Of a stretch of DNA of 64,000 nucleotides, positions 1-64,000 are shown one piece after another. Origin of the DNA: Chitinophaga pinensis (GTDB lineage Bacteria > Bacteroidota > Bacteroidia > Chitinophagales > Chitinophagaceae); NCBI GenBank assembly GCA_945872815.1, contig CAMCAY010000001.1, positions 62,001 to 126,000 on the forward strand, read 5' to 3'. Position 1 is the first letter of the stretch; every line of letters begins with the position of its first letter. Position numbers and translations under genes: made by a program. The notes beneath the pieces are model-generated. The model was given only the letters and a program-made list of their open reading frames with translations, had not been told where the DNA came from and made no database searches.

Positions 1-787
1 AGTTAGATCGTGCAATTGTCAATATGATGGCTTTGTATAGTTTTTGTTTTTTTAAAACAATTAATATATTTCTTGTGGAATAGTATTCACGCCAAAGAGA
101 TTTGATTTCTTTTCTTTTACCTCTGTTGACTTGTAAGTTCATTCTATTATAAAACAATCTGTGTTTTTTATATAGTTCCTTATTTGTCAATAGGTGATAT
201 CCGGCACTTTGTAAACGAAGATCGAAGTCCAATTCCTCAAAACCATAAAACAATTTTTCATCCGGTAAAATATTGTTTTCTACAATTACTTTAGCGTTGA
301 TTAATTTGCACATTCCTCCTGCTATATTGTCAACTTCTATATTTCCTACACCATCCAATTCTTCATCTAATACCCTTTTCATAATTCCATTTTTTCTGTT
401 GAAAAACTGACCTACGGTACCAACGCATCCAAGGTTTTCAGCACTGTTAGCAATTTGAAGTAAAGACTCAAAAATATTATCAAATATTGGTGGGTTATCG
501 TCGTCAATCCATGCAATCCATGAAAACCCTTGAGCTGACAATTTTTCGAGTCCCTTTTTTGCAGCGCCAGCTGGCCCGGAATTATAACCAGTAGCAAAAT
601 ACTCTACATTATTATGGATATTATTTTCTGCAATAGTCTGGGCCGATTTGAGAGGATCATTATCAATAATAAGAATTTTGTTTGGAGGTGCTGTTTGATT
701 CAGTAATTTATTTATAGTGTCATTCAATATTTCAGGCCGTCGGTATGTCATGATAAATGCGGCGTAATTGGAGGTTGTTGGTTTCAT
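1..787 (-). CDS. Family 2 glycosyltransferase, 3' end outside window
   Basis: About 262 codons are visible from the ATG at 785-787; the gene runs off the left edge without a stop. The translation opens with a GT2-like core (MKPTTSNYAAFIMTYRRPEI), followed by an IDND segment and an acidic metal-binding motif, WIDDDNPP, near residue 93. Such enzymes transfer a sugar from a nucleotide-sugar to an acceptor on the cytoplasmic face of the inner membrane. Later features, such as FEELDFDLRLQSAGY, resemble the acceptor-side ED/EE motif of GT2 enzymes that act on polysaccharide repeat units, including galactofuranosyltransferase-like members. It is the most downstream visible gene of the minus-strand polysaccharide cluster, 19 bases after the previous stop. 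Donor and acceptor cannot be read from sequence. Confidence 0.85.
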   Translation of the reverse strand, partial: MKPTTSNYAAFIMTYRRPEILNDTINKLLNQTAPPNKILIIDNDPLKSAQTIAENNIHNNVEYFATGYNSGPAGAAKKGLEKLSAQGFSWIAWIDDDNPPIFDNIFESLLQIANSAENLGCVGTVGQFFNRKNGIMKRVLDEELDGVGNIEVDNIAGGMCKLINAKVIVENNILPDEKLFYGFEELDFDLRLQSAGYHLLTNKELYKKHRLFYNRMNLQVNRGKRKEIKSLWREYYSTRNILIVLKKQKLYKAIILTIARSN

Positions 788-806
788 TAATTGGAAATTA
801 TTGGAT

Positions 807-1715
807 TTATGGGAAAATACGTCTAGTGAGATTCTTTAACATTGTGGTCAAAAAAAGTCTGTTTTCTTTTTTTGATTCAAGTTTTGATATTTTTCTTAAC
901 AATAAAAAAGTATTAATTATTCCGGCGTTTTTATTACGAATCCAGTTCAGTGTTGCATAATAACTCTTCAATTTACTTTCAGTACTTTGGCCAATCCAAA
1001 TTCTATTTCCAGCATGTCTTCTAATCAGTGCCATAGGATGTGTCAGTTCTCCTCCAACTAGATTGCCACAAAACGCCAATCTTAACCACAATTCAGAATC
1101 TTGATGAAGTGTGAGGTCAGTGTTGAAATATCCTGCCTTTTCAAAAATTGTCTTTTTTAATAAAATACCATTCGTATGAAAATGCCCGTAAGTTCCTCTA
1201 ATTAAATAATGAAATAGCATTTTAGGATGTAGCTTTTTTCTTAGTGTAAAAACTTTTCCATTGGGTTCATCCAAATATCCAACAGCACAATAAACACCAT
1301 CAATGTCAATTTGGGATTTTATTTTTTTTATGGCTAACGTAAATCTGTTTTTACAATAAACATCATCTGCATCTAAAAAAGCGATTAAATTATAAGTGGC
1401 ATTCTTGATTCCAAGATTACGACTTTCTGAAGCACCTAGGTTTTTGTTATCCGGATGAATGAATAATTTTACCTTATGATGAATTTCAACTAATTGCTTA
1501 CAAACAGCCAATGAATTGTCCTTTGATCCGTCTTCTATAAGTAATACTTCTCCTACGTCAGTTAAATGAACTGCAGACTGAACTGCTTCAGAAATATACA
1601 CAGATGCGTTGTATACCGGAATTATTACACTAATCAAAGGTGCTATAGTTGGTTTTTTAAAACAGCCGACTCTTCTTTTTTCCAAATTAATTTGGCTAGT
1701 AACGGAAAATGACAA
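807..1715 (-). CDS. Family 2 glycosyltransferase
   Basis: The protein is about 302 residues with a clear GT-A fold start (LISVIIPVYNASVYISEAV), an EDGSKDNS segment and the DXD-type motif AFLDADD that coordinates the nucleotide-sugar metal. A later LHQDSELWLRL segment matches the usual acceptor-side acidic motif. The only ATG places the start 73 bases inside the preceding gene, and about 28 residues precede the GT core. A TTG at codon 11 or 27 would remove most of the overlap, so the start is uncertain. No membrane segment is evident. It probably adds one sugar to the growing lipid-linked repeat unit; the specificity is unknown. Confidence 0.85.
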   Translation of the reverse strand: MSFSVTSQINLEKRRVGCFKKPTIAPLISVIIPVYNASVYISEAVQSAVHLTDVGEVLLIEDGSKDNSLAVCKQLVEIHHKVKLFIHPDNKNLGASESRNLGIKNATYNLIAFLDADDVYCKNRFTLAIKKIKSQIDIDGVYCAVGYLDEPNGKVFTLRKKLHPKMLFHYLIRGTYGHFHTNGILLKKTIFEKAGYFNTDLTLHQDSELWLRLAFCGNLVGGELTHPMALIRRHAGNRIWIGQSTESKLKSYYATLNWIRNKNAGIINTFLLLRKISKLESKKENRLFLTTMLKNLTRRIFP

Positions 1716-2533
1716 ATAAACAATCTAAGAAAACCTTTTACATGCATTGGGTTGTTCTTCCATGCTTTTAAAAAATATTTCTTTGAATCACTAAGATGAG
1801 AAAGCTTATATAGTGCAACGGCTGTGCTTTGCAAATACATTCTTTTAACTCTTTTGTGATTTTCAAACCACTCTTTATGTTTATTCAAACAGTAAATATT
1901 GGATTCTGCTCTGTTTTTTAGATTTCGTCCACCTCCATCAGCAGTTGGAAAATAAATTAAATTAGTAGAATCAATAAAACCGACATTTATTGGATTAGCT
2001 TGAATACGTATGCTTAATTCAGTGTTCTCTCCAAAGCGCATATTGCAATCATATTGTCCGATATTAATAAAAAAATCTTTTTTAATTGCAAATGCTCCCG
2101 CTAATAATCTCTTGTAAATTTCTTTAGCAGAAATAATTTCATCATTTAATGTTTTATCTTTCGAGATATTTCTTTTCATTACTCTTACACCACAACATAT
2201 CAAATCATAGTCATTGTCAGTAATCACTTTAATAAAATCAGTCAGCCATTTTTGTTCAAAAGAATCATCGCTATCAAGAAAAACCAGGTAATTAGAAGTT
2301 GCAAAATTAGCTCCGGTATTTCTTGCTACACTAACCCCTTGATTTTGTTGAAAATAATACTTGATTCTTTTATCCTCAAAACTTGATACGATATCCGATG
2401 TATTGTCTTCAGATCCATCATCTACAATAACAACTTCAAAATCTTGAAAAGATTGTTCTAAAATTAAAATAAGTGTGGATTTAAGATACGTTGCTCTGTT
2501 ATAGGTAGGAATAATAATACTTAAATACGGCAT
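1643..2533 (-). CDS. Family 2 glycosyltransferase
   Basis: The 296-residue protein starts directly with the GT2 core MPYLSIIIPTYNRATYLKST, has a VDDGSEDNT nucleotide-binding segment and a VFLDSDDSF DXD motif. MRFGENTELSIRI supplies the acceptor-side acidic residues. Length and layout are normal for a soluble or peripheral GT2 of a polysaccharide locus. The 3' end overlaps the annotated start of the next gene by 73 bases, which suggests translational coupling or a misplaced start in that gene. The sugar specificity is not predictable. Confidence 0.88.
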   Translation of the reverse strand: MPYLSIIIPTYNRATYLKSTLILILEQSFQDFEVVIVDDGSEDNTSDIVSSFEDKRIKYYFQQNQGVSVARNTGANFATSNYLVFLDSDDSFEQKWLTDFIKVITDNDYDLICCGVRVMKRNISKDKTLNDEIISAKEIYKRLLAGAFAIKKDFFINIGQYDCNMRFGENTELSIRIQANPINVGFIDSTNLIYFPTADGGGRNLKNRAESNIYCLNKHKEWFENHKRVKRMYLQSTAVALYKLSHLSDSKKYFLKAWKNNPMHVKGFLRLFICHFPLLAKLIWKKEESAVLKNQL

Positions 2534-2605
2534 GAATTAATTTTGTCTTTAGGATAAAGATTAAAGGTTCTATAGAATTACAACCTCATTTTTGACGATA
2601 ATTAT

Positions 2606-4147
2606 TTACTTGGTTGAATGGACAATTAAAACATCATTTTTAAACCTGTAAATATTACTTGCATTAAAAACAAGGGCACTATCGATAGGTTTATCCAACG
2701 GATTATTAAAAATCAAAATGGCTGTATTGTTTTTTTTAAACTCTTCACAAAAATCAGCATGCAATTTCTCGTACTCAATTTCGTTTTTTTCTCTGAATTT
2801 GCCTTTTGTAAAAACTCTTTTTGAAGGTATTTCATTGATTTTTGTAAAATTCATCGCATAAGAAAGATTTCTCGACTCGTTTGAGTAAATTCTATACTCT
2901 ACATTATTGTCAAATTGAATTTCTTTTAACTGTACAACTACTGGTTTTTTTTCAAATTCAATAAGATAATTGATAAACTTACTTTTATCTGAGTAGATTA
3001 ATATAAAAACATAAATAAATGAATAGCATATACTCAATATTGCCGATGCATTCATTAATTTAATCGAGCGCTTTGGGACGTTTTTATATGAAAGAATAAT
3101 CCATAAAAGAAAACTTAGAATCGAAGGAAAAAGTGTGCGCGAATTCAATTCTTCCCATTCAGTATATTGACATAGTGAAAAAAAACAAAACCAATAATAT
3201 AGACTGAATAATAAAAAGATGTTTTCAATTCTATTTATTCCATTTCCAAAAATAAATGTTTTAATGAGTAAGGATATAACTAGAATCATAAAAACAATAC
3301 CGATGTAATGCGGAATTAACAATTCAATGGACTTTGAAAATACTGAACTAAAATATACCCTACCCGAAGAAGATAAATTAGTATAAAATAAATTTAAATT
3401 AGTAAATGATTTCTCTATTTTGGTAATAAACGAATCGCCTTGGAAGTGTTCTATGACTGTACCATTTACTACTTTAAATAAATAAAAACTGACAACTACA
3501 AATATGACTGGTAAGAGTAAAATAAAATAATTGATTTTTCTTCTTCCATATACCAAGCTAACTATCAAGAGAAAGGGTACGAGTATGATTGAATTGTATT
3601 TCACCCATACAGATAATGCGGCAATTACTGCAGTAGCAATCAACCATTTCGTATCAAAGGTTTTAATCCATTTAATCAACAACAAAAAATATACATTCAA
3701 AAAGAAAAAGAATAATATATCGGCATGAGCAGTTAAAACTATTTTTATAAGCAACCAATTGATCATCAAAACAAAAGTCATTAATACACTTTCATGAAAA
3801 TTGGTTTCGGATTTTTGCTTACAAGCTCTGATGATATAATAGAGTATGTATGATGAGGCTAATGTCAATATAATATTAATTACATAAAGACTTGTTGAAG
3901 CACTGACGGATAGCGTTTTCGAAATCAAAAAAACTAAAAATGGAAATCCCGGCGAAAAAGAACTTGAATGGGGGAATTCTCCTTTATTAATTCTATTGGC
4001 CATTTCCAGATAAGAAACAGTATCCGTAAAATACAGCAGCCCTGATTTATAAATCAAAATCGAAATAATTGCAACATAAGCAATTATTAAAAAATAAAAT
4101 AGGGGTCTGACTTTTGTATATTTCTGTGAAAGTTCCATTTTCAACAA
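2606..4147 (-). CDS. Polytopic GT-C type membrane glycosyltransferase-like protein
   Basis: This 513-residue protein has roughly ten hydrophobic segments spread over the first 390 residues and a soluble C-terminal tail of about 110 residues. The first predicted periplasmic loop (LLYFTDTVSYLEMANRI, Asp42) resembles the catalytic-Asp loop of the PMT/ArnT/GT39 and related GT-C families, which use polyprenyl-phosphate sugars on the outer side of the membrane. Position in a glycan cluster fits a role in modifying lipid-linked or exported glycan. No motif proves the family, and an O-antigen polymerase-like role is a less likely alternative. The start could be Met1 or Met4; there is no overlap to decide. 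Confidence 0.65.
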   Translation of the reverse strand: MLKMELSQKYTKVRPLFYFLIIAYVAIISILIYKSGLLYFTDTVSYLEMANRINKGEFPHSSSFSPGFPFLVFLISKTLSVSASTSLYVINIILTLASSYILYYIIRACKQKSETNFHESVLMTFVLMINWLLIKIVLTAHADILFFFFLNVYFLLLIKWIKTFDTKWLIATAVIAALSVWVKYNSIILVPFLLIVSLVYGRRKINYFILLLPVIFVVVSFYLFKVVNGTVIEHFQGDSFITKIEKSFTNLNLFYTNLSSSGRVYFSSVFSKSIELLIPHYIGIVFMILVISLLIKTFIFGNGINRIENIFLLFSLYYWFCFFSLCQYTEWEELNSRTLFPSILSFLLWIILSYKNVPKRSIKLMNASAILSICYSFIYVFILIYSDKSKFINYLIEFEKKPVVVQLKEIQFDNNVEYRIYSNESRNLSYAMNFTKINEIPSKRVFTKGKFREKNEIEYEKLHADFCEEFKKNNTAILIFNNPLDKPIDSALVFNASNIYRFKNDVLIVHSTK

Positions 4148-4159
4148 TAAAGTTGATTT

Positions 4160-5290
4160 TTATAACTCACTGATCGAATTAAGAATCTGTTTTACTTCTA
4201 CAATGTCCAACTCGTAATAAAAGGGTAAACGAACTAGGCAGTTTGAAAATTTGTCGGAATTAGCAAGAGCTCTTCCATCATGTTTATTTTTATAGAATTC
4301 ACTGCTATGCAAAGAAAGATAATGAAAAACGGGATGGATATCTTTGTTTTTTAAATGATTGATTAATTTCGTTCTTTGATCAATATTTTGCAGCACCAAG
4401 TAAAACATGTGAGCATTATTAGTGGCGTAAGATGGAATTACAGGCAATGAAATAGATGGAATTTTTAACTTACTTAATTCATCATAATAAGTGTCCCAAA
4501 TTTCATTTCTTTTATTTTGAATATCCTTAATGTTTTCTATTTGTGCCCATAAAAATGCTGCAATAACTTCAGAAGGCAAAAAGGAGGATCCTGTATCTAC
4601 CCATCCATATTTATTAACCTCGCCTCTGAAAAACTCTGCTCTATTCGTTCCTTTCTCCCAAATTATTTCAGCACGATGAACAAATCTTTCGTCATTGACT
4701 ACCAACATTCCTCCTTCACCTGCGATAATATTTTTAGTTTCATGAAAAGAAAATGCAGATAAATGACCTATGCTTCCCAAAGCTCTTTTTTTTCCGTCTT
4801 TGTTTACATGAAAACTGTCAATTGCCTGAGCGGCGTCTTCAATCACTAGCAAATTATATTTATTGGCTAAAGACATAATAGCATCCATATCACAGGCAAC
4901 GCCTGCATAATGAACAGGTACAATGGCTTTGGTTTTCGGCGTAATCAAGCTTTCTATTTTCCCTACATCTATATTAGGATTGTCATAGTAAGAATCAGCA
5001 AACACAACCTTTGCACCTTGCCTTATAAAGGCGATTGCAGTTGAAACAAACGTATAACTCGGAATGATCACTTCATCTCCGGGTTGTATATCTGCAAGTA
5101 TAGCACACATTTCAAGTGCATCAGTACACGAAGTTGTAAGTAAACATTTTTTGAATCCATATTGCTGCTCAAAAAAATCCTGACACATTTTAGTATATTT
5201 CCCATTGCCGGATATTTTTCCTGTTTTTACGGCATCTTCAATGTAATGAGTTTCTTGTCCTGTTAAATAAGGTTTGTTGAATGGTATCAT
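4160..5290 (-). CDS. wecE: dTDP-4-amino-4,6-dideoxygalactose transaminase (WecE/RffA type)
   Basis: This PLP-dependent DegT/DnrJ/EryC1/StrS aminotransferase of 376 residues closely follows the E. coli WecE pattern: MIPFNKP at the N-terminus, TSCTDALEM, PGDEVIIPSYTFVSTA, VPVHYAGVACDMD, IEDAAQ, and the PLP lysine Lys186 in SFHETKN. WecE converts dTDP-4-keto-6-deoxyglucose to dTDP-4-amino-4,6-dideoxygalactose (TDP-Fuc4N) with glutamate as amino donor. Its dTDP-sugar supply genes (rfbA/rfbB) are not in this window, so the substrate must come from elsewhere. The product could feed the formyltransferase or acetyltransferase homologues in the same cluster. The stop lies 2 bases before the next start. 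The family is certain and the exact product likely. Confidence 0.88.
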   Translation of the reverse strand: MIPFNKPYLTGQETHYIEDAVKTGKISGNGKYTKMCQDFFEQQYGFKKCLLTTSCTDALEMCAILADIQPGDEVIIPSYTFVSTAIAFIRQGAKVVFADSYYDNPNIDVGKIESLITPKTKAIVPVHYAGVACDMDAIMSLANKYNLLVIEDAAQAIDSFHVNKDGKKRALGSIGHLSAFSFHETKNIIAGEGGMLVVNDERFVHRAEIIWEKGTNRAEFFRGEVNKYGWVDTGSSFLPSEVIAAFLWAQIENIKDIQNKRNEIWDTYYDELSKLKIPSISLPVIPSYATNNAHMFYLVLQNIDQRTKLINHLKNKDIHPVFHYLSLHSSEFYKNKHDGRALANSDKFSNCLVRLPFYYELDIVEVKQILNSISEL

Positions 5291-5292
5291 TG

Positions 5293-6423
5293 TTAATTAA
5301 ATTTCTTTTCTTTTATTCTTAAAAAATAAGATTCGAAATATTTATATGAATAATGGCTTACTATAAAAGATAAAATGAATACTGCACAATAAACAAAGAG
5401 ATTATACAAAAACATATTGTTACTAAAGTGTTTTGCCGCAATCGGAAATACTAAAAACATAATTAACGGATGATACAAATAAACTCCATAAGAAATTATT
5501 CCAAATTTTGACAAAAAATTGTTTCTAACCGCTAATGAATTATTATTATCAATTGTAAAGTATAGAAAAAAAAGAAATAAAAAACTGAGAAGGTAAAATT
5601 GAACAGGTATAGAAAAAAAAGGTTTATACATTAACAACGAAATAGCTCCGCAAATCAATATATAAATTTGGGGTAAGGCAGAATACCTAGTTATTGTTTT
5701 TTTATGTTTATGATAAAAATACGCACCTGCAGATCCTATGACCAGGTATTGAAAAATAAAAGCTGTTTCAAATTTATCTGTGATTTTATTTTGAGTCAAT
5801 GAAACAAAAATATAAAGCAAAACCATTGTTGAGAAAAAGTAACCGATTTTCTTTTTATTTATGAATATGATGAAAAGCGGCCAAACTGTATAAAATTGTT
5901 CTTCCAAGCCAATTGACCATAAATGAGATGCACCAATTATAATCTTATGATGCCAAAACAGTAAAACATTTGGAAGGAATAAAATATATAAAAGTATCGT
6001 ATTTAAATTAGCGTAATTAGTAACTAGTATTTCATTATGATAAAATGTATTGTATTTAAACAAGTCAACTGTATTATTTAATGAAGGCATTATTATAAAT
6101 GCAGTTATTAGAATTAAATAATACAAAGGCCAAATTCTCAATACTCTTCTCATACAAAATTTGAAATAGTTTATCTTCCCATTATGCTCTTTTTCTTCTA
6201 AAAGTAAATGAGTGATCAAAAATCCGCTTAAAATAAAAAAAAGCATAACAGCGTAAAACCCCATGTTGCAAAAAAGAAATGCAGTAATTCTTTTGTCAAA
6301 AATATTCGCAACATTTTCTTTGCTCTTGAATTGTTCAATATGTTGTATCAACACTACAATTGCAGCAATACCCCTTATTTCATTGAGGCCCGAAAAATAT
6401 GTCTTTTTATTTTTTGCAATCAA
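5293..6423 (-). CDS. Acyltransferase 3 (OafA/YrhL-type) membrane O-acyltransferase
   Basis: The 376-residue integral membrane protein has about ten hydrophobic helices. The family signatures are visible: GLNEIRGIAAIVVLIQHIE with Arg17 and the conserved His28 in the first helix, and HLWSIGLEEQFYTVWPLF, the W-S-x-x-x-E-x-x-F-Y block. OafA-type proteins move acetyl groups from cytoplasmic acetyl-CoA across the membrane onto sugars. It has the same length as the next upstream gene and matches it along its length, so the pair is a tandem duplication, probably diverged for different hydroxyl positions. The acyl group and target are not known. Confidence 0.9.
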   Translation of the reverse strand: MIAKNKKTYFSGLNEIRGIAAIVVLIQHIEQFKSKENVANIFDKRITAFLFCNMGFYAVMLFFILSGFLITHLLLEEKEHNGKINYFKFCMRRVLRIWPLYYLILITAFIIMPSLNNTVDLFKYNTFYHNEILVTNYANLNTILLYILFLPNVLLFWHHKIIIGASHLWSIGLEEQFYTVWPLFIIFINKKKIGYFFSTMVLLYIFVSLTQNKITDKFETAFIFQYLVIGSAGAYFYHKHKKTITRYSALPQIYILICGAISLLMYKPFFSIPVQFYLLSFLFLFFLYFTIDNNNSLAVRNNFLSKFGIISYGVYLYHPLIMFLVFPIAAKHFSNNMFLYNLFVYCAVFILSFIVSHYSYKYFESYFLRIKEKKFN

Positions 6424-6456
6424 TTTTACGGGTATTAATCTTTAATTAAAAATAAT

Positions 6457-7587
6457 TCAACGAATAAACTTCTTTTCTTTCATTCTCAAAAAAAATGTTT
6501 CAAAATATTTAAAAGAAAAATGACTAAGTATACTGGTTAATAAAAAAACAATGAAATATATGACCAGATTGTATAAATACAAGTTTTCTAAAAGATATTT
6601 ATTAGCAGCCGGAATGATAAAATACATCGCCAAAAAATGATACATATATATACCATACGAAACCTTTCCTAAATAAACAATTAATGAATGGTTAAGTAGC
6701 CTAAAGTTACTATTAATGGTTATTAATATTAATGACAAAAACAAAAAGGATAATAGTAAGTTCTGATAGAAGTGATTTGTAATCTCAAAAAATAGTAATA
6801 AAAATATTGCTATTAAAATTAAATAATAAAACAATTTTTTTTGAAGGATATTAATAACCTTTTCTTTATGATATTTATAAATAACTGCTCCCAATGAGCC
6901 AATGGCCATATATTGAAATGGAAAGGTCTTGTTTATTATTTTTAGAAGCGGATTAACAGAATAATTGGTAAAACCAAAAAACAAAATGATAATTAAGAAT
7001 ACTCCTATAATTTTTTTTTTGCTAAATATAATAATGAGCAATGGCCAGAAAAGATAAAACTGTTCTTCTATTCCAACAGACCATAATTGAGAACAACCCA
7101 CAATAAATTTATTATACACCAACAGGGCCACATTGGGAAGAAAACTAATAAAAAGTATAAAACTCTTTCCTGAATAATTTGTTTCATCTATTACTTGAGA
7201 GAAATAATAAGGAGATGCGCTGAAAATATCTATATGTTTCGTCATGAAAGGTAACAACCAAAATGAAACGATTACAATTAAAAAATACAATGGCCATATT
7301 CTGTAAATTCTTCTTAGGTAGAATTTTTTAAGTGAAATGTCCTTATACCAATCTTTCTCATCAAAAAGCAAATAGGTAATTAAAAATCCGCTGAGCACAA
7401 AAAAAAGAAAAACACCATTTTCACCCAAGTGAAAAATAAAAAATCTAAGGTAGCGAAAGTCAAATAAACTAGTAATGCCATCTCTGTATTTATAAAACTC
7501 AATATGATGAAATACAACGGCAAAAGCAGCTATTGCCCTCAAACCATCCAACCCATTAAAATATATTTTTGGCTTTTTGTCTGTCAC
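6457..7587 (-). CDS. Acyltransferase 3 (OafA/YrhL-type), tandem paralogue
   Basis: This 376-residue membrane acyltransferase-3 protein has Arg17 and His27/His28 in GLDGLRAIAAFAVVFHHIE, and QLWSVGIEEQFYLFWPLL as the second family block. It is collinear with the neighbouring 5293-6423 gene over the whole length but clearly diverged, indicating an old tandem duplication. Its start codon overlaps by one base the stop of the NeuD-like acetyltransferase gene, consistent with coupled translation. The likely role is O-acetylation of the exported glycan at the inner membrane. Confidence 0.9.
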   Translation of the reverse strand: MTDKKPKIYFNGLDGLRAIAAFAVVFHHIEFYKYRDGITSLFDFRYLRFFIFHLGENGVFLFFVLSGFLITYLLFDEKDWYKDISLKKFYLRRIYRIWPLYFLIVIVSFWLLPFMTKHIDIFSASPYYFSQVIDETNYSGKSFILFISFLPNVALLVYNKFIVGCSQLWSVGIEEQFYLFWPLLIIIFSKKKIIGVFLIIILFFGFTNYSVNPLLKIINKTFPFQYMAIGSLGAVIYKYHKEKVINILQKKLFYYLILIAIFLLLFFEITNHFYQNLLLSFLFLSLILITINSNFRLLNHSLIVYLGKVSYGIYMYHFLAMYFIIPAANKYLLENLYLYNLVIYFIVFLLTSILSHFSFKYFETFFLRMKEKKFIR

Positions 7588-8219
7588 TACCTGATAAATC
7601 TATGTGGATTTCCTACATAAAGACCCGATGAAGTTATACTACTAATTACAACAGTGCCGGCTCCAATTTGTGTTCTATCTGCAATTTCGATATTGTCTAT
7701 CAATGTGGAATTTATTCCGATGACACACTGTTCTCCTACTTTTACAAAACCTGCAATAGCTACTCTAGGAGACAAAAAAGAATTTCTTCCAATAATTGTG
7801 TCGTGTGCTATTGTACATCCCACATTTAAAATGGAGTTAGCAGATATTATTGCTTTTGAATCAATTATACATCCTGGATATACAACCGACCCCTGTTCAA
7901 TATTCGCGCTCTTATCCACCCAAGCTGATGAATGGATTATTTTACCGAAAGGAATGTTGTGTTGAATAAAATACTCATAGACCTCCTTTTTTTTATTCAA
8001 GTGTTTATATCCGATGGCTATTATCAATTCATGAAAAAGACCGTCATTGAAGGAAGAGAGAATTGTGTCACTACCACCAATTATCTGAAACCCATGTATA
8101 TTTTTTTCTGAGTTAAAATCATCAAAGAAAATTATTTTATCATAATGGTTGTCAGAAACGGCATAATGTGCAATTTGCTGCCCAAGATCTGCTGAACCTA
8201 ATATAGCTAATGTTTTCAC
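7587..8219 (-). CDS. NeuD/PglD-family sugar acetyltransferase
   Basis: The protein is 210 residues. An N-terminal Rossmann-like PglD_N region (MKTLAILGSADLGQQIAHYA) binds the sugar nucleotide, and a left-handed beta-helix of hexapeptide repeats follows from about residue 100 to 205. The catalytic histidine of the family is visible as His139 in GCTIAHDTIIG. PglD acetylates the 4-amino group of UDP-4-amino sugars and NeuD-type relatives O-acetylate sialic acid. With a WecE-like aminotransferase in the cluster, N-acetylation of a 4-amino-4,6-dideoxy sugar is a reasonable inference. It overlaps its upstream neighbour by 4 bases. Confidence 0.88.
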   Translation of the reverse strand: MKTLAILGSADLGQQIAHYAVSDNHYDKIIFFDDFNSEKNIHGFQIIGGSDTILSSFNDGLFHELIIAIGYKHLNKKKEVYEYFIQHNIPFGKIIHSSAWVDKSANIEQGSVVYPGCIIDSKAIISANSILNVGCTIAHDTIIGRNSFLSPRVAIAGFVKVGEQCVIGINSTLIDNIEIADRTQIGAGTVVISSITSSGLYVGNPHRFIR

Positions 8220-9163
8220 TGTTTTTTTTCCTTATTTATGTTGATATACTCTTTTACAGAAAACAAAGGTCTGTTTTTGGATTCTTTATAAATCCTTCCG
8301 ATGTATAATGAAACGATTCCAAGAAAAAAGAGCTGTACTCCAATACCAATTATAATCAATGAAATGGTAGATGTCCAACCTGTTTGATATTCAATAAAAA
8401 ATACTTTTTCAATTGCGAGCAATATTAAACTAGCTATTCCAGCAAGTATAAATATAAACCCCAATCTTACTGCAAATTTCAAAGGCAATTCTGAAAAATC
8501 AAAAATAGCATCAAATGCCAACTGCATCTTCTTTTTGAAATTAAACTTAGTGGTTCCTGCAAATCTTTCTCGCTGTTCTATTTCTATTGTTGTATAATTC
8601 ATTCCCACTTTCATAAACAAGCCTTCTACAAATCGGTTTGTTTCTTTATAAGCCAATAAATTTTCTGCAAATGATTTCGTAAACATTCTCATAACTGCAA
8701 TTCCTTTTGGAATTGCAAGACCTGTATATTTATTTAGTGTTCCCCAGAAAATTTTTGAATATAATCGGTTGATAAATGAGTCTTTTTTTTCTATTCTGAT
8801 ACCCCACACCAAATCATACCCTTTTTCAATTGTTTCCAGAAATCTAGGTATTTCCTTAGGCGGATCTTGTAAGTCTGGGTCCATATATAAAATATAATCT
8901 CCTGTGGCATAAGTAAATGCGGCTGTTGCGGCAAATGCCTTTCCGTGGTTATAAGAAAGTACTAGCAACTTGATTTTATCGTTTGTTTTAGCCGCTTCTT
9001 TTATAATTTGTACCGTATGGTCTTTACTACCATCATCCACAAAAACATACTCATACTCTATATTTAAAGAATCTAGCACTTCCTTTGTTTCAATTAAAAA
9101 TTGCAAGATGACTTCCTGCTCATAATAAACCGGTACAGCTAAGGATAGTTTCTTTTTTAACAC
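8216..9163 (-). CDS. DPM1/GtrB-like polyprenyl-phosphate glycosyltransferase
   Basis: The protein has 315 residues with a GT2 domain followed by two C-terminal transmembrane helices (about residues 235-257 and 268-295). Signatures are SLAVPVYYEQEV, FVDDGSKDHT, YMDPDLQDPP (metal-binding DPD) and RFAGTTKFNFKKKMQLAFDAI, the typical R-x-G-x-S/T-K/F segment of DPM1/ArnC/GtrB enzymes. These load a sugar onto undecaprenyl phosphate, giving a donor for periplasmic GT-C enzymes. The membrane GT-C protein at 2606-4147 is the natural candidate partner, though that link is inferred. It overlaps the HAD gene upstream by 7 bases. Confidence 0.9.
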   Translation of the reverse strand: MLKKKLSLAVPVYYEQEVILQFLIETKEVLDSLNIEYEYVFVDDGSKDHTVQIIKEAAKTNDKIKLLVLSYNHGKAFAATAAFTYATGDYILYMDPDLQDPPKEIPRFLETIEKGYDLVWGIRIEKKDSFINRLYSKIFWGTLNKYTGLAIPKGIAVMRMFTKSFAENLLAYKETNRFVEGLFMKVGMNYTTIEIEQRERFAGTTKFNFKKKMQLAFDAIFDFSELPLKFAVRLGFIFILAGIASLILLAIEKVFFIEYQTGWTSTISLIIIGIGVQLFFLGIVSLYIGRIYKESKNRPLFSVKEYININKEKKQ

Positions 9164-9798
9164 AAATAATTATTTAATTCGTTTAATGATTTAATTCTGT
9201 TTTCAAATGCAGGATAATATTCTTCCCTGTCAATCAAAATCGCATTCAATCCAAGCTCCTGCGCAGGTTTAATATCCAGCTTCAAAGAATCTCCCACATA
9301 AATTATTTCTGCAGGGTTAATATCTATTTTTTCAATTGCTTTTTGATAAAATAATTTATCAGGCTTAGCAACCCCCAATTCTTCCGAAACAAAAATATCT
9401 TTAAATTCCACATCAAAAAATGTTTTTAATTTTTCTTTGAGCGTAGAATTAAAGTTAGAAATAATTCCAGCCGGTATTTTAGTTTCATTTAAGTAATGAG
9501 TATCAGAAAATTTTTCCCAGGGCAAGTAGGTGCATGCATCAAAAATTTGATTTAGTAATTTTTCGTTTGGGATGACTCCAAGAGAAAATAATAAATCGCT
9601 ATTAAACTTTTGATAAAATGTCACATCTGTTTGATCTGGAAAAATATAACACTCTGATAATATTTTGTGTTGGGCTTTAATTTTTTTCTCTTCAAAATCA
9701 AATCCATTTTGTTGTAGTACTTTTTGAATAGAAGTAAAAACTGCAGGTTTATGTAACAATGTACCTGCCACATCAAATAAAATATATTTAGGCTGCAT
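9157..9798 (-). CDS. HAD-superfamily hydrolase
   Basis: The 213-residue HAD protein has motif I ILFDVAGTLL (nucleophile Asp9), a helical cap of roughly residues 18-90, motif II IISNFNST, motif III near KPDKLFYQKA and motif IV VGDSLKLDIKPA. The second aspartate of the usual D-x-D-G-T motif is replaced by alanine (Asp9, Ala11), as in phosphonatase-type motif I, so ordinary phosphomonoesterase chemistry is not guaranteed. In this cluster it may act on a sugar phosphate or a nucleotide-linked intermediate. It sits between an ATP-grasp enzyme and a polyprenyl-phosphate glycosyltransferase. Confidence 0.83.
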   Translation of the reverse strand: MQPKYILFDVAGTLLHKPAVFTSIQKVLQQNGFDFEEKKIKAQHKILSECYIFPDQTDVTFYQKFNSDLLFSLGVIPNEKLLNQIFDACTYLPWEKFSDTHYLNETKIPAGIISNFNSTLKEKLKTFFDVEFKDIFVSEELGVAKPDKLFYQKAIEKIDINPAEIIYVGDSLKLDIKPAQELGLNAILIDREEYYPAFENRIKSLNELNNYLC

Positions 9799-9816
9799 GA
9801 TTAGACTTTTTAAATA

Positions 9817-10794
9817 CTAATAAACAATGAAACTGCTCGAATTGTTATTTAACTCAGTTTCATTTGTTGCGCCGGGATAAATCACATCATACAGAAGTCT
9901 GACAGCTATACCATTGATCGTTTTTACTTCATCCGGTTCTTCATTGTATAAATATTCCTGCACAGTATATTTCACATCCTGAAACCCAAGATTGTGTCTG
10001 ATTGAATTAGTTCCTGAAATTCTGCAATTCACTTCAAATGGAATAATTTGTTCATTTTCATCCACAATACATTGCAAATTAATGCTTCCTGCAAGGCCTC
10101 CTGCTGCAATCATTTTTTCGACAATGAGCATTATTTCGTTGTCATATTTTTTAGTTACAATGGATTTTGAAGTAGCTCCATTACTTAGTTCTCTTTCCAT
10201 GGTAAACATTCCGTGAAACGCTCCATTCTTTTTTACATAAAAAGCAGTAGTGATTTCTTTCCCTTTATGCAAAGGCTGTATCATAAACTCGTCGCTATAA
10301 TTTGCTGGGGAAGGTGGGTTTTTTTGAATACCTCTTGATCCTCTACCTTCACGAGGTTTAAGAATAATCTCTTCGCAAGATCCGTCATAATCTTTAGGAA
10401 GCCAAGATTTAGCAAATGGAATGTCTTTTTCACAATGATGTAAAAATGTGAGATATTTATCTAAGTATATTTTTGCAGTATCTGCATCACTGGCGGCTAT
10501 ACCTGTTCCAATTGTAGACTTATTCAATGATAAATAATAAACCTCGTAGTCGGTTGTAGGAATTATTAAATCAACTTTCTCTTTTGTGACAATTTCTTGT
10601 ATGGCTGGAATATACAAACTATCATACGCGTACGGAACTTTATAGGTTACATCACACAAGTGATTCCCAGCCGTAAAGCTTGCAATATCAATGCCCACAA
10701 TTCTGATGTTCTTATTTAAAGAAGCTATGTTTCTTAATACACCCTGACCAACGTTGCCGCCAATACCGGTTACTAAGACTGTCTTTGTTTCCAT
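9817..10794 (-). CDS. ATP-grasp carboxylate-amine ligase-like protein (CarB-like)
   Basis: About 325 residues. The start is set at METKTVLVTG, because the upstream ATG at 10842 would run 70 bases into the epimerase gene. The N-terminus is a Rossmann-like VTGIGGNVGQGVLRNI segment. ATP-grasp features follow: ILKPREGRGSRGI (ATP-binding lysine and glycine-rich loop) and IPFEVNCRISGTNSIR, which carries the Mg-binding E and N residues. Relatives are labelled carbamoyl-phosphate-synthase-like or carboxylate-amine ligases. In glycan clusters they may attach amino acids or modify sugar carboxylates, but no substrate is known here. A second ATP-grasp gene lies at 36682-37725. Confidence 0.8.
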   Translation of the reverse strand: METKTVLVTGIGGNVGQGVLRNIASLNKNIRIVGIDIASFTAGNHLCDVTYKVPYAYDSLYIPAIQEIVTKEKVDLIIPTTDYEVYYLSLNKSTIGTGIAASDADTAKIYLDKYLTFLHHCEKDIPFAKSWLPKDYDGSCEEIILKPREGRGSRGIQKNPPSPANYSDEFMIQPLHKGKEITTAFYVKKNGAFHGMFTMERELSNGATSKSIVTKKYDNEIMLIVEKMIAAGGLAGSINLQCIVDENEQIIPFEVNCRISGTNSIRHNLGFQDVKYTVQEYLYNEEPDEVKTINGIAVRLLYDVIYPGATNETELNNNSSSFIVY

Positions 10795-11612
10795 TGAATA
10801 ATTTTTTTTAACTCCAACGAAAGGTCGGCTTTCGGATACCAATTTAATTCATTTCTTGTAAAACGATTGTCAAAATGATTTGATAAAGACGAATCGGAGT
10901 TTACAAAATTAATTTCGGCATTTGTAAAATTGGATATCTTTTGCGCTAATTCCACATTACTATGTTCTTTATCAGAAACACCTAAGTATATTTTTTTATC
11001 CCAAATGTCTCTGTGAACAATATTATCAATAAGGTTTACAACATCACTTACATGAATATAATTTTGCTTTCTGTTTCCATTACCCCAAACCTCAATCTTT
11101 TGATCGTTTATTGCTTGATTAATATAATTAGGTATAATCGTATTTTCTTTCATTCCTATGCCATATAATGAAGATAATCTAACAACAACAGCTTTGTCTG
11201 TTTTCAAAACTAGATTCTCAGCCTGCAATTTTGAAGCAGCATAATCTGAAGCTGGTGCTACATTTGAACTTTCTATTTTTATTTCATCGCTTTGTTCATA
11301 AACGGAAGCGGTTGATATATATATATGTTTGGCTTTTGGAAAAGCATTTATTATTTTTTCTGTTGCAACAACATTTGCTTCAAACAATGTTTCTTTGTCA
11401 ACACTATTTATTCCAGATGAAACAGCTGCATGACAATGAAGAACAACATCGGGAGTTGATTTAGCTTGTTCAAGATGTTGAAAAGAGTATACAGGTATGT
11501 TGGGGTGATTGGAAATAGAATGACTGATTCCCACAATGTCATATTTAGTAGCAAGACTTTCAACTGCTTTAGAACCTAAAAAACCAGAAATACCTGTAAT
11601 TGCAATTAACAT
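10773..11612 (-). CDS. NAD-dependent epimerase/dehydratase (extended SDR)
   Basis: The 279-residue protein has the Rossmann motif ITGISGFLG at residues 5-13, the STASVYE segment and the catalytic pair Tyr124/Lys128 in YAASK. Family members epimerise, dehydrate or reduce nucleotide sugars. It is slightly shorter than typical GalE/RmlD proteins (about 300-340 residues). It overlaps the ATP-grasp gene by 22 bases and follows the first HTTM gene by 6 bases, so it is part of the same transcript. The exact sugar reaction cannot be assigned. Confidence 0.87.
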   Translation of the reverse strand: MLIAITGISGFLGSKAVESLATKYDIVGISHSISNHPNIPVYSFQHLEQAKSTPDVVLHCHAAVSSGINSVDKETLFEANVVATEKIINAFPKAKHIYISTASVYEQSDEIKIESSNVAPASDYAASKLQAENLVLKTDKAVVVRLSSLYGIGMKENTIIPNYINQAINDQKIEVWGNGNRKQNYIHVSDVVNLIDNIVHRDIWDKKIYLGVSDKEHSNVELAQKISNFTNAEINFVNSDSSLSNHFDNRFTRNELNWYPKADLSLELKKIIQWKQRQS

Positions 11613-11618
11613 TCTTTG

Positions 11619-13535
11619 CTATCTGATATTGTTAAAAACAGAATCCATTTTTTTATTCCAATAATAATTTACTTGCCCATTTTCTATTTTACATAAACCT
11701 GCTTCATGCCATGGTTTTTTAATTTGCTTACGCAAGAAGTCTTTTTCCCATGTGCGGGGTTTATCAATGTCTTTAACATACAGCTTGAACATCAGATTGT
11801 TTTCTCTTATTTTTTCATCTTTTATAAAATAATTTAAATATGAAATCAACCCTTTTTCTAAATTTTTTTTATTTGTTTGAAATTCAAACATTGAATATGA
11901 AATTCCAAAAGCATAGTCTCTCCAGGTTGGGCCACTGATATATTTTGCAGGCATTCCTTTGTTGTCAACTATTGGAACCAAAATCTCTTCATTTATTTTA
12001 TTTAAACATGTGACCTTATAAATATGCGTGTAATTGTAAAAATGCTCATTTAAAAAAACGGTATGTCTCATCACACCTAAATATTTTTTTGTAATAAATT
12101 TTGTTCTATAATATATCAAATGTACAATTTGATCAATGGAATTGTTTTTAGAAATTCTTGACTGTATTAATGGTGTTGTCCAAATTACTAGACACTGACA
12201 AAAGAAGAACACTGTTATTATTGTCTTCCAAAAAAAGATTGTTATATTTTCTTTACTCAATCGCGTTAAGACTAATTTTGTTTTTGCTTTTTTGAATAAA
12301 TATTTTTTTTCAATACTTTCATTATAAATCACTCCTTTTAATTTGCGCTTTGAAATTTGACAATAAAGCTTCTTACTTAAAATAGAAATTCCAGGCAACA
12401 TCATTAATACGGCAATGGGGATTGTATATATTAAATGAATTAATAGTTGAACGTAAACCTCATAGCCAACAAAAACTTTTTCTGCCCTACTTACTCCATG
12501 AACCTTCATTAAAAGTTCTTTTTCCGTTATGTCTTTTAGCGATGCTTTCATCCTCGTAATTTTCTGAACAGGTAGGAAAAGTATTTTATTAAACAAGTCC
12601 ATGTGTTTTACAACTATTACAAGTTTATTATGTAACGGACTTCCTAAATCATAATAAATTGAAAAAGTGGGAGATTTACTCTTAAATAAATTTGATATTC
12701 CTTTCCAATATTTTTCAGGCAACAATAATAAATACAAGGAAATGAAAGTCAATGCAAACCAGGGAATAGGATAAATAATAAAAATTCCTATGTGGAATAG
12801 TATTCCAATGATCATTAAAGGGACTTTTAGCCCTTTAATCCAAAAAAGAAAAATGAATAACCCTTCAAAAACGATTACAAAATACCCTAAAAACTTTATT
12901 AAAAACTCTTGATTCAAAATAATACTCGTATCATTCCAAACAACCATAGGTAAGCTTGCAGGGAGCCACATTCCCAATCCATTTAGCCATAAAGGACTTG
13001 ACAACTTAAGAAAAATTGAATCGAAATAAACCAATGCGATTCCTGCAAATACAAGAATCATATAGTTTATTTCCAACACCATTCTATCTATTTTATACTC
13101 ATGACCTATTTCAGAATATTTAATTTTTTTAATCAAACAATCTAAAGAAAAAACCCTAGAAACTGGAATAAAAAGTAATAAAAAATTGACAGTAACATAA
13201 ATGTAAAAAATATGATACTCATAATAATTTGCTGAACTGAAGATAATCACACCAAAGATGTAGTTTAATGTCAGTGCAATTCGGGTAAAGAGACCAATCA
13301 TTATCAATCCCAATATTAAAAACCAAAAGAAAAAGAGAAATGTGACATCTATTTCCCCAACCGTTACAAATGGATTCTTATCGTAAATAATATGCCTGAA
13401 CTTATATAATTGTGATATTTCGCAAAACAAAACCACTGCATATAAAATTCTGAATACTGCCAAGCCCAGTGCATCAACTTTATTGTTAAATACGCTATTG
13501 CATTTGGATTTTATTTTTTGAAAGAACTTCATCAT
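11619..13535 (-). CDS. HTTM-DUF393 fusion membrane protein, copy 1 (cysteines lost)
   Basis: This 638-residue protein is in three parts. Residues 1-285 are a polytopic HTTM (vitamin K-dependent gamma-carboxylase-like) domain with DALGLAVFRILYAV and FRHIIYD at the start. Residues 290-400 align with the DUF393/DCC thiol-disulfide oxidoreductase domain of its neighbours. A membrane helix near residue 435 is followed by a C-terminal domain ending in WEKDFLRKQIKKPW. The two DUF393 cysteine pairs present in copies 2 and 3 are replaced: the CPLC position reads SPLH (residues 299-302), and the C-terminal RC...SC pair is absent. The thiol chemistry is therefore probably lost, while the fold and the rest are kept. 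It overlaps copy 2 by 4 bases. Confidence 0.8.
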   Translation of the reverse strand: MMKFFQKIKSKCNSVFNNKVDALGLAVFRILYAVVLFCEISQLYKFRHIIYDKNPFVTVGEIDVTFLFFFWFLILGLIMIGLFTRIALTLNYIFGVIIFSSANYYEYHIFYIYVTVNFLLLFIPVSRVFSLDCLIKKIKYSEIGHEYKIDRMVLEINYMILVFAGIALVYFDSIFLKLSSPLWLNGLGMWLPASLPMVVWNDTSIILNQEFLIKFLGYFVIVFEGLFIFLFWIKGLKVPLMIIGILFHIGIFIIYPIPWFALTFISLYLLLLPEKYWKGISNLFKSKSPTFSIYYDLGSPLHNKLVIVVKHMDLFNKILFLPVQKITRMKASLKDITEKELLMKVHGVSRAEKVFVGYEVYVQLLIHLIYTIPIAVLMMLPGISILSKKLYCQISKRKLKGVIYNESIEKKYLFKKAKTKLVLTRLSKENITIFFWKTIITVFFFCQCLVIWTTPLIQSRISKNNSIDQIVHLIYYRTKFITKKYLGVMRHTVFLNEHFYNYTHIYKVTCLNKINEEILVPIVDNKGMPAKYISGPTWRDYAFGISYSMFEFQTNKKNLEKGLISYLNYFIKDEKIRENNLMFKLYVKDIDKPRTWEKDFLRKQIKKPWHEAGLCKIENGQVNYYWNKKMDSVFNNIR

Positions 13536-15409
13536 TTAAAATTCAACCAATGAAATGAAAATTTATTTTTTTCCATCTTACAGGTTCCTGTTAATTTCCA
13601 TGGCTTCTCTATTTGTTTTTTCAAAAAATCCTTTTCCCATTTTTTGGGGATTTCAATCTCTTTAATATATATATTAAAACAAACGTCAGATAAATTGATG
13701 TTATTTTCTTTACCGAAATATTTTAAAAATGGAATCACTCTTTCTTCAAACGTATAATAATTGGATTGCTGTTTTGTTACATCAAATGCTGTAAAAAAAG
13801 TATAATAGCACCAAAGGGGGCCTATATTGTAACAACCCGACATGCCATTATTTCTAATGATTGGAAGTGTTATTTCTTTATTGTTATATAAACAAGTGAC
13901 TTTAAAAATGCGATTGTTTTTATCAAAATGATCGTTTAAAAATACCGTGTGATTAGTCACTCCAAAATATCTTTTGAAAATATATTTTGTATTATAGTAA
14001 CCGCTGAGCGCGAATCGATTAACTGATTGTAACATTGAAGTCCTTCTTTGGACTAAAGGTGATACCCAAATAACAAGTATCTGCCCAATGATAAAAAGAA
14101 AAAACATGCATTTCCAAAATGATTTGGATACGCTAAGCTGATTCCAGCCTGAAATTAAATAATCGTCTGTTTCATGAGGAGGTGGAGTATATACAGGAAT
14201 AATACAGGATTCTTCTGTACACCTTTGATTTAGCCTATTTCCTGCGATATGTCTGTATAATTTTTTTCCAATTAATGAAACTCCCGGCAACATCATCAAT
14301 AATGCAACAGGGTAGGTAAAGAATAATTTTTTAAGGAGTTCAATGTAGGCATCATACCCAACAAAAACTTTTCCTTTTTTAGTTACTCCATGAATATTGA
14401 TCAATAATTCATTTTCGCTGTATTTTTTTAATAACGGGTCTTCCATTGCATTGCCTTGTACAGTTATACAGTCGATTTTTTTAAATATATCTAGGTGCCT
14501 AATGAACACGACTGTTTTAATACAAAGCGGGCACTCTGCATCATAGTAAAACTTATACGTTTTTATGTTCCCCTTTATTAATTTTCCCAGTTTAAGCCAA
14601 AATTTTTCCGGTAACAACAATAAATAAATAGCCATCACGGAAATAGCAAATAAAGGAATAGGATAAATGTAAAGTATGCCGATGTGAAATAGAATTCCAA
14701 TAATCATTAATGGAACTCTCCATATTTTAAACCAACACAAAAAAATAAATGCTCCTTCAAATACAATGACAAAATATCCTAAGAACTTCATCAGCCATTC
14801 ATTATTCAAAATAAAACTTACATCGTTCCATGTCATCATCGGTAAACTAGAAGGAAGCCACATTCCCAAACCATCTAACCACATTGGACTATTTAGTTTT
14901 TGAAAAATAGAATCAAAATAAACCAAACCGATACAGGCAAATACGGGAAAAAAATAATTAATCTCCAGAATTTTTCTATCTATATCATAAAATTTATTTA
15001 TGCTGCTGTATTTTAACTTTTTTAATAAGCTATCGAATGACAACACCCTTGATACGGGCATAAACATGAATAAAAAATTCACCGTAACGTATAAGTAGTA
15101 TACATGATAGGAGACCATTTTAGCGGAACTGAAAATGATCACACCAAATATATAATTTAATATGGTGGCAGTTCTTGTGTACAATCCCAATAACAATAAG
15201 CCTAAAACAATGAACCAGAATATGAATATGAATGTGGTGTCAATTTCCCCGATATATTGAAAGGGTATGTTGTCATAAATCAAGTGTCTGAATTTGAACA
15301 ATCTTGAAATTTCAACAAGTAATACTAATGAATATAATATTCTAAATACAGATAAGCCGAGAGCGTCTGTCTCTTGATTCAATATTTTTTTAAAAATCAG
15401 TTTGTTCAA
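13532..15409 (-). CDS. HTTM-DUF393 fusion membrane protein, copy 2
   Basis: The 625-residue paralogue has an N-terminal HTTM domain (about residues 13-285, many hydrophobic helices; TDALGLSVFRILYSLVLL near the start). A DCC/DUF393 domain follows with the redox motif YYDAECPLC (Cys293, Cys296) and the family-typical second pair Cys397/Cys402. A further helix lies near residue 435, and the C-terminal domain ends with WEKDFLKKQIEKPW. DUF393 proteins are thioredoxin-like; HTTM domains are homologous to gamma-glutamyl carboxylase membrane regions, but bacterial roles are mostly unknown. I infer a membrane redox or modification enzyme tied to this glycan locus. It is flanked by two paralogues. Confidence 0.82.
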   Translation of the reverse strand: MNKLIFKKILNQETDALGLSVFRILYSLVLLVEISRLFKFRHLIYDNIPFQYIGEIDTTFIFIFWFIVLGLLLLGLYTRTATILNYIFGVIIFSSAKMVSYHVYYLYVTVNFLFMFMPVSRVLSFDSLLKKLKYSSINKFYDIDRKILEINYFFPVFACIGLVYFDSIFQKLNSPMWLDGLGMWLPSSLPMMTWNDVSFILNNEWLMKFLGYFVIVFEGAFIFLCWFKIWRVPLMIIGILFHIGILYIYPIPLFAISVMAIYLLLLPEKFWLKLGKLIKGNIKTYKFYYDAECPLCIKTVVFIRHLDIFKKIDCITVQGNAMEDPLLKKYSENELLINIHGVTKKGKVFVGYDAYIELLKKLFFTYPVALLMMLPGVSLIGKKLYRHIAGNRLNQRCTEESCIIPVYTPPPHETDDYLISGWNQLSVSKSFWKCMFFLFIIGQILVIWVSPLVQRRTSMLQSVNRFALSGYYNTKYIFKRYFGVTNHTVFLNDHFDKNNRIFKVTCLYNNKEITLPIIRNNGMSGCYNIGPLWCYYTFFTAFDVTKQQSNYYTFEERVIPFLKYFGKENNINLSDVCFNIYIKEIEIPKKWEKDFLKKQIEKPWKLTGTCKMEKNKFSFHWLNFK

Positions 15410-15454
15410 TTATTAAAGTTAAATGTCAAAATGAATATTAATAAGGTAAAATTT

Positions 15455-17371
15455 CTAGTTGAGCCAATGACTAGTGTTTATTTCTTTTTTAAATAGATCT
15501 TTCATATATACACTCCATTCAAAATAAACTTCATTGGAACTAACGAAACATCTACCGGCTAATTTCCATGGTTGGGAGATTTGTTTATTTGAAAAATCTT
15601 TTTCCCATTTTTGGGGTGATTTATATTCTTTAATATAAATCAAAAATTCATTTTTTTGATTTATAAATTTGTTTTGTGAAAGAAAATATTTTAAATATGG
15701 GCTTAATCCGGGTTCGAGAACAGATCTGCATAACAATGGCGAAATAACATTAAAGGAGTAGTTTCTCCATGTTGTACCTGTTAAATACGCATCAGGCATT
15801 CCGTTGGAGTCTAGCAATGGAACTAATTTTTCTTTGTTGTTTTGTAAATAGGTTATTTTAAGGGTATGATTAAAATCCTTAAAATGGGATTCTAAAAAAA
15901 CAGGATGATACGTACATCCAAAATATCCCCTTAATACATCTTTGGTATTATTGTATAAATAAATGGGAATTTTATTAAGATAAAAATTATCCGGAAGCCT
16001 TCTAATTACTGGTGGGGAAATCCATATTAACATGCATTGACTTAAAAATAAAAACATCATTACCCATTTCCAAAAGTTCTTTGACAGGTTATGCCTATTC
16101 CATCCCTTTATTAATAAATCGTCGTTTTCTGAAAAGGGCAATCGATATGATGGTAAAGGGCAGCTTTGAATTGTACATCTTTGAGTTATTCTTTTACCAG
16201 TAATTTTTTGATATGTTTTTTTACCTAAAAATGAAACCCCAGGAACAGACATTAACATCGAAAGAGGATACGTGTATATTAAATATTTAAAGAGCTGAAC
16301 ATAGGCATAATAACCAACAAATACTGTTCCTTTTCTGTTCACTCCATGAATATTTATCAATAATTGTTCTGCTGAAATATTATTCAGTGCTTTTTCTTTT
16401 TCAGAAAATTGCTGAACCGAAAGACAGCTCACATTGTTAAATAAATCAAAATGCTTTATTGCAACAATCACCTTATTGCATAATGGACATTCGGAATCAT
16501 AATAAAATGAAAAGTGTGGTTGTTTGAATTTAAATGTTGTAGAGATTTTTGTCCAAAAACTTTCCGGTAACATTAACAAGTAAACTACAATTAAACTTAG
16601 CGCAAACCATGGTATAGGGTATATAATTAGTATTCCAATATGAAAAAATATTCCAATTAGCATTAGGGGAATTCTTAATTTTCGAAACCAAAATAAAAAA
16701 ATAAACATTCCCTCAAATACTAAAACAAAATAACCCAGAAATTTCATGAATATTTCCTGATTTAAAAAAACACTGGTGTTGTTCCAAGTAACCATAGGTA
16801 AACTGGAGGGCAGCCACAAACCCAAACCGCTTCGCCACATTGGACTGGATAGTTTTTGAAAAATGGAATCAAAGTAAACAATTGCTATAGCAGAAAAAAT
16901 AAGGACGAGATAATTAATTTCGAGTACTTTTCTATTCGGCTTGTACTGAAATCCAATATTGGAATATTTTATTTTTTGAATTAAACTGTCAACCGAAAAT
17001 ACCCTGGAAAGCGGGATAAACATTATTAAAAAATTTATACCTACGTAAATATAAAATATGTGATATTCAAAAGTATTAGCGGAACTAAATATGATAACAC
17101 CAAATAGGTAGTTCAGTATGGTTGAAAATCTTGTGAAAAGACCTAACATCAACATCCCTAAGACAATGAACCAAAAAAAGAAAATAAAAGTAACGTCGAT
17201 TTCGCCAATACTTACAAAGGGGTCTTTGTCATATATAACATGTCTGAATCTGAATATTTGAGAAGTTTCACAAAGCATTACTAATGCATATAGTAACCTA
17301 AATACAGACAATCCCAATGCATCAATTTTGTTGTTGAATATCTCTTTGAATGTCTTTCGAATGTTTATCAT
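15455..17371 (-). CDS. HTTM-DUF393 fusion membrane protein, copy 3
   Basis: This 638-residue paralogue has the HTTM domain at about residues 15-275 (IDALGLSVFRLLYALVML, FRHVIYD), DUF393 at 288-405 with YYDSECPLC (Cys295, Cys298) and the distal pair Cys399/Cys404. A membrane helix near 435 precedes the C-terminal domain with HPVFLESHF and WEKDFSNKQISQPW. All catalytic-type cysteines are present. The start overlaps the stop of the upstream glycosyltransferase gene by 4 bases, so it is embedded in the polysaccharide operon. The molecular function is unknown; the fusion and triplication are described under findings. Confidence 0.82.
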   Translation of the reverse strand: MINIRKTFKEIFNNKIDALGLSVFRLLYALVMLCETSQIFRFRHVIYDKDPFVSIGEIDVTFIFFFWFIVLGMLMLGLFTRFSTILNYLFGVIIFSSANTFEYHIFYIYVGINFLIMFIPLSRVFSVDSLIQKIKYSNIGFQYKPNRKVLEINYLVLIFSAIAIVYFDSIFQKLSSPMWRSGLGLWLPSSLPMVTWNNTSVFLNQEIFMKFLGYFVLVFEGMFIFLFWFRKLRIPLMLIGIFFHIGILIIYPIPWFALSLIVVYLLMLPESFWTKISTTFKFKQPHFSFYYDSECPLCNKVIVAIKHFDLFNNVSCLSVQQFSEKEKALNNISAEQLLINIHGVNRKGTVFVGYYAYVQLFKYLIYTYPLSMLMSVPGVSFLGKKTYQKITGKRITQRCTIQSCPLPSYRLPFSENDDLLIKGWNRHNLSKNFWKWVMMFLFLSQCMLIWISPPVIRRLPDNFYLNKIPIYLYNNTKDVLRGYFGCTYHPVFLESHFKDFNHTLKITYLQNNKEKLVPLLDSNGMPDAYLTGTTWRNYSFNVISPLLCRSVLEPGLSPYLKYFLSQNKFINQKNEFLIYIKEYKSPQKWEKDFSNKQISQPWKLAGRCFVSSNEVYFEWSVYMKDLFKKEINTSHWLN

Positions 17372-18390
17372 ATACTCTGCATAATTTTTTTTATGCTTTT
17401 AAACTGCAGAAGTGCGTTTATAAAATCCTTATTAAATGCTGTGGCTTTTGCTTTGTTTATTTTTTTTCCAATCGACAACTCATCGAGACTATATCTTGAT
17501 GGTTTTATTAAACTTCTTATTTTGAATTGGAGCCAAATGAAATTGTGATAAAGCAAAGACTGTGTATAGCGAAATAGAAATTTTGTGTAACTTGGTTTAT
17601 TTGATTTTAAAAATAAATAGTAAGGAAAAAGTCTTGATTCACCTGAGGCAATCCCTGTTTTCAATTTCAAATAATATTCCCAGGTCATTCTTTCTTTGCT
17701 CATGTAATGATAAAACTTCAATTCACTACTATACCATAAATCAAAATCAGCTAATTGTATCATCAAGCACCATTCTGTATCTTCTCCTCTTGTTAATTCC
17801 TTTCCATTGGGACCAACCATAATGGTGGAGTAATTATTGTCATAATACTTAATCAAAACTTCTTTTCTAAAAAAACTACCGGCACTATACAACTGACTTT
17901 TTGAATGAATTGATATTTTTCCCTCTTTTTTTGATTGTGATCCTACCGCAAAAGATTTTGAATACTTATCAAACCAGTCGGGCTTTTGATCTTCAAATAA
18001 TGGAATACCTTGTCCACCCAAAACTCCAATAGTTTCGTTGTCATTTAAAATAGACCATGCCTTTTCTAAATAATCAGGATATAAATGATTGTCATCGTCA
18101 CAAAACAACAACCATTTGTATTGCACTTCCTGTAACCCTTTTAATCTTGCATGATTACAACCTTGTCTTGATTCAAAAACAATTTTGGATTTGTTTTCAA
18201 ACGAATTGCTTTCAATCATGTTTCTGCAAAATTCTGCGGTATCATCAGTAGAAGCATTGTCAACAATAATTAATTCCCATGGAATTTCTACAGTTGTTTG
18301 TTGTGAGAAAATTGATAACAAAGTAGGACGCAATCTTTTTGCTCCGTTATAGGTGCATATTACTATAGATATTCCGTTTGGAAGAGCCAA
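17368..18390 (-). CDS. Family 2 glycosyltransferase
   Basis: A 340-residue GT2 with ISIVICTYNGAKRL at the N-terminus, IIVDNASTDDTAEF, and the metal-binding CDDDNHLYPDYL. GEDTEWCLMIQL gives the ED acceptor-side motif and is followed by a basic helical tail. It is similar in layout to the 23725-24780 protein, including the segment after the DXD (GVLGGQG, SAGSFFRKEV), so the two are probably paralogues with different specificity. It ends 4 bases inside the first HTTM-DUF393 gene of the tandem set. Confidence 0.88.
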   Translation of the reverse strand: MALPNGISIVICTYNGAKRLRPTLLSIFSQQTTVEIPWELIIVDNASTDDTAEFCRNMIESNSFENKSKIVFESRQGCNHARLKGLQEVQYKWLLFCDDDNHLYPDYLEKAWSILNDNETIGVLGGQGIPLFEDQKPDWFDKYSKSFAVGSQSKKEGKISIHSKSQLYSAGSFFRKEVLIKYYDNNYSTIMVGPNGKELTRGEDTEWCLMIQLADFDLWYSSELKFYHYMSKERMTWEYYLKLKTGIASGESRLFPYYLFLKSNKPSYTKFLFRYTQSLLYHNFIWLQFKIRSLIKPSRYSLDELSIGKKINKAKATAFNKDFINALLQFKSIKKIMQSI

Positions 18391-18391
18391 C

Positions 18392-19519
18392 TTATAAAAT
18401 GGCAGCTTTTTTTCTTATAAAATAATTTACAGCAGATCCTATTTGCTTGCCATATTTATATATATTTCTGAAAAACAAATGTCGTTTGAAAATATTATAG
18501 CAAGCCTTCTGAACAAATTGTTTGTCATATCCCAAACTATTAAAGAACAATTCAAATTTTGGATAAAAATCAGAAAATACAATTTCAATGTCTTCCCTTT
18601 CATACCAATATCGAAAGCTCAAATATGAACACATCGGTTCAAAGTCTGATGGGACAATTTGATTCTTTTCTTTTTTTGACTCCATGTTGAAAAATCTAAT
18701 AGATTCTTCTATTTTATTTTGCATGATAGCTACTCCCAAAACACTCATTAAAGCTCTTTGTAAAAAAGGGAACATGTCATGTTTATACTCTTTATTAAAA
18801 GATGACAATACGGTAATTCTTGAATCCTTCAAAAGCGCTCTGTTAGCAACTATTTTAAATGACTCATACATTGTAAAGGGATTTCTACTCATACTATTTT
18901 TTACATACCTGTAATAGACAAGTGCTTTTGGTATCACTGTATGTATTGCACCTGATTTTGCAACCCTTAACCAAAAATCCCAATCTTCCAAACTTTTCAA
19001 ATTTTCATCGAAAGGTCCGGCTGCATCAATAAGTATTTTACTGATGCAAATACTATGACATGGTGCAAGAATGTTAGAAAAAATATCAGGTATTAATTGA
19101 TTTCTCTGCGAAGGAATAACTGTTTGAAGTTCTTTGTCTTTTTTTTCTGAAATATATGTATAACCATATTGTATCAATACGTCATCATTTACAATATTTA
19201 TATTTGTTGAAAGCTGAGCTAAACATGTGTTGTTTAAAAAATCATCCGCGTCCAAAAATATAAATCGTTTGCCCGATGATTGTTTAATTCCTTCATTTCT
19301 GGCTGATGAAAGTCCTCCGTTTTGTTTGTTTATCAATTTTATTCTTGGGTCTCTTTCCTGAAAAACTGATGCAACCTGATTTGTATCATCCATTGAGCCG
19401 TCATTTACCACAATTGCTTCCCAATGTTGGTATTGCTGAGCCAACAAGGATTCCAAACAATCAGGTAAAAAATGTGCCTGATTATAACAAGGTATGATTA
19501 TGGAAAAAAATACAGGCAT
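18392..19519 (-). CDS. Family 2 glycosyltransferase
   Basis: The 375-residue GT2 has MPVFFSIIIPCYNQAHFLPD, VVNDGSMDDT, a FIFLDADDFL metal-binding motif and SLEDWDFWLRVAKSG as the acceptor-side ED block. The C-terminal 130 residues are helical and lack a recognised domain. It lies one base from both neighbours (a GT2 downstream and a GT61-like enzyme upstream), consistent with cotranscription. A specific donor cannot be read. Confidence 0.88.
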   Translation of the reverse strand: MPVFFSIIIPCYNQAHFLPDCLESLLAQQYQHWEAIVVNDGSMDDTNQVASVFQERDPRIKLINKQNGGLSSARNEGIKQSSGKRFIFLDADDFLNNTCLAQLSTNINIVNDDVLIQYGYTYISEKKDKELQTVIPSQRNQLIPDIFSNILAPCHSICISKILIDAAGPFDENLKSLEDWDFWLRVAKSGAIHTVIPKALVYYRYVKNSMSRNPFTMYESFKIVANRALLKDSRITVLSSFNKEYKHDMFPFLQRALMSVLGVAIMQNKIEESIRFFNMESKKEKNQIVPSDFEPMCSYLSFRYWYEREDIEIVFSDFYPKFELFFNSLGYDKQFVQKACYNIFKRHLFFRNIYKYGKQIGSAVNYFIRKKAAIL

Positions 19520-20500
19520 TTAATAAATAGCGGTCAACAATCCTTGCAATTTTATTAGATCGACATTGATATTGGCTTTTTGGATTTCCTTTGAATCTCC
19601 TGGATTAATTGTATAATAGTATTGATGATTCAAAGCTTTTGCAAGATTAAAAAAACAGTTATTGATATCTAAAGCATCTGCTTTTAATTCTATTACTAAA
19701 GAACCTTCTTTCATGAAAAGCATGTTGGTTAATCCAGCTCCGTGATTACTAATTAATATTTTTGTTTCATTCATTAAATCCTTTTGATTAGAGAAAGAAA
19801 GTTCTTCCATATAAACTGTTATAAATCCTAAAGCGCTTAACATGTTGTTCAGTTCATCCTCATTTAAAATCTTTCTTCTATTTGCTTTTATTCTACTGAT
19901 GTAAATTTTTTTTTGCGGGGAATCTTTAGATATATTAGAATGAAATGCATCTCGTACTTGCAGAATATACTCTGGGTCGAATTGTGCCGGTTTTAAATGT
20001 GAAGGAGCAAATAATTTATTTACAACAATCTTTCGATTGATATCATAAAATGCAGCTTCTGTCTTCAAAGCCCTAAGACTTTCCAACACAAAATCATACT
20101 GTTTAAAATGTAAAGGCAATAATACCTTAACGTCTTTGTTTATTTCCTTTCCTGATATTATGCGTGGCAAAACTTCCGTAAACCAATGGAAATATCCGGA
20201 ACTCCACTGATCTAAAACCCAAAGACCTTCATTGATTTTTCTCTTTTTAAAAATCAAGCATTTTATATACGCTTTGAGTTTTTTGTTTGATGATGCCTTT
20301 CTGGTTAGACAATATTCTTTTTGTAAACAAAGTCCATTAAATAAATACAATTGTACTATTGAAGCCTTTTTATAAATACGAACATGATTCTCTTTTATGT
20401 TCACATCAAAGTCTTCCATGAAATGTTGGCTATCCGTTGCTGAATAATTTGCAGGATAAGTTCTTAACAGCCTGAATTCATTTTTTAAAATCGTCTTCAT
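19520..20500 (-). CDS. GT61-family (DUF563) glycosyltransferase
   Basis: A 326-residue protein with the hallmarks of GT61/DUF563 enzymes: VLDQWSSGYFHWFTEVLPRI in the first half, IYISRIKANRRKILNEDE in the middle, and ISNHGAGLTNMLFM near the C-terminus, the highly conserved GAGL(T/A)N block. GT61 includes xylosyl- and GlcNAc-transferases of eukaryotes and many uncharacterised bacterial capsule enzymes. There is no membrane segment, so it is presumably cytoplasmic. It is placed between a FkbM-type methyltransferase and a GT2. Confidence 0.87.
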   Translation of the reverse strand: MKTILKNEFRLLRTYPANYSATDSQHFMEDFDVNIKENHVRIYKKASIVQLYLFNGLCLQKEYCLTRKASSNKKLKAYIKCLIFKKRKINEGLWVLDQWSSGYFHWFTEVLPRIISGKEINKDVKVLLPLHFKQYDFVLESLRALKTEAAFYDINRKIVVNKLFAPSHLKPAQFDPEYILQVRDAFHSNISKDSPQKKIYISRIKANRRKILNEDELNNMLSALGFITVYMEELSFSNQKDLMNETKILISNHGAGLTNMLFMKEGSLVIELKADALDINNCFFNLAKALNHQYYYTINPGDSKEIQKANINVDLIKLQGLLTAIY

Positions 20501-20503
20501 TTT

Positions 20504-21172
20504 TTATTCCATAAACAACAAACTTCCTACATGTTCTCCTTGCATCGTTTTACCTTTTAAAGTATAGCCTATCTGATTCATAAAGATTGCGGATTCTGAA
20601 ACCAAATCATTTTGCAATTTTTCATGTGTTTCTATGCAGACAACTTTGGGTCTGTACTTATTCCAATCGTTGCTTTTCAGTACATTAAAATCAAATCCTT
20701 CACAATCGATTGTCAAAAAATCAATTGGTTGATTTAAAATATTTTGATTGAAAACTTCTTTTAACGTCATGATTTTTATAGGTATGATTTGGTCAATACT
20801 TCCATGTAGATTGTTGCTATTTATATATTCCTCTGAAAAGGAATTCCTTGCGGATAGTCCGTCTTTAAGTTTATAGTAATTAAGCGCTATGTCTGATTGA
20901 TCGGATATGCCGACATTTAAAAAAATATCTTTGGAACGTTTGTTCTGGTATAGTTTTGTAAACTCTGGATTCGGATCGATGCAGATTCCTGTCCAATTCC
21001 TTAAATAAAAGAAAAAAGTGTTGTTGGCTAAAATGGGATGATGTGAGCCTACATCAACGTATGTTCCAATTTTTTTTTGTTGTAAGATTTGAAAAACTTG
21101 TAAATCAATACCAGACTTAGCAAAAGAAGTGTGGAACTTTTTGTAGAATTTATTTTTAATAGTTTGTAACAT
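20504..21172 (-). CDS. FkbM-family SAM methyltransferase
   Basis: The 222-residue protein carries the FkbM pattern: YVDVGSHHP (SAM-binding motif I), CIDPNPEF (motif II acidic residue) and FLTIDCEGFDFNVLKS, the family's D-x-E-G-x-(D/E)-x-x-V-L block. FkbM homologues O-methylate hydroxyls of polyketides and sugars. In this cluster, methylation of a glycan sugar is the natural inference, although some relatives act on other small molecules. The start ATG at 21172 gives a normal N-terminus. Confidence 0.88.
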   Translation of the reverse strand: MLQTIKNKFYKKFHTSFAKSGIDLQVFQILQQKKIGTYVDVGSHHPILANNTFFFYLRNWTGICIDPNPEFTKLYQNKRSKDIFLNVGISDQSDIALNYYKLKDGLSARNSFSEEYINSNNLHGSIDQIIPIKIMTLKEVFNQNILNQPIDFLTIDCEGFDFNVLKSNDWNKYRPKVVCIETHEKLQNDLVSESAIFMNQIGYTLKGKTMQGEHVGSLLFME

Positions 21173-21204
21173 CTTGCTGTTGAAGTTTTTAAGCCTTTAA
21201 ATTA

Positions 21205-22092
21205 CTACCCGAATTTTTCTTTCATCACATCTTCAAAGTTTTCCATTTTTGTAATCCCGAATTCCTCAAGTGCTATTTTTTGATAACTATTTCCTCTAAT
21301 CCTCAATTCTTTAAATAATTCTGGCATTGGAGACCATCTGTCGTGTACCACTCCACATAGTCTGGTGGTAGCAACTTTCAACCCTTTTAATTTGGCTCTG
21401 ATAAAAAAATTCTGATGTTCGCCACCTTTCAATAAAGGATTCCACCCTCCTATTGATTTAATTTTTTCAGTCCTTCCAATAAAAAAATTATGTGTGAGAT
21501 CGCAAATTGTAAATGGGTCTGCATATTTTATTTTCTTCATCCTACACACATTTCCTTCAATATCAAATGCTGCATAATATTCAAATATACCGGTTGATGG
21601 AATAAGAATATTGCATTTTAAAAGCCATCTTGAAATAATAGACTTTATTTTTTGTTTTCTAGATTTTAAATTGTATTGCCGAAATACTCCACCTAATATA
21701 TCCAAATTATTTTCGAGTAACAACTTCCTCATTAGAGGAATTCTTGTTCGAGGCTCAAAAATAAAATCATCATCACATAGTACAAATAAAGAAGTAGTAG
21801 TCACTTCAAGCATTTTATTTCTTCCTTCTGCCGTGCCGGCGTCAAAAGGCAGATTTATATATGTAATATTCAAATCAGGGAATGCAGATAATACTTTGTC
21901 TTTGTAATGTACTTTACTGTCATCTGCAATAACTATTGGACCCTTGAATTTATATTTTTTTATAGAATCGAGCAGGTGAATTAATTGATTGGGCCTTTCT
22001 AAGGTTTTAATAAGAATGCTGGTATCATTGAGTTGATCCAGCATAAAGTTGCTTTTCTTTTGAAGTGGCTTCCAATTAAATATCCAATACAT
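21205..22092 (-). CDS. Family 2-like glycosyltransferase
   Basis: A 295-residue GT-A protein with SILIKTLERPNQLIHLLDSI, IVIADDSKVHY and FVLCDDDFIFEPRTRI (DXD). The later GGEHQNFFIRAKL resembles the acceptor-binding acidic motif of beta-GalNAc/GlcNAc-transferase-like proteins. The ATG at 22092 directly abuts the preceding stop and adds a 16-residue leader. A second ATG at 22044 (MLDQLNDTSILIKT) gives a cleaner family-like start and may be the true one. Substrate unknown. Confidence 0.82.
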   Translation of the reverse strand: MYWIFNWKPLQKKSNFMLDQLNDTSILIKTLERPNQLIHLLDSIKKYKFKGPIVIADDSKVHYKDKVLSAFPDLNITYINLPFDAGTAEGRNKMLEVTTTSLFVLCDDDFIFEPRTRIPLMRKLLLENNLDILGGVFRQYNLKSRKQKIKSIISRWLLKCNILIPSTGIFEYYAAFDIEGNVCRMKKIKYADPFTICDLTHNFFIGRTEKIKSIGGWNPLLKGGEHQNFFIRAKLKGLKVATTRLCGVVHDRWSPMPELFKELRIRGNSYQKIALEEFGITKMENFEDVMKEKFG

Positions 22093-22824
22093 TTATTTAG
22101 AAAAAATTTTCTTAATTATTTTAATAGTGTTTCCGATAACATCTCTTTTAGACAACTTTTTAATTTTGTCTTCCATGATTCTGATTTTTGCTTCTTGTTG
22201 CCGAATGAACAAAGTAAATAGTTCAGGATGTATGTATGATTGTATTTCGAGGTTGATTCCTGAAGAAAGTGAATGTCCTTTCTTCACCACCAAAAACAAA
22301 TTTTGTCTGTACCATGGGTCAATTTGAGAATTGTTCCAGATTTTATTTCTAAAAAAATCAATCATTTCATAGCCATTTTTTTCAAATAATTGTTGCCAAA
22401 AAGAAGGCCATTGTTCATTAATGTGAAATTGTCCGCCTTGACCAGGTATGGCCGCTGAAAACAAAATAACATCAGAATGATTGATCAATGAACTTACAAA
22501 TTTTTCAGCAGATTGAATAGGTAAATGTTCTGCCACCTCCAAACAAATAACCAGATCAAATTGATGTTTTAGATCAAACGATTCTTTCAGGTCAATTGCC
22601 AGAAATTCTTCCTGATTTATTTTTAATAAAGATTTATTGACATAATAACCGTCAATTCCCAATATTTTAGGCACACCCATTTTTTTGGCTATTGCCGCCC
22701 AATTACCAAGGCCACAGCCAACATCGAGCACAGAAATTGGTTTATACTTCTCAAACAAAATTGGAAGAACTGCTTCTGCCGCCGCAAAATTATGAATCAC
22801 TTCGTCATGTGAATATGGAGCCAT
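22093..22824 (-). CDS. Class I SAM-dependent methyltransferase
   Basis: The 243-residue protein has motif I VLDVGCGLGNWAAIAKK at about residues 36-52, followed by LGIDGYYV, LAIDLKE and DLVICLEVAEHLP (motif IV region), the standard seven-strand methyltransferase order. The last 45 residues (QQEAKIRIMEDKIKKL) form a likely short coiled coil, which could tether it to other glycan enzymes. It resembles methyltransferases found beside glycosyltransferases in capsule loci. The target could be a sugar hydroxyl or a chain end, but nothing here fixes it. Confidence 0.86.
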   Translation of the reverse strand: MAPYSHDEVIHNFAAAEAVLPILFEKYKPISVLDVGCGLGNWAAIAKKMGVPKILGIDGYYVNKSLLKINQEEFLAIDLKESFDLKHQFDLVICLEVAEHLPIQSAEKFVSSLINHSDVILFSAAIPGQGGQFHINEQWPSFWQQLFEKNGYEMIDFFRNKIWNNSQIDPWYRQNLFLVVKKGHSLSSGINLEIQSYIHPELFTLFIRQQEAKIRIMEDKIKKLSKRDVIGNTIKIIKKIFSK

Positions 22825-22829
22825 TTTTG

Positions 22830-23696
22830 CTATTCCTTTATTTTATTGAACAATTCTTTTAGTACTGATAAATCTTCGAATTTTCTCGCAAACAAATCAT
22901 TTGATTCAAGCGCTTGAGAAATGTTATCACTTTTAAGTATTTCCGGACTTCCGGTATTAGGCTTCCAGATGGTGAATCTTAATGAATCGTTTACCCATTT
23001 ATTGGAATCTAGATTTCTCTTTAACAAGGTGTGAGGTAAAACTTCTTCCATCAATAGACCAAAAGACAATCGAAACCGAAGCCATTTTGATTTTCTGAAT
23101 TCCTTTAATAATTGTTCAACATCATGTTTATGTAAATTAAACCAATTCTCTCCAACAAAAATATCAGTTGGCGTTTTAAATCTAAAAAATGTAAGTTTTT
23201 TTTGCAGTTTTTTAAAGTTGGTTAAACAATGGTGTTTGAATAATGAAAAAATCCTTTTGTTGTGACACATAGGGATATGGACAAAAGAAAACCTTTTTAT
23301 AAATGTAGAATAATCAACCAGTGGATCTTTTTTTACATCTTCCAAAGGAATAATATTCATATAACTTATTCCTTCTTGTTTTTTAAAAAACTCTACAATT
23401 TTATTTATGGGTTTTGCAGGGAAATCTTCCCCGCTAATTAATACATAATAATCATTGTTATCCTTATAAGCCCTTTTCAGTAAATCAAATGTTGCCCTTG
23501 TTACATTATATGCACCCCACGAACAATAGTAATTAGGGAGAATGGGAACAAATTCTGCTTCAATACTGCTATAGCTAAATTCTGCGCTCTTATCTATATG
23601 CAGATAAACATTTACCTCATTATGTTTAAGCGATTTTATTAAATACTCAAGCTGCTCTGGAGATTTATGAGCAAGAATTAATACAGCGATTTTCAT
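22830..23696 (-). CDS. GT14 core-2/I-branching beta-1,6-GlcNAc-transferase-like
   Basis: This 288-residue protein matches the bacterial GT14 pattern: KIAVLILAHKSPEQLEYLIK, VYLHIDKSAEF, YYCSWGAYNVTRATFDLL, YYVLISGEDFPAKP and FVGENWFNL. GT14 members add branching GlcNAc or xylose residues; bacterial homologues in polysaccharide loci are rarely characterised. No transmembrane segment is present, unlike eukaryotic Golgi enzymes. It follows the methyltransferase gene by 5 bases. The presence of a branching-type enzyme suggests a branched glycan, an inference only. Confidence 0.88.
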   Translation of the reverse strand: MKIAVLILAHKSPEQLEYLIKSLKHNEVNVYLHIDKSAEFSYSSIEAEFVPILPNYYCSWGAYNVTRATFDLLKRAYKDNNDYYVLISGEDFPAKPINKIVEFFKKQEGISYMNIIPLEDVKKDPLVDYSTFIKRFSFVHIPMCHNKRIFSLFKHHCLTNFKKLQKKLTFFRFKTPTDIFVGENWFNLHKHDVEQLLKEFRKSKWLRFRLSFGLLMEEVLPHTLLKRNLDSNKWVNDSLRFTIWKPNTGSPEILKSDNISQALESNDLFARKFEDLSVLKELFNKIKE

Positions 23697-23724
23697 TTGA
23701 TAGTAGCAACACTAAATTGTTGAC

Positions 23725-24780
23725 TCAATTGGAAGAAAGAGGTTGCTTGTTGTATATTTTTTTAATAAATTCCAATCCTGATTTTCTTTCTTTGTAATAT
23801 GTATGAAAATGAATGATTAACTCCCATAATAAATACTTATCAAAAAGAACTTCTTTGTAATTTTTTATTAAAAATCGATGATCCACTGTTTTGTTTGAGT
23901 GCCTTTTTTTGAATAATGTTTTTACTATTACCAACATTTCTCTTAAATAAAAGAATATGAAGAGATTATCTTTATTGAATTTTACCTGTTTAACAATAAT
24001 CTTATAAAACACCAACCACCCATAACACTTTGCATTGATTTTAATCTGACTTTCTAGATTTTGTTCCGAAACCCTTCCTCCACTTAAATCATGTATAAAT
24101 GTCAAGCGGTCATCAAAATAAAGTGAGTGTCCGGTGATTGTAATAATTCTCGCGAGCTCTGCGTCTTCGGCTTGAGCTTTACCAGCTTGTAAACTGTTTT
24201 TAAATTGAAAACCATTTGCAATAAGATAATTCCACATTTTTTTTCTTATTACAGATCCTGCTCCCCATATATTAAAATGTGTTGGGGGTAAAAAGCCAGA
24301 GGATTTAATGAATTTACCAACAAAATAAGCCCCGGACATTTCTTTAAACCATATTGGTTCCGCAACACCTTCTCCAAATCTTGCTTCTGAACCGTATCCA
24401 CCTAGCATTCCAATATGCGAGTATTGATTAAACAAAGAGAGTGTTGTTTCAAAATATTCAGGGCATAACCAATTATCATCATCGCACAACAAAAGAATTT
24501 CATAATTGGCAGCGTGATAGCCGGCCATAAGAGCGTTTGATTTACCTGGCTTTTTTTCATGTACTACATTTAGGGGATATTTATCCTTATAGGGCTGCCA
24601 AAATCGCTCTGCTAGTTCTACTGTATTGTCTTTGCAGTTGTTATCAACTAATATTATTTCAAAACCAACCTCAGGAGAATTGATTTTTTGTTGACTCAAA
24701 TATTGTAATGTTGTTTCTATTCTTTTTGCACTGTTATGACAGCACATAATTACAGAAATTTCATTAAACTTATTTTCCAT
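23725..24780 (-). CDS. Family 2 glycosyltransferase
   Basis: The 351-residue GT2 has ISVIMCCHNSAKRIETTLQ, IILVDNNCKDNTVELA, LLCDDDNWLCPEYF as the metal site and KAQAEDAELARII as the acceptor-side acidic motif. GMLGGYGSEA and WGAGSVIRKKM mirror the 17368-18390 protein, showing a paralogous pair. The C-terminal 100 residues are basic and partly hydrophobic (VFYKIIVKQVKF, LFIFFYLREML), suggesting peripheral membrane contact. Specificity unknown. Confidence 0.88.
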   Translation of the reverse strand: MENKFNEISVIMCCHNSAKRIETTLQYLSQQKINSPEVGFEIILVDNNCKDNTVELAERFWQPYKDKYPLNVVHEKKPGKSNALMAGYHAANYEILLLCDDDNWLCPEYFETTLSLFNQYSHIGMLGGYGSEARFGEGVAEPIWFKEMSGAYFVGKFIKSSGFLPPTHFNIWGAGSVIRKKMWNYLIANGFQFKNSLQAGKAQAEDAELARIITITGHSLYFDDRLTFIHDLSGGRVSEQNLESQIKINAKCYGWLVFYKIIVKQVKFNKDNLFIFFYLREMLVIVKTLFKKRHSNKTVDHRFLIKNYKEVLFDKYLLWELIIHFHTYYKERKSGLEFIKKIYNKQPLSSN

Positions 24781-24815
24781 TATGTCTTTCTATAAAACAA
24801 ACAATTTTTACTGCA

Positions 24816-25643
24816 TTATTGAACCCATATAAAATCCTCTGTCATAATTCCAGCCGGATATTCAATTCCAATATTATAACCTGCCCAGTTTTTGGGGGCA
24901 TATACTTTCTTGTTGGGCTTTGCATTTAAATAGGCTCCCCACCAAGCGTAACTACTGTTGGATATCACGCAAGTATCAGCATTCATGAGCAATTGAAACT
25001 GTATTTCGGGTGAGTCATCTACAAATAGAAAATTGTTGTCTTCTCCGAAAATTAATTTTGCTTCTTTTATTTCGTCGCTGATTACAATGATTTTTTGATA
25101 TTCGGATTTAATTCTTGCAATAATATTCTTAAACCAATCAGTTGGTAAATACACATGAGGGTAATTATAATCCGGCAACTGAAAGTTTTTATAATCTATT
25201 CCTGTTCTGATACAAACTACGAGTGTTATATTAGACCTGAATATTTCTCCGTATGTTTTTTCAAATAATTGTTTTGTCTTTTTTTTAAAAGAAAATAATT
25301 TTAATAGATCTTTCTTATACGGATGAAAATAAGATGCGTCCTGAAAATATCCTTTATATAAAGTGTTTGTAAAATTATCCGGCAATTGAATATTTTTCTT
25401 GCAATCGCTTAAGTCAAGAACAAATTTCATTTTAATTCTGTTAGCAATCTGACAATATACTCTAAATAAGAAATTATTGCTGAATAAACTATAAGGGAAA
25501 TTAAGTTTAAAGAATTTTAGATAAAACTTATTTCTGTCCATTTCCAAGAAGAATATTATCTTATTTTTTTTGGCAGTCACATAAGCAAAAGCATATTGAA
25601 ACAATTGATTACCCATTCTGCCTTGTAGAAATACTTTAAACAT
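24816..25643 (-). CDS. GT11 alpha-1,2-fucosyltransferase-like protein
   Basis: A 275-residue protein with the GT11 N-terminal block FLQGRMGNQLFQYAFAYVTA and the C-terminal block VISNSSYAWWGAYLNAKPN. The middle motif, usually H-x-R-R-x-D-Y, appears as CIRTGIDY (Cys144, Arg146, Asp150, Tyr151), so the first residue of the classical motif is altered while the key arginine is kept. GT11 enzymes use GDP-fucose; GDP-fucose synthesis genes (gmd/fcl) are not in this window. Transfer of fucose or a related GDP-sugar is likely. It is 30 bases from the MBOAT gene. Confidence 0.88.
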   Translation of the reverse strand: MFKVFLQGRMGNQLFQYAFAYVTAKKNKIIFFLEMDRNKFYLKFFKLNFPYSLFSNNFLFRVYCQIANRIKMKFVLDLSDCKKNIQLPDNFTNTLYKGYFQDASYFHPYKKDLLKLFSFKKKTKQLFEKTYGEIFRSNITLVVCIRTGIDYKNFQLPDYNYPHVYLPTDWFKNIIARIKSEYQKIIVISDEIKEAKLIFGEDNNFLFVDDSPEIQFQLLMNADTCVISNSSYAWWGAYLNAKPNKKVYAPKNWAGYNIGIEYPAGIMTEDFIWVQ

Positions 25644-25673
25644 TAGATTCCTTTTGAAACCATTCAGTTTTGA

Positions 25674-27137
25674 TTAAAACTGAAAATAAATAAACTGCTG
25701 TTCTTTTCCACTAAACCAAATGATGGTCAATATAATCGCATAATAAAACAATAGTCGAACAGGTCGTTTCCATTTCAATCCAATTTTTTCAATAGCAAAT
25801 TGCTGTTCTCTTCCAATCCATTCAATTAACATAAACAGAAGTAAAAAAAATACAATCGAAAAACCAATATGTTTATTAAAAAATACTATCGAGCTAATGT
25901 ATGATTTCTTTATAAACAATCCCGTCAACAAGTTTTTTAAGAAAAGCAATGCATTTGTAAAGTTATCTGACCTAAAAAAGACCCAAGCAAGAACAGTTAA
26001 AGCAAATGTTGATAGCATCGAAATGCTTTCTTTAAACGTTGGTAATTTTCTTCCTTTTGCTACAATTTCTAGGTTGTTTCTGTTGTTATTTGTAAGAAGT
26101 AAGGGCAGAAAATAAATTGCATTGAGTGTTCCCCACGCAATGAAAGTCCAATTGGCTCCATGCCAGAATCCGCTGACAATAAAGATGATAAATGTGTTAC
26201 GAATTTTTTTCCACGTTCCCCCTTTACTTCCTCCCAATGGAATGTATAAATAATCCCTAAACCAGGAAGAAAGGGATATGTGCCATCGCCTCCAAAATTC
26301 TGCTATGTCTCTTGAAAAATATGGGAATGCGAAATTTCTCAATAAATCAATTCCAAACAATTTGGCTGTTCCTAAAGCTATATCAGAATATCCTGAAAAG
26401 TCGCAATAAATTTGAAAAGTAAAAAACAATGCTCCCATTAAAAGGGAAAGACCTGAATGACCAGCTTGATTATTAAAAATCATATTCGCATATTCAGCGC
26501 ACTGATCGGCTATGACAACTTTTTTGAAAAATCCCCACAAGATTTGTCTCAAACCATTCACGGCCTTAGAATAATTGAATTCCCTTTTTTGTTGAATTTG
26601 AGGAAGAAGATGTGTGGCTCTTTCTATTGGACCTGCCACCAATAATGGAAAGAAGCTTACAAATACAGAATAATCAATAAAGTTCTTTTCCGCCTTGATT
26701 CTGTCATTGTAAATATCAATTACATAAGAAAGTCCATGGAAAGTGTAGAATGAAATACCTACCGGCAGAATCACATTAATAGTCCATGGATTTACATGAA
26801 ATCCAATATTTGAAATGGCAGTTGCAAATGATGCAGCGAAGAAATTGTAATATTTGAATGTTCCTAAAAAACCCAAATTGACTATAATACTTAACCAAAA
26901 CCAAAACTTTTTTACTTTTTGATTTTCTGCCTGTGACATTTTTAATCCAGTAAAATAATCAAGCAGCGTTGAAAAAATCAACAAAAATAAAAAACGCCAA
27001 TCCCAGCATGCATAGAAGAAATAGCTGGCAACAAGCAATAAAATATTTTGTCCTTTCAAATTTTTTTGAACGATAAACCAATAAAGGAAAAAAACAATTG
27101 GTAAGAAAATTAAAAAGTTGATGGAATTAAAGAGCAT
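25674..27137 (-). CDS. MBOAT-family O-acyltransferase (AlgI/DltB-like)
   Basis: The 487-residue polytopic protein has the AlgI-type core: ILPVGISFYTFHGLSYVIDIY, FPLLVAGPIERATHLLPQ, FQIYCDFSGYSDIALG, FWRRWHISLSSWFRDYLYIP with His286, and SGFWHGANWTFIAWG with the catalytic His326. AlgI-type proteins pass acetyl groups across the inner membrane to a periplasmic SGNH-type partner (AlgJ/AlgX, PatB, DltD). Here four SGNH-like genes lie directly upstream, a plausible set of partners, and the glycan would be acetylated in the periplasm. Length is normal (about 470-520). Confidence 0.93.
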   Translation of the reverse strand: MLFNSINFLIFLPIVFFLYWFIVQKNLKGQNILLLVASYFFYACWDWRFLFLLIFSTLLDYFTGLKMSQAENQKVKKFWFWLSIIVNLGFLGTFKYYNFFAASFATAISNIGFHVNPWTINVILPVGISFYTFHGLSYVIDIYNDRIKAEKNFIDYSVFVSFFPLLVAGPIERATHLLPQIQQKREFNYSKAVNGLRQILWGFFKKVVIADQCAEYANMIFNNQAGHSGLSLLMGALFFTFQIYCDFSGYSDIALGTAKLFGIDLLRNFAFPYFSRDIAEFWRRWHISLSSWFRDYLYIPLGGSKGGTWKKIRNTFIIFIVSGFWHGANWTFIAWGTLNAIYFLPLLLTNNNRNNLEIVAKGRKLPTFKESISMLSTFALTVLAWVFFRSDNFTNALLFLKNLLTGLFIKKSYISSIVFFNKHIGFSIVFFLLLFMLIEWIGREQQFAIEKIGLKWKRPVRLLFYYAIILTIIWFSGKEQQFIYFQF

Positions 27138-27222
27138 AAAAAGTATTTAGATAGTATTTAAATAAGCTGAATATTATCGCTGACAATTATTTTCCTTTTG
27201 GTTATAAGGTATAATTAGATTT

Positions 27223-28173
27223 TCAATAACCTTTTGTTTGTTTGTTTGTTGATTCAGTATTTGAAATAATATTATTCAGCTTAATTGTAAGCTTTTTAGC
27301 GCCATTTTCGTTTAGGTGGTCTGCATCAAAGTAATCCTCTTTTCTAAACGAAGTGTCATTTATAAAATTGTAATAAACAACATTTGAATTGTTTTTTTCG
27401 AAAGAACTCCCAATTTTGGCCACTTTTTCGAATGTGTTTTTATCAAATGCATCAATATAGTATTTGTATGCGGGAGGGGTGAAAAGTATTAATTTTACTT
27501 TTTTCTTTTTACAAAAATGGATGATTTTTTGAAATTCCAAAAAATTGTCTCCCAAAAAATCGTTACTATTTTTTTTATGTCTTTCAGCTGCAGTTTTTCC
27601 TGAAATTTTTAAATCGACAAATTTTTGTACTGGTTTAAAATAACCTAATCGGTCGCAAGGTCTATCTGAAATCAAATCAAAAGTGTTTCTTTTATAATAA
27701 ATCCACCATAATCTTTTAAAATTTAATGAAAGAGGATTATTAAATATATTGAGTGTACTAAAATAAAACTCGGGAAATTTAAAACCATAATCCATGATAT
27801 AGTATTTGACTCTGTAGCTTTCACTTCCGTATTCAAGTCTGTTATATAAAGAATAATAGTCTATCGGTAATAATATGTATTTCAAACTATCAGCACGATT
27901 GATATAGTTCTCTAAAATTTCAGCATCAAAATTTATAGATTGAGAAAAATAAGCTGCATTAAAAGCATTTTGTTGAATAAACTCAGGATTACAACCACAA
28001 TAAGAATGCGAATTCCCAAGAATCAATATTTTAATTTTATTAGAGTTAGAATCTAAATAATTTTTTTTGTAGGTATATACATTAGGTATTTGAAAAAGCA
28101 TGCTTTCCATTATGGAAAAAATACAAACTAATGGCAAAAGAAATAAAGAAGTTTTTTTTATAAAAAAAGTCAA
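27223..28173 (-). CDS. Membrane-anchored SGNH/AlgJ-like protein, copy 1
   Basis: A 316-residue protein with one N-terminal membrane helix (about residues 8-27) and a presumably periplasmic body. The SGNH-type nucleophile motif is LILGNSHS (Ser55, His56), and the catalytic D-x-x-H triad end is DADHLNENG (Asp283, His286). This arrangement is shared with DltD/AlgJ-like O-acetyltransfer partners of MBOAT proteins. The gene is first in order after the MBOAT gene, 85 bases away. It is one of four tandem paralogues, so a role in acetylating the exported glycan is inferred. No closer family name can be given. Confidence 0.75.
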   Translation of the reverse strand: MTFFIKKTSLFLLPLVCIFSIMESMLFQIPNVYTYKKNYLDSNSNKIKILILGNSHSYCGCNPEFIQQNAFNAAYFSQSINFDAEILENYINRADSLKYILLPIDYYSLYNRLEYGSESYRVKYYIMDYGFKFPEFYFSTLNIFNNPLSLNFKRLWWIYYKRNTFDLISDRPCDRLGYFKPVQKFVDLKISGKTAAERHKKNSNDFLGDNFLEFQKIIHFCKKKKVKLILFTPPAYKYYIDAFDKNTFEKVAKIGSSFEKNNSNVVYYNFINDTSFRKEDYFDADHLNENGAKKLTIKLNNIISNTESTNKQTKGY

Positions 28174-28280
28174 ATTTGAATACTTAAAAGAATGATTTAA
28201 AGAACTATTGCTGCATTAAAAACATAAATCTGACTGATAAATTTAAAACACTGTTAATTATTTGCAGCTTCGTAATGTAA

Positions 28281-29213
28281 TTATTGGGCATTATGAATTA
28301 ATTGTTTTAAAATACTATCAATTTTCAAAGTCAACTTTTTTGACCCTGTAATATTTAAATGGTCCGCATCAAAAAAATCTGCAGCTGTAAAATTGATGTT
28401 GTTGTTAACGTCAATATAATATACTTCAGAATTGCTTTTAACAATATTATTAATTGTTCTATCAATCAATTGGATTTTTTTATAATCAAGGAGATTTTTA
28501 TATTCATCTCTGCATGGAGTAGAAAGTATGAATAATTTCAAATTATATATTTTACAAAAAGAAATAATTTGAATTAATGATTCAATATTTAGATTAAAGT
28601 TTTCGATATTGTATGGCCTATGTCTAATGGCTGCAGTTTTTCCAGATTCTATAAAATTCTGATTAGGATTTTGACCATAGGTGATACAATATCCTAAATC
28701 GGTGCAAGAAAAATCAGGAAGTTTCCAATAATAGTGATTCCAAAATTTATGTGCGGAATTTCTCATTGTGCCGTTTAAAATTTCAAAATTGTTTTCAGGT
28801 TTGTAGCTTGTATTGATTCCAAAATACATGTTGTAGTACTTAACCCTCCAGCTTTCATTTCTGTCATTTTCTAGTCTCCTGAAAATGTTTGAAAAATCAA
28901 TATTAATAATGATATAGCGTAGACTGTCGAATTGATTTTCATACTTTTTTAAAACTTCATAATCATAATCCAGCGACTGAGAAACCTGTGCAGCATTGTA
29001 TGAATTAATACTCATGTATTCTGGATTAATACCTAACACCGTATGAGAGTTTCCTAAAAACAATGCTTTTAATTTGTTGGAGTTGCTGTCAAGGTAATTT
29101 TTTTTAAATTGATATTCATTAGGAATATTTCTTAGCATTATCTCAGAAGTAAATAGTAAAATATATAGCGGAACCAGAAAGCAGAATATTTTAAAGATCA
29201 ATTTTTTATCCAC
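28281..29213 (-). CDS. Membrane-anchored SGNH/AlgJ-like protein, copy 2
   Basis: A 310-residue paralogue with an N-terminal anchor helix (about residues 7-27), LFLGNSHTV containing Ser56/His57, and DADHLNITG containing Asp282/His285. It shares with the other copies the block LRNIPN, a YLDSNSNK stretch, the paired lysine-tyrosine segment (WRVKYYNM) and the AAIRHR segment before the second half. It lies 107 bases from copy 1 and 18 bases from the frameshifted copy 3. The catalytic residues are intact. Confidence 0.75.
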   Translation of the reverse strand: MDKKLIFKIFCFLVPLYILLFTSEIMLRNIPNEYQFKKNYLDSNSNKLKALFLGNSHTVLGINPEYMSINSYNAAQVSQSLDYDYEVLKKYENQFDSLRYIIINIDFSNIFRRLENDRNESWRVKYYNMYFGINTSYKPENNFEILNGTMRNSAHKFWNHYYWKLPDFSCTDLGYCITYGQNPNQNFIESGKTAAIRHRPYNIENFNLNIESLIQIISFCKIYNLKLFILSTPCRDEYKNLLDYKKIQLIDRTINNIVKSNSEVYYIDVNNNINFTAADFFDADHLNITGSKKLTLKIDSILKQLIHNAQ

Positions 29214-29231
29214 AATAATCTATTTGTACAT

Positions 29232-30172
29232 TTAATGTAGCAGTTGATTTATTTTAAAGGTTAGTTTTTCAGCACCTTTTTCATTTAGATGATCTGAATC
29301 AAAGAAATCTTCAGTATGAAAACTTGTGTCAATGAGAAAATTATAATAGGCAACATTTTTATTCGTTTTTGATATAGAATCAGCAATATTGATTGTTTTC
29401 GAAATTTGATATTTATCTAAGTGTTTTACGTAAGATTTATGCGCAGGCATTGTAATAAAAATCAACTTAATATTTTTACGATTGGTATATCTCAAAATCG
29501 AATCTATTATCACTATGCTTGAGGAAACTTTTTATTGTTAATTGAATGCTGAACAAATGCCCTAAAACTACCATTATCAATCATTTCCTTTTGTATGGGA
29601 TAATTATCGTTAAATGAATTTCCCAGATTTTTACAATATTTATGAGATATTGAATTTGTATAAAATCGAATTATTCTAGAAATATTTGCAGAAAACTTGT
29701 TGTTTAAAATTTCAAAATAATAAGAAATTTTAAAGCCTTGATGCATTCCGTAATAAATATTATAATTCTTGATTCTGTTTTCCTCCCAACCATCTGAAAA
29801 TCTTGTAAATAATGTAAAATAATCGATTGGGATAACTAGATATTTCAAGTTTTTAAACCTAGTTGAATACTTTTCAATTAACATATAATCATAGTCAATT
29901 GTTTGACTGCCATGAGATGCTTTAAAAGATCTTAATTGTATAAATGCGGGGTTAATATCATAAGACACATGAGAGTTTCCTAAAAACAGCACTTCGATTT
30001 TTTCGGCATTTTCATCAAGGTATTTTCTTTTGTATGAATAATCGTTTGGAATATTTCTCAATATTAGTTCTATGGTCACAAGAAATATAAACAATGGTAA
30101 TAAAAAGAAAAATAATTTAATTGTCCATTTTTTTATTGAATAACCTAATTGTAGATTTTGAATATAAATCAA
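29232..30172 (-). pseudogene. SGNH/AlgJ-like protein, copy 3, split by a frameshift
   Basis: The 5' part (29513-30172) encodes 219 residues with the anchor helix and LFLGNSHVS (Ser67), then stops shortly after RAFVQHSINNKKFPQA. The remainder of the family (from IVIIDSILRYTNRKN to the DSDHLNEKG triad end) continues in the -1 frame to 29232. Inserting one A into the A5 run (T5 at 29529-29533 on the plus strand) rejoins the frames exactly where the paralogues align. The second half could start only at a GTG (29511-29513). Either this is a recent disruption, a sequencing error at a homopolymer, or a phase-variable switch. The nucleophile and the Asp/His pair are now on separate frames. Confidence 0.78.
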
Positions 30173-31074
30173 TGTAAAAGTTGATTTACTTTAAGTGAGA
30201 ATTTTTTAGCCCCTTTTTCATTCAGGTGATCTGAATCAAAAAAATCATCGTAATCAAATGCGCTGTCTGTGGTATAATTATAGTAAATGGTTTTATTATT
30301 TTTAATTATGTCATTCAATATTATTCTATTCTTTTCAATATTTTTATTTTCTAAATATTCAAAATAATCTTTTGTAACTGGTGTTGAAAGTAATATTACA
30401 GTAAAATTATTTTCATTAGCAGCTCCAAGTATGATTTTTAAATAATTTAGATTCTCCTTTAAGAAATCTTTAGTTAGGATTTTATGTCTTTCTGATGCTT
30501 TAATCGTAGATTCTCTAATATTATTTGGCAACGAGGTTTGAGTGTTTTTCAACCAACCCAATTGACTGCACATTATGTATTTTTTATTTTTTAAAAAATG
30601 GCATATAATCCTTTTAATGTTGTCTTGAAATTTTCCACCCGCCAATTCAAAGTTGTTTTTAAGAAGAAAACTAGAATTAATACTATAATAGATATTATAA
30701 TATTTTTCTCTCCAGCATTCAGTCGAAGTTTTCATTTTAGAATAAAATGTATAATCGTCAAGTCCAATAACAACATATTTGAGGTGCTTTAATTTTTTTT
30801 GGTACTTATGAAAAATTCTATAGTCAAATTCTAATGTTTGAGAATAATGTGCTGCATTAAAAGACTTCTTTCTCATAAATACAGGGTCTATGCCGTAATA
30901 AATATGAGAGTTTCCTAAAAACAACACTTCTATTTTTTCGGCATTTTCATCAAGGTATTTTCTTTTGTAAGAATAATCGTTGGGAATATTCCTTAATAAA
31001 TACTCTATTGATATTAGCATTATAATAATTGGGAAAATAAAAATAAAAGAATTAACTAGAAACTTTTTAATCAT
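30169..31074 (-). CDS. Membrane-anchored SGNH/AlgJ-like protein, copy 4
   Basis: A 301-residue protein with an N-terminal helix (about residues 8-26), LFLGNSHIYY (Ser56/His57) and DSDHLNEKG (Asp280/His283). A stretch of about 30 residues around LRNIPNDYSYKRKYLDENA is identical to copy 3 and 94% identical in DNA, whereas the middle has diverged, suggesting gene conversion. It overlaps copy 3 by 4 bases. Predicted periplasmic O-acyltransfer or esterase activity on the glycan, together with the MBOAT protein at 25674-27137. Confidence 0.76.
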   Translation of the reverse strand: MIKKFLVNSFIFIFPIIIMLISIEYLLRNIPNDYSYKRKYLDENAEKIEVLFLGNSHIYYGIDPVFMRKKSFNAAHYSQTLEFDYRIFHKYQKKLKHLKYVVIGLDDYTFYSKMKTSTECWREKYYNIYYSINSSFLLKNNFELAGGKFQDNIKRIICHFLKNKKYIMCSQLGWLKNTQTSLPNNIRESTIKASERHKILTKDFLKENLNYLKIILGAANENNFTVILLSTPVTKDYFEYLENKNIEKNRIILNDIIKNNKTIYYNYTTDSAFDYDDFFDSDHLNEKGAKKFSLKVNQLLH

Positions 31075-31099
31075 ATTAATTCAAAATGACTACTAGCAA

Positions 31100-32263
31100 T
31101 CATAAAGATAATTTGTATCGTTCTTTTATAGTTTCTATTATTGGCTTCATAGCTTTTCTACCAGCAAATTCGGTTGTTGACAAGCGATATCCCTTTGCAG
31201 CAATTTCCTCCCTTTCTATTTCATTTTTCAAATAATAATCAATTTTATATAAACAGTCGTCTGCATCAATAAAAGTTTTTAATACTCCCATTGATTCAAG
31301 TTTTTCGAGATCATTTGAAAATCTTGTAAGCAATAAACTTCCCGCACTCAACACCTCCTTTATTCTGATATTTGATGCTCCACCTTTTGCATTAAATGGA
31401 TAATCATTCAATACAATTTTGGATTGTTGATAAATATCAAACATTTTGGTACCTGCTGCATATCCTTGCCATGTTCTTTTTAGATTCGGAAAATTCTCTA
31501 TCATATCTCCTTTAATGCCCCACCATTTGAAATCTACGGATGACGCTACTTTTTCAAAAAGTTCGGTTTTTTGAAGCTGAACTTTTGTTCCCAGTACGCC
31601 AATAAAAGTTACATCATATTTTTTCGGGCCTGTATATTTTTCCAGCTCTACCGCGCCATACTCAAAGAGTTCAGAATCTATACCATTGGCGTTGAAATAA
31701 TTTTTATACTCAGGAAACAACGTAAATATCAAATTGGAAAAATCCATTCTCCAATTTTTTAGTCCTACCATATTACATCCCACAAGAGAAACAATGAAAT
31801 ATTTTTTTTTCAATCCTTCAAACATCAGGTTGCTCATTCCAATGGGCTCTCTGATAAAAATAATATCGGGTTTGTAATATTCTATAAACCTCCATGCATA
31901 CGACTCACCCAATATCCAATCTCTTGTGAACTTATCGGTAAATGAATTGAATACATCTTTCAAAGTAGCGTGATAGTATGCTTTTCTTTTCTTTTTAGAA
32001 AAAATATCAAATGGAGATAGTCTTATTCCCGAATGTTTTTTTACCTTATTGAAGTAAACAATGTCCTGAAAATAATAATCCAACACCTCCCAACCTTCTC
32101 TGCGAAATTCATTTGTAATGACTTCTCCATAACCCATTTTTTGTTGATGAATCCAATCGACATATTCATGAAGATTCATTTTATCAATCAACGCAGCGTT
32201 TTCCTTCTGAATTTCTTTAAAATATTCTTCAGGATACAGTAAATCGAATTTTAGAACTTTCAA
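31100..32263 (-). CDS. CgeB-like glycosyltransferase (GT-B type)
   Basis: The 387-residue protein has no GT2 motif but shows the bacterial CgeB/DUF3880-like GT-B order. The N-terminal domain includes DIIFIREPIGMSNLMF and LVGCNMVGL. The C-terminal Glyco_trans_1_2 domain follows from about residue 210: YDVTFIGVLG, WWGIKGD, YQQSKIVLNDYPFN, and GGASNIRIKEVLSAGSLLLT, the donor-binding segment. Such enzymes occur in spore-coat and glycan clusters. The family call is good and the sugar is unknown. It starts 35 bases after the stop of the upstream GT4 gene. Confidence 0.8.
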   Translation of the reverse strand: MKVLKFDLLYPEEYFKEIQKENAALIDKMNLHEYVDWIHQQKMGYGEVITNEFRREGWEVLDYYFQDIVYFNKVKKHSGIRLSPFDIFSKKKRKAYYHATLKDVFNSFTDKFTRDWILGESYAWRFIEYYKPDIIFIREPIGMSNLMFEGLKKKYFIVSLVGCNMVGLKNWRMDFSNLIFTLFPEYKNYFNANGIDSELFEYGAVELEKYTGPKKYDVTFIGVLGTKVQLQKTELFEKVASSVDFKWWGIKGDMIENFPNLKRTWQGYAAGTKMFDIYQQSKIVLNDYPFNAKGGASNIRIKEVLSAGSLLLTRFSNDLEKLESMGVLKTFIDADDCLYKIDYYLKNEIEREEIAAKGYRLSTTEFAGRKAMKPIIETIKERYKLSL

Positions 32264-32297
32264 CTTATATGTTTCTTTTTATTTGCGTTTTATTAAT

Positions 32298-33404
32298 TTA
32301 AATAGCAGCCGCTTTTTTTAGTACTTGTTTTAATTCACTCAAATTTTTTTCTAAAGAAAAATTGTCTTTAATGTTTTTTCTTCCGGCCTCTCCCAGTTTT
32401 CTGGCTAATTCAGGTTGCTCAATTAATTCTATCATATATTCAGCCATCTTTTTTACATCAAATTCCTCTACCAAAAAACCTGTTTGTCCATGTATGATAA
32501 CATCGTTTATTCCTGCATGTTTGGTTGCAATTACAGGAAGTGATGCTGCAGAGGCCTCCATCACGGCGACTGGAGTTCCTTCGCAGTCACCATTAAATGC
32601 AACAACCGAATGTTGCACAAAAGCAACTGATTCATTTAGGTTGTTTCTAATAACTTCAGGAGTTAAAATGCCCCTGAATTCAACTTTATTTTTAATTCCC
32701 CACAACTCAGCTAAATGTTTACAAACAGACAGCAATTCTCCTTCTCCAATCATCACCAAATTTGAATCTGGATATTTTTCGTTTACAATTTTAAATGCAG
32801 CCAATGTCAAATGTGGTGCTTTTTTTTCGACAAATCTTCCGATGGCTATAAATTGATTTTTAATTGCAATAGGCTTTACTTGGAAGAATTCAATGGATGG
32901 ACCACAGGGTGATAAATTAATTTTTTCTATTGGACAGCCGAGTTCAATCAAATCAATTATCATTTTTTTGGAAACAGCCACCACCGCTGAGGCGTAATTA
33001 AATAGATCTTTATATTTATTTTTGAAATGGTGAATCGTGGTTTTTTCAGTTGCATCATAACCATGAAAGTGAGGAACTAATGGGATTTGTAGATGATTAC
33101 ATATTTTTAAAACAGCTACTGCTGTTGGCCCGTATTCTGCAAGCACAACATTTATGTTGTTTTTTTTAAAACTTTTATAAACTGCATATTCGTTTGATGA
33201 AAATGCAGTTTCTCTACCAAATTTTTTATTTATTAGGTTTTTAAATCTGTAAATTTTACTAGTATGTAATTTTCCATGTCCTTCTAAATACATTGGGACA
33301 CTTCCGCCGTAATAAAAAAAAACCTTTTCATTTATTTTTTTATGCTGTTGAATAAATGTCTCTGAATAAGCATTGAAAGACGGGCTAATAATTGCAACAT
33401 TCAT
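32298..33404 (-). CDS. GT4-family glycosyltransferase
   Basis: About 368 residues. The start is placed at MNVAIISPSFNAYSETF (ATG 33402-33404), because the longer frame to 33527 would overlap the ABC-transporter ATPase by 89 bases and adds no family sequence. GT-B motifs are present: PLVPHFHGYDA, VAVSKKMI, LSPCGPSIEFF, AIGRFVEKKAPHLTLAAF and EGTPVAVMEASAASLPVIAT, the E-x7-E donor phosphate site. It is paralogous to the GT4 at 34735-35826; the two flank the ATPase gene. Retaining transfer from a nucleotide sugar in the cytoplasm is expected. Confidence 0.9.
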   Translation of the reverse strand: MNVAIISPSFNAYSETFIQQHKKINEKVFFYYGGSVPMYLEGHGKLHTSKIYRFKNLINKKFGRETAFSSNEYAVYKSFKKNNINVVLAEYGPTAVAVLKICNHLQIPLVPHFHGYDATEKTTIHHFKNKYKDLFNYASAVVAVSKKMIIDLIELGCPIEKINLSPCGPSIEFFQVKPIAIKNQFIAIGRFVEKKAPHLTLAAFKIVNEKYPDSNLVMIGEGELLSVCKHLAELWGIKNKVEFRGILTPEVIRNNLNESVAFVQHSVVAFNGDCEGTPVAVMEASAASLPVIATKHAGINDVIIHGQTGFLVEEFDVKKMAEYMIELIEQPELARKLGEAGRKNIKDNFSLEKNLSELKQVLKKAAAI

Positions 33405-33438
33405 TGAAGTAAATATGGATTGGTAGAAATTTCTTTTG

Positions 33439-34710
33439 TTATGCAGAAATGTTTTCCCATTGAAATTTTGGACGAATGTATCCTGGTTCTCTTCCCAAAT
33501 AAGACCCAATTTCTCTCGATTGATCAACTACTGTAAATGCAAATACTTCTTTCTCGATAATTACTGCTTTTCGTTTGTCCTGAATTAAAAAGAATGATAG
33601 ATTGTAGTTCCCGGATTGAAAAAAACTATTTGGAAAAAAGCAAGTCAATTCATTTCGACCTTTATTTAAAGTCATATTATTTGAACTGGAAAAAGAAAAC
33701 AATGTATCTCCTGCATCATTATTCAAGTGATACGTTACATGATATCTTTGTGGATTTTCATCGTAAATTTCAAACAAAGTTGTTAATCCCAATTGATCGC
33801 TCTCAATTAATGGATCAGAGTAATTCGAGTTTAATCCTTTGATTCTTATTTCGTGTAATTTGAAACTATTTTCAAATGCAATCGAATTGTATTTTTTGGT
33901 ATTTGATGTTTCTTGAACTTCACCTCCAAGATATTTTCCTATGCATTTTGCGGTTTCACCTATATGTTCAATTCCCCCATTGTTCAATAAAATTGCTCTG
34001 TTACACAAAGTTTTTACAGCAGCCATATTATGACTAACAAACAATACGGTTCGTCCTTCATTTTTACTGATTTCTTGCATTCTGCTGAGACATTTTTTTT
34101 GAAACTCTACATCCCCCACAGCCAACACCTCATCCACAATCAATATTTCGGGCTCTAAATATGCTGCCACAGCAAACCCTAATCTGACAATCATTCCACT
34201 ACTGTATCTTTTTACAGGCGTATCTATATATGCTGCCACGCCCGCGAAATCTATTATTTGATCGAATTTTTTTTGAATTTCCCATTTCCTCATTCCTAAA
34301 ATTGCTCCATTCATAAAAACATTTTCTCTCCCTGTTAAATCAGGATGAAACCCAGTTCCAACTTCCAACAAGCTCGCAATTCTTCCTTTGATTTTTATTT
34401 GTCCTGTTGTAGGAGAGGTGATTTTTGTTATAATTTTCAATAAAGTACTTTTACCTGCTCCATTTCTTCCGATAATACCGATAACTTCTCCTTCTTTTAC
34501 TTCAAAATTGATATCCTTTAATGCCCAAACAAAATCCATCGTGTCTTTACTAGTTCTATCATTAATTTGACCAATTTTTAAAAACGGATCTTCATTGCCC
34601 CTTATTTTGTGCCAGAACCGATTTAAATCATCTTTTATGGTTCCTCTGCCTACATCCCCTAAGCGATACAATTTTGAAAGGTTTTCTACTGCAATTGATT
34701 GTTGTGACAT
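33439..34710 (-). CDS. wzt: Polysaccharide ABC exporter ATPase with Wzt C-terminal domain
   Basis: The 423-residue ABC ATPase has Walker A GRNGAGKS (residues 81-88), the signature YSSGM (169-173), Walker B ILIVDEVLAVGD (189-200) and the switch His227. A C-terminal beta-rich domain (about 265-423) follows, as in Wzt proteins that recognise the modified chain end. It pairs with the ABC-2 permease at 42168-43031 to move a lipid-linked polysaccharide across the inner membrane. The extra domain suggests a terminal modification signals export, and methyltransferases in the cluster are candidates. Unusually, the permease gene is about 7.5 kb away rather than adjacent. Confidence 0.92.
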   Translation of the reverse strand: MSQQSIAVENLSKLYRLGDVGRGTIKDDLNRFWHKIRGNEDPFLKIGQINDRTSKDTMDFVWALKDINFEVKEGEVIGIIGRNGAGKSTLLKIITKITSPTTGQIKIKGRIASLLEVGTGFHPDLTGRENVFMNGAILGMRKWEIQKKFDQIIDFAGVAAYIDTPVKRYSSGMIVRLGFAVAAYLEPEILIVDEVLAVGDVEFQKKCLSRMQEISKNEGRTVLFVSHNMAAVKTLCNRAILLNNGGIEHIGETAKCIGKYLGGEVQETSNTKKYNSIAFENSFKLHEIRIKGLNSNYSDPLIESDQLGLTTLFEIYDENPQRYHVTYHLNNDAGDTLFSFSSSNNMTLNKGRNELTCFFPNSFFQSGNYNLSFFLIQDKRKAVIIEKEVFAFTVVDQSREIGSYLGREPGYIRPKFQWENISA

Positions 34711-34734
34711 TTTATTATTTTACTAGAATTTTAT

Positions 34735-35826
34735 TTAACGCTGTTTTTCATAGGCATCAGTTAAAATAAGTTTCAAGTTGTTTATGCTTTTGTCCATTGT
34801 AAAATTTGTTTCTATTTTTTTTCTAGCGTTTTCTCCAATTTCTTTTGAAAGACTAGGCAGTGAAAATATTTCAATTATTTTTTTAGACATTGTATCAATA
34901 TCTCCTTCTATAACTAAATATCCATTTTCTCCATCATTTACAATATCCTGAATTCCCGCATGGGCTGTTGCTACAATGGGTAAACCGATCGCGGATGCTT
35001 CCAAAATAGAGTTTGGTGTGCCTTCGGAATCTCCATCAAAAGCTTCAACGGAATGCTGAACATATACCACACTTTCACTCATTTTTTTTAAAACTTCTTC
35101 ATGATTTAACTCCCCCAATAAAAAAATAGATTTGTTTAATTTTTTGGCATCAATTATTCTTTGACAAGCTTCAAATAAATATCCATCACCTGCAATATAT
35201 AAGTTTGCAGCAGGAAATAGATTCAACACCTTTTCAAATGCAAGAATCAATAAATACGGAGCTTTTTTATCCACAAATCGACCAACTGAAAATGCTTGTA
35301 GCATTTTTTTTTCTGTTTGCTTTATTGAATTTATTTTTTCGATATCGACTCCATAAACATTTAACTTTATTTTCTCTGCTGGAGCCCCAATTTCTATAAG
35401 TGCATTTCGCATTTTTAAAGAAACAACTATGATAGCGGAAGCGTATTCAAATAGTTTTTTATACCCTGCTTCGTAATTTTTAAGAATTTTCTTTCTATGC
35501 GCATCATGCCCATGGAAATGAACAACTAAAGGGATTTTCAAAAGCTTACAATAATGAACCGCATCTGCACCAACCATTCCGTATTCAGCAAGAACTATAT
35601 TTATTTTGTTTTTTTTAATTGTTCTCCTAAACTTAAGATACGTCAATATATCAATTGCTTTATTTTGAATTTTTCTGACAAAGTGATTGCTTTTGAAGTA
35701 ATTATTTATTTTTCCGAAATGATATAGATTAATGTAGGTGATCGCTATTTGATCAACATGATACCTAATGAAAGTTTCTGATGTGGATGGCCTTGAGCTA
35801 TTTAATAAAATTAACACCCTTGTCAT
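34735..35826 (-). CDS. GT4-family glycosyltransferase
   Basis: A 363-residue GT-B enzyme with PLVVHFHGHDA, VVSLKMRNALIEIG, LNVYGVDIEKI, SVGRFVDKKAPYLLILAF and EGTPNSILEASAIGLPIVAT (E-x7-E-type site). It is clearly paralogous to the GT4 on the other side of the ATPase gene: both share AEYG before the HFHG block and VQHSVEAFDGD near the donor site. It overlaps the downstream end of the upstream GT2 gene by 4 bases. Donor sugar unknown. Confidence 0.9.
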   Translation of the reverse strand: MTRVLILLNSSRPSTSETFIRYHVDQIAITYINLYHFGKINNYFKSNHFVRKIQNKAIDILTYLKFRRTIKKNKINIVLAEYGMVGADAVHYCKLLKIPLVVHFHGHDAHRKKILKNYEAGYKKLFEYASAIIVVSLKMRNALIEIGAPAEKIKLNVYGVDIEKINSIKQTEKKMLQAFSVGRFVDKKAPYLLILAFEKVLNLFPAANLYIAGDGYLFEACQRIIDAKKLNKSIFLLGELNHEEVLKKMSESVVYVQHSVEAFDGDSEGTPNSILEASAIGLPIVATAHAGIQDIVNDGENGYLVIEGDIDTMSKKIIEIFSLPSLSKEIGENARKKIETNFTMDKSINNLKLILTDAYEKQR

Positions 35827-36692
35827 TCCATTATTTTTTTATATAGTTTTGATAGTCTTTTTTTTATAGTTCTTATTTTCAAAATTAGGGGTGAGGAAGT
35901 GCTGCCCCTTTGTTGATGAATTTTGATGATTTTTTTGACTTTTTTATCAAACTTATATCCATGATATTCGTTTAGAAATTGCAGCAATTGAATTCTATCT
36001 TGATGAAAGTTATCGTTATGAATTGCAGAATTGGTAATGCCGCCTTCGTGTTTTCTATATACACTCATCACGCCGTCAACTTTTCCAAGTAATCCTTTTG
36101 ATGCAATAATAGAAAAAAGAGCCATGTCTCCGCTTTTGACTTTTGTAAGAAAAGGCTCAAACGTAAAACATTCTTTTTTAAACACAAATGAAGAGGTGTG
36201 GAAAGGAGCAAATAATGCTATGGTATCTTCTGCATTCATTGATTGCGGAAGTTTCTCTCTAAATAAATGTTCCGGCTTATCAATATTTGTATATTTAACC
36301 AAGGTATCATGGTAGCATCCAGAATAATCAGGATTAGCTTCCAGAAAATCAACTTGTTTTTGAAGTTTGTTTGGGTCTGTCCAGTAATCGTCTCCTTCAC
36401 AAAGTGCAATATATTTTCCTCTGCATCTCGGAAAATTATACTTTGCCATGAATGCTCGCTCACCTTTAGCATATTGATTTTCTTTTTGATAATAGGGAAA
36501 TATGATATTCGGAAATATTATTTGATACTCATCAATTATTTCTTTAGTACCATCTTTAGATGCGTCGTCATGAATGATAATTTCAAAGTCGAAGCTGGTT
36601 TTTTGTGATAAAATTCCTTCAAGGCATTGTCTTATAAATTCCTTTTGATTAAATGAAATACAACAAGCGCTTACTTTGACATTAACATCCAT
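35823..36692 (-). CDS. Family 2 glycosyltransferase
   Basis: A 289-residue GT2 with VSACCISFNQKEFIRQCLEG, IIHDDASKDGTKEI, ALCEGDDYWTDPNKLQKQV and SGDMALFSIIASKG. The EGDDYWT motif, with Glu preceding Gly-Asp-Asp, is a common variant in capsule GT2s. The C-terminal tail is short and basic. It overlaps the ATP-grasp gene upstream by 11 bases and the GT4 gene downstream by 4 bases, so translation is coupled. Specificity unknown. Confidence 0.9.
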   Translation of the reverse strand: MDVNVKVSACCISFNQKEFIRQCLEGILSQKTSFDFEIIIHDDASKDGTKEIIDEYQIIFPNIIFPYYQKENQYAKGERAFMAKYNFPRCRGKYIALCEGDDYWTDPNKLQKQVDFLEANPDYSGCYHDTLVKYTNIDKPEHLFREKLPQSMNAEDTIALFAPFHTSSFVFKKECFTFEPFLTKVKSGDMALFSIIASKGLLGKVDGVMSVYRKHEGGITNSAIHNDNFHQDRIQLLQFLNEYHGYKFDKKVKKIIKIHQQRGSTSSPLILKIRTIKKRLSKLYKKIME

Positions 36693-37725
36693 CTGTATTT
36701 TCTATTTTACTATTTAAATGCATAGATACTCCCTTCATAGATACGACTCCGATTTTTGGCTTAAGTAATTCTTCATTATTTACTTGTTGTTTTTTATACC
36801 AGGCAATGATTGCTTTTGGCAAATTCACACCTGACATATGACTAAAAGGATAGCCGCCGCCGAATCTAGGATTTAATTCAAGCACATAGTCTTTTTGTCC
36901 ATCAAAAAAAACGTCCACGTCCATTATTGCTGGGTGTCTTGTTAAATTAGAAATTGTTTTTCCGAGCTCTACCAAAATTGGTTCGTTTAAAACTTCTGCA
37001 GCATCGGTTTCTCCAGATCTCATTGCAAGTTTCTTTTTTACAATAGTATTGCAATAGTTTCCATCGAGATCATTTATTATGTCTAACCCATATTCCTCTC
37101 CATGGAAAGCTGGTTGGATTAGTACGGCGTTTTCAATATCTGAGGCGCTCTCATATTTTAAATACGTTTTACTAATTTCTTGTTTAACTTTTCTGTAGTA
37201 GAAATTCAAATCTTCTCGGTCTTCTGCTTTATACACTCCGATTGAACCCATTCCCCATCTTGGCTTAACAAACAACGGGAAATTAATTTTACTGCTTTGT
37301 AATGCTTCAAAGACTTGATTGATATTAATATATGCCGGAGTTACATTAAATTTTTTTTCTTTGAGAAACAAATGAGTTTTCCATTTGTCATTTGCCATTT
37401 GAGTCAGCCAAAGTTCACCAACTATTATTGTAATTCCTTCTTTTTTAAACTTTTCCTTAAGGGTCGACATTTTAGGCAAATCAATATCAAACAATGAGAT
37501 AACTAAGTCAATATTGTTTTTTTTACAATAGTCAAGCAAAAAAGAGTCGTAATTTTCATCATAAATTAGGGGAGATATTACGTATTCATCAGCTTCAAAC
37601 AATGCGGGAGCATAAATGCTGCTATTTGAAGCATAAACTCTTCCTCCCACTTTATGAATCTCCTCCTTAAAATAATTAATTAAATAAGTTCTTCTGCCAA
37701 CACTTGTTAATAAGACATTAATCAT
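36682..37725 (-). CDS. ATP-grasp ligase-like protein (CarB-like)
   Basis: A 347-residue protein with an N-terminal INVLLTSVGRRTYLINYF segment, a central ATP-grasp core (PLFVKPRWGMGSIGVYKA with the ATP-binding lysine and glycine loop) and YVLELNPRFGGGYPFSH carrying the metal-binding E and N. Relatives in polysaccharide loci are annotated carbamoyl-phosphate-synthase-like proteins. Amide or ester bond formation with ATP is expected, possibly to a sugar carboxylate or amino group. It is the second ATP-grasp enzyme in this cluster. Confidence 0.82.
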   Translation of the reverse strand: MINVLLTSVGRRTYLINYFKEEIHKVGGRVYASNSSIYAPALFEADEYVISPLIYDENYDSFLLDYCKKNNIDLVISLFDIDLPKMSTLKEKFKKEGITIIVGELWLTQMANDKWKTHLFLKEKKFNVTPAYININQVFEALQSSKINFPLFVKPRWGMGSIGVYKAEDREDLNFYYRKVKQEISKTYLKYESASDIENAVLIQPAFHGEEYGLDIINDLDGNYCNTIVKKKLAMRSGETDAAEVLNEPILVELGKTISNLTRHPAIMDVDVFFDGQKDYVLELNPRFGGGYPFSHMSGVNLPKAIIAWYKKQQVNNEELLKPKIGVVSMKGVSMHLNSKIENTDGC

Positions 37726-38401
37726 TTTTAAAGTACTTTTGAAATTCAGGTTGAACCGTTTTGCTTTTTATATAAGACTCCTGATAAACAAACACAGTAA
37801 ACTCATACAATGCATAGTCGTGTTTAATTTCGAAAAAACGGCTTAAATCATCGTTAATGAAGTTTATCAGTTTTGGTAAATTACAGTAATAGACCGGTGT
37901 TTGATAAAAGTCAACAAATGGAGAAATGAAATTAAACGCAATTCCTTTTTTACACATTGCGAATGAGTTTTTTATTATTTCTTGATAAAATTTTTCCCAT
38001 TGTCTAATGCTTGACTCTCTTCTCTGATGAAAAACACCGCTCATCAGAAGATAGTCGTATGTGTCATCAAAAGATTTTTCAGCTATATCTCTATGAAAAA
38101 ATGCCAGATCGGGAAAACGAACAGAAGCTTCTTCGACATATTCTTTCAATATTTCTGTGCCGGAGTAAAGAATTTTTTTTTGAGAATGGCTTTCTTGTAT
38201 AAATCCATATAAATCAGCCACCCCCATACCAACATCATGAATAGTTATGTCATTATCATCTTTAAAAATATCACAGACTTTAGAAAATCTTTGCTTTTTA
38301 TGGTTTAATGATTCTGAACTAACAGACATTGGTGTTCCGTAGTTTTTTTGAAATAATTCGCGAAATATATTTTCCTGATTTTTTCGGGTTTCATTTTTCA
38401 T
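37718..38401 (-). CDS. SAM-dependent methyltransferase-like protein
   Basis: The 227-residue protein has a degenerate class I motif I, IHDVGMGVADLYGFIQ (about residues 53-68), LYSGTEI as motif II region, FHRDIAE and DYLLMSGVFHQR as the motif IV region. The fold is that of class I methyltransferases, but the glycine-rich loop is G-M-G rather than G-x-G-x-G in the usual spacing. It overlaps the ATP-grasp gene by 8 bases and the formyltransferase gene by 4 bases. It could methylate a sugar or another small molecule; the target is not known. Confidence 0.72.
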   Translation of the reverse strand: MKNETRKNQENIFRELFQKNYGTPMSVSSESLNHKKQRFSKVCDIFKDDNDITIHDVGMGVADLYGFIQESHSQKKILYSGTEILKEYVEEASVRFPDLAFFHRDIAEKSFDDTYDYLLMSGVFHQRRESSIRQWEKFYQEIIKNSFAMCKKGIAFNFISPFVDFYQTPVYYCNLPKLINFINDDLSRFFEIKHDYALYEFTVFVYQESYIKSKTVQPEFQKYFKND

Positions 38402-39474
38402 ATTAATTGTGTTTCTATAAAATTAGTTTTGTTTTTTACTATTAAATGAATCGGATTATTTGCTCTTCTGTATTTATAAAACCTGTCAAATTGCTGAACC
38501 TGTTTAATAACTAAGGCAATCTTTTCATTACGTCTGTAGAGAATTAGATTTTCTTCTTTTATTAAAGCGTATATTTTACCTTGTTGAAGTCTATCAAGTG
38601 TTTGAAACTCTTCTGATTCTAATTGCTTAATGGAGGATTCTCTAAGTATATACTTTTTCTTGTCAAAAGTAAAAACAGGTCCTGCATATTTAAAGTTTTC
38701 TTGGTAATTAGACCAAACGAACGAGTTGATTTCATTAAAAGACTTTGCCCAGTTAATTTTCAAAGCCTCTTTATCCCATGTCCATTTTTTAAAATACTCA
38801 TAATAATGCTTATTATGATCTATAAAATATGGCTTCTGTTTACCTTCACTAAGAAATTTTTTTAAAAGATCTACCATAATTTCAGCTCCCACCTTTCCCA
38901 ATTCAAAAAACAATTCTTGAGGAGTATAATCTCTTTTAAGATAAAATTCTTTTTGTGCCAATACGCCTCCTGTATCAAAATTTTCATCAACGTAATGTAT
39001 CGTAGAACCTGACTTTTTTATGTTGTGTAAAACTTGCCATCTAGTGATTGATGTGCCCCGAAATTCTGGAAGCAATGATGGGTGAGTATTTATACAACCA
39101 AGCTTAGGAAACGAGAAAACTCTCTGTGGTAATAACTCATGCCAGCCTCCTCCCAATACTATGATATCAGGATTTAAATTAACCAAGCTTTTATAAAAAT
39201 AATCGTTCTTGATGCTATCAGTCCAAATAATTGGAATTTTATTTTTTTTGGCTAATCGTTCCTCTGAATGAAATGTTTTTACTTTTTTAGAACGATAATA
39301 AATACAAATAAGATTGTAAAACAACTTGTATATTTTTCTGATAAAACCAATCCTTAATAGATTATTGTTTCTATGTAATAAAACAGCACTTACATCAATT
39401 TTTTCCTCTGTTAATTTTTTAAGAATTAAATATCCGCTATGATTAAAATGTCTAGTTACATACAATATCTTCAT
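38398..39474 (-). CDS. Formyltransferase-family protein (sugar N-formyltransferase-like)
   Basis: A 358-residue protein with the formyltransferase core: LNPDIIVLGGGWHELLP, INTHPSLLPEFRG (Asn129, His131) and STIHYVDENFDTGGVLAQ (Asp167). Asn, His and Asp are the catalytic triad of methionyl-tRNA and nucleotide-sugar formyltransferases using N10-formyl-tetrahydrofolate. About 145 further residues follow, partly resembling the C-terminal region of Fmt-like enzymes. In a cluster with a WecE-like aminotransferase, N-formylation of a 4-amino-4,6-dideoxyhexose is a sensible inference. The alternative is a diverged Fmt with an unrelated acceptor. Confidence 0.85.
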   Translation of the reverse strand: MKILYVTRHFNHSGYLILKKLTEEKIDVSAVLLHRNNNLLRIGFIRKIYKLFYNLICIYYRSKKVKTFHSEERLAKKNKIPIIWTDSIKNDYFYKSLVNLNPDIIVLGGGWHELLPQRVFSFPKLGCINTHPSLLPEFRGTSITRWQVLHNIKKSGSTIHYVDENFDTGGVLAQKEFYLKRDYTPQELFFELGKVGAEIMVDLLKKFLSEGKQKPYFIDHNKHYYEYFKKWTWDKEALKINWAKSFNEINSFVWSNYQENFKYAGPVFTFDKKKYILRESSIKQLESEEFQTLDRLQQGKIYALIKEENLILYRRNEKIALVIKQVQQFDRFYKYRRANNPIHLIVKNKTNFIETQLI

Positions 39475-40358
39475 TTATTAAATTTATTAGGCGATAATAA
39501 CGAAATACCTAGTATTAATGATAGCTGCATAAACCCAGGCACCCCAACTAAATATAAGAATAAATGCATGGAAACTAACAAGAAGAAGATGACCATATTT
39601 AGTTTATCTGTTAATAACAATACAATCGTCAGTAGCTCAATGATAACGGCGGAAAGAGAAAGAGCTGAAAATACGGTAGCATGAGCTGTATAATTAAAAA
39701 GTGGCTTTTTAAAAATAAAAAATAAAACGCTGTCCAAAAATCTGTTGTACATAATGTTTTGACTTGTTGCACCATTGAACCAAATTATTCCCTTTTGAAA
39801 GGGGACTAATTTAGCTATTCCAGATGCAAAATAAATATACACTAACCATACAACGACCATTTCCATTGGCCATCTGTATTCAGCGCTTGTTTTGTTAATA
39901 GGCGTTGTTCTGTTTAATAGTCTATCAAGCGAAAGTGCATCTGAACATTTAGAAAAACATAAAACAATTAAAGGAAACCAAATATAAAGCCAAGGAATTG
40001 GAGCGTCAAATTTCGAATACCAAAAACTAAACAACAATATATACGCTATTGTCAAAATAGGAAGTATTATCCTTGTAAAAAGTCCAAAAATCAGAAAAAC
40101 GCTTAAAAAATTGACAATAGTTTTTAAATAATGGACACTCATTTCAGAAATAATCAAATCAATAGCATCAGGAATAATTGTAGGCTTTTTAGTTCCTTTT
40201 ACTGTTTGTAGCAGATAAAATAATTGACTTTGTGAAGAATAAAAAATCTGACACCCAATTAATATTCTGAAAAAAGCCAACTGCAATACTGACCCTGGTT
40301 TAGCAGCCCTCTTAAAAAAATTATTTGTTCTAATTTCCTTTTTAATTGCACTTAGCAT
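39471..40358 (-). CDS. HTTM-domain membrane protein
   Basis: About 295 residues, with the start set at MLSAIKKEIR (ATG 40356-40358); a longer frame to 40388 would overlap the upstream gene by 47 bases. It shows the HTTM opening LQLAFFRILIGCQIFYSSQ and about seven hydrophobic helices, with LFTRI and LSLDRLL matching equivalent segments (LFTR, FSVDSLI) in the three large HTTM-DUF393 proteins of the same cluster. It lacks the DUF393 and C-terminal domains. It overlaps the upstream 40342-41049 gene by 17 bases, whose product may supply the missing part. The function is unknown. Confidence 0.75.
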   Translation of the reverse strand: MLSAIKKEIRTNNFFKRAAKPGSVLQLAFFRILIGCQIFYSSQSQLFYLLQTVKGTKKPTIIPDAIDLIISEMSVHYLKTIVNFLSVFLIFGLFTRIILPILTIAYILLFSFWYSKFDAPIPWLYIWFPLIVLCFSKCSDALSLDRLLNRTTPINKTSAEYRWPMEMVVVWLVYIYFASGIAKLVPFQKGIIWFNGATSQNIMYNRFLDSVLFFIFKKPLFNYTAHATVFSALSLSAVIIELLTIVLLLTDKLNMVIFFLLVSMHLFLYLVGVPGFMQLSLILGISLLSPNKFNK

Positions 40359-41049
40359 ACTGATATTCTGGAATATATATAGGCCCATAATACAGGTCTT
40401 CGTTTTTATTTATTTTTATTGCGTTACATAAATTAGGATCAAAAACAACTTTTTTGGTTTTAAAATTAACGCAACTAACTCCTACCCATAGTGTGTCAAC
40501 CCCCCTTAGCTTCATTTTTTTTGCGAGAAAATCGAAATTCTCTTTTTGATTTTTATTGTGATATGCACTGGAAAATGTAAACTCATGCGTATAACCCCAA
40601 CCTAAATATTTATGAAATAAAAAAAACCCTTCTCTTCTAATATTGACCAATTCAACTTTATTGTTTCGAAAAAAGTAATATTGGGGCTCATAAAGTACTA
40701 ATTGAAAGTTGGCAGTAGAAGTCCATCTAAACATCCCCACATCATAAAACGGGTAATTCGGCTTACCCATAGAAATCGAAATAAAGTTACCAAAAAAAAC
40801 AATCATTGTAATTACTTTTAAGCCTATAGGAATGTTCATTTTATTAAATAGAGTAAATGTTTTATAAAAAAAACCATTTTTATTTTTTACTCCCTTAATC
40901 ATTACTGCTAACCAAAATAAGATAAATACAGCATTAGCCATACCCCAGTATCCAAAACGAGCTTTTAGATTTAAAATGCCAAATTGTTGTATGAAATTTA
41001 TTAAGAAAATAACGAAGATTGCCTCATAAATAAAAATAGCTTTTTTCAT
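40342..41049 (-). CDS. Membrane protein of unknown function, partner of HTTM protein
   Basis: A 235-residue protein with about three to four N-terminal hydrophobic helices (residues 3-20, 35-52, 78-96) and a soluble region of about 135 residues. That region holds MFRWTSTANFQLVLYEP, VELVNIRREGFFLFHKYLG and CVNFKTKKVVFDP. I do not recognise a family. The soluble part recalls, in order of features, the C-terminal domain of the HTTM-DUF393 proteins, and the gene overlaps the HTTM gene at 39471-40358. A split two-gene version of that architecture is a hypothesis only. Confidence 0.6.
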   Translation of the reverse strand: MKKAIFIYEAIFVIFLINFIQQFGILNLKARFGYWGMANAVFILFWLAVMIKGVKNKNGFFYKTFTLFNKMNIPIGLKVITMIVFFGNFISISMGKPNYPFYDVGMFRWTSTANFQLVLYEPQYYFFRNNKVELVNIRREGFFLFHKYLGWGYTHEFTFSSAYHNKNQKENFDFLAKKMKLRGVDTLWVGVSCVNFKTKKVVFDPNLCNAIKINKNEDLYYGPIYIPEYQYAKCN

Positions 41050-41050
41050 T

Positions 41051-42130
41051 TTATAATATTAATGTTGATATACGCTTATATTCGTTTCGTTCTAAAGATG
41101 CGTACAACGGCAAACACAAAACTCTTTTTGCAACACTTTCAGAAATCGGCATTTCCGTTTCATTTAAATAATTGATGGTATTTAGAGAAGGATAAAAATA
41201 CCTTCTTGGATAAATATTGTTTTCGTTCATTTTTTTCTGCACTTGCAACAACCTTTCTTCACTTTCAAATATCACAGGATAATAACTATAATTCCATTCT
41301 GTTTCTTCTCTTATTTTTAAAGATTGAATATTCCTATGATTAAGTTGCTCGTTATAAAAATTAACTACTTTTTTTCTTCCTGCTAAAATTTGTTCCATAT
41401 AAGGCAATACACTCAACCCCATGGCAGCCTGCAATTCGCTTATTTTTCCATTGATGCCCAATCCATGAAAATCAAGCGGGCCATTATGACCAAAATTGTG
41501 ACTATAATATAATTTATGGTTCAGTTCTTCATCCTTACAAAATACAGCTCCGCCTTCCCCGGTATGAAATAATTTGGTGGCGTGAAAACTGCAGGTACTT
41601 ACATTTCCATAATTAAAAATAGATTCCCCTTTGTACTTTACACCAAAACAATGTGCTGCATCATAGATAACCTTCAATTGATGTTTTTGTGCAATTTGCT
41701 CTATAGCTTCTACATTGCAAGGATTACCAAAAACATGCGTTGCCAATATGCATGTAGTCTTCTCCGTTATAGCAGCTTCAATTTTTGTTTCATCTATTGT
41801 TAAATATTCGGGATGAATATCAACAAAAACCGGTGTGCAATTTTCCCAAACAATGGATGCCGATGTAGCAACATAACTAAACGGCGTTGTAATTACTTCT
41901 CCTTGTTTTGCCAACAGCTTTAATGCGATTTGAATAGGTACAGTTCCATTGTTCATCACAATGATATTTGGCACATGCAAGTAACTCTTTAGTTTTTCTT
42001 CCAGTTCATTTACAAGCTCCCCTCTGTTTGTGAGCCATTCATTTTTCCAAATGCGCTCCAATTGATTTTGATACTCATCCAGAGGTGGAAAAAATGTTTT
42101 AGTAACGTTTATTTTGTCGCTGTTATTCAA
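41051..42130 (-). CDS. DegT/DnrJ/EryC1/StrS sugar aminotransferase
   Basis: A 359-residue PLP-dependent aminotransferase: NNGTVPIQIALKLL, VITTPFSYVATSASI, YDAAHCFGV and SFHATKLFHTGEGG with the PLP lysine Lys186. It is distant from the WecE-like enzyme at 4160-5290, so the cluster has two different aminations. Relatives such as VioA, FdtB and QdtB aminate the C3 or C4 keto position of dTDP-6-deoxy sugars. The exact product cannot be assigned. It lies 1 base upstream of the next start and 37 bases after the exporter permease. Confidence 0.9.
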   Translation of the reverse strand: MNNSDKINVTKTFFPPLDEYQNQLERIWKNEWLTNRGELVNELEEKLKSYLHVPNIIVMNNGTVPIQIALKLLAKQGEVITTPFSYVATSASIVWENCTPVFVDIHPEYLTIDETKIEAAITEKTTCILATHVFGNPCNVEAIEQIAQKHQLKVIYDAAHCFGVKYKGESIFNYGNVSTCSFHATKLFHTGEGGAVFCKDEELNHKLYYSHNFGHNGPLDFHGLGINGKISELQAAMGLSVLPYMEQILAGRKKVVNFYNEQLNHRNIQSLKIREETEWNYSYYPVIFESEERLLQVQKKMNENNIYPRRYFYPSLNTINYLNETEMPISESVAKRVLCLPLYASLERNEYKRISTLIL

Positions 42131-42167
42131 TAGATCGTTTTATGTTTTTTAATTTTGAATTTTAACT

Positions 42168-43031
42168 TTACACGGTATCCATAAAATTCTTTTCTACCTT
42201 GTTGAATATTATCAAACCAATAAACAACAATACAAACATAAATCCTGTGCTATATCCTAGTGCCCACCATGATATTTTCCCGCTGCCTAACCAACCGTAT
42301 CTAAACGCTTCCACAATGCCACTTAATGGATTGGCTAATACATAGATTTGATATTTTTGCGGCAAAAAATTTACAGGATAAATGATGGGTGTGGCATACA
42401 TTAACAGCGATACAGCAAATGAAACCAAGTACCTAAAATCACGATATTTTGTAGTAATAGAGCTGATAATCATTCCCGCACCTAATGCAAATCCAGCCAT
42501 CAATAACAATAAAAACGGAGTTAATAATGCATATGAGTTGGGGTGAACAACCGAATTTGGTTTGTTTAGAAAATAAATCAAAAATGAAAGAAATAATAGA
42601 AACTGAATGGCAAACCGCATAAAACTAGATATAATAATGTACAACGGCATAATTAATCTTGGAAAATATACTTTCCCAAATATGCCTGCATTGGATGCAA
42701 AAACCGAAGAAGTTCTATTGAAAGATTCCGAAAAATAATTCCATATTGTTATACCCGCCATATAAAATAACATCCTCGGCTGCCCATCCGTACTGATTTT
42801 AGCAAACTTGCCAAATACAACTGTAAACATGATTGTAGTAAATATAGGCTGTATGATGTACCAAAGTGGACCTAATATCGTTTGCTTATAATTTGCTACA
42901 AAATCTCTTTTCACAAACATGATTAACAAATCCCTGTAATTCCAAACCGCCTTCAACCGTAAATCAAATAATGACCTGCTTGGACGTATAACATCTGTCC
43001 AAGCATTTTCGGATTTTGTTTCCAATGACAT
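42168..43031 (-). CDS. wzm: ABC-2 type polysaccharide exporter permease (Wzm/TagG)
   Basis: A 287-residue protein with about six transmembrane helices and the family segments LIMFVKRDFVANYKQTILGPLW (split over the first amphipathic region), PRLIMPLYIIISS, YRDFRYLVSFAV and LANPLSGIVEAFRYGWLG. It forms the membrane channel for lipid-linked O-antigen, capsule or teichoic-acid precursors, together with the Wzt-like ATPase at 33439-34710. It is the first gene of the 43-kb minus-strand cluster and lies downstream of a 520-base divergent intergenic region. Length is normal for the family. Confidence 0.92.
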   Translation of the reverse strand: MSLETKSENAWTDVIRPSRSLFDLRLKAVWNYRDLLIMFVKRDFVANYKQTILGPLWYIIQPIFTTIMFTVVFGKFAKISTDGQPRMLFYMAGITIWNYFSESFNRTSSVFASNAGIFGKVYFPRLIMPLYIIISSFMRFAIQFLLFLSFLIYFLNKPNSVVHPNSYALLTPFLLLLMAGFALGAGMIISSITTKYRDFRYLVSFAVSLLMYATPIIYPVNFLPQKYQIYVLANPLSGIVEAFRYGWLGSGKISWWALGYSTGFMFVLLFIGLIIFNKVEKNFMDTV

Positions 43032-43120
43032 TTTAAAAAGTTGTTAGTATTTTAACGAATTTTGTTAAAGATGGCTTCGCCGCTCTCACTTACATGGTAA
43101 GTATGATATTTATATTATCA

Positions 43121-43142
43121 GTAAATGACAGAAGTCATTTAC
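43121..43142. promoter_or_regulatory. Hairpin/inverted repeat in leader of glycan operon
   Basis: The arms GTAAATGAC and GTCATTTAC are perfect complements (9 bp) around the loop AGAA. The element lies about 90 bases upstream of the exporter permease start. As a double-stranded site it could bind a dimeric regulator. As RNA of the long operon it would form a leader hairpin without a T-run, so it is not a terminator. Function inferred only. Confidence 0.45.
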
Positions 43143-43440
43143 AATTTAACTTAAAAACGCCAATTTTACTGATGATTTGTACTATGGAATTTATAATGGC
43201 TTCATAGTTTTTTAGCAATATTTATACCAATTGGATATTCTTATTGTATTGAAATGTGAATAGACTTTTTCAATAAATAAATTTTATGCTAACTCAGTTA
43301 ATTTTGGTGGTTTTTGAACTCTATAAAAATAAAATAATTTCTCCACACATTCACAAATAATTGAAAAGCAAGTTTTTATAAAATTTATACTCTTTTTATA
43401 TAAAATTAAATATTCAATTGTTTTAAAGATTAATTTTTTC

Positions 43441-43455
43441 ACAAATAATATTTGT
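43441..43455. promoter_or_regulatory. Palindromic operator-like site upstream of PorT-like gene
   Basis: Perfect 7-bp arms (ACAAATA / TATTTGT) around one central base, located 37-51 bases before the putative -7 box of the plus-strand gene at 43552. The position is suitable for an activator or repressor. Short AT-rich palindromes occur by chance, so confidence is low. Confidence 0.3.
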
Positions 43456-43491
43456 TACACTACAGAATTAACTTTATCTCTCAAGTAACAT

Positions 43492-43499
43492 TATCTTTG
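43492..43499 (+). promoter_or_regulatory. Bacteroidota-type -7 promoter box (TAnnTTTG)
   Basis: TATCTTTG matches the TAnnTTTG -7 element of the Bacteroidota primary sigma factor. Transcription would start near 43503, giving a leader of about 49 bases for the gene at 43552. A good -33 TTTG at the right spacing was not found. Confidence 0.4.
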
Positions 43500-43551
43500 T
43501 TGAGAAAATATTTGATTTTGTTTTAATTTATCCTTATTTAATACTGTTTTT

Positions 43552-44277
43552 ATGAAGAAATATATTCTTGCGTGGGCTTTTTTATCAATTTTTAATGTTG
43601 GTTTTTCGCAGAAATCTAATACAAAAAAACAAATTGATTTATCGAATCGTCCATCTGATCATTTAATGATTCAATTTAGCGCAGATAATTGGAACGGTGC
43701 CGCTGATAGTGTAAGCGCTAGAATAAAAACTGGTTCAAGGGGTGCGAATGTTTATTTTATGTTGGATAAGCCATTCAAAAGTAACCCACATTTTAGTGCT
43801 GCTTTCGGTTTGGGTATCGGGACTAGCCATATTTTTTTAGATAAATTAATCGCTGATATCAAAGGGACTTCTTCAACTTTAATGTTTACCTCTTTAGACA
43901 CAACCAATAGATTTAAAAAATACAAAGTAACCACAGCTTATCTGGAAGTGCCTGTTGAATTGAGGTTTTCATTACACCCAGATAAACCCAATAAATCTTT
44001 TAAAGTTGCCATTGGGGCAAAAGTTGGAACCCTAATGAATGTTCACACTAAAGGAAAAACCTTGTTAAATTCAAGCGGAAAAACTATTAGCAGTTACACA
44101 GAAAAAATAAATTCCAAAAGCTATTTCAATAACAGAAGACTTGCTGCTACTGCAAGAATTGGCTATGGTAACTTTTCTTTCTTTGGTTCCTATAATTTAA
44201 GCGGCTCTATTTTCAAAGATTTAGTTTCGGCTGATACAAAATTGCTTCAGCTAGGATTAACCATCAGTGGATTGTAA
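43552..44277 (+). CDS. PorT-like outer-membrane beta-barrel protein
   Basis: A 241-residue protein with a signal peptide (MKKYILAWAFLSIFNVGFSQ, cleavage probably before Gln20). A body of alternating hydrophobic and polar beta strands follows, with Gly-rich turns (FGLGIGTSHIF, VAIGAKVGTLMNV, AATARIGYGNFSFFGSYN) and a C-terminus ending in LGLTISGL, typical of Bacteroidota outer-membrane barrels of the PorT/outer membrane beta-barrel family. It is a single-gene unit: a -7 box upstream and an intrinsic terminator 26 bases after the stop. The specific function is not known. Confidence 0.8.
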   Translation: MKKYILAWAFLSIFNVGFSQKSNTKKQIDLSNRPSDHLMIQFSADNWNGAADSVSARIKTGSRGANVYFMLDKPFKSNPHFSAAFGLGIGTSHIFLDKLIADIKGTSSTLMFTSLDTTNRFKKYKVTTAYLEVPVELRFSLHPDKPNKSFKVAIGAKVGTLMNVHTKGKTLLNSSGKTISSYTEKINSKSYFNNRRLAATARIGYGNFSFFGSYNLSGSIFKDLVSADTKLLQLGLTISGL

Positions 44278-44302
44278 AAAATAATTTGAAGTAATAAAAC
44301 AC

Positions 44303-44328
44303 AATCCCGGGTAAGACCGGGATTTTTT
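44303..44328 (+). terminator. Intrinsic terminator
   Basis: Arms AATCCCGG and CCGGGATT (8 bp, GC-rich) enclose the loop GTAAGA and run into six T residues at 44323-44328. It ends the transcript of the PorT-like gene. Confidence 0.9.
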
Positions 44329-44349
44329 ATTCATTATCATTTTGCTTTT

Positions 44350-44862
44350 ATGAAAAAACTTTATCTATTTCGGCACGCAAAAAGCAAATCCCAAAACTTC
44401 AACGAATCTGATTTTATTAGGTCGCTAAGTGAAAGTGGAAAAAATGAAGCATTGCTAATGGGTCAAAAGCTTTTTGCTCTTAATAATCAAATTGATTTTT
44501 TTGTGAGTAGTCCGGCTCTAAGAGCCCGACAAACCTGTGAAATATTATGCAATTGCTGCAAATACTCACATGAAAAAATTTCTTTTGAAGAGAATCTATA
44601 TTTACCCGATACAAATGCCCTTGCAAAAACAATTTCCACTATTAACAACCTTCACAACAACATCGTACTTGTGTCTCATAACCCGGGCATTACTGAATTT
44701 ATCAATTTGCTTCAGATAGGAGTAAGAATAGACGAAATGCCTACTTGCGGAATGTTTGTCATAAAAGTTGATTCAAACAATTGGTCTTCATTTTTTGAAT
44801 CGGAAAAACAATTTCTGTATTTTGATTATCCAACCAACGTTCAAAGAAGTTTTTCAAAATAA
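44350..44862 (+). CDS. SixA-like histidine phosphatase
   Basis: A 170-residue protein with the RHxK signature of the SixA branch (LYLFRHAKS, catalytic His9), Arg in FVSSPALRARQTCEIL, and the second histidine in IVLVSHNPGITEF. SixA removes phosphate from histidine phosphotransfer domains; many bacterial relatives have unknown substrates. The end overlaps the convergent GNAT gene by 22 bases. It is 22 bases beyond the terminator of the preceding gene, so it has its own promoter or depends on read-through. Confidence 0.88.
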   Translation: MKKLYLFRHAKSKSQNFNESDFIRSLSESGKNEALLMGQKLFALNNQIDFFVSSPALRARQTCEILCNCCKYSHEKISFEENLYLPDTNALAKTISTINNLHNNIVLVSHNPGITEFINLLQIGVRIDEMPTCGMFVIKVDSNNWSSFFESEKQFLYFDYPTNVQRSFSK

Positions 44863-45305
44863 ACTGCAGTAGGCTCAGGATTGTGATAGTAGGCAGGGAT
44901 TTTGTAAAAATTGTTCTTTTGATACAACTCCATGGCAGGAATCATGGTGTCAAGTGTATCTAGTCGAAGTTTTTTATATCCAGCATTTTTTGCAAATTCT
45001 ATAGACTTGTTTAATAGCGTTTGTCCTATACCGTTATGTTGATACATCGGTTGCACAAACATTCTTTTCAACTCTGCCACATCGTTTTCTTTAGGTCTTA
45101 CAGCCACACTTGCAATGTGATTGAATTCGTTTTTACATAAAATGATTGTTCCTTTTGGTGGAGCATACATTTTTTTTAAAATTCTCAATTCTTCTTCAAA
45201 CGACTGAAAAGACAAATCTATTTTCAACCAAGCCGCATATTCTTTAAACAATTTTGCTGCATGGTTATATTCCTCTTCGGATTGAACAAATATATACTCA
45301 AACAT
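44841..45305 (-). CDS. GNAT-family N-acetyltransferase
   Basis: About 154 residues with the start set at MFEYIFVQSEEEY (45303-45305); a longer frame would overlap the transporter gene by 38 bases instead of 8. GNAT motif A is VQPMYQHNGIGQTLLNKSIEFAK (Q/R-x-x-G-x-G/A acetyl-CoA loop), followed by YKKLRLDTLDTMIPAMELYQKNNFYKI, as in small metabolite acetyltransferases. Its 3' end overlaps the convergent SixA gene. The acceptor is unknown. Confidence 0.87.
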   Translation of the reverse strand: MFEYIFVQSEEEYNHAAKLFKEYAAWLKIDLSFQSFEEELRILKKMYAPPKGTIILCKNEFNHIASVAVRPKENDVAELKRMFVQPMYQHNGIGQTLLNKSIEFAKNAGYKKLRLDTLDTMIPAMELYQKNNFYKIPAYYHNPEPTAVYFEKLL

Positions 45306-46191
45306 TTCTTTGAATTTTATTAGCAAGATATACACCCGAAAATATCAAGATTCCGGCTACAACCTTATACCATTCAAGCGTTTCATTTAAAAATAGAATT
45401 GCAATTATTGTTGCAAAAACAGGTTGTGAATATATATACGAACCGGAAACAGACGGGCCTAAATGTTTTATTCCGTAAACATTGAAGAGATAAGCAAAAA
45501 ATGTTCCGCCAACAATTATCAATCCCAAAATTTCAAACTCTTTATACGTATAATTATTCCAGGGTATTGCATTAAATTCATTCCAGCAAAAAGGTAAAGC
45601 AATAAAAAGTCCCATTGTAAACAAAATTCTGATAACTGTTAATGATTCGTATTTTTTCATCAATGGTTTAACCATAATGAAATAAAAAGAATACGAAACG
45701 GCATTTAATATTACCAGCACATCTCCCAATAATACATTGTATCCATTTCCATTGTTTTGCCTATTGGTAATTAGAATTCCTGCGCCAATAACCCCGAGGA
45801 ATAATCCCATTGTTTTGTTAACTGTTATTCCTTCTTTCAGCATAATTGCCGCTATAATAACAATAAGAATGGGGGTAGTTAACATTAACAACGAAGCATG
45901 AATTGAATAAGTCATTGAAAGACCCTTGATAAACATCAGTTGGTTGATCACAATTCCTGTTAGGGCACATATTAATAGTCTAAAAAAATCGGATTTATCT
46001 ATTCTAACTTTGTTTTGCTTGAAAATATACAATATCCATAACAAAATAGTGGTGATAAGAATTCTGATAAAATTCAAACCAAAAGGCTTAATAAAAGACC
46101 CATTAAATAAATATTTTACAGCCGTGAAATTAATAGCGAAGAAAATATTCGTCCCTATAAGTGCTGCATGTGCCTTTAGTTTGTCTCCCAT
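45298..46191 (-). CDS. EamA/DMT-family transporter
   Basis: About 297 residues and ten transmembrane helices in two EamA repeats (about residues 5-135 and 150-295). Examples are IGTNIFFAINFTAVKY at the start, GLSMTYSIHASLLMLTTPILIVIIAAIML in repeat 1 and GPSVSGSYIYSQPVFATIIAILFLNE in repeat 2. DMT members export or import small metabolites; the substrate is unknown. The start is placed at MGDKLKAH because a TAnnTTTG-type -7 box (46204-46211, minus strand) overlaps the alternative ATG at 46206. Confidence 0.9.
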   Translation of the reverse strand: MGDKLKAHAALIGTNIFFAINFTAVKYLFNGSFIKPFGLNFIRILITTILLWILYIFKQNKVRIDKSDFFRLLICALTGIVINQLMFIKGLSMTYSIHASLLMLTTPILIVIIAAIMLKEGITVNKTMGLFLGVIGAGILITNRQNNGNGYNVLLGDVLVILNAVSYSFYFIMVKPLMKKYESLTVIRILFTMGLFIALPFCWNEFNAIPWNNYTYKEFEILGLIIVGGTFFAYLFNVYGIKHLGPSVSGSYIYSQPVFATIIAILFLNETLEWYKVVAGILIFSGVYLANKIQRNV

Positions 46192-46203
46192 TTCAATAAA
46201 ACG

Positions 46204-46211
46204 CAAAGTTA
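46204..46211 (-). promoter_or_regulatory. Bacteroidota-type -7 promoter box
   Basis: Read on the minus strand this is TAACTTTG, matching TAnnTTTG. It places the transcript start about 9 bases upstream of the ATG at 46191, and it excludes the upstream ATG at 46206 as start. Confidence 0.4.
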
Positions 46212-46248
46212 TTTATATGTTGGGAAACTTATTGTTCACTTTTTCTAA

Positions 46249-46857
46249 TTATTCTTCAAAAAAACCAGCTCCTTTCCTTATAATCGTCCAATCGCTTGTG
46301 GTACAATCAACAACTGTAGAAGGCTTCAATCCTCCGATTCCTCCGTCAATTACGATGTCTACCATTTTCCCGAATTTCTCATAAATAACATCGGGGTCGG
46401 TATAGTCTTCTACCATATCGCCTGGAAGTGATGTACTAATAAGCGGATTTTTCAACTCATCTAATATATGCCTGCAAATCTCATTATCAGGAACCCTGAT
46501 GCCAATAGTTGATTTTTTATTTTGTAGAATTTTAGGAACCTGTTTACTGGCGTTTAAAATAAAAGTATAGGGGCCTGGTAAGTGACTTTTCAGCATTCTG
46601 TACAAAGGTGTATCTATGCTTTTTGTAAAATCACTTAAATGACTAAGGTCCCTGCAAATAAAGGACAGATTTGCTTTTGCTGGATTTATGCCTTTTAGTT
46701 GACGGATTTTTTCTATCGCTTTTGGATGGAAAATATCACAACCGATTCCATAAATAGTATCTGTAGGGTAAATGATGATTCCTCCAGACTTTAAACAATC
46801 AACCACCTGCTTTATGAGTCTTTGTGGGGGATTGTCGGGATGTATTTTTACAAACAT
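46249..46857 (-). CDS. yciO: YciO-type Sua5/YciO/YrdC family protein
   Basis: A 202-residue protein whose N-terminus FVKIHPDNPPQRLIKQVVD closely resembles E. coli YciO. YrdC-domain blocks follow: GGIIIYPTDTIYGIGCD (substrate threonine/bicarbonate pocket), FICRDLSHLSDF, GPYTFIL, STIGIRVPDNEICRHIL and STVVDCT. The family makes threonylcarbamoyl-AMP for the t6A tRNA modification, with YciO being a less active or divergent branch. It lacks the C-terminal Sua5 domain. It stands alone on the minus strand, divergent from the PfkB gene. Confidence 0.88.
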   Translation of the reverse strand: MFVKIHPDNPPQRLIKQVVDCLKSGGIIIYPTDTIYGIGCDIFHPKAIEKIRQLKGINPAKANLSFICRDLSHLSDFTKSIDTPLYRMLKSHLPGPYTFILNASKQVPKILQNKKSTIGIRVPDNEICRHILDELKNPLISTSLPGDMVEDYTDPDVIYEKFGKMVDIVIDGGIGGLKPSTVVDCTTSDWTIIRKGAGFFEE

Positions 46858-46915
46858 AATACCTGAATTTACAATAATTAATTGTACAAAGATTTAATAA
46901 ACAGTATTAATGTAT

Positions 46916-46923
46916 TACTTTTG
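46916..46923 (+). promoter_or_regulatory. Bacteroidota-type -7 promoter box
   Basis: TACTTTTG matches TAnnTTTG and lies 33 bases before the ATG at 46957. The position supports the shorter start for the PfkB protein, because the ATTG start at 46882 would lie upstream of it. Confidence 0.4.
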
Positions 46924-46956
46924 CTCGATTTTTTATTTTTTATCAAACTTCATTTT

Positions 46957-47880
46957 ATGTCTTTAATTACTGTTGGTACGATGGCTTTTGATGCCATTGA
47001 GACTCCTTTTGGAAAAGTAGATAAAATTGTAGGCGGTTCTGCTACTTATGTTGCATACGCTGCCAGTAATTTTTTACAGCCGGTACAACAAATATCAATT
47101 GTTGGTTATGATTTTCCGGAGGAAGAAATGAACGACTTAAAATCAAGAGGAGTTCAAGTCGAAGGGGTAGAAGTAGTACCTGATAAAAAATCTTTTTTCT
47201 GGAGTGGAAGATATCACTTGGATATGAATACAAGAGACACTTTGATTACAGATTTAAATGTACTTGCAGACTTTAATCCTGTTGTTCCTGAAAGCTATCA
47301 AGGATCAGAGTTTTTAATGTTGGGTAATCTTATGCCCAAACTGCAACTAAGTGTGATAAACCAATTGAAAGTTAGACCAAAGTTAATAGTAATGGACACC
47401 ATGAATTTTTGGATGGACATTGCATTGGACGATCTGAAAGAAGTGTTGAAAAAAGTAGATGTTCTGTTGGTAAATGATGGTGAAGCCCGTCAATTGAGTG
47501 GTGAGTTTTCTTTGGTAAAAGCAGCTCGCAAAATCATGCAAATGGGTCCCAAGTTTTTAATCATTAAAAAGGGAGAGCATGGCGCATTGTTGTTCAACGA
47601 AAACCATGTATTCTTCGCACCTGCATTACCATTAGAAGAAGTTTTTGATCCGACTGGTGCTGGTGATACTTTTGCTGGTGGCTTTATCGGACATTTAGCT
47701 AAAACCAAAGACATCAGTTTTGATAACATGAAAACTGCTATCATTGTAGGAAGTGCTATGGCAAGTTTTTGTGTTGAAAAATTCGGGCCTGAAAAATTAA
47801 AAGAAATTAAGAAAGAAGATATCGATGCAAGGATAAACGAGTTTGTTCAATTGGTGAATTTTGATATTGATTTAGTTTAA
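46957..47880 (+). CDS. PfkB-family carbohydrate/nucleoside kinase
   Basis: About 307 residues from MSLITVGTMAFDAI; an upstream extension from 46882 is rejected because it contains only a hydrophobic non-family segment and precedes the -7 box. PfkB features: VGGSATYVAYAASNF (substrate loop, two glycines), IVGYDFPEEE, MDTMNFWMD and DPTGAGDTFAGGFIGHL near residue 245, which holds the catalytic aspartate and anion hole. Bacteroidota homologues are labelled sugar kinase or ribokinase-like; the substrate is unknown. The stop is followed after 14 bases by a small membrane protein gene. Confidence 0.9.
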   Translation: MSLITVGTMAFDAIETPFGKVDKIVGGSATYVAYAASNFLQPVQQISIVGYDFPEEEMNDLKSRGVQVEGVEVVPDKKSFFWSGRYHLDMNTRDTLITDLNVLADFNPVVPESYQGSEFLMLGNLMPKLQLSVINQLKVRPKLIVMDTMNFWMDIALDDLKEVLKKVDVLLVNDGEARQLSGEFSLVKAARKIMQMGPKFLIIKKGEHGALLFNENHVFFAPALPLEEVFDPTGAGDTFAGGFIGHLAKTKDISFDNMKTAIIVGSAMASFCVEKFGPEKLKEIKKEDIDARINEFVQLVNFDIDLV

Positions 47881-47894
47881 AGATTACATAACAA

Positions 47895-48158
47895 ATGCTT
47901 GAAATAATCCTGCTTATTTTTCTTTGTAAAAAGATCGGTGAAATGGCAATTAACAAAGGCCTTAACCCGCGAAGATGGAAGTTTTATACTATTATCTCAT
48001 GGATAATTTTTGAAATGCTGGGCTGTGTTACAGGAATGGCTTTGTTTGGATTTGATAAAAACAATTTACTGGAATTATTTTCATTTTCTATTTTATGCGC
48101 TTTCGGTGGTTTTCTGCTCGTTAGATTTCGATTGGAAAACTTACCGAATCAGCAATAA
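47895..48158 (+). CDS. Small membrane protein, conserved-type hypothetical
   Basis: An 87-residue protein with an N-terminal hydrophobic stretch (LEIILLIFLC), a basic loop (KKIGEMAINKGLNPRRWKFY), and two further helices (ISWIIFEMLGCVTGMALFG and LFSFSILCAFGGFLLVRF). The charged cytoplasmic K/R-rich patch between helices resembles small Bacteroidota membrane proteins of unknown function. It follows the PfkB kinase gene by 14 bases, probably in the same transcript. Convergent with the next gene, 18 bases away. Confidence 0.75.
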   Translation: MLEIILLIFLCKKIGEMAINKGLNPRRWKFYTIISWIIFEMLGCVTGMALFGFDKNNLLELFSFSILCAFGGFLLVRFRLENLPNQQ

Positions 48159-48176
48159 ACAAATTATCTTTCCCTG

Positions 48177-50765
48177 TCAATTTATATAAATTACTTTTTT
48201 TATTTTATTCGTATTCCCTTTCAGGTTGAACAATTCTAAATAAACAATATACGCGCCCTTTCCCATTGGTTGATTTTTGTCATTCAATCCATCCCAAACA
48301 ATATATCCGCTTGTACCACACAATAGATTTTCAACTATTTTTTTAACCGGACGACCGGCATCATCGAATATCAATATACTACAAACATTGCCAGGTTCGG
48401 CAAATGAATAATATATTGTTGCGTTGTCATTTACTCCATCATTATTAGGGCTGATAATATTGGGGCTAATTGTAATTTCACCTGATATTGAGTTAACCAA
48501 TATAGTTTGAGAATTTTTATAAGCAGGGGTTCCATAACCTGCCGTACTTGATGCACTATGCCAATTGTGTTCATCCTGTGAAGGACCTTCTACATTAAGT
48601 CTCTCCAATGATATGCCTTCTAAATTATCTATCAGCTTGAATTGCCATTCTTTATTATAACTAACTTTATCAATTATGTCTCCTTCATTGTTAAGCAAAA
48701 TGACATTTCCTTCATCATCTCCATAAGAAGGCATATTCGCTACTTGAAAAATAGCTGTAGGATTATTAGTAAAATATAGTTGTGAAAGCATTGCCTTGCT
48801 TTCAGTAAAAACAAAATAATCTCCGGGGAAAAATGCATAATTGCTTTTTTGCACTGCTGTTATATTGTCGATACTATTTTGTGCATTCAAATTTGCCAGA
48901 AACAAATTTTTCAAATCAAGTATTTTATTGCTTCTATTATATACCTCTATGTAATCATATCCATTGGGCTTGGGATTAAATAATATTTCATTCACAACAA
49001 TATTCTTGCTCTCTAACTTTTCGACAAGCCCTGCAAAAACATGATTGCTCAATCCTATTTCGTTTCCAATACAGTCTTTTATGCCTTTTGCATACACTTC
49101 ATATTTTTTGTTTCGCGATAAAGGAGATATTAGAGTCAGATTTACTTCCGAGAACAATGGCGGTATGGGGTCGGCAATTAGTGGCGTGCCAATTTGATCG
49201 CTGATACTATAACGTAGAACATTAGACGCCATTTCACTGTCTAATGGCTCATTGAAATATAATTTTATATGCAGACTATCCAATGCAAAAGCTCTGACCA
49301 ATTGTGGAGAAATTTCATCAATGTTAATGGCATCAATACTGTTTATTTTACCTGGACTGGCTCCCAATATGCTTTTGGAGGCAGACCAATTTTCAGCTCC
49401 TATACAAGGACTGTTTACATCCATCATTTCTATACTCCAACCGCCTTGTCTTTTTAATTCGTTGATGTACCATTCATCCGAATATTCTACTGCATGTATG
49501 GTTTTTTCTTCGGGTGATAACAAATAAATAAGATCGTTCGTATTGGTAAGTGACGGGAAATTAGGTACACCCATCACATTAGTATATTGAGCTAAAGCGT
49601 TTACTGAAGAAGTAGACGCCACGACCAAAAAGCTGTCTCTCTTTAAAATATATTTAGACATTGAACCGCTCAGTTCAGATGCTTTTCCAATTTTCCATCC
49701 TGCTAAATCAATATCAAAAGGACTGATATTTTTTATTTCTATCCATTCTGTTTCGGGTAAACCATTTGAAGGAGAAGGGTCGGGCATCAACTCTTCAATT
49801 ATAATGTCATAAGGAGCTGCCGTATAATAAATAAAGCTTTTTTCCTGCTGCGACATTTCATTTTCTTTCACATCCTTAATGTGTTCAATATGTATACGAA
49901 GTATAGTTCTAGTAAAAATGTTGTCGGAGAATGTCAAATGAACCAGCGAATGATTAAGTGGGTCTAATACTGCAGCAGTAGGGTATCCTATGCCATTATC
50001 AATAAAGTAATTTAGCGAGTGTTCTGCTGTAGTTTTATCAACAGACTCATTAAATTGAATATCAATTTTACTTTTTGAAAAAGCAATCACTGAATCAATT
50101 TTTGGAGGAATCGTATCCCTGACATAGTCACTAATTAAAAATTCATCGAAGTAATGTTTTTGAAAAAAAGAAGCAGTACTTTGTTTTACAACACAACCAA
50201 AATAAGCAGAACTAAGATAAGTGCTATCGCAAACAACACCTTCAGATATGAAACTCGCCGAATTTTGTTGCCTAAATAATTCCCACATATTATTTTCATC
50301 TCTTGTAACTTTAATTTTTAAAATTGATTCGCTCTGATTGAGGGTTCCGTTAATACCGTCTATTATTTTTATAGAAGCGCCGTTGTCTTTTCTATATAAA
50401 GAAACCTCATCGTCCGTATTTCCTATTTTAACATAATACCCGGTAATATTTGTTTTTAATAGATTGCTGTCGGATGCAGTAAGAAATACATCGACATAAT
50501 TTGCGGAAGAGGGATTGAAAGAAACTTTTATCCAAAACTCCCATTGAGCAATCGTTGCCTTTGTATTTACGGTACTTAAATAATAATTTGAATTGATGGT
50601 GTTACTATTTGTTTGTAGCTGATTTTGTGTGTTTATCATCCACACCGAATCGATGCCAGACCATTTTGGTTGTTGTGAAAAATCGCCGTCATTAAAATTG
50701 TCATTTAACTGAGCGGTGGCATCAAAGGAAAGCAACGTAACAATACAGAATAAAATAATTCTCAT
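48177..50765 (-). CDS. Secreted lamin-tail domain protein with FlgD-like C-terminus
   Basis: An 862-residue protein. A signal peptide is at 1-18 (IILFCIVTLLSFDATAQ), then a LamG-like jelly-roll region (about 20-215), a bacterial Ig-like unit (about 222-315), lamin-tail domain 1 (about 320-475: IIEELMPDPSPSN, ETEWIEIKNIS, GGWSIEM) and a second Ig-like unit (485-580). Lamin-tail domain 2 spans about 588-750 (VVNEILFNPKPNG, YDYIEVYN, ISLERLN), and a C-terminal region with ISPNNDGVNDNATI and a FlgD-like Ig fold, as in T9SS-linked proteins, closes the protein. Likely exported to the surface; ligand unknown. Confidence 0.85.
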   Translation of the reverse strand: MRIILFCIVTLLSFDATAQLNDNFNDGDFSQQPKWSGIDSVWMINTQNQLQTNSNTINSNYYLSTVNTKATIAQWEFWIKVSFNPSSANYVDVFLTASDSNLLKTNITGYYVKIGNTDDEVSLYRKDNGASIKIIDGINGTLNQSESILKIKVTRDENNMWELFRQQNSASFISEGVVCDSTYLSSAYFGCVVKQSTASFFQKHYFDEFLISDYVRDTIPPKIDSVIAFSKSKIDIQFNESVDKTTAEHSLNYFIDNGIGYPTAAVLDPLNHSLVHLTFSDNIFTRTILRIHIEHIKDVKENEMSQQEKSFIYYTAAPYDIIIEELMPDPSPSNGLPETEWIEIKNISPFDIDLAGWKIGKASELSGSMSKYILKRDSFLVVASTSSVNALAQYTNVMGVPNFPSLTNTNDLIYLLSPEEKTIHAVEYSDEWYINELKRQGGWSIEMMDVNSPCIGAENWSASKSILGASPGKINSIDAINIDEISPQLVRAFALDSLHIKLYFNEPLDSEMASNVLRYSISDQIGTPLIADPIPPLFSEVNLTLISPLSRNKKYEVYAKGIKDCIGNEIGLSNHVFAGLVEKLESKNIVVNEILFNPKPNGYDYIEVYNRSNKILDLKNLFLANLNAQNSIDNITAVQKSNYAFFPGDYFVFTESKAMLSQLYFTNNPTAIFQVANMPSYGDDEGNVILLNNEGDIIDKVSYNKEWQFKLIDNLEGISLERLNVEGPSQDEHNWHSASSTAGYGTPAYKNSQTILVNSISGEITISPNIISPNNDGVNDNATIYYSFAEPGNVCSILIFDDAGRPVKKIVENLLCGTSGYIVWDGLNDKNQPMGKGAYIVYLELFNLKGNTNKIKKVIYIN

Positions 50766-50934
50766 GGGGTGTTTTTTATGAAATTATCATTTATATATCT
50801 TCCTATTTTATTTTATACTAATTAGAAGAACTTAAATGTTTACAATCGACAACATGCAATTTTGAAAATTATCTAATTTTTTAAGTGGCGATGTAAGAAA
50901 GGAATTACACCAATTATTATGACTTATTTTTGCT

Positions 50935-50942
50935 TAAATTAA
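50935..50942 (+). promoter_or_regulatory. Bacteroidota-type -7 promoter box
   Basis: TATTTTTG matches TAnnTTTG and sits 13 bases before the asd start codon, implying a leader of only about 9 bases. Confidence 0.38.
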
Positions 50943-50954
50943 ATTTATTGATTT

Positions 50955-51944
50955 ATGAAAATTGCAGTTGTAGGTGCCACCGGTCTCGTAGGAACAAAAA
51001 TGCTCGAAGTTTTAGCTGAAAGAAATTTTCCTGTGACAGAATTACTTCCTGTTGCATCAGAAAAGTCTGTTGGAAAAAAAATAATGTTTCAGGGAAATGA
51101 GTGCACGGTTGTAGGTATGCAAACTGCCATTGATGCAAAACCGGCCATTGCTATTTTTTCTGCAGGAGGAGGCACTTCGTTGGAATGGGCTCCTAAATTT
51201 GCGGAAGCAGGTATAACAGTAATAGACAACTCAAGCGCATGGAGAATGGATCCCGATAAAAAATTAGTGGTGCCTGAAGTAAATGCGCATGTTTTATCTG
51301 CTACCGATAAAATAATTGCCAACCCAAACTGTTCAACCATTCAACTCGTAGTAGTGCTTAAACCTCTTCATGATAAATATAAAATTAAAAGAGTGGTAGT
51401 GAGTACTTATCAAAGCGTAACCGGAACGGGTGTTAAAGCTGTCGATCAACTGATGAATGAAAGAAAAGGAATCAGTGGAGAAATGGCCTATAAATATCCA
51501 ATCGATCTAAATGCTATTCCACATATTGACGTTTTTTTAGACAATGGTTATACTAAAGAGGAAATGAAAATGACGAATGAAACTAAAAAAATAATGGAGG
51601 ACGATACTATATCACTAACTGCTACCTGCGTTCGCATTCCAACCATTGGAGGACACAGCGAATCCGTAAATATTGAATTTGAAAATGACTTTAGTTTACC
51701 GGAGATTAAAAACATTTTATCAAACGCACCCGGAGTAGTTTTACAAGATGATGTTGCTAATTTCATTTACCCCATGCCTCTTCAGGCTCATGACAAAGAT
51801 GATACCTTTGTTGGTCGTATTCGAAGAGATGAAACACAGGCCAATACACTCAATTGCTGGATTGTGAGCGATAATTTAAGAAAAGGTGCGGCTACCAATG
51901 CCGTTCAAATTGCAGAATATCTTTTTAAAAATGGATTGGTATAA
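50955..51944 (+). CDS. asd: Aspartate-semialdehyde dehydrogenase
   Basis: A 329-residue enzyme converting aspartyl-4-phosphate to aspartate semialdehyde with NADPH, at the branch to lysine/diaminopimelate, threonine and methionine. It has the NADP-binding GATGLVG at residues 7-13, DNSSAWRMD, the catalytic nucleophile Cys126 in IIANPNCSTIQ, and RIPTIGGHSESV with the catalytic-site histidine. Length is normal (about 330-370). It is a single gene, not in an operon with lysine genes here. Confidence 0.96.
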   Translation: MKIAVVGATGLVGTKMLEVLAERNFPVTELLPVASEKSVGKKIMFQGNECTVVGMQTAIDAKPAIAIFSAGGGTSLEWAPKFAEAGITVIDNSSAWRMDPDKKLVVPEVNAHVLSATDKIIANPNCSTIQLVVVLKPLHDKYKIKRVVVSTYQSVTGTGVKAVDQLMNERKGISGEMAYKYPIDLNAIPHIDVFLDNGYTKEEMKMTNETKKIMEDDTISLTATCVRIPTIGGHSESVNIEFENDFSLPEIKNILSNAPGVVLQDDVANFIYPMPLQAHDKDDTFVGRIRRDETQANTLNCWIVSDNLRKGAATNAVQIAEYLFKNGLV

Positions 51945-51954
51945 GTCTATTCTT

Positions 51955-51962
51955 TAAATTTG
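51955..51962 (+). promoter_or_regulatory. Bacteroidota-type -7 promoter box
   Basis: TAAATTTG matches TAnnTTTG about 100 bases before the SLC13 gene start. A TTG lies 16 bases upstream, short of the usual spacing. Low confidence in an AT-rich region. Confidence 0.3.
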
Positions 51963-52062
51963 ATAGTTTACTGAAATGCACAAGCGATTTAACTCATGTT
52001 GTTAAGTGATTATTGTAAGAAATGAAATAAAAAACATTTTATACATTCATTTAAATAAGAGC

Positions 52063-53526
52063 ATGAAAATTTTAAAGACAATCATCCGTTTTAAAAAATC
52101 GGGTGGTATTGTGTTGGGGTTGGGGTTGTTTCTTTTCTTTTTACTGGCAAACCCCTTCATTCTTTTAACTGATGCAAACATCGTATTATCCGTTACAGTT
52201 TTGATGATTTGCTGGTGGGTGCTTGATGTAATTCCTCTTGCAATAACAGCTATTCTCCCTCTTATATTGTTTCCAATGTTGAATGTGTTTTCAATAAAAG
52301 AAGTGGCTACGTCCTATGCAGATCCCATAATCTTCCTTTTTATGGGTGGCTTCTTTATTGCGATTGCAATTGAAAAATGGAATCTGCATAAAAGAATAGC
52401 ACTCAATATTATTAATATTACCGGCGTAAATGGGAATAAAATTATCTTAGGATTTATTTTGGCTACCGGCTTTTTAAGTTTGTGGCTAAGTAATTCCGCT
52501 ACTACAATGATGATGTTTCCCATTGCAATGTCTGTTATTAAAATAATGGAGACTAACAAGATTAGTAAAAGAGATTTTAATAATTTTTCTTTGTCGTTAA
52601 TGTTATCAATTGCCTATGCGTCAAATTTTGCAATCGGCACTATTATTGGAACTCCGCCAAATATTGCTTATTCAAATTACATTTCAACGTATCTACACTA
52701 TAATATTGGATTTGGTAATTGGATGATTTTATTCATTCCGCTTACTATTATTTTAATGTTGTTGCTATATTTAATAATTGTCAAATTTTTATATCCCAAT
52801 AAAATTGGTGAAACTGAAGAAGGAAAAGTTTACATAAAGGAAGAAATAAAAAAATTAGGCCGCCTTACTTTACAAGAAAAGCGAGTAGGGCTTGTTTTTA
52901 TCATAACGGTTTTAGGTTGGGTTTTTAAAGACGTTGTTAATGAATTTCAACATTTGATTATGCTGGATGATACTATTATCGGTCTTGCCGGAGCTGTCTT
53001 ATTGTTTATTATTCCTACAGGAGAAAGAAAAGAAAAAATAGACTCCCTTCTTACATGGGGTGATGGAAACAAAATGGCTTGGAATATTTTAATTTTATTG
53101 GGTGGGGGAATGGCTCTTGCTAAGGGACTTGAGGACGTAAAGTTGATTACTCAGCTTGATTCTTATTTTATTTTCCTTAAAGGCACGAACGAGTTTTTGC
53201 TGATATTAATAATAACAGGGTTCTCTGTATTTTTTAGCGAGTTAATCAGCAATATTGCCCAAGTTATGGTTATGGCGCCCGTTATAACATCTATTGCAAA
53301 TACACTTCAACTTGATCCTTTGCTGTTAGGTATTCCAATGACTTTGGGTGCAAGCTGTGCTAGTATGCTTCCCATGGGTACACCACCCAATGCGATTGTT
53401 TATGCAAGTGGTTTTATAAAAATGAGAGAAATGCTAAGAGCCGGATTTATTTTGAACATAACTTGCACTTTCGTTATTACGACATTTTGTTATTTTCTGC
53501 AGCCATTGATAATGAAGCTTGCCTGA
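52063..53526 (+). CDS. SLC13/DASS-family sodium:anion symporter
   Basis: About 487 residues from the ATG at 52063 (MKILKTIIRFKKSGG); the longer frame begins at a GTG at 52006 and adds no membrane segment. About eleven hydrophobic helices. Family motifs are visible: SNSATTMMMFPI and GTIIGTPPNIAYSNY in the first half, ELISNIAQVMVMAPVI and ASCASMLPMGTPPNAIVYASG in the second, the two repeated SNT-like sites that bind Na+ and di- or tricarboxylate. Substrate probably a C4-dicarboxylate, citrate or sulfate; not resolved. Confidence 0.92.
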   Translation: MKILKTIIRFKKSGGIVLGLGLFLFFLLANPFILLTDANIVLSVTVLMICWWVLDVIPLAITAILPLILFPMLNVFSIKEVATSYADPIIFLFMGGFFIAIAIEKWNLHKRIALNIINITGVNGNKIILGFILATGFLSLWLSNSATTMMMFPIAMSVIKIMETNKISKRDFNNFSLSLMLSIAYASNFAIGTIIGTPPNIAYSNYISTYLHYNIGFGNWMILFIPLTIILMLLLYLIIVKFLYPNKIGETEEGKVYIKEEIKKLGRLTLQEKRVGLVFIITVLGWVFKDVVNEFQHLIMLDDTIIGLAGAVLLFIIPTGERKEKIDSLLTWGDGNKMAWNILILLGGGMALAKGLEDVKLITQLDSYFIFLKGTNEFLLILIITGFSVFFSELISNIAQVMVMAPVITSIANTLQLDPLLLGIPMTLGASCASMLPMGTPPNAIVYASGFIKMREMLRAGFILNITCTFVITTFCYFLQPLIMKLA

Positions 53527-53531
53527 TCTTT

Positions 53532-55433
53532 TTAATGTGCGGTCTCTAAAAAATCTTTTATGCCTAGAACGATTTTTTCGGCTATTTTTTGCTGAAATGA
53601 TTCATCCAGTATTTTCATCTCCTCTTCCGGGTTACTTAAAAACAACATTTCAATCAATGCATTTGGATACTCTGTTGGACTATTCAACATGAAATTAAAT
53701 GAGCCGTTGTTTCCATATTCTTTCAATCCTAGCTCCAGCATTCGTTTATAAATAGCATGGCTCAAAGGCCTAAAACCTTCGTATCTGTAAAATGTACTGG
53801 TGCCTCCAACCCTGATTGGATCGTTGGCAGCGTTGAGATGTAAGCTTAATAGTAAGTCGGGCATACTGTCTCTGTAAAATAATATTCTTTCTTTGTTGTC
53901 AAAATACTGTTCCGTTGTTCTCGTCATAATTGTTTTGGCTCCTTCTTTTTCCAATAATAGCTGCAACTTTATTGCAACAGGAAGGGTTAGGTTTTTTTCG
54001 GCAATTCCCGTTGGGCCAACGGCTCCGGTATTGGCTCCCCCATGCCCTGCATCAATTGCAATAACAAGATTTTTTAACGAAAGCTTTGGTGGTAACCGTT
54101 TTATTTTAATCACCAGATTGTTTCCATTATAATAAATAAAATGTCCCCAATGTTGCTGATGTTTCAATGTAATGTTCAATCTAAAAACTTCATCAGCCAC
54201 TTGTTCATAGGATACATTTTTTACTTCTTTTGCTGATTCAAGCTGATCTATCCAATTGGTATTGTTGGTTGTACCAAAAATATCGACTATAATTTTGGAG
54301 GGATCTGTAAGTTGAAATGACTGATACGGTTGGCGATTAAACAATTGCACTGAAACATAATCGTACATGGTATCTCCGTAAACACGAATTTTACCGGACA
54401 ATGAACTTGGCGAAAATGTTCCAGGTAGCATAATGTCCACTACATCATCAGGAATGAAGGCTGTTCTGGAAGATGCCAGCCTGACTTTATAATTTGAATT
54501 TACTTTTCCAATCACTTTCAATGGAATCAAGCTGTCTATATATCCCATTTTGGCTCCACCCAATCTGTCATCTCCTAGTCCAAATAATAAATGAGCCAAT
54601 CTTCCTTTTGTCATAACTACATCAGCTGTATTATTAGTCATGACTGAAAACCTGTTGCTTGTTTCTTTGGAAATTATTTTTCCATCTGAAGAAATCAATG
54701 ACACTTTAATTTTTTGCTTTAAAAACGTATCTTTCTCCTGAACAATATATTTTCCCTGATAAATTCCTTTCAATCCTTTCGTTGTTGAATCTGGCATTTC
54801 AAACAGCTGATATTTGTCTGCAACTTTTACCACACAATCAGGATATGCTTTTGCTTTAAAATTGATTTCATCTCCCACTTGAAGCATTAAATCTCCCTCG
54901 GGAAATGATTGAATTCTTTCAATTGAAAAACTACTAACTGCAATTTCGGGAGCTGGTAATTTAAATGTGTATTGAATTTGTTTCTTTGTTGTTTTTCCAT
55001 TTGAATTGTATGCTACTATTTGAAAAGTGGTATCTCCCTCCTTTAACAGTATTTCATATACAAATGCGCCCGTAGGATAAACGCTTACAGATTGATCATT
55101 TATTTTAACAGTACATGATTTGCATGTACTTCCAATAATAAATTTTTGTGGTGAGGAAGCAATGTTAAAATCTTTTAAGGGCTCCGTCAATTTAATAAAC
55201 AAGTCTTTGTTTTTTTGAGCACTTAAAGAGGCTGATATAAAAAGTAAGAGGACCAATAAACTTTTTAAAGAACATGGCTTATAGGTGCTTTCTAAAAATC
55301 GAACAGAGCGGTTGCATATATTTAGTACTTTTCCGAAATTAAATTGGATGATACGGGTGAAATGATTTAAAAAATAATACACAGAATTGAGAAGTTTTGT
55401 TTTAATCTTTATAAAGTTACTTGTTTGATTCAT
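53532..55433 (-). CDS. N-acetylmuramoyl-L-alanine amidase (AMIN-like + Amidase_3)
   Basis: A 633-residue protein. An unusual 52-residue N-terminal extension precedes a hydrophobic signal-like segment (SLKSLLVLLLFISASLSAQ). The middle is beta-rich. An AMIN-like region spans about 340-445 (DPSKIIVDIFG), and the C-terminal Amidase_3 domain starts at about 451: IAIDAGHGG with His464, Glu479 in IAEKN, His532 in SLHLNAA (zinc ligands) and Glu595 in LIEMLFLSNPEE (catalytic). It hydrolyses the amide linking peptide stems to glycan strands in peptidoglycan, in the periplasm. The start region faces the divergent GT2 gene. Confidence 0.9.
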   Translation of the reverse strand: MNQTSNFIKIKTKLLNSVYYFLNHFTRIIQFNFGKVLNICNRSVRFLESTYKPCSLKSLLVLLLFISASLSAQKNKDLFIKLTEPLKDFNIASSPQKFIIGSTCKSCTVKINDQSVSVYPTGAFVYEILLKEGDTTFQIVAYNSNGKTTKKQIQYTFKLPAPEIAVSSFSIERIQSFPEGDLMLQVGDEINFKAKAYPDCVVKVADKYQLFEMPDSTTKGLKGIYQGKYIVQEKDTFLKQKIKVSLISSDGKIISKETSNRFSVMTNNTADVVMTKGRLAHLLFGLGDDRLGGAKMGYIDSLIPLKVIGKVNSNYKVRLASSRTAFIPDDVVDIMLPGTFSPSSLSGKIRVYGDTMYDYVSVQLFNRQPYQSFQLTDPSKIIVDIFGTTNNTNWIDQLESAKEVKNVSYEQVADEVFRLNITLKHQQHWGHFIYYNGNNLVIKIKRLPPKLSLKNLVIAIDAGHGGANTGAVGPTGIAEKNLTLPVAIKLQLLLEKEGAKTIMTRTTEQYFDNKERILFYRDSMPDLLLSLHLNAANDPIRVGGTSTFYRYEGFRPLSHAIYKRMLELGLKEYGNNGSFNFMLNSPTEYPNALIEMLFLSNPEEEMKILDESFQQKIAEKIVLGIKDFLETAH

Positions 55434-55444
55434 TTGTAAAGAAT

Positions 55445-55452
55445 TATTTTTG
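55445..55452 (+). promoter_or_regulatory. Bacteroidota-type -7 promoter box
   Basis: TATTTTTG matches TAnnTTTG 56 bases before the ATG at 55508. A longer frame from TTG at 55421 would start upstream of it, so the later start is preferred. Confidence 0.4.
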
Positions 55453-55507
55453 CTTGTTTTTCAGGGGTCTGGAAATTGGGTTTTCGTTTTTCATTTTTCA
55501 AAAACTT

Positions 55508-56683
55508 ATGCAGTCATTTCTTATAGTCATATCGCTTTTATTGCTGTTGATTTATATTGCATTAATTATTATTTACCGTATTTATTGGAGTGATATTCCC
55601 TCTTACATTGTTAAATATGGCAACAAACGTTTTAGTACTTTCATCTCTATTATAGTACCCGCTAGAAATGAGGAATGCAATATTGCCTCTTTGTTGGAGT
55701 CAATTAAAAACCAATCATACCCGCAACATCTTTTTGAGGTGATTGTTGTGGACGATTTTTCAACAGACAATACAAAACACATTGTACAATCCTTTGACTG
55801 TACTTTCATAAAATACCTTTCATTAGAAGACCATATTTCAGAAAGCAACATCAATTCCTATAAAAAGAAAGCTATAGAAACTGGTATTTCTTTGTCAAAG
55901 GGGGAATTGATTGTTACAACAGATGCCGATTGTGTTGTAAAAGAAAACTGGTTGGCAACAATAGCAGACTTCTATGAATTGCATAAGCCAGATATGATTG
56001 TAATGCCGGTTGTTATAGATGATGTGCGCACTCCGATTCAGATATTTCAATCACTTGATTTTATGAGTCTTCAGGGAATTACAGCAGCAGGTTTGTATCA
56101 TAAAATGCATGGGATGTGCAATGGCGCCAATCTTGCTTACAGAAAAACATCCTATAAAGAAGTGGGTGGTTTTTCTGGTATAGACCATATTGCAAGTGGA
56201 GACGACATGATGCTTTTACATAAGTTTTCGGCGCGAGATAAAAACAGTATTTTATACCTGAAATCAAAAGAAGTTATTGTAAAAACGCAACCCGTTAATG
56301 ACGTAAGAAGCTTTATTAATCAGCGCATTCGATGGGCAAGTAAGGCTGATAAATATCAGGATAAAAGTCTTTTACCTATTTTATTGATTGTTTATCTTTT
56401 TAATTGTTCGCTTTTTTTATTATTCTTGGGAAGTTTGTTTTTTAACAAGGAAGCTAGTCTTTTATCCTATAATTTTTCGATTCGGGAGTTGCTCTTGTTT
56501 TCAATAGTTGTTAAAACTGCAGCAGAGATGATATTTTTAATCCCTGTATCTCATTTCTTTAATCAACGGCGATTGATGTGGGCTTTTCCGATTTTTCAAC
56601 CATTTCATGTTATTTATATCATCATTGCTGGATGGCTCGGGAAATTTGGTGAATATAGCTGGAAAGAAAGAAAAGTAAAATAA
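55508..56683 (+). CDS. Membrane-associated family 2 glycosyltransferase
   Basis: About 391 residues from MQSFLIVISLLLLL. One N-terminal membrane helix is followed by a GT2 core (FISIIVPARNEECNIASLLES, VVDDFSTDNT, VTTDADCVVKENW with the DAD metal site) and INQRIRWASKADKY, the QxxRW motif of processive or polyprenol-type GT2 enzymes. Two to three C-terminal helices follow. It resembles bacterial enzymes that add sugars to lipid carriers or make surface polysaccharide, but is not next to the big glycan cluster. It is followed by the DppC-like permease gene 24 bases away. Confidence 0.88.
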   Translation: MQSFLIVISLLLLLIYIALIIIYRIYWSDIPSYIVKYGNKRFSTFISIIVPARNEECNIASLLESIKNQSYPQHLFEVIVVDDFSTDNTKHIVQSFDCTFIKYLSLEDHISESNINSYKKKAIETGISLSKGELIVTTDADCVVKENWLATIADFYELHKPDMIVMPVVIDDVRTPIQIFQSLDFMSLQGITAAGLYHKMHGMCNGANLAYRKTSYKEVGGFSGIDHIASGDDMMLLHKFSARDKNSILYLKSKEVIVKTQPVNDVRSFINQRIRWASKADKYQDKSLLPILLIVYLFNCSLFLLFLGSLFFNKEASLLSYNFSIRELLLFSIVVKTAAEMIFLIPVSHFFNQRRLMWAFPIFQPFHVIYIIIAGWLGKFGEYSWKERKVK

Positions 56684-56707
56684 CTTTTATCTTAATCAAC
56701 TTTTTAC

Positions 56708-57811
56708 ATGCTTGCACAATCAAACGATTTTTTAAAAAACAATTGGTTCCGATTCAAAAAAAACAAACCCGCAATCATTGGTCTCGTTATCATCTTCTTA
56801 GCTGTAATGATTGCGCTGTTGGGATATATTATTGCTCCAGACAACACAACAAATGCCGACATTCAAACAGTTGAGATTCAAGCAAAGAATCCGGGTTATA
56901 AGCAACTTTTTTTAGTGCTGAACAACAAAACACCAACACCCGAATCTTTTATTCATATTCTTTTATTCGGTAAAACATCTTTTTACAATTTTATTCCCAT
57001 TACAAAATGGGAAACAAAAAAAGATGAGTTATGGGTTGATAAGTATATAGACGATGATACCTGTGTGAAACAACGGTATAGCATAAACGAAATTACCAAC
57101 GGCCATCCCAAAGAATTGAAAAAACATTTTATTGAAAAGAAATACCTTTTAGGGACAGATCATTTAGGGCGCGATATTCTAAGTCGCTTAATAATAGGTA
57201 CCAGGGTAAGTATTTCTGTTGGGTTTATTGCTGTACTGGTATCAGTAATGGTAGGATTGATACTGGGAACAACCGCCGGATATTTTGGAAAAAGAACAGA
57301 TACTGTTATTATGTGGATAATAAATGTATGCTGGAGTATTCCAACCTTGTTATTAGTTTTTGCATTTACCATTGCGCTTGGAAAAGGTTTTTGGCAAATC
57401 TTTTTTGCAATTGGACTTACCTTATGGATTAATGTTGCAAGGATGGTTAGAGGGCAAGTAATGTCAATAAAAAAATCACTTTTTATAGATGCGGCTAGGG
57501 TTATGGGCTTTAGCAGCAGCAGGATAATCATTCGTCACATTTTACCTAATTTGATTGGTCCTCTTATTGTGATAACTACCAGTAATTTCTCTGTTGCCAT
57601 TGTTATGGAGGCAGGACTTAGTTTTCTTGGTATTGGTATACAATCACCTATGCCTAGCTGGGGATTGATGATAAAAGAAAACTATACTTTTATTATTACC
57701 AATAAAGCTTTTCTGGCTTTTGTGCCGGGAATATCAATGATGTTACTTGTTCTGGCTTTCAATCTTGTAGGAAATGGCCTTAGAGATGCTTTTGATGTAA
57801 AAGCTACCTAA
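56708..57811 (+). CDS. DppC/OppC-type ABC transporter permease
   Basis: A 367-residue protein with an N-terminal helix (PAIIGLVIIFLAVMIALLGYII), a roughly 100-residue periplasmic stretch, and the binding-protein-dependent transport core from about residue 150. Core motifs are LLGTDHLGRDILSRLIIGTR, VGLILGTTAGYF, ARMVRGQVMSIKKSLFIDAARVMG (EAA-loop region) and GIQSPMPSWGLMI. DppC/OppC forms one half of the dipeptide or oligopeptide importer pore. The partners (DppB, DppA, ATPases) are not adjacent, so this gene is isolated here. Its stop abuts the convergent Lrp gene. Confidence 0.92.
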   Translation: MLAQSNDFLKNNWFRFKKNKPAIIGLVIIFLAVMIALLGYIIAPDNTTNADIQTVEIQAKNPGYKQLFLVLNNKTPTPESFIHILLFGKTSFYNFIPITKWETKKDELWVDKYIDDDTCVKQRYSINEITNGHPKELKKHFIEKKYLLGTDHLGRDILSRLIIGTRVSISVGFIAVLVSVMVGLILGTTAGYFGKRTDTVIMWIINVCWSIPTLLLVFAFTIALGKGFWQIFFAIGLTLWINVARMVRGQVMSIKKSLFIDAARVMGFSSSRIIIRHILPNLIGPLIVITTSNFSVAIVMEAGLSFLGIGIQSPMPSWGLMIKENYTFIITNKAFLAFVPGISMMLLVLAFNLVGNGLRDAFDVKAT

Positions 57812-58285
57812 CTATGATTTGGGAGCAACGGGGACATTTCTCGAAAACCCTTCTTCCAAAGAAATAAAAGTTTCGGTTCTTTCTATCCCTTTTATTTTTT
57901 GTAGCTCATCGTGTAATACAAACCTTAACTGCGCAATATCCTTACAAACAATTTCAAGAAACATGCTGTAATTTCCGGTGATATAGTTCAAGCGAACGAT
58001 TTCGGGAATTTTCATTAGCTCTTTCGCAACAAAATCATATAGCGAACTTTTTTCCAGGTATATTCCTACAAATGCAGTAATATCATATCCCAACAATTTC
58101 AAATCCACATTTAATCTCGTACCTTTGGCTATCTTAAACTCTTGAAGTTTTTTGATTCGCACATGAATAGTGCCACCACTGACAAATAATTTTTTACCTA
58201 ATTCTGCGTAAGAAATTTCTGCGTTGTCCATCATTGCCTCAATGATTTGCAGGTCAAGTTTGTCAAGATTTAATTTAGCGGCCAT
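57812..58285 (-). CDS. Lrp/AsnC-family transcriptional regulator
   Basis: A 157-residue protein: an N-terminal winged helix-turn-helix (LDLQIIEAMMDNAEISYAELG, VSGGTIHVRIKKL) at about residues 8-55, and a C-terminal AsnC ligand-binding ferredoxin-like domain at about 70-150 (AFVGIYLEKSS, GNYSMFLEIVCKD, RTETFISLEE). Members sense amino acids and switch oligomeric state. It is an isolated minus-strand gene whose stop abuts that of the DppC-like gene. Targets are unknown. Confidence 0.93.
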   Translation of the reverse strand: MAAKLNLDKLDLQIIEAMMDNAEISYAELGKKLFVSGGTIHVRIKKLQEFKIAKGTRLNVDLKLLGYDITAFVGIYLEKSSLYDFVAKELMKIPEIVRLNYITGNYSMFLEIVCKDIAQLRFVLHDELQKIKGIERTETFISLEEGFSRNVPVAPKS

Positions 58286-58427
58286 TTTTTATCTTTTTTT
58301 GTAATTATTCTAATCAATATGCAAATATTTGAAATCTTTCTATAATTTCAAAATATTTATTGCATTATTTTTAAAATAATTCTCTTTTAATTAGTTTTAT
58401 AGGACTGAGTTTATTCTCTATTGTGGG

Positions 58428-58435
58428 TACATTTG
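58428..58435 (+). promoter_or_regulatory. Bacteroidota-type -7 promoter box
   Basis: TACATTTG matches TAnnTTTG and would start transcription near 58439, at the beginning of the structured region. No protein-coding frame begins close downstream. Confidence 0.4.
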
Positions 58436-58438
58436 GGT

Positions 58439-58597
58439 AGTTGTGAGCAAATTATATATTTAACAATTTTTAATGTATATAGGTGAGTTGCTGAACTTTT
58501 ATATTACAACTAGTCCTTTATTTTGGTTCAATTCCATTACCTGCAACCGGTTTTTATTTTACAAAGGCCCTTACAGCGAAAGTTGTGGGGGTTTTTT
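58439..58597 (+). ncRNA. Candidate structured small RNA
   Basis: About 159 bases between a -7 box (58428-58435) and a strong intrinsic terminator. Nested complementary segments are visible: TAGTTGT (58438-58444) with ACAACTA (58506-58512); AGCAA (58446-58450) with TTGCT (58488-58492); TATATA (58453-58458) with TATATA (58476-58481); CCTTT (58515-58519) with AAAGG (58563-58567); GGTT (58525-58528) with AACC (58545-58548). The last helix directly adjoins the terminator stem. I cannot name the family; a 6S-like RNA or a regulatory sRNA are options. The absence of any plus-strand gene upstream within 600 bases leaves the terminator otherwise unexplained. Confidence 0.45.
58568..58597 (+). terminator. 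Intrinsic terminator with GAAA tetraloop
   Basis: Arms at 58568-58577 (CCCTTACAGC) and 58582-58591 (GTTGTGGGGG) form a 10-bp stem, counting three G-U pairs, closed by the GNRA-type loop GAAA (58578-58581) and followed by six T residues (58592-58597). It is the best-formed terminator in the window and has no protein gene upstream on the plus strand. Confidence 0.85.
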
Positions 58598-58653
58598 GTT
58601 GGGGATTGATTGAATTAATTTAAGTACACTATTTTTATTTTTTAAGGATAAAT

Positions 58654-58661
58654 TACCTTTG
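58654..58661 (+). promoter_or_regulatory. Bacteroidota-type -7 promoter box
   Basis: TACCTTTG matches TAnnTTTG just 7 bases before the trmB ATG at 58669, which would give an almost leaderless mRNA (about 4 bases). Confidence 0.35.
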
Positions 58662-58668
58662 GTCCCTT

Positions 58669-59376
58669 ATGGGTCAGAAAAAACTTCTTCGCTTTAATCA
58701 GATAAAATCATTCAGCAATGTTTATGAATATCCCAAAAATATGGCGGGTGAGTGGCATTCAAATTTTGGAAATAACAATCCCATTGTTTTAGAATTGGCA
58801 TGTGGCAGAGGTGAATATGCAATTGGATTAGGCACTATGTTTCCCCAACAAAATTTTATTGGGGTTGATGTGAAAGGAAACAGAATGTATCTGGGAGCGA
58901 AAAAGGCTCTTGATCATCCTCTTAACAATATTCGGTTTTTGAGAAGCCAAATTGAAATGCTGCCGGATTATTTTTCTTCTGGAGAAGTCGATGAGATTTG
59001 GATTACTTTTCCCGATCCCCAACTTCGAACTTCAAGGGCCAAAAAGAGATTAACTCATCCGAGATTTCTAAGATTATATCAGCAGGTTTTAAAAAAATCA
59101 GGGGTCATTCATTTAAAGACAGATTCTCCGGTCTTATATGATTTTACCCTACGGGTGATTGAGATGTACTCACTGAATCTAATTGAATCTTCCAATGATG
59201 TTTACTCAAATAAAATGGTTGATAAAAAGCTTACAATTAAAACTCATTATGAAGGATTGGATATTGCCCAAAGCAATAAAATATTTTACATCCGATTTTC
59301 TTTGCCTGAAATAATAATCAACCGAGATAACGAGTTGCAGGAAATACTAAAGCAAACCGAACAATCAACTCAATAA
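58669..59376 (+). CDS. trmB: tRNA (guanine-N7-)-methyltransferase
   Basis: A 235-residue SAM-dependent enzyme forming m7G46 in the tRNA variable loop. Motifs: VLELACGRGEYAIGLGTMFP (SAM loop), FIGVDVKGNRMYLGAKKA, EIWITFPDPQL and RLTHPRFLRLYQ, all typical of bacterial TrmB, with the conserved DPQ/DPW catalytic region. Length is normal. It is followed, 16 bases later, by the DUF5522 gene, probably in one transcript. Confidence 0.95.
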   Translation: MGQKKLLRFNQIKSFSNVYEYPKNMAGEWHSNFGNNNPIVLELACGRGEYAIGLGTMFPQQNFIGVDVKGNRMYLGAKKALDHPLNNIRFLRSQIEMLPDYFSSGEVDEIWITFPDPQLRTSRAKKRLTHPRFLRLYQQVLKKSGVIHLKTDSPVLYDFTLRVIEMYSLNLIESSNDVYSNKMVDKKLTIKTHYEGLDIAQSNKIFYIRFSLPEIIINRDNELQEILKQTEQSTQ

Positions 59377-59392
59377 TATTGTATAGTAAACC

Positions 59393-59593
59393 ATGAGTGA
59401 ACAATTAATCGAAGGGGAAGATTTTTATTACAATGAACAGGGTTTTGTAGTTCTTACAGAAAAATATCATTTAAAAAAAGGGTACTGTTGTGGAAACGGA
59501 TGTAAACATTGTCCTTATCTTTTTGAAGCTGTGCCGGAACCAAAAAGAACTTACTTGTTGAATGAAAAAACATGTCAAGAAAAAAAACAATAA
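59393..59593 (+). CDS. DUF5522 cysteine-rich small protein
   Basis: A 66-residue protein with FYYNEQGFVVLTEKYHLKKG followed by the cysteine motif YCCGNGCKHCPY, which defines DUF5522 (a family common in Bacteroidota and Proteobacteria, with unknown function). Four cysteines in a CC-x3-C-x2-C pattern suggest metal or Fe-S binding. The 3' end overlaps the ATL gene by 22 bases, and the gene lies 16 bases after trmB. It is too small for more prediction. Confidence 0.85.
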   Translation: MSEQLIEGEDFYYNEQGFVVLTEKYHLKKGYCCGNGCKHCPYLFEAVPEPKRTYLLNEKTCQEKKQ

Positions 59594-59943
59594 AGCAGTC
59601 CTCTACTCAAAAAGAATATTCTTTTTTTCAGGATGTATTTGATGTTGTTTTGCAAATTCCAAAAGGAAGAGCCACATCTTATGGTGCTATTGCAAAATAC
59701 CTGGGGACAAAAATGAGTGCCAGAATGGTGGGCTGGGCAATGAACGCTTCCCATACCTCCTCTTTAAAAATTCCAGCCCAGCGTGTTGTCAACAGAAACG
59801 GAATATTAACAGGGAAATTTCATTTTGCTACTCCTACATTAATGGAGGAGCTGTTGGTTAAAGATGGTCTTACAATTAAAAATGATACCATTGTTGATTT
59901 TAAAAATGTATTTTGGGACCCTGTAATTGAATTGGATTTATAA
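59572..59943 (+). CDS. MGMT-fold alkyltransferase-like protein (ATL)
   Basis: A 123-residue protein matching the C-terminal DNA-binding domain of O6-methylguanine-DNA methyltransferases: FQDVFDVVLQIPKGRATSYGAIAKYLG, SARMVGWAMN, and the active-site position IPAQRVVNRNG. The catalytic Cys of PCHR is absent (Ala, with Gln in place of His), so it belongs with ATL proteins that bind alkylated guanine and recruit nucleotide excision repair instead of removing the alkyl group. It overlaps DUF5522 by 22 bases. Its stop is inside a 26-base palindrome. Confidence 0.88.
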   Translation: MSRKKTIKQSSTQKEYSFFQDVFDVVLQIPKGRATSYGAIAKYLGTKMSARMVGWAMNASHTSSLKIPAQRVVNRNGILTGKFHFATPTLMEELLVKDGLTIKNDTIVDFKNVFWDPVIELDL

Positions 59944-59965
59944 TCTAAGCAATTGCTTAGATTAT
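59940..59965 (+). terminator. 26-base perfect palindrome: terminator/operator overlapping stop codon
   Basis: Bases 59940-59965 are a perfect inverted repeat with 13-base arms, containing AATCTAAGC and its complement GCTTAGATT around AATT. The ATL gene's TAA stop (59941-59943) is inside it. On the plus strand it is followed by TTTTG, so as RNA it can act as a terminator for the trmB-DUF5522-ATL unit. The same bases overlap the -7 box of the next gene (59963-59970), so binding of a dimeric regulator is also possible. Confidence 0.7.
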
Positions 59966-59970
59966 TTTTG
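59963..59970 (+). promoter_or_regulatory. Bacteroidota-type -7 promoter box
   Basis: TATTTTTG matches TAnnTTTG and lies 27 bases before the ATG at 59997. It overlaps the right end of the palindrome at 59940-59965. Confidence 0.38.
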
Positions 59971-59996
59971 CTTATTAATACCATTAAATAACTTCC

Positions 59997-60737
59997 ATGT
60001 CAGAAAAATATTTCAGGGGTAAAATCATTTCCATCAATAATGATAAAAAGAAAGTTACGATAGAATATATTTCCAATAACAAGAACAAAACCATTCAAGC
60101 GATTATTGATGATAAACAACAAGAGAAGTACATTCAATTGAAATTAATTAAAAAAACACATCGTTTTCTGGTGGGTGATCATGTAAAATTCGTTATTAAA
60201 AAATCTTCTCAAAATGTTTTTTTTGCAGATTATGTATTGTATGAATACAACAATAGTCTTGAGGTGTTGATACAAAAAGCAACTATTGAAAACAAGTTTC
60301 TCGGTTATGTAAAAAAAGTAGACGAAGATTATTTTATCAAAGAAATTGACTCTTATCTTTTTTTTCCACTACGAATTTCAAAATTCGAATTTCCTCCTGT
60401 TGTTTCTGAATCACCCAAAGCAATCAGTTTTAAAATGATCAATATAGAAAAGCCTGAAAAAATAATGGCAGAGCTATACAACCACCATTACACAGAAGGG
60501 TTTTTAGTTGCGGTAAAACAACACAAAAGCCAACAGATTATTGAGGCGATTATTAAAAAGATTACTCCTTACGGAATATTTGTTTCGCTTTCTGAGAGCG
60601 GTTTGGAAAGCAAGATTACTATTAATGAGAAGATTAATAAAAAAATAGAAGATACGAATTTGGGTGTTGATTCTATCATAAAAGTTAAAATCACTCACAT
60701 AACAAGTGACAGGATTGTTACAGATTGGGTAGAATAA
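59997..60737 (+). CDS. S1-domain RNA-binding protein-like hypothetical
   Basis: A 246-residue protein. The N-terminal half has beta-rich OB-fold-like repeats (FRGKIISINNDKKKVTIEYI, GDHVKFVIKKS). The C-terminal 75 residues (about 172-246) are a classic S1 RNA-binding domain: QIIEAIIKKITPYGIFVSLSE, a short linker, and VDSIIKVKITHITSDRIVTDW. I do not recognise a named family. It is a single-gene unit with its own -7 box after the ATL terminator, and its stop is 5 bases from the convergent DUF420 gene. A role in translation or RNA binding is inferred from the S1 fold alone. Confidence 0.78.
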   Translation: MSEKYFRGKIISINNDKKKVTIEYISNNKNKTIQAIIDDKQQEKYIQLKLIKKTHRFLVGDHVKFVIKKSSQNVFFADYVLYEYNNSLEVLIQKATIENKFLGYVKKVDEDYFIKEIDSYLFFPLRISKFEFPPVVSESPKAISFKMINIEKPEKIMAELYNHHYTEGFLVAVKQHKSQQIIEAIIKKITPYGIFVSLSESGLESKITINEKINKKIEDTNLGVDSIIKVKITHITSDRIVTDWVE

Positions 60738-60742
60738 CGGAC

Positions 60743-61285
60743 TTAAACGTAATAGGGGCTAATCATACAATATACAACTACTCCTGTAACTGCAACATAA
60801 AACCAGATTGGCCAGGTGATTCTTGTTAATTTTTTATGTTGCTCATACTCTCCAATTAATGCTCTGTACGCAGTAAACAAAATAAATGGCAGTATTATTC
60901 CGGCCAAAGGAATGTGTGTCATTAATATAAAATAATAAACAATTCTGATTGTTCCCTCTCCACCAAATTTTGTTTCTGCGGCCAATAAATGATGTGCGAT
61001 ATAACTCAGCAAAAACAATACCGATAATACAATAGCTGCAAGCATTATTTTTTTATGAAGCGGGTAGTTTTTTTGTTTGGCTGTAATAAGACCCGCTAAT
61101 AATAGAATTGCCACTAAGGAATTAATAATTGCACTTGCTGTTGCAAACACATGTGGGCTAAACGGCAAATCTATACTCAATTGAATCTTGTTCAATATTA
61201 CAACAGCTGCAAATACAACAATTGAAATTGTATAAATGAGTATTTTAGCTTTTGAATCGTTTTTTTTAAATAACGGAGTTAACAT
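60743..61285 (-). CDS. DUF420-family membrane protein (oxidase assembly)
   Basis: A 180-residue protein with about five transmembrane helices. Features typical of DUF420/CtaM-like proteins include FSPHVFATASAIINSLVAILLLAGL, PLHKKIMLAAIVLSVLFLLSYIAHHLL, RIVYYFILMTHIPLAGI and WPIWFYVAVTGVVVYCMI, with histidines at the membrane edges. Family members are linked to assembly of heme-copper oxidases. It overlaps the upstream SCO gene by 20 bases, which supports a shared role in copper delivery. Confidence 0.88.
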   Translation of the reverse strand: MLTPLFKKNDSKAKILIYTISIVVFAAVVILNKIQLSIDLPFSPHVFATASAIINSLVAILLLAGLITAKQKNYPLHKKIMLAAIVLSVLFLLSYIAHHLLAAETKFGGEGTIRIVYYFILMTHIPLAGIILPFILFTAYRALIGEYEQHKKLTRITWPIWFYVAVTGVVVYCMISPYYV

Positions 61286-62081
61286 CTTTTTTGTTTTTAT
61301 ATCTTGTTAAATAAGTAATCAAAAATATAGTTAATCCTATTCCTATGAAAATTACAGGTAAATAGGGAATAAATTCTCGTAATAAAGAGGGACTTTTTTT
61401 ATCTTTTTCAAGCATTAAAGTAGGAATGTCCGATGCCAATTGCGATAGTTTTACTGTATCAAAACCATTATACCATCCTCTTACTATTCGATTGGTATCT
61501 AACAGAAAGAAATTTTCAGTATGTATAAAAGCAGTATCAACATTGGTGTCTGCAATGCTGGCTTTTATTTCATTTAATGCGAAATTGTAGGTCTCTTTTT
61601 TATCGCCTGTAAGAAACCACCAGGTGTCATGATTAACATTCAATTTATCTGCAAATTGCCTTAATTGGTGAACGCTATCGTGTTCTGGATCTATGCTAAT
61701 ACTTACAAATTGAACTATCTCCGGGTTTTTTTCAAATGACTTTTGTAGTTTTTTCATTGACCTTGCCAAACCCGGACAAATTGTTGGACAATGCGTGAAG
61801 AAGAAATCAAGGACAATTATTTTTCCATGCAAATCATCCAATGAAACTTTTTGGCCTAATTGATTTGTAAATGAAATGTTTTTTACTTTATGCCAAATAG
61901 TATCATTTACTAGATTTCCCTTTTTATTTGTAACCGAAATGCTGTCATAAAAATAATGTTGTGGCATGTGTACCGCATCTTTGCTGTAATACTTCACAAT
62001 CCAATACCCGGTCAACGGAAGGAGCATTGCTATAATTAGCGCTATGGCAGATCTTTTATTCAACTTTATTTTTTTAAACAA
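61266..62081 (-). CDS. SCO/SenC-family copper chaperone
   Basis: A 271-residue protein with an N-terminal anchor helix (about 11-30), then a thioredoxin-like SCO domain with FFFTHCPTICPGLARSM (Cys98, Cys102 as the copper pair), FVSISIDPEHDSV and the third ligand in FIHTENFF. A second hydrophobic segment near the C-terminus (VIFIGIGLTIFLITYL) gives an unusual two-ended membrane attachment. SCO proteins load CuA of cytochrome oxidase subunit II. It lies downstream of the oxidase subunit genes, separated by a terminator. Confidence 0.9.
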   Translation of the reverse strand: MFKKIKLNKRSAIALIIAMLLPLTGYWIVKYYSKDAVHMPQHYFYDSISVTNKKGNLVNDTIWHKVKNISFTNQLGQKVSLDDLHGKIIVLDFFFTHCPTICPGLARSMKKLQKSFEKNPEIVQFVSISIDPEHDSVHQLRQFADKLNVNHDTWWFLTGDKKETYNFALNEIKASIADTNVDTAFIHTENFFLLDTNRIVRGWYNGFDTVKLSQLASDIPTLMLEKDKKSPSLLREFIPYLPVIFIGIGLTIFLITYLTRYKNKKDVNSVI

Positions 62082-62114
62082 TTAATTGAACACTATTGTT
62101 TAACGAAGTGTGTA

Positions 62115-62154
62115 TTTATATAAAAGCCATCGTTTGTTAATAGAAACGATGGCT
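62115..62154 (-). terminator. Intrinsic terminator after oxidase subunit IV gene
   Basis: Arms AGCCATCGTTT (62125-62135) and AAACGATGGCT (62144-62154) pair perfectly over 11 bp with an 8-base loop. On the minus strand the hairpin is followed by TTTTATA. It separates the oxidase subunit genes from SCO and DUF420. Confidence 0.85.
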
Positions 62155-62178
62155 GATTTTATTTTTTATTGTTTATTG

Positions 62179-62601
62179 TTATTTATTTTCAGTTCCTTCG
62201 GTATGTACTTGTTCTATTTGATTTGACGTACTTCCTGCATTTGTGTTTCTAAGATTTTTCCAACTGTTTCCATCCGCAAGAAATGCAATGATAAACCAAA
62301 CAAACAATACCAATGGCACAACTATTGTCATAATAAAATTTCTGATTTCGTCACCAAGGTGCATAAACACAGAAACGATGTAATAAGCCTTTGCTAATGT
62401 AAGAATTGCTATAGCACATTTTGTTGATAGAACAGCAACATAACCCAACTCTCCGTTTTTTGCATATAAAAAATATCCTAAAGCCAATTCAATTATTGTT
62501 AAAAAAGACAATACCCAAAATATTTTCCAGATTTTTCCTGTTCCTCCAGAATGATCGGGATGAAATGTAACTTCCGGATTATCGATGTGTGGTGATGACA
62601 T
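62179..62601 (-). CDS. Cytochrome c oxidase subunit IV (caa3/CyoD-like)
   Basis: About 140 residues starting at MSSPHIDNPEVTFHP (ATG 62599-62601); the ATG at 62643 directly follows the upstream stop and adds only a lysine-rich stretch. Three membrane helices: IFWVLSFLTIIELALGYFLY, VAVLSTKCAIAILTLAKAYYIVSVFMHL and IVVPLVLFVWFIIAFLADG. This is the COX4_pro/CyoD type subunit of the quinol or cytochrome oxidase family. It follows subunit III in the minus-strand operon and ends before the terminator at 62115-62154. Confidence 0.88.
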   Translation of the reverse strand: MSSPHIDNPEVTFHPDHSGGTGKIWKIFWVLSFLTIIELALGYFLYAKNGELGYVAVLSTKCAIAILTLAKAYYIVSVFMHLGDEIRNFIMTIVVPLVLFVWFIIAFLADGNSWKNLRNTNAGSTSNQIEQVHTEGTENK

Positions 62602-62643
62602 AATTATTTTACTTTTTAATTTTTTAACTTTTAAATTTTTCAA

Positions 62644-63525
62644 TTAAACCAAATAAAAACAAAGGAACACAAATACCCATACCAAATCTACAAAGTGCCA
62701 ATATAAACCAGCCTTTTCAATCATTTCATAGTGACCTCTTTGATCAAAGTGCCCCAATTTAGTTTTAATGTACATTACTATGTTTATTATTACTCCGCTG
62801 AATACATGGAATCCATGAAAGCCGGTAATTCCAAAAAAGTACCCGCCGAAGGCAATGGGGCCGCTATGTGTAGCATGTAATCCAGATGCGGAAATTTGAC
62901 TGATCAACTCTTGATTAGTCAACTCACTCAAATTATGATGAGCTGATTCTGCTCCATGATGTAAAGTAGAAGCAATGGCAACAAGTCCTTCGTGAGATGT
63001 TTTTTGTAAAGCAGCCATCATTGTGCCATGTTCTAATTCGGCTCCCCATGGATTCATTTTTACTGTTGTAGGAATTACTCCAAGCGTTCCATCAGTCAAT
63101 AAAGCAACATGTTCTCCAGTTAGCAAGTGAGTCCATTCCCAGGCCTGACAGCCTAAAAATGCCAGCCCGCCAATGATGGTCATAATCATAAACTTCTCTA
63201 CTCCTTTTCTGTTCATTTGGTGACCTTCATGAACAGCCAACACCATTGTAACTGAGCTGAAGATTAGTATAAATGTCATCAAACTAACAAATGCCAAAGG
63301 CAAGTTCGCATGCCCGGCAAATGGAAAAGAATTAAAAACATGATTGGGGTCTGCCCAATGGTTAACGCTGAATCTGATGGTGCCATAGCTAATCAGAAAT
63401 GCTCCAAAAGTAAAAGCATCGCTCATTAAAAAGTACCACATCATTACTTTGCCATAGTTGACATTGAATGGACTTTTACCTCCACTCCACCATTTTGTTC
63501 CCGAAGGAATAGCTGCTGAACTCAT
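62644..63525 (-). CDS. Cytochrome c oxidase subunit III
   Basis: A 293-residue membrane protein of the caa3 type. Several transmembrane helices: VMMWYFLMSDAFTFGAFLIS, LPLAFVSLMTFILIFSSVTMVLAVH, FMIMTIIGGLAFLGCQAWEW, and the C-terminal GFHGFHVFSGVIINIVMYI and LYWHFVDLVWVFVFLCFYLV, the subunit III signature. A His-rich insert between the helices (EHGTMMAALQKTSHEG, HHGAESAHHN) is longer than usual. It lies downstream of a second, smaller subunit III gene at the window end, as often seen in Bacteroidota. Confidence 0.93.
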   Translation of the reverse strand: MSSAAIPSGTKWWSGGKSPFNVNYGKVMMWYFLMSDAFTFGAFLISYGTIRFSVNHWADPNHVFNSFPFAGHANLPLAFVSLMTFILIFSSVTMVLAVHEGHQMNRKGVEKFMIMTIIGGLAFLGCQAWEWTHLLTGEHVALLTDGTLGVIPTTVKMNPWGAELEHGTMMAALQKTSHEGLVAIASTLHHGAESAHHNLSELTNQELISQISASGLHATHSGPIAFGGYFFGITGFHGFHVFSGVIINIVMYIKTKLGHFDQRGHYEMIEKAGLYWHFVDLVWVFVFLCFYLV

Positions 63526-63590
63526 ATTTATTAAGAATTAACTTATTTATTTAAATTCAAAAATTAAAATATTCCGCTTTCAAAACCTTT

Positions 63591-63610
63591 CCCATGGTTA
63601 AAACCATGGG
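63591..63610. repeat. REP-like palindrome downstream of oxidase gene
   Basis: CCCATGGT and ACCATGGG form a perfect 8-bp stem with a TAAA loop between two subunit III genes, 11 bases after the stop of the right one. There is no T-run, so it is not a normal terminator. It resembles the short palindromes associated with REP-type transposases in Bacteroidota, but only one copy was noticed here. Confidence 0.45.
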
Positions 63611-63621
63611 CTACATTTACG

Positions 63622-64000
63622 TTACTTAATCATCACCAAAAAGATCAACAAATAAATCCACAACACATCAACAAAGTGCCAATAAGTACTGATAAGTTCT
63701 ACGGGGACAGCACTATATATTTTCTTCTTAGTTCCGAATGCTTTCAGTGACATAACCATTAATGTTACAACTCCGCCCAATACGTGAACAGCATGTAAAC
63801 CAACAATCACGTAAAGGAACGAGTAGGAAACACTGGCTTGTAATGTCATGCCAGCATTCCAAAATTCTCTGAAACCAAAATACTGCATAGTTATAAAAAG
63901 AACTCCCAGCAACATGGTAATAAACATTCCCTTTCTGTACTTTTCCATCAATCTATGTTTGAAAGACTTCTGTGAAAAATGCAATGTAAAACTGCTTAGC
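63622..64000 (-). CDS. Cytochrome c oxidase subunit III-like protein, 5' end outside window
   Basis: The frame stays open to the right edge; the visible part gives about 125 residues starting in SSFTLHFSQKSFKHRLMEKY, so the true start is beyond 64000. It has three helices (MFITMLLGVLFITMQYFG, YSFLYVIVGLHAVHVLGGVV and STYWHFVDVLWIYLLIFLVM). The HAVHVLGG and YWHFVDVLWIYLL blocks are the subunit III family signature. It is the next upstream gene of the minus-strand oxidase cluster and precedes the larger subunit III gene. Confidence 0.88.
   Translation of the reverse strand, partial: LSSFTLHFSQKSFKHRLMEKYRKGMFITMLLGVLFITMQYFGFREFWNAGMTLQASVSYSFLYVIVGLHAVHVLGGVVTLMVMSLKAFGTKKKIYSAVPVELISTYWHFVDVLWIYLLIFLVMIK

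Follow-up and report, generated by a model that had tools for sequence, protein, structure and literature searches.

An old gene triplet in a Bacteroidota polysaccharide cluster encodes HTTM-DCC proteins with a predicted GGCX-like membrane core

The window, the stretch of 64,000 nucleotides analyzed here, carries three consecutive genes for proteins that combine an HTTM membrane region, a DCC1-like domain, and a C-terminal domain (HTTM-DCC-X proteins). Copy 1 (15455..17371, 638 aa) is transcribed first and is followed by copy 2 (13532..15409, 625 aa, with a TTG start) and copy 3 (11619..13535, 638 aa); these and all other window features given below lie on the minus strand, and the copies are 50-53% identical in pairwise comparison. 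The open reading frames, Pfam matches, and residue table confirm an earlier sequence-only reading that had described three consecutive HTTM and DCC genes encoding 625-638 residues. Its statement that the genes overlap their neighbors holds for copy 1 with the upstream glycosyltransferase gene and for copies 2 and 3 (4 nt each), but copies 1 and 2 are separated by 45 nt, and copy 3 and the downstream epimerase gene by 6 nt.

All three proteins belong to the HTTM superfamily (PF05090, curated cut-off 27.7 bits). The HTTM region spans aa 13-269 of copy 1 (16565..17335; 34.3 bits, E 2.4e-8), aa 11-267 of copy 2 (14609..15379; 23.8 bits when scanned alone, which is below the cut-off, and 27.9 bits with its neighbors in frame; E 3.9e-5), and aa 17-268 of copy 3 (12732..13487; 27.7 bits, exactly at the cut-off, E 2.5e-6). 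The DCC1-like domain (PF04134, curated cut-off 27.8 bits) occupies aa 290-395 of copy 1 (16187..16504; 53.2 bits, E 8.8e-14), aa 288-394 of copy 2 (14228..14548; 61.4 bits, E 2.4e-16), and, in degenerate form, aa 293-398 of copy 3 (12342..12659; 27.8 bits, exactly at the cut-off, E 6.4e-6). The last membrane helix and C-terminal domain follow at about aa 432-638 of copy 1 (15455..16078) and aa 433-638 of copy 3 (11619..12239), as placed by alignment, and at about aa 430-625 of copy 2 (13532..14122), for which a separate model was made (md3922af4ccfe, mean pLDDT 67). The domains named by the sequence-only reading are therefore present, but their simple succession misses the anatomy, in which the DCC domain is an insertion in the loop before the last membrane helix.

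The triplet lies inside a glycan cluster of roughly 40 kb and, as had been proposed, between a GT2 glycosyltransferase gene upstream of copy 1 (17368..18390; PF00535) and an NAD-dependent epimerase/dehydratase gene (10773..11612; PF01370). The former is syntenic in L010, a locus in an independent Chitinophagaceae metagenome-assembled genome (MAG), and the latter, the first gene of a shared cassette, occupies the same position at L010, L042, L043, and L084. The cassette continues with a PylC-like ATP-grasp ligase (9817..10842; PF21360/PF02655 and profile search), a syntenic HAD-family hydrolase (9157..9798; PF13419), and a NeuD/PglD-type sugar acyltransferase (7587..8219; TIGR03570, 166.3 bits against a cut-off of 160.8). 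A WecE-type dTDP-4-amino-4,6-dideoxygalactose transaminase is encoded at 4160..5290 (NF008687, 550 bits against a cut-off of 375).

The triplication is old but local. L010 contains three genes in the same order as the window, with orthologues that are 65, 77, and 77% identical, and the tree joins each window copy to its L010 counterpart (W/J pairs) with support of 100/100 each. This orthologous triplet in an independent MAG rules out both an assembly artefact and a recent duplication. Triplication is also exceptional, being found at 2 of 14 loci. The copies have not evolved uniformly: the DCC domain has changed faster than the HTTM region in copy 1 (dN 0.269 and 0.144) and copy 3 (0.218 and 0.059), and the DCC domain of copy 2 is under constraint (0.115 and 0.122).

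The cysteines of the DCC domain bear on what the proteins do. Copies 1 and 2 retain the CxxC motif (in copy 2, C293/C296 at 14522-14533) together with a second cysteine pair, and the DCC part of a copy 2 structure model matches glutaredoxin/GST folds; in copy 3, both pairs are lost, with SPLH (aa 299-302, 12630-12641) replacing CPLC. The label of thiol domain given by the sequence-only reading thus suits copies 1 and 2 and fails for copy 3. One explanation centered on this domain is that the HTTM region serves as the anchor of a thiol-disulfide oxidoreductase whose task would be to protect or activate glycan enzymes. A DCC1-like domain is indeed found in all three copies, both CxxC cysteines are kept in 12 of the 18 members of our family set, including all 8 of the G070 family, and separate DCC genes directly adjoin HTTM genes in at least 3 (L052, L055, L060) of 20 control loci, which are chosen HTTM matches rather than a random draw. 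Yet the membrane core is kept where the DCC domain is eroded (L043) or absent (the Hymenobacter protein of L089), and the DCC domain evolves faster than the HTTM region in two window copies. Across all 18 members, invariant columns number 43 of 273 in the membrane core, 14 of 194 in the C-terminal domain, and 0 of 110 in the DCC domain; leaving out the DCC-less Hymenobacter row, the counts become 53, 17, and 1. With the complete CxxC pair retained by only 12 of the 18 members, the core function does not lie in thiol chemistry, and in view of the cysteine loss in the other six we reject it as the main reading. We consider the oxidoreductase explanation distinctly improbable, and the redox role suggested from sequence is not supported as the main function.

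The tie between this family and glycan genes is strong. Rather than being scattered apart from such genes, all 13 further loci lie among them, which upholds the proposed link to the polysaccharide. A NeuD-type acyltransferase and a WecE/DegT aminotransferase are encoded no more than 7 kb away at all 13 loci whose flanks could be read, and an ATP-grasp ligase nearby at 12 of the 13; none is recognizable in the vicinity at L089. The cassette itself is independent of the HTTM gene, since the complete epimerase-ATP-grasp-HAD-NeuD-WecE set is present without it at L073 and L074, and only one of four ATP-grasp-positive genomes in a phylum sample has the HTTM protein. In an order sample of 298 genomes, the ATP-grasp profile was matched at E<=1e-40 in four, including all three with a full-length HTTM protein (Fisher 9e-7, with kinship and linkage uncorrected). 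The HTTM proteins of L084 and L085 are 94% identical, whereas the adjoining ATP-grasp enzymes are only 21.6% identical (E 9e-6), which means that the substrate is not necessarily tied to one ligase. The clusters L074 and L084 are otherwise syntenic, with the HTTM gene only in L084. The sequence-only reading had also placed the proteins in glycan export, a suggestion that these neighborhoods do not establish: ABC ATPases occur at the window and L081-L088 but also at L073 and L074, which do not have the HTTM gene, and L042 and L043 lie directly behind Wza/Wzc-like genes.

Several searches added no full-length relatives. Within the phylum sample (395 genomes), the window genome alone had a full-length protein; 58 other genomes (35 of them congeners) yielded none, with weak matches to the HTTM part in three, and viral contigs and phages likewise yielded none. 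These absences are not strict, because the genome searches score the best few candidates per genome (up to three in the phylum sample and four in the order sample). A scan of genome contigs with two narrow peptide patterns found two loci, and absence from it means little because it missed members of the G070 family.

Among the solved chains compared, the predicted membrane core is best likened to human vitamin K-dependent gamma-glutamyl carboxylase (GGCX). Structures were predicted with AlphaFold from an alignment of 7 of the 18 family proteins and from one of their C-termini. The full model of copy 2, made without templates from the 7 sequences, is poor (mean pLDDT 52), but human GGCX chains fill ranks 1-14 in VIA-align over 236-255 residues with Z-scores of 7.0-8.5, values near 8 being at the edge of the informative range of the tool. 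These alignments begin at model residue 2-4 on GGCX residue 31-32. By hhalign, the HTTM part of the family matches bacterial carboxylase-type proteins with 99% probability (E about 1e-18), and once the DCC domain is removed, the alignment extends into the last helix (score 142.8 versus 132.5); one such bacterial protein matches GGCX at E 1e-44. When only the 18 family members went into the profile, no PDB chain was found at E<=1; a hit at 6e-29 is partly carried by three carboxylase-type sequences in the alignment used. A 3-member profile gave only chance matches in the PDB (histones, best E 0.55).

The residues of the GGCX active site provide a further point of comparison. The base K218 and the vitamin K pocket residues W223, F294, and F299 are assigned these roles in PMC12589487. 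Mapping by alignment places a lysine at K218 in 18 of 18 family members (Lys171 of copy 2, 14897..14899), and the same is true of tryptophan at W223, tyrosine or phenylalanine at F294, and phenylalanine at F299. A histidine kept in 17 of 18 members (methionine in Hymenobacter) falls, among the Glu-pocket residues of GGCX, on N159 without gaps and on the counterpart of H160 only in a gapped alignment. The earlier suggestion of a membrane-bound modification system agrees with such a core, as seen in the profile comparison and model matches. It may instead be that the likeness is confined to a shared helix bundle and that the protein, with no quinone chemistry involved, transfers acyl or other groups or serves as a scaffold while the glycan is assembled. 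The low confidence of the copy 2 model leaves room for this, glycan clusters are found throughout, and the presence of the gene in one of the syntenic clusters L074 and L084 is what one would see for a decorating enzyme of any chemistry. We nevertheless regard this explanation as unlikely, given that the invariant positions include the catalytic lysine and the aromatics of the pocket and that the profile comparison is strong.

The C-terminal domain, of about 190-210 aa with the last helix included, was compared with several candidates. Besides HTTM and DCC, Pfam found no family in the three window proteins at E<=0.1; at E<=10, a scan of nine members for this domain returned five families (best E 0.0073), each in a single member and none plausible. 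The best Foldseek match of the C-terminal model had an E-value of 1.2. As for the luminal substrate-binding domain of GGCX, VIA-align placed five GGCX chains in its top 13 rows at Z-scores of only 3.3-3.9, equaled by unrelated rows, and the resemblance to GGCX 405-504 is correspondingly weak (Z 3.9). Against the C-termini of carboxylase-type proteins, the profile did not rise above column shuffles, 24 of 200 of which reached its score. Because Pfam, hhalign, Foldseek, and VIA-align gave no clear match, we claim no identity for this domain.

A weak resemblance of the C-terminal domain to SdpA-like proteins nonetheless bears on a different explanation. The sdp genes encode a peptide-maturation module (SdpABC), and the window proteins could be a fused version of it, with an SdpB-like HTTM region, a DCC domain, and an SdpA-like C-terminal domain acting on a peptide or protein encoded elsewhere. 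Of the 20 control loci, which encode other HTTM proteins, 16 pair the HTTM gene with an SdpA-like gene, and at least three also have a DCC gene, so that the same parts exist as separate genes. Compared with a profile of the SdpA-like proteins from the control loci, built without two outliers among 19 upstream partners (L068 10714-11487 and L056 8786-9289), the C-terminal profile gave a score that most column shuffles did not attain (5 of 198 did). However, the hhalign probabilities were 0.4% and 0.1% in two comparisons, the SdpA-like HMM did not detect the family above noise, no window protein matched the SdpB family (TIGR04033) at E<=0.1, and the adjoining genes are glycan genes. We consider a fused Sdp-like module quite unlikely.

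Because the same amino-sugar genes accompany the relatives, it is probable that a cell-coat sugar is modified here in a manner not yet described. We give roughly even odds (a probability of about 0.5) to a menaquinol-dependent, lysine-base membrane enzyme that modifies an acylated 4-amino sugar of the polysaccharide. Each copy would be an enzyme with a GGCX-type core, a bundle holding the base lysine and the aromatics of a naphthoquinol pocket, and would most likely use menaquinol and oxygen through the lysine. Hydropathy and counts of lysine and arginine gave no clear membrane topology; if it is as in GGCX, the C-terminal domain after the last helix would be periplasmic and the thioredoxin-fold DCC domain in the preceding loop cytoplasmic. 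The target would be a 4-amino-4,6-dideoxyhexose of the surface polysaccharide that bears an acyl or aminoacyl group; the adjoining WecE transaminase, NeuD-type acyltransferase, and ATP-grasp ligase would supply this sugar, and the modification would take place at the periplasmic face, with the glycan still bound to the membrane. Since the DCC domain of copy 2 is constrained and that of copy 3 is cysteine-less, the three copies probably act at different positions or work together. The architecture, the conservation, the gene neighborhood, and the age of the triplication are established by the data, and menaquinol use, topology, substrate, and reaction are inferences. In the vitamin K epoxide cycle, VKOR recycles the epoxide; the genome has no match to VKOR (PF07884), which tells against the proposal. 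The boldest version, which we find doubtful, is a menaquinol-dependent glycan carboxylase acting on the acyl or aminoacyl group of the dideoxyhexose of a lipid-linked surface polysaccharide, with the copies serving different residues or positions and leaving malonate-like, metal-binding groups on the glycan.

GGCX-type chemistry is familiar from proteins and a few bacterial peptide-like products. If the proposed glycan modification is correct, surface sugars would join the targets of quinol-driven carbon-acid chemistry, and proteins known to Pfam and NCBIfam only by the names HTTM and DCC would acquire a role. Single-copy loci could then reveal the substrate through a comparison of syntenic clusters that differ in the presence of the gene, such as L084 and L074. 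Our searches of the open PMC literature, with subscription papers outside their scope, found nothing on HTTM-DCC fusion proteins and, for HTTM with polysaccharide, only work that appears unrelated from titles and the beginnings of abstracts.

Our findings are best placed beside four known systems and one single protein. CrdG is an HTTM protein of unclear mechanism from the cluster for the linaridin corynaridin, and resembles the window proteins in belonging to a biosynthetic cluster; that cluster makes a ribosomal peptide, and the passage on it in PMC9927463 mentions no DCC domain. The DCC1-like thiol-disulfide oxidoreductases (PF04134) are matched at or above the cut-off by all three copies, but the DCC domain of the window family sits inserted in another enzyme and is often cysteine-less. 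SdpB/SdpA-type systems (16 loci among L050-L068) share the HTTM core and at least 3 of 20 times have a separate DCC neighbor, whereas the window family has the glycan cassette instead and a C-terminal domain that is not demonstrably SdpA-like. Bacterial carboxylase-type HTTM proteins (454-503 aa; L064, L065, L056, L069), a relative of which acts in the malonomycin antibiotic pathway, share the membrane core; they have no DCC domain, and their soluble C-terminal domain cannot be aligned with that of the family above shuffles. The loci of this type that were read have no adjacent glycan genes, though at L069 genes resembling rmlC/rmlD and export genes lie some 6 kb away (assigned partly by eye). 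GGCX (PDB 9l20, 9bvo, and others; PMC12589487) shares the order and length of the core, the counterparts of K218, W223, F294, and F299, and the presence of another domain after the last helix, and the window family differs from it in the DCC insertion, a much smaller C-terminal domain, an uncertain counterpart of H160, and its glycan neighborhood. HTTM-DCC-X proteins are a distinct branch of the superfamily bound to the polysaccharide clusters of Bacteroidota.

Our main findings are what appears to be a core like that of GGCX, the human vitamin K gamma-carboxylase, and its association with a recurring NeuD/WecE/ATP-grasp gene cassette; a search of the open literature turned up no paper on a GGCX-like HTTM-DCC glycan system. 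In the window, three adjoining ORFs on the minus strand (copies 1, 2 and 3 in order of transcription, at 15455-17371, 13532-15409 and 11619-13535) encode products of 638, 625 and 638 amino acids, any two of which are 50-53% identical. Pfam matches both HTTM and DCC1-like in every copy, although the HTTM score of copy 2 falls below the cut-off when it is scanned alone and copy 3 lies exactly at both cut-offs. The tandem triplication proposed in the sequence-only reading is thus confirmed, whereas the overlap with neighbors that it described holds for two of the four junctions (4 nt each), the other two being gaps of 45 and 6 nt.

The surrounding one-strand run contains genes for glycosyltransferases, methyltransferases, acyltransferases, an ABC ATPase, and aminotransferases. 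The same operon includes a further tandem pair, membrane acyltransferases of 376 residues each (Acyl_transf_3; 5293-6423 and 6457-7587). Four consecutive ORFs of 316, 310, 219, and 301 residues follow an MBOAT gene (27223-31074); none reaches a Pfam cut-off, with one weak match each to DUF1574 and DUF5626. A second PylC-like ATP-grasp protein, a formyltransferase-domain protein, and a second DegT aminotransferase (36682-37725, 38398-39474, and 41051-42130) suggest that the cluster specifies a second modified amino sugar. GC content is about 0.27-0.32 over the first 44 kb and about 0.33-0.34 across 44000-64000.

We found 18 family proteins at 14 loci, two of which carry the triplet. The second, L010, from a Chitinophagaceae metagenome-assembled genome (MAG), has the same three genes with the same flanking neighbors, and in trees each window copy groups with its L010 orthologue with 100/100 support; the triplication is therefore older than the split of the two genomes. 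Single-copy members occur in a Cytophagaceae MAG (L011), in genomes G665 (L042) and G599 (L043), in eight of 197 genomes searched in the family of genome G070 (L081-L088), and on a plasmid of Hymenobacter volaticus, 316 kb in size (L089), which gave the sole match among 72,556 plasmid records. The plasmid protein (9935-11587 of L089), a DCC-less member, is annotated as hypothetical.

The proposed link to a polysaccharide is well supported, because the cassette recurs at other loci. The window order is HTTM (three copies), epimerase, PylC-like ATP-grasp, HAD, a GT2, NeuD, two acyltransferases, and WecE, the last passing the NCBIfam model for dTDP-4-amino-4,6-dideoxygalactose transaminase. G665, G599, and L084 share the order HTTM, epimerase, ATP-grasp, HAD, NeuD, DegT/WecE, and L011 has the G665-type order minus the epimerase; the window's aminotransferase shares 63-68% identity with those of G665, G599, and L011. 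Seven more loci read HTTM, ATP-grasp_4 ligase, NeuD, in some an acyltransferase, and WecE, the ligase being identified by Pfam in L081 and L082; in the other five it was recognized because it is 74-87% identical to its L082 counterpart. On the plasmid, the HTTM gene lies between a preceding DegT aminotransferase, which shares 25% identity with that of the window, and a following NeuD-like hexapeptide acyltransferase, with no ATP-grasp ligase recognized nearby. L010, whose sequence ends just past the epimerase, was left out of this judgment.

The cassette also exists without HTTM. At E ≤ 1e-40, the PylC-like ATP-grasp occurs in four of 298 genomes of the order: the three with a full-length HTTM protein and G668, in which the gene is shortened and has none of the cassette neighbors. 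It occurs in four of 395 genomes of the phylum, among which the window genome alone has the HTTM protein. Two loci, L073 and L074, contain the entire cassette with a glycosyltransferase directly preceding the epimerase, and in L084 the HTTM gene sits exactly between these two genes (identities to the HTTM-less cassette: glycosyltransferase 79%, epimerase 49%, ATP-grasp 71%, NeuD 76%). HTTM is thus an optional extra of the cassette. Between L084 and L085 the HTTM (94%), glycosyltransferase (96%), and WecE (96%) proteins are near-identical but the ATP-grasp genes are unlike, so the HTTM target is compatible with two ligases. These loci (L084, 10000-16241; L085, 4911-10891) represent a natural module swap, with different ATP-grasp/NeuD segments between the near-identical genes.

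As controls, 20 loci of other HTTM proteins were chosen: an SdpA-like gene accompanies the HTTM gene in 16, and four are of the carboxylase type. Relatives of the window's aminotransferase or epimerase were found, among the matches listed, only at L066 and L069, at a distance of over 6 kb from HTTM. Export- and rml-like genes accompany them in L069, so polysaccharide genes may lie near a carboxylase-type HTTM gene. In L056 and L067, relatives of the ABC ATPase occur at the outermost end of the locus. A separate DCC gene adjoins in at least three of the 16 SdpA-like loci. Two of nine SdpA-like proteins tested reach DUF5819, the other seven match no Pfam family above cut-off, and one HTTM partner matches the SdpB model weakly, under cut-off. 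Six of these loci, from Bacteroidota (L050, L053, L054, L055, L062, and L068), have sdp-like operons comprising a small ORF with a signal-like start, an SdpA-like protein bearing the motif F-[AS]-P, and HTTM; that of L055 (16262-18649) also has a separate DCC gene.

Profile comparison matches the family's membrane part to bacterial carboxylase-type HTTM proteins with 99% probability; with the DCC columns left out, the match runs on into the last membrane helix. One carboxylase-type protein matches human GGCX over nearly its full length (E 1e-44). Copy 2 was modeled with AlphaFold without templates; the model, whose confidence is low (mean pLDDT 52), retrieves GGCX chains at ranks 1-14 (Z 7.0-8.5), and its DCC part matches glutaredoxin/GST folds. 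For these reasons the most fitting description of the protein is a core resembling GGCX that carries DCC as an insertion ahead of the last helix; HTTM and DCC are present as first described, but their arrangement in a row with a C-terminal domain probably gives way to an insertion. When the C-terminal part is modeled alone (pLDDT 67), five of the top 13 structural matches are GGCX chains, aligned to approximately GGCX 400-504 (one from 355) at Z 3.3-3.9, equal to unrelated rows. Sequence-profile comparisons of this part with SdpA-like proteins and with carboxylase C-termini gave no significant match.

An earlier emphasis on thiol redox chemistry is not supported. Both CxxC cysteines are kept in 12 of 18 members; they are gone from copy 3 and its L010 orthologue, one is lost from L010 copy 1, the motif is missing from the G665 and G599 proteins, and the Hymenobacter protein lacks the whole domain. 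Between the window and L010, compared by dN alone because dS is high, DCC and HTTM change similarly slowly in copy 2 (0.115 and 0.122), whereas DCC is 1.9 times faster in copy 1 (0.269 versus 0.144) and 3.7 times faster in copy 3 (0.218 versus 0.059). This suggests that the working DCC of the triplet resides in copy 2, though copy 1 retains all four DCC cysteines.

Counterparts of GGCX K218 (Lys171 in copy 2), W223, and F299 are invariant in all 18 members, and the position matching F294 holds Y or F throughout. Of the 18, 17 have a histidine close to GGCX H160, its register ambiguous between alignments. Two histidines and a glutamine (H487, H494, and Q443), which lie in the C-terminal part's last helix, are likewise invariant. 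According to PMC12589487, K218 is the base of GGCX, and roles are described for K218, W223, F294, and F299. No match to VKOR was found in the window's genome; DCC could assist epoxide recycling, if an epoxide is formed, in the cysteine-keeping copies but not in copy 3. The substrate may be an acyl or aminoacyl group of a 4-amino-sugar that WecE, NeuD, and the ATP-grasp ligase would produce, presumably reached from the periplasmic side. By analogy with GGCX, the lysine would deprotonate menaquinol, whose reaction with O2 would then give a strong base that removes a proton from a substrate carbon; addition of CO2 would yield a Gla-like group, with oxygenation or elimination as alternative outcomes.
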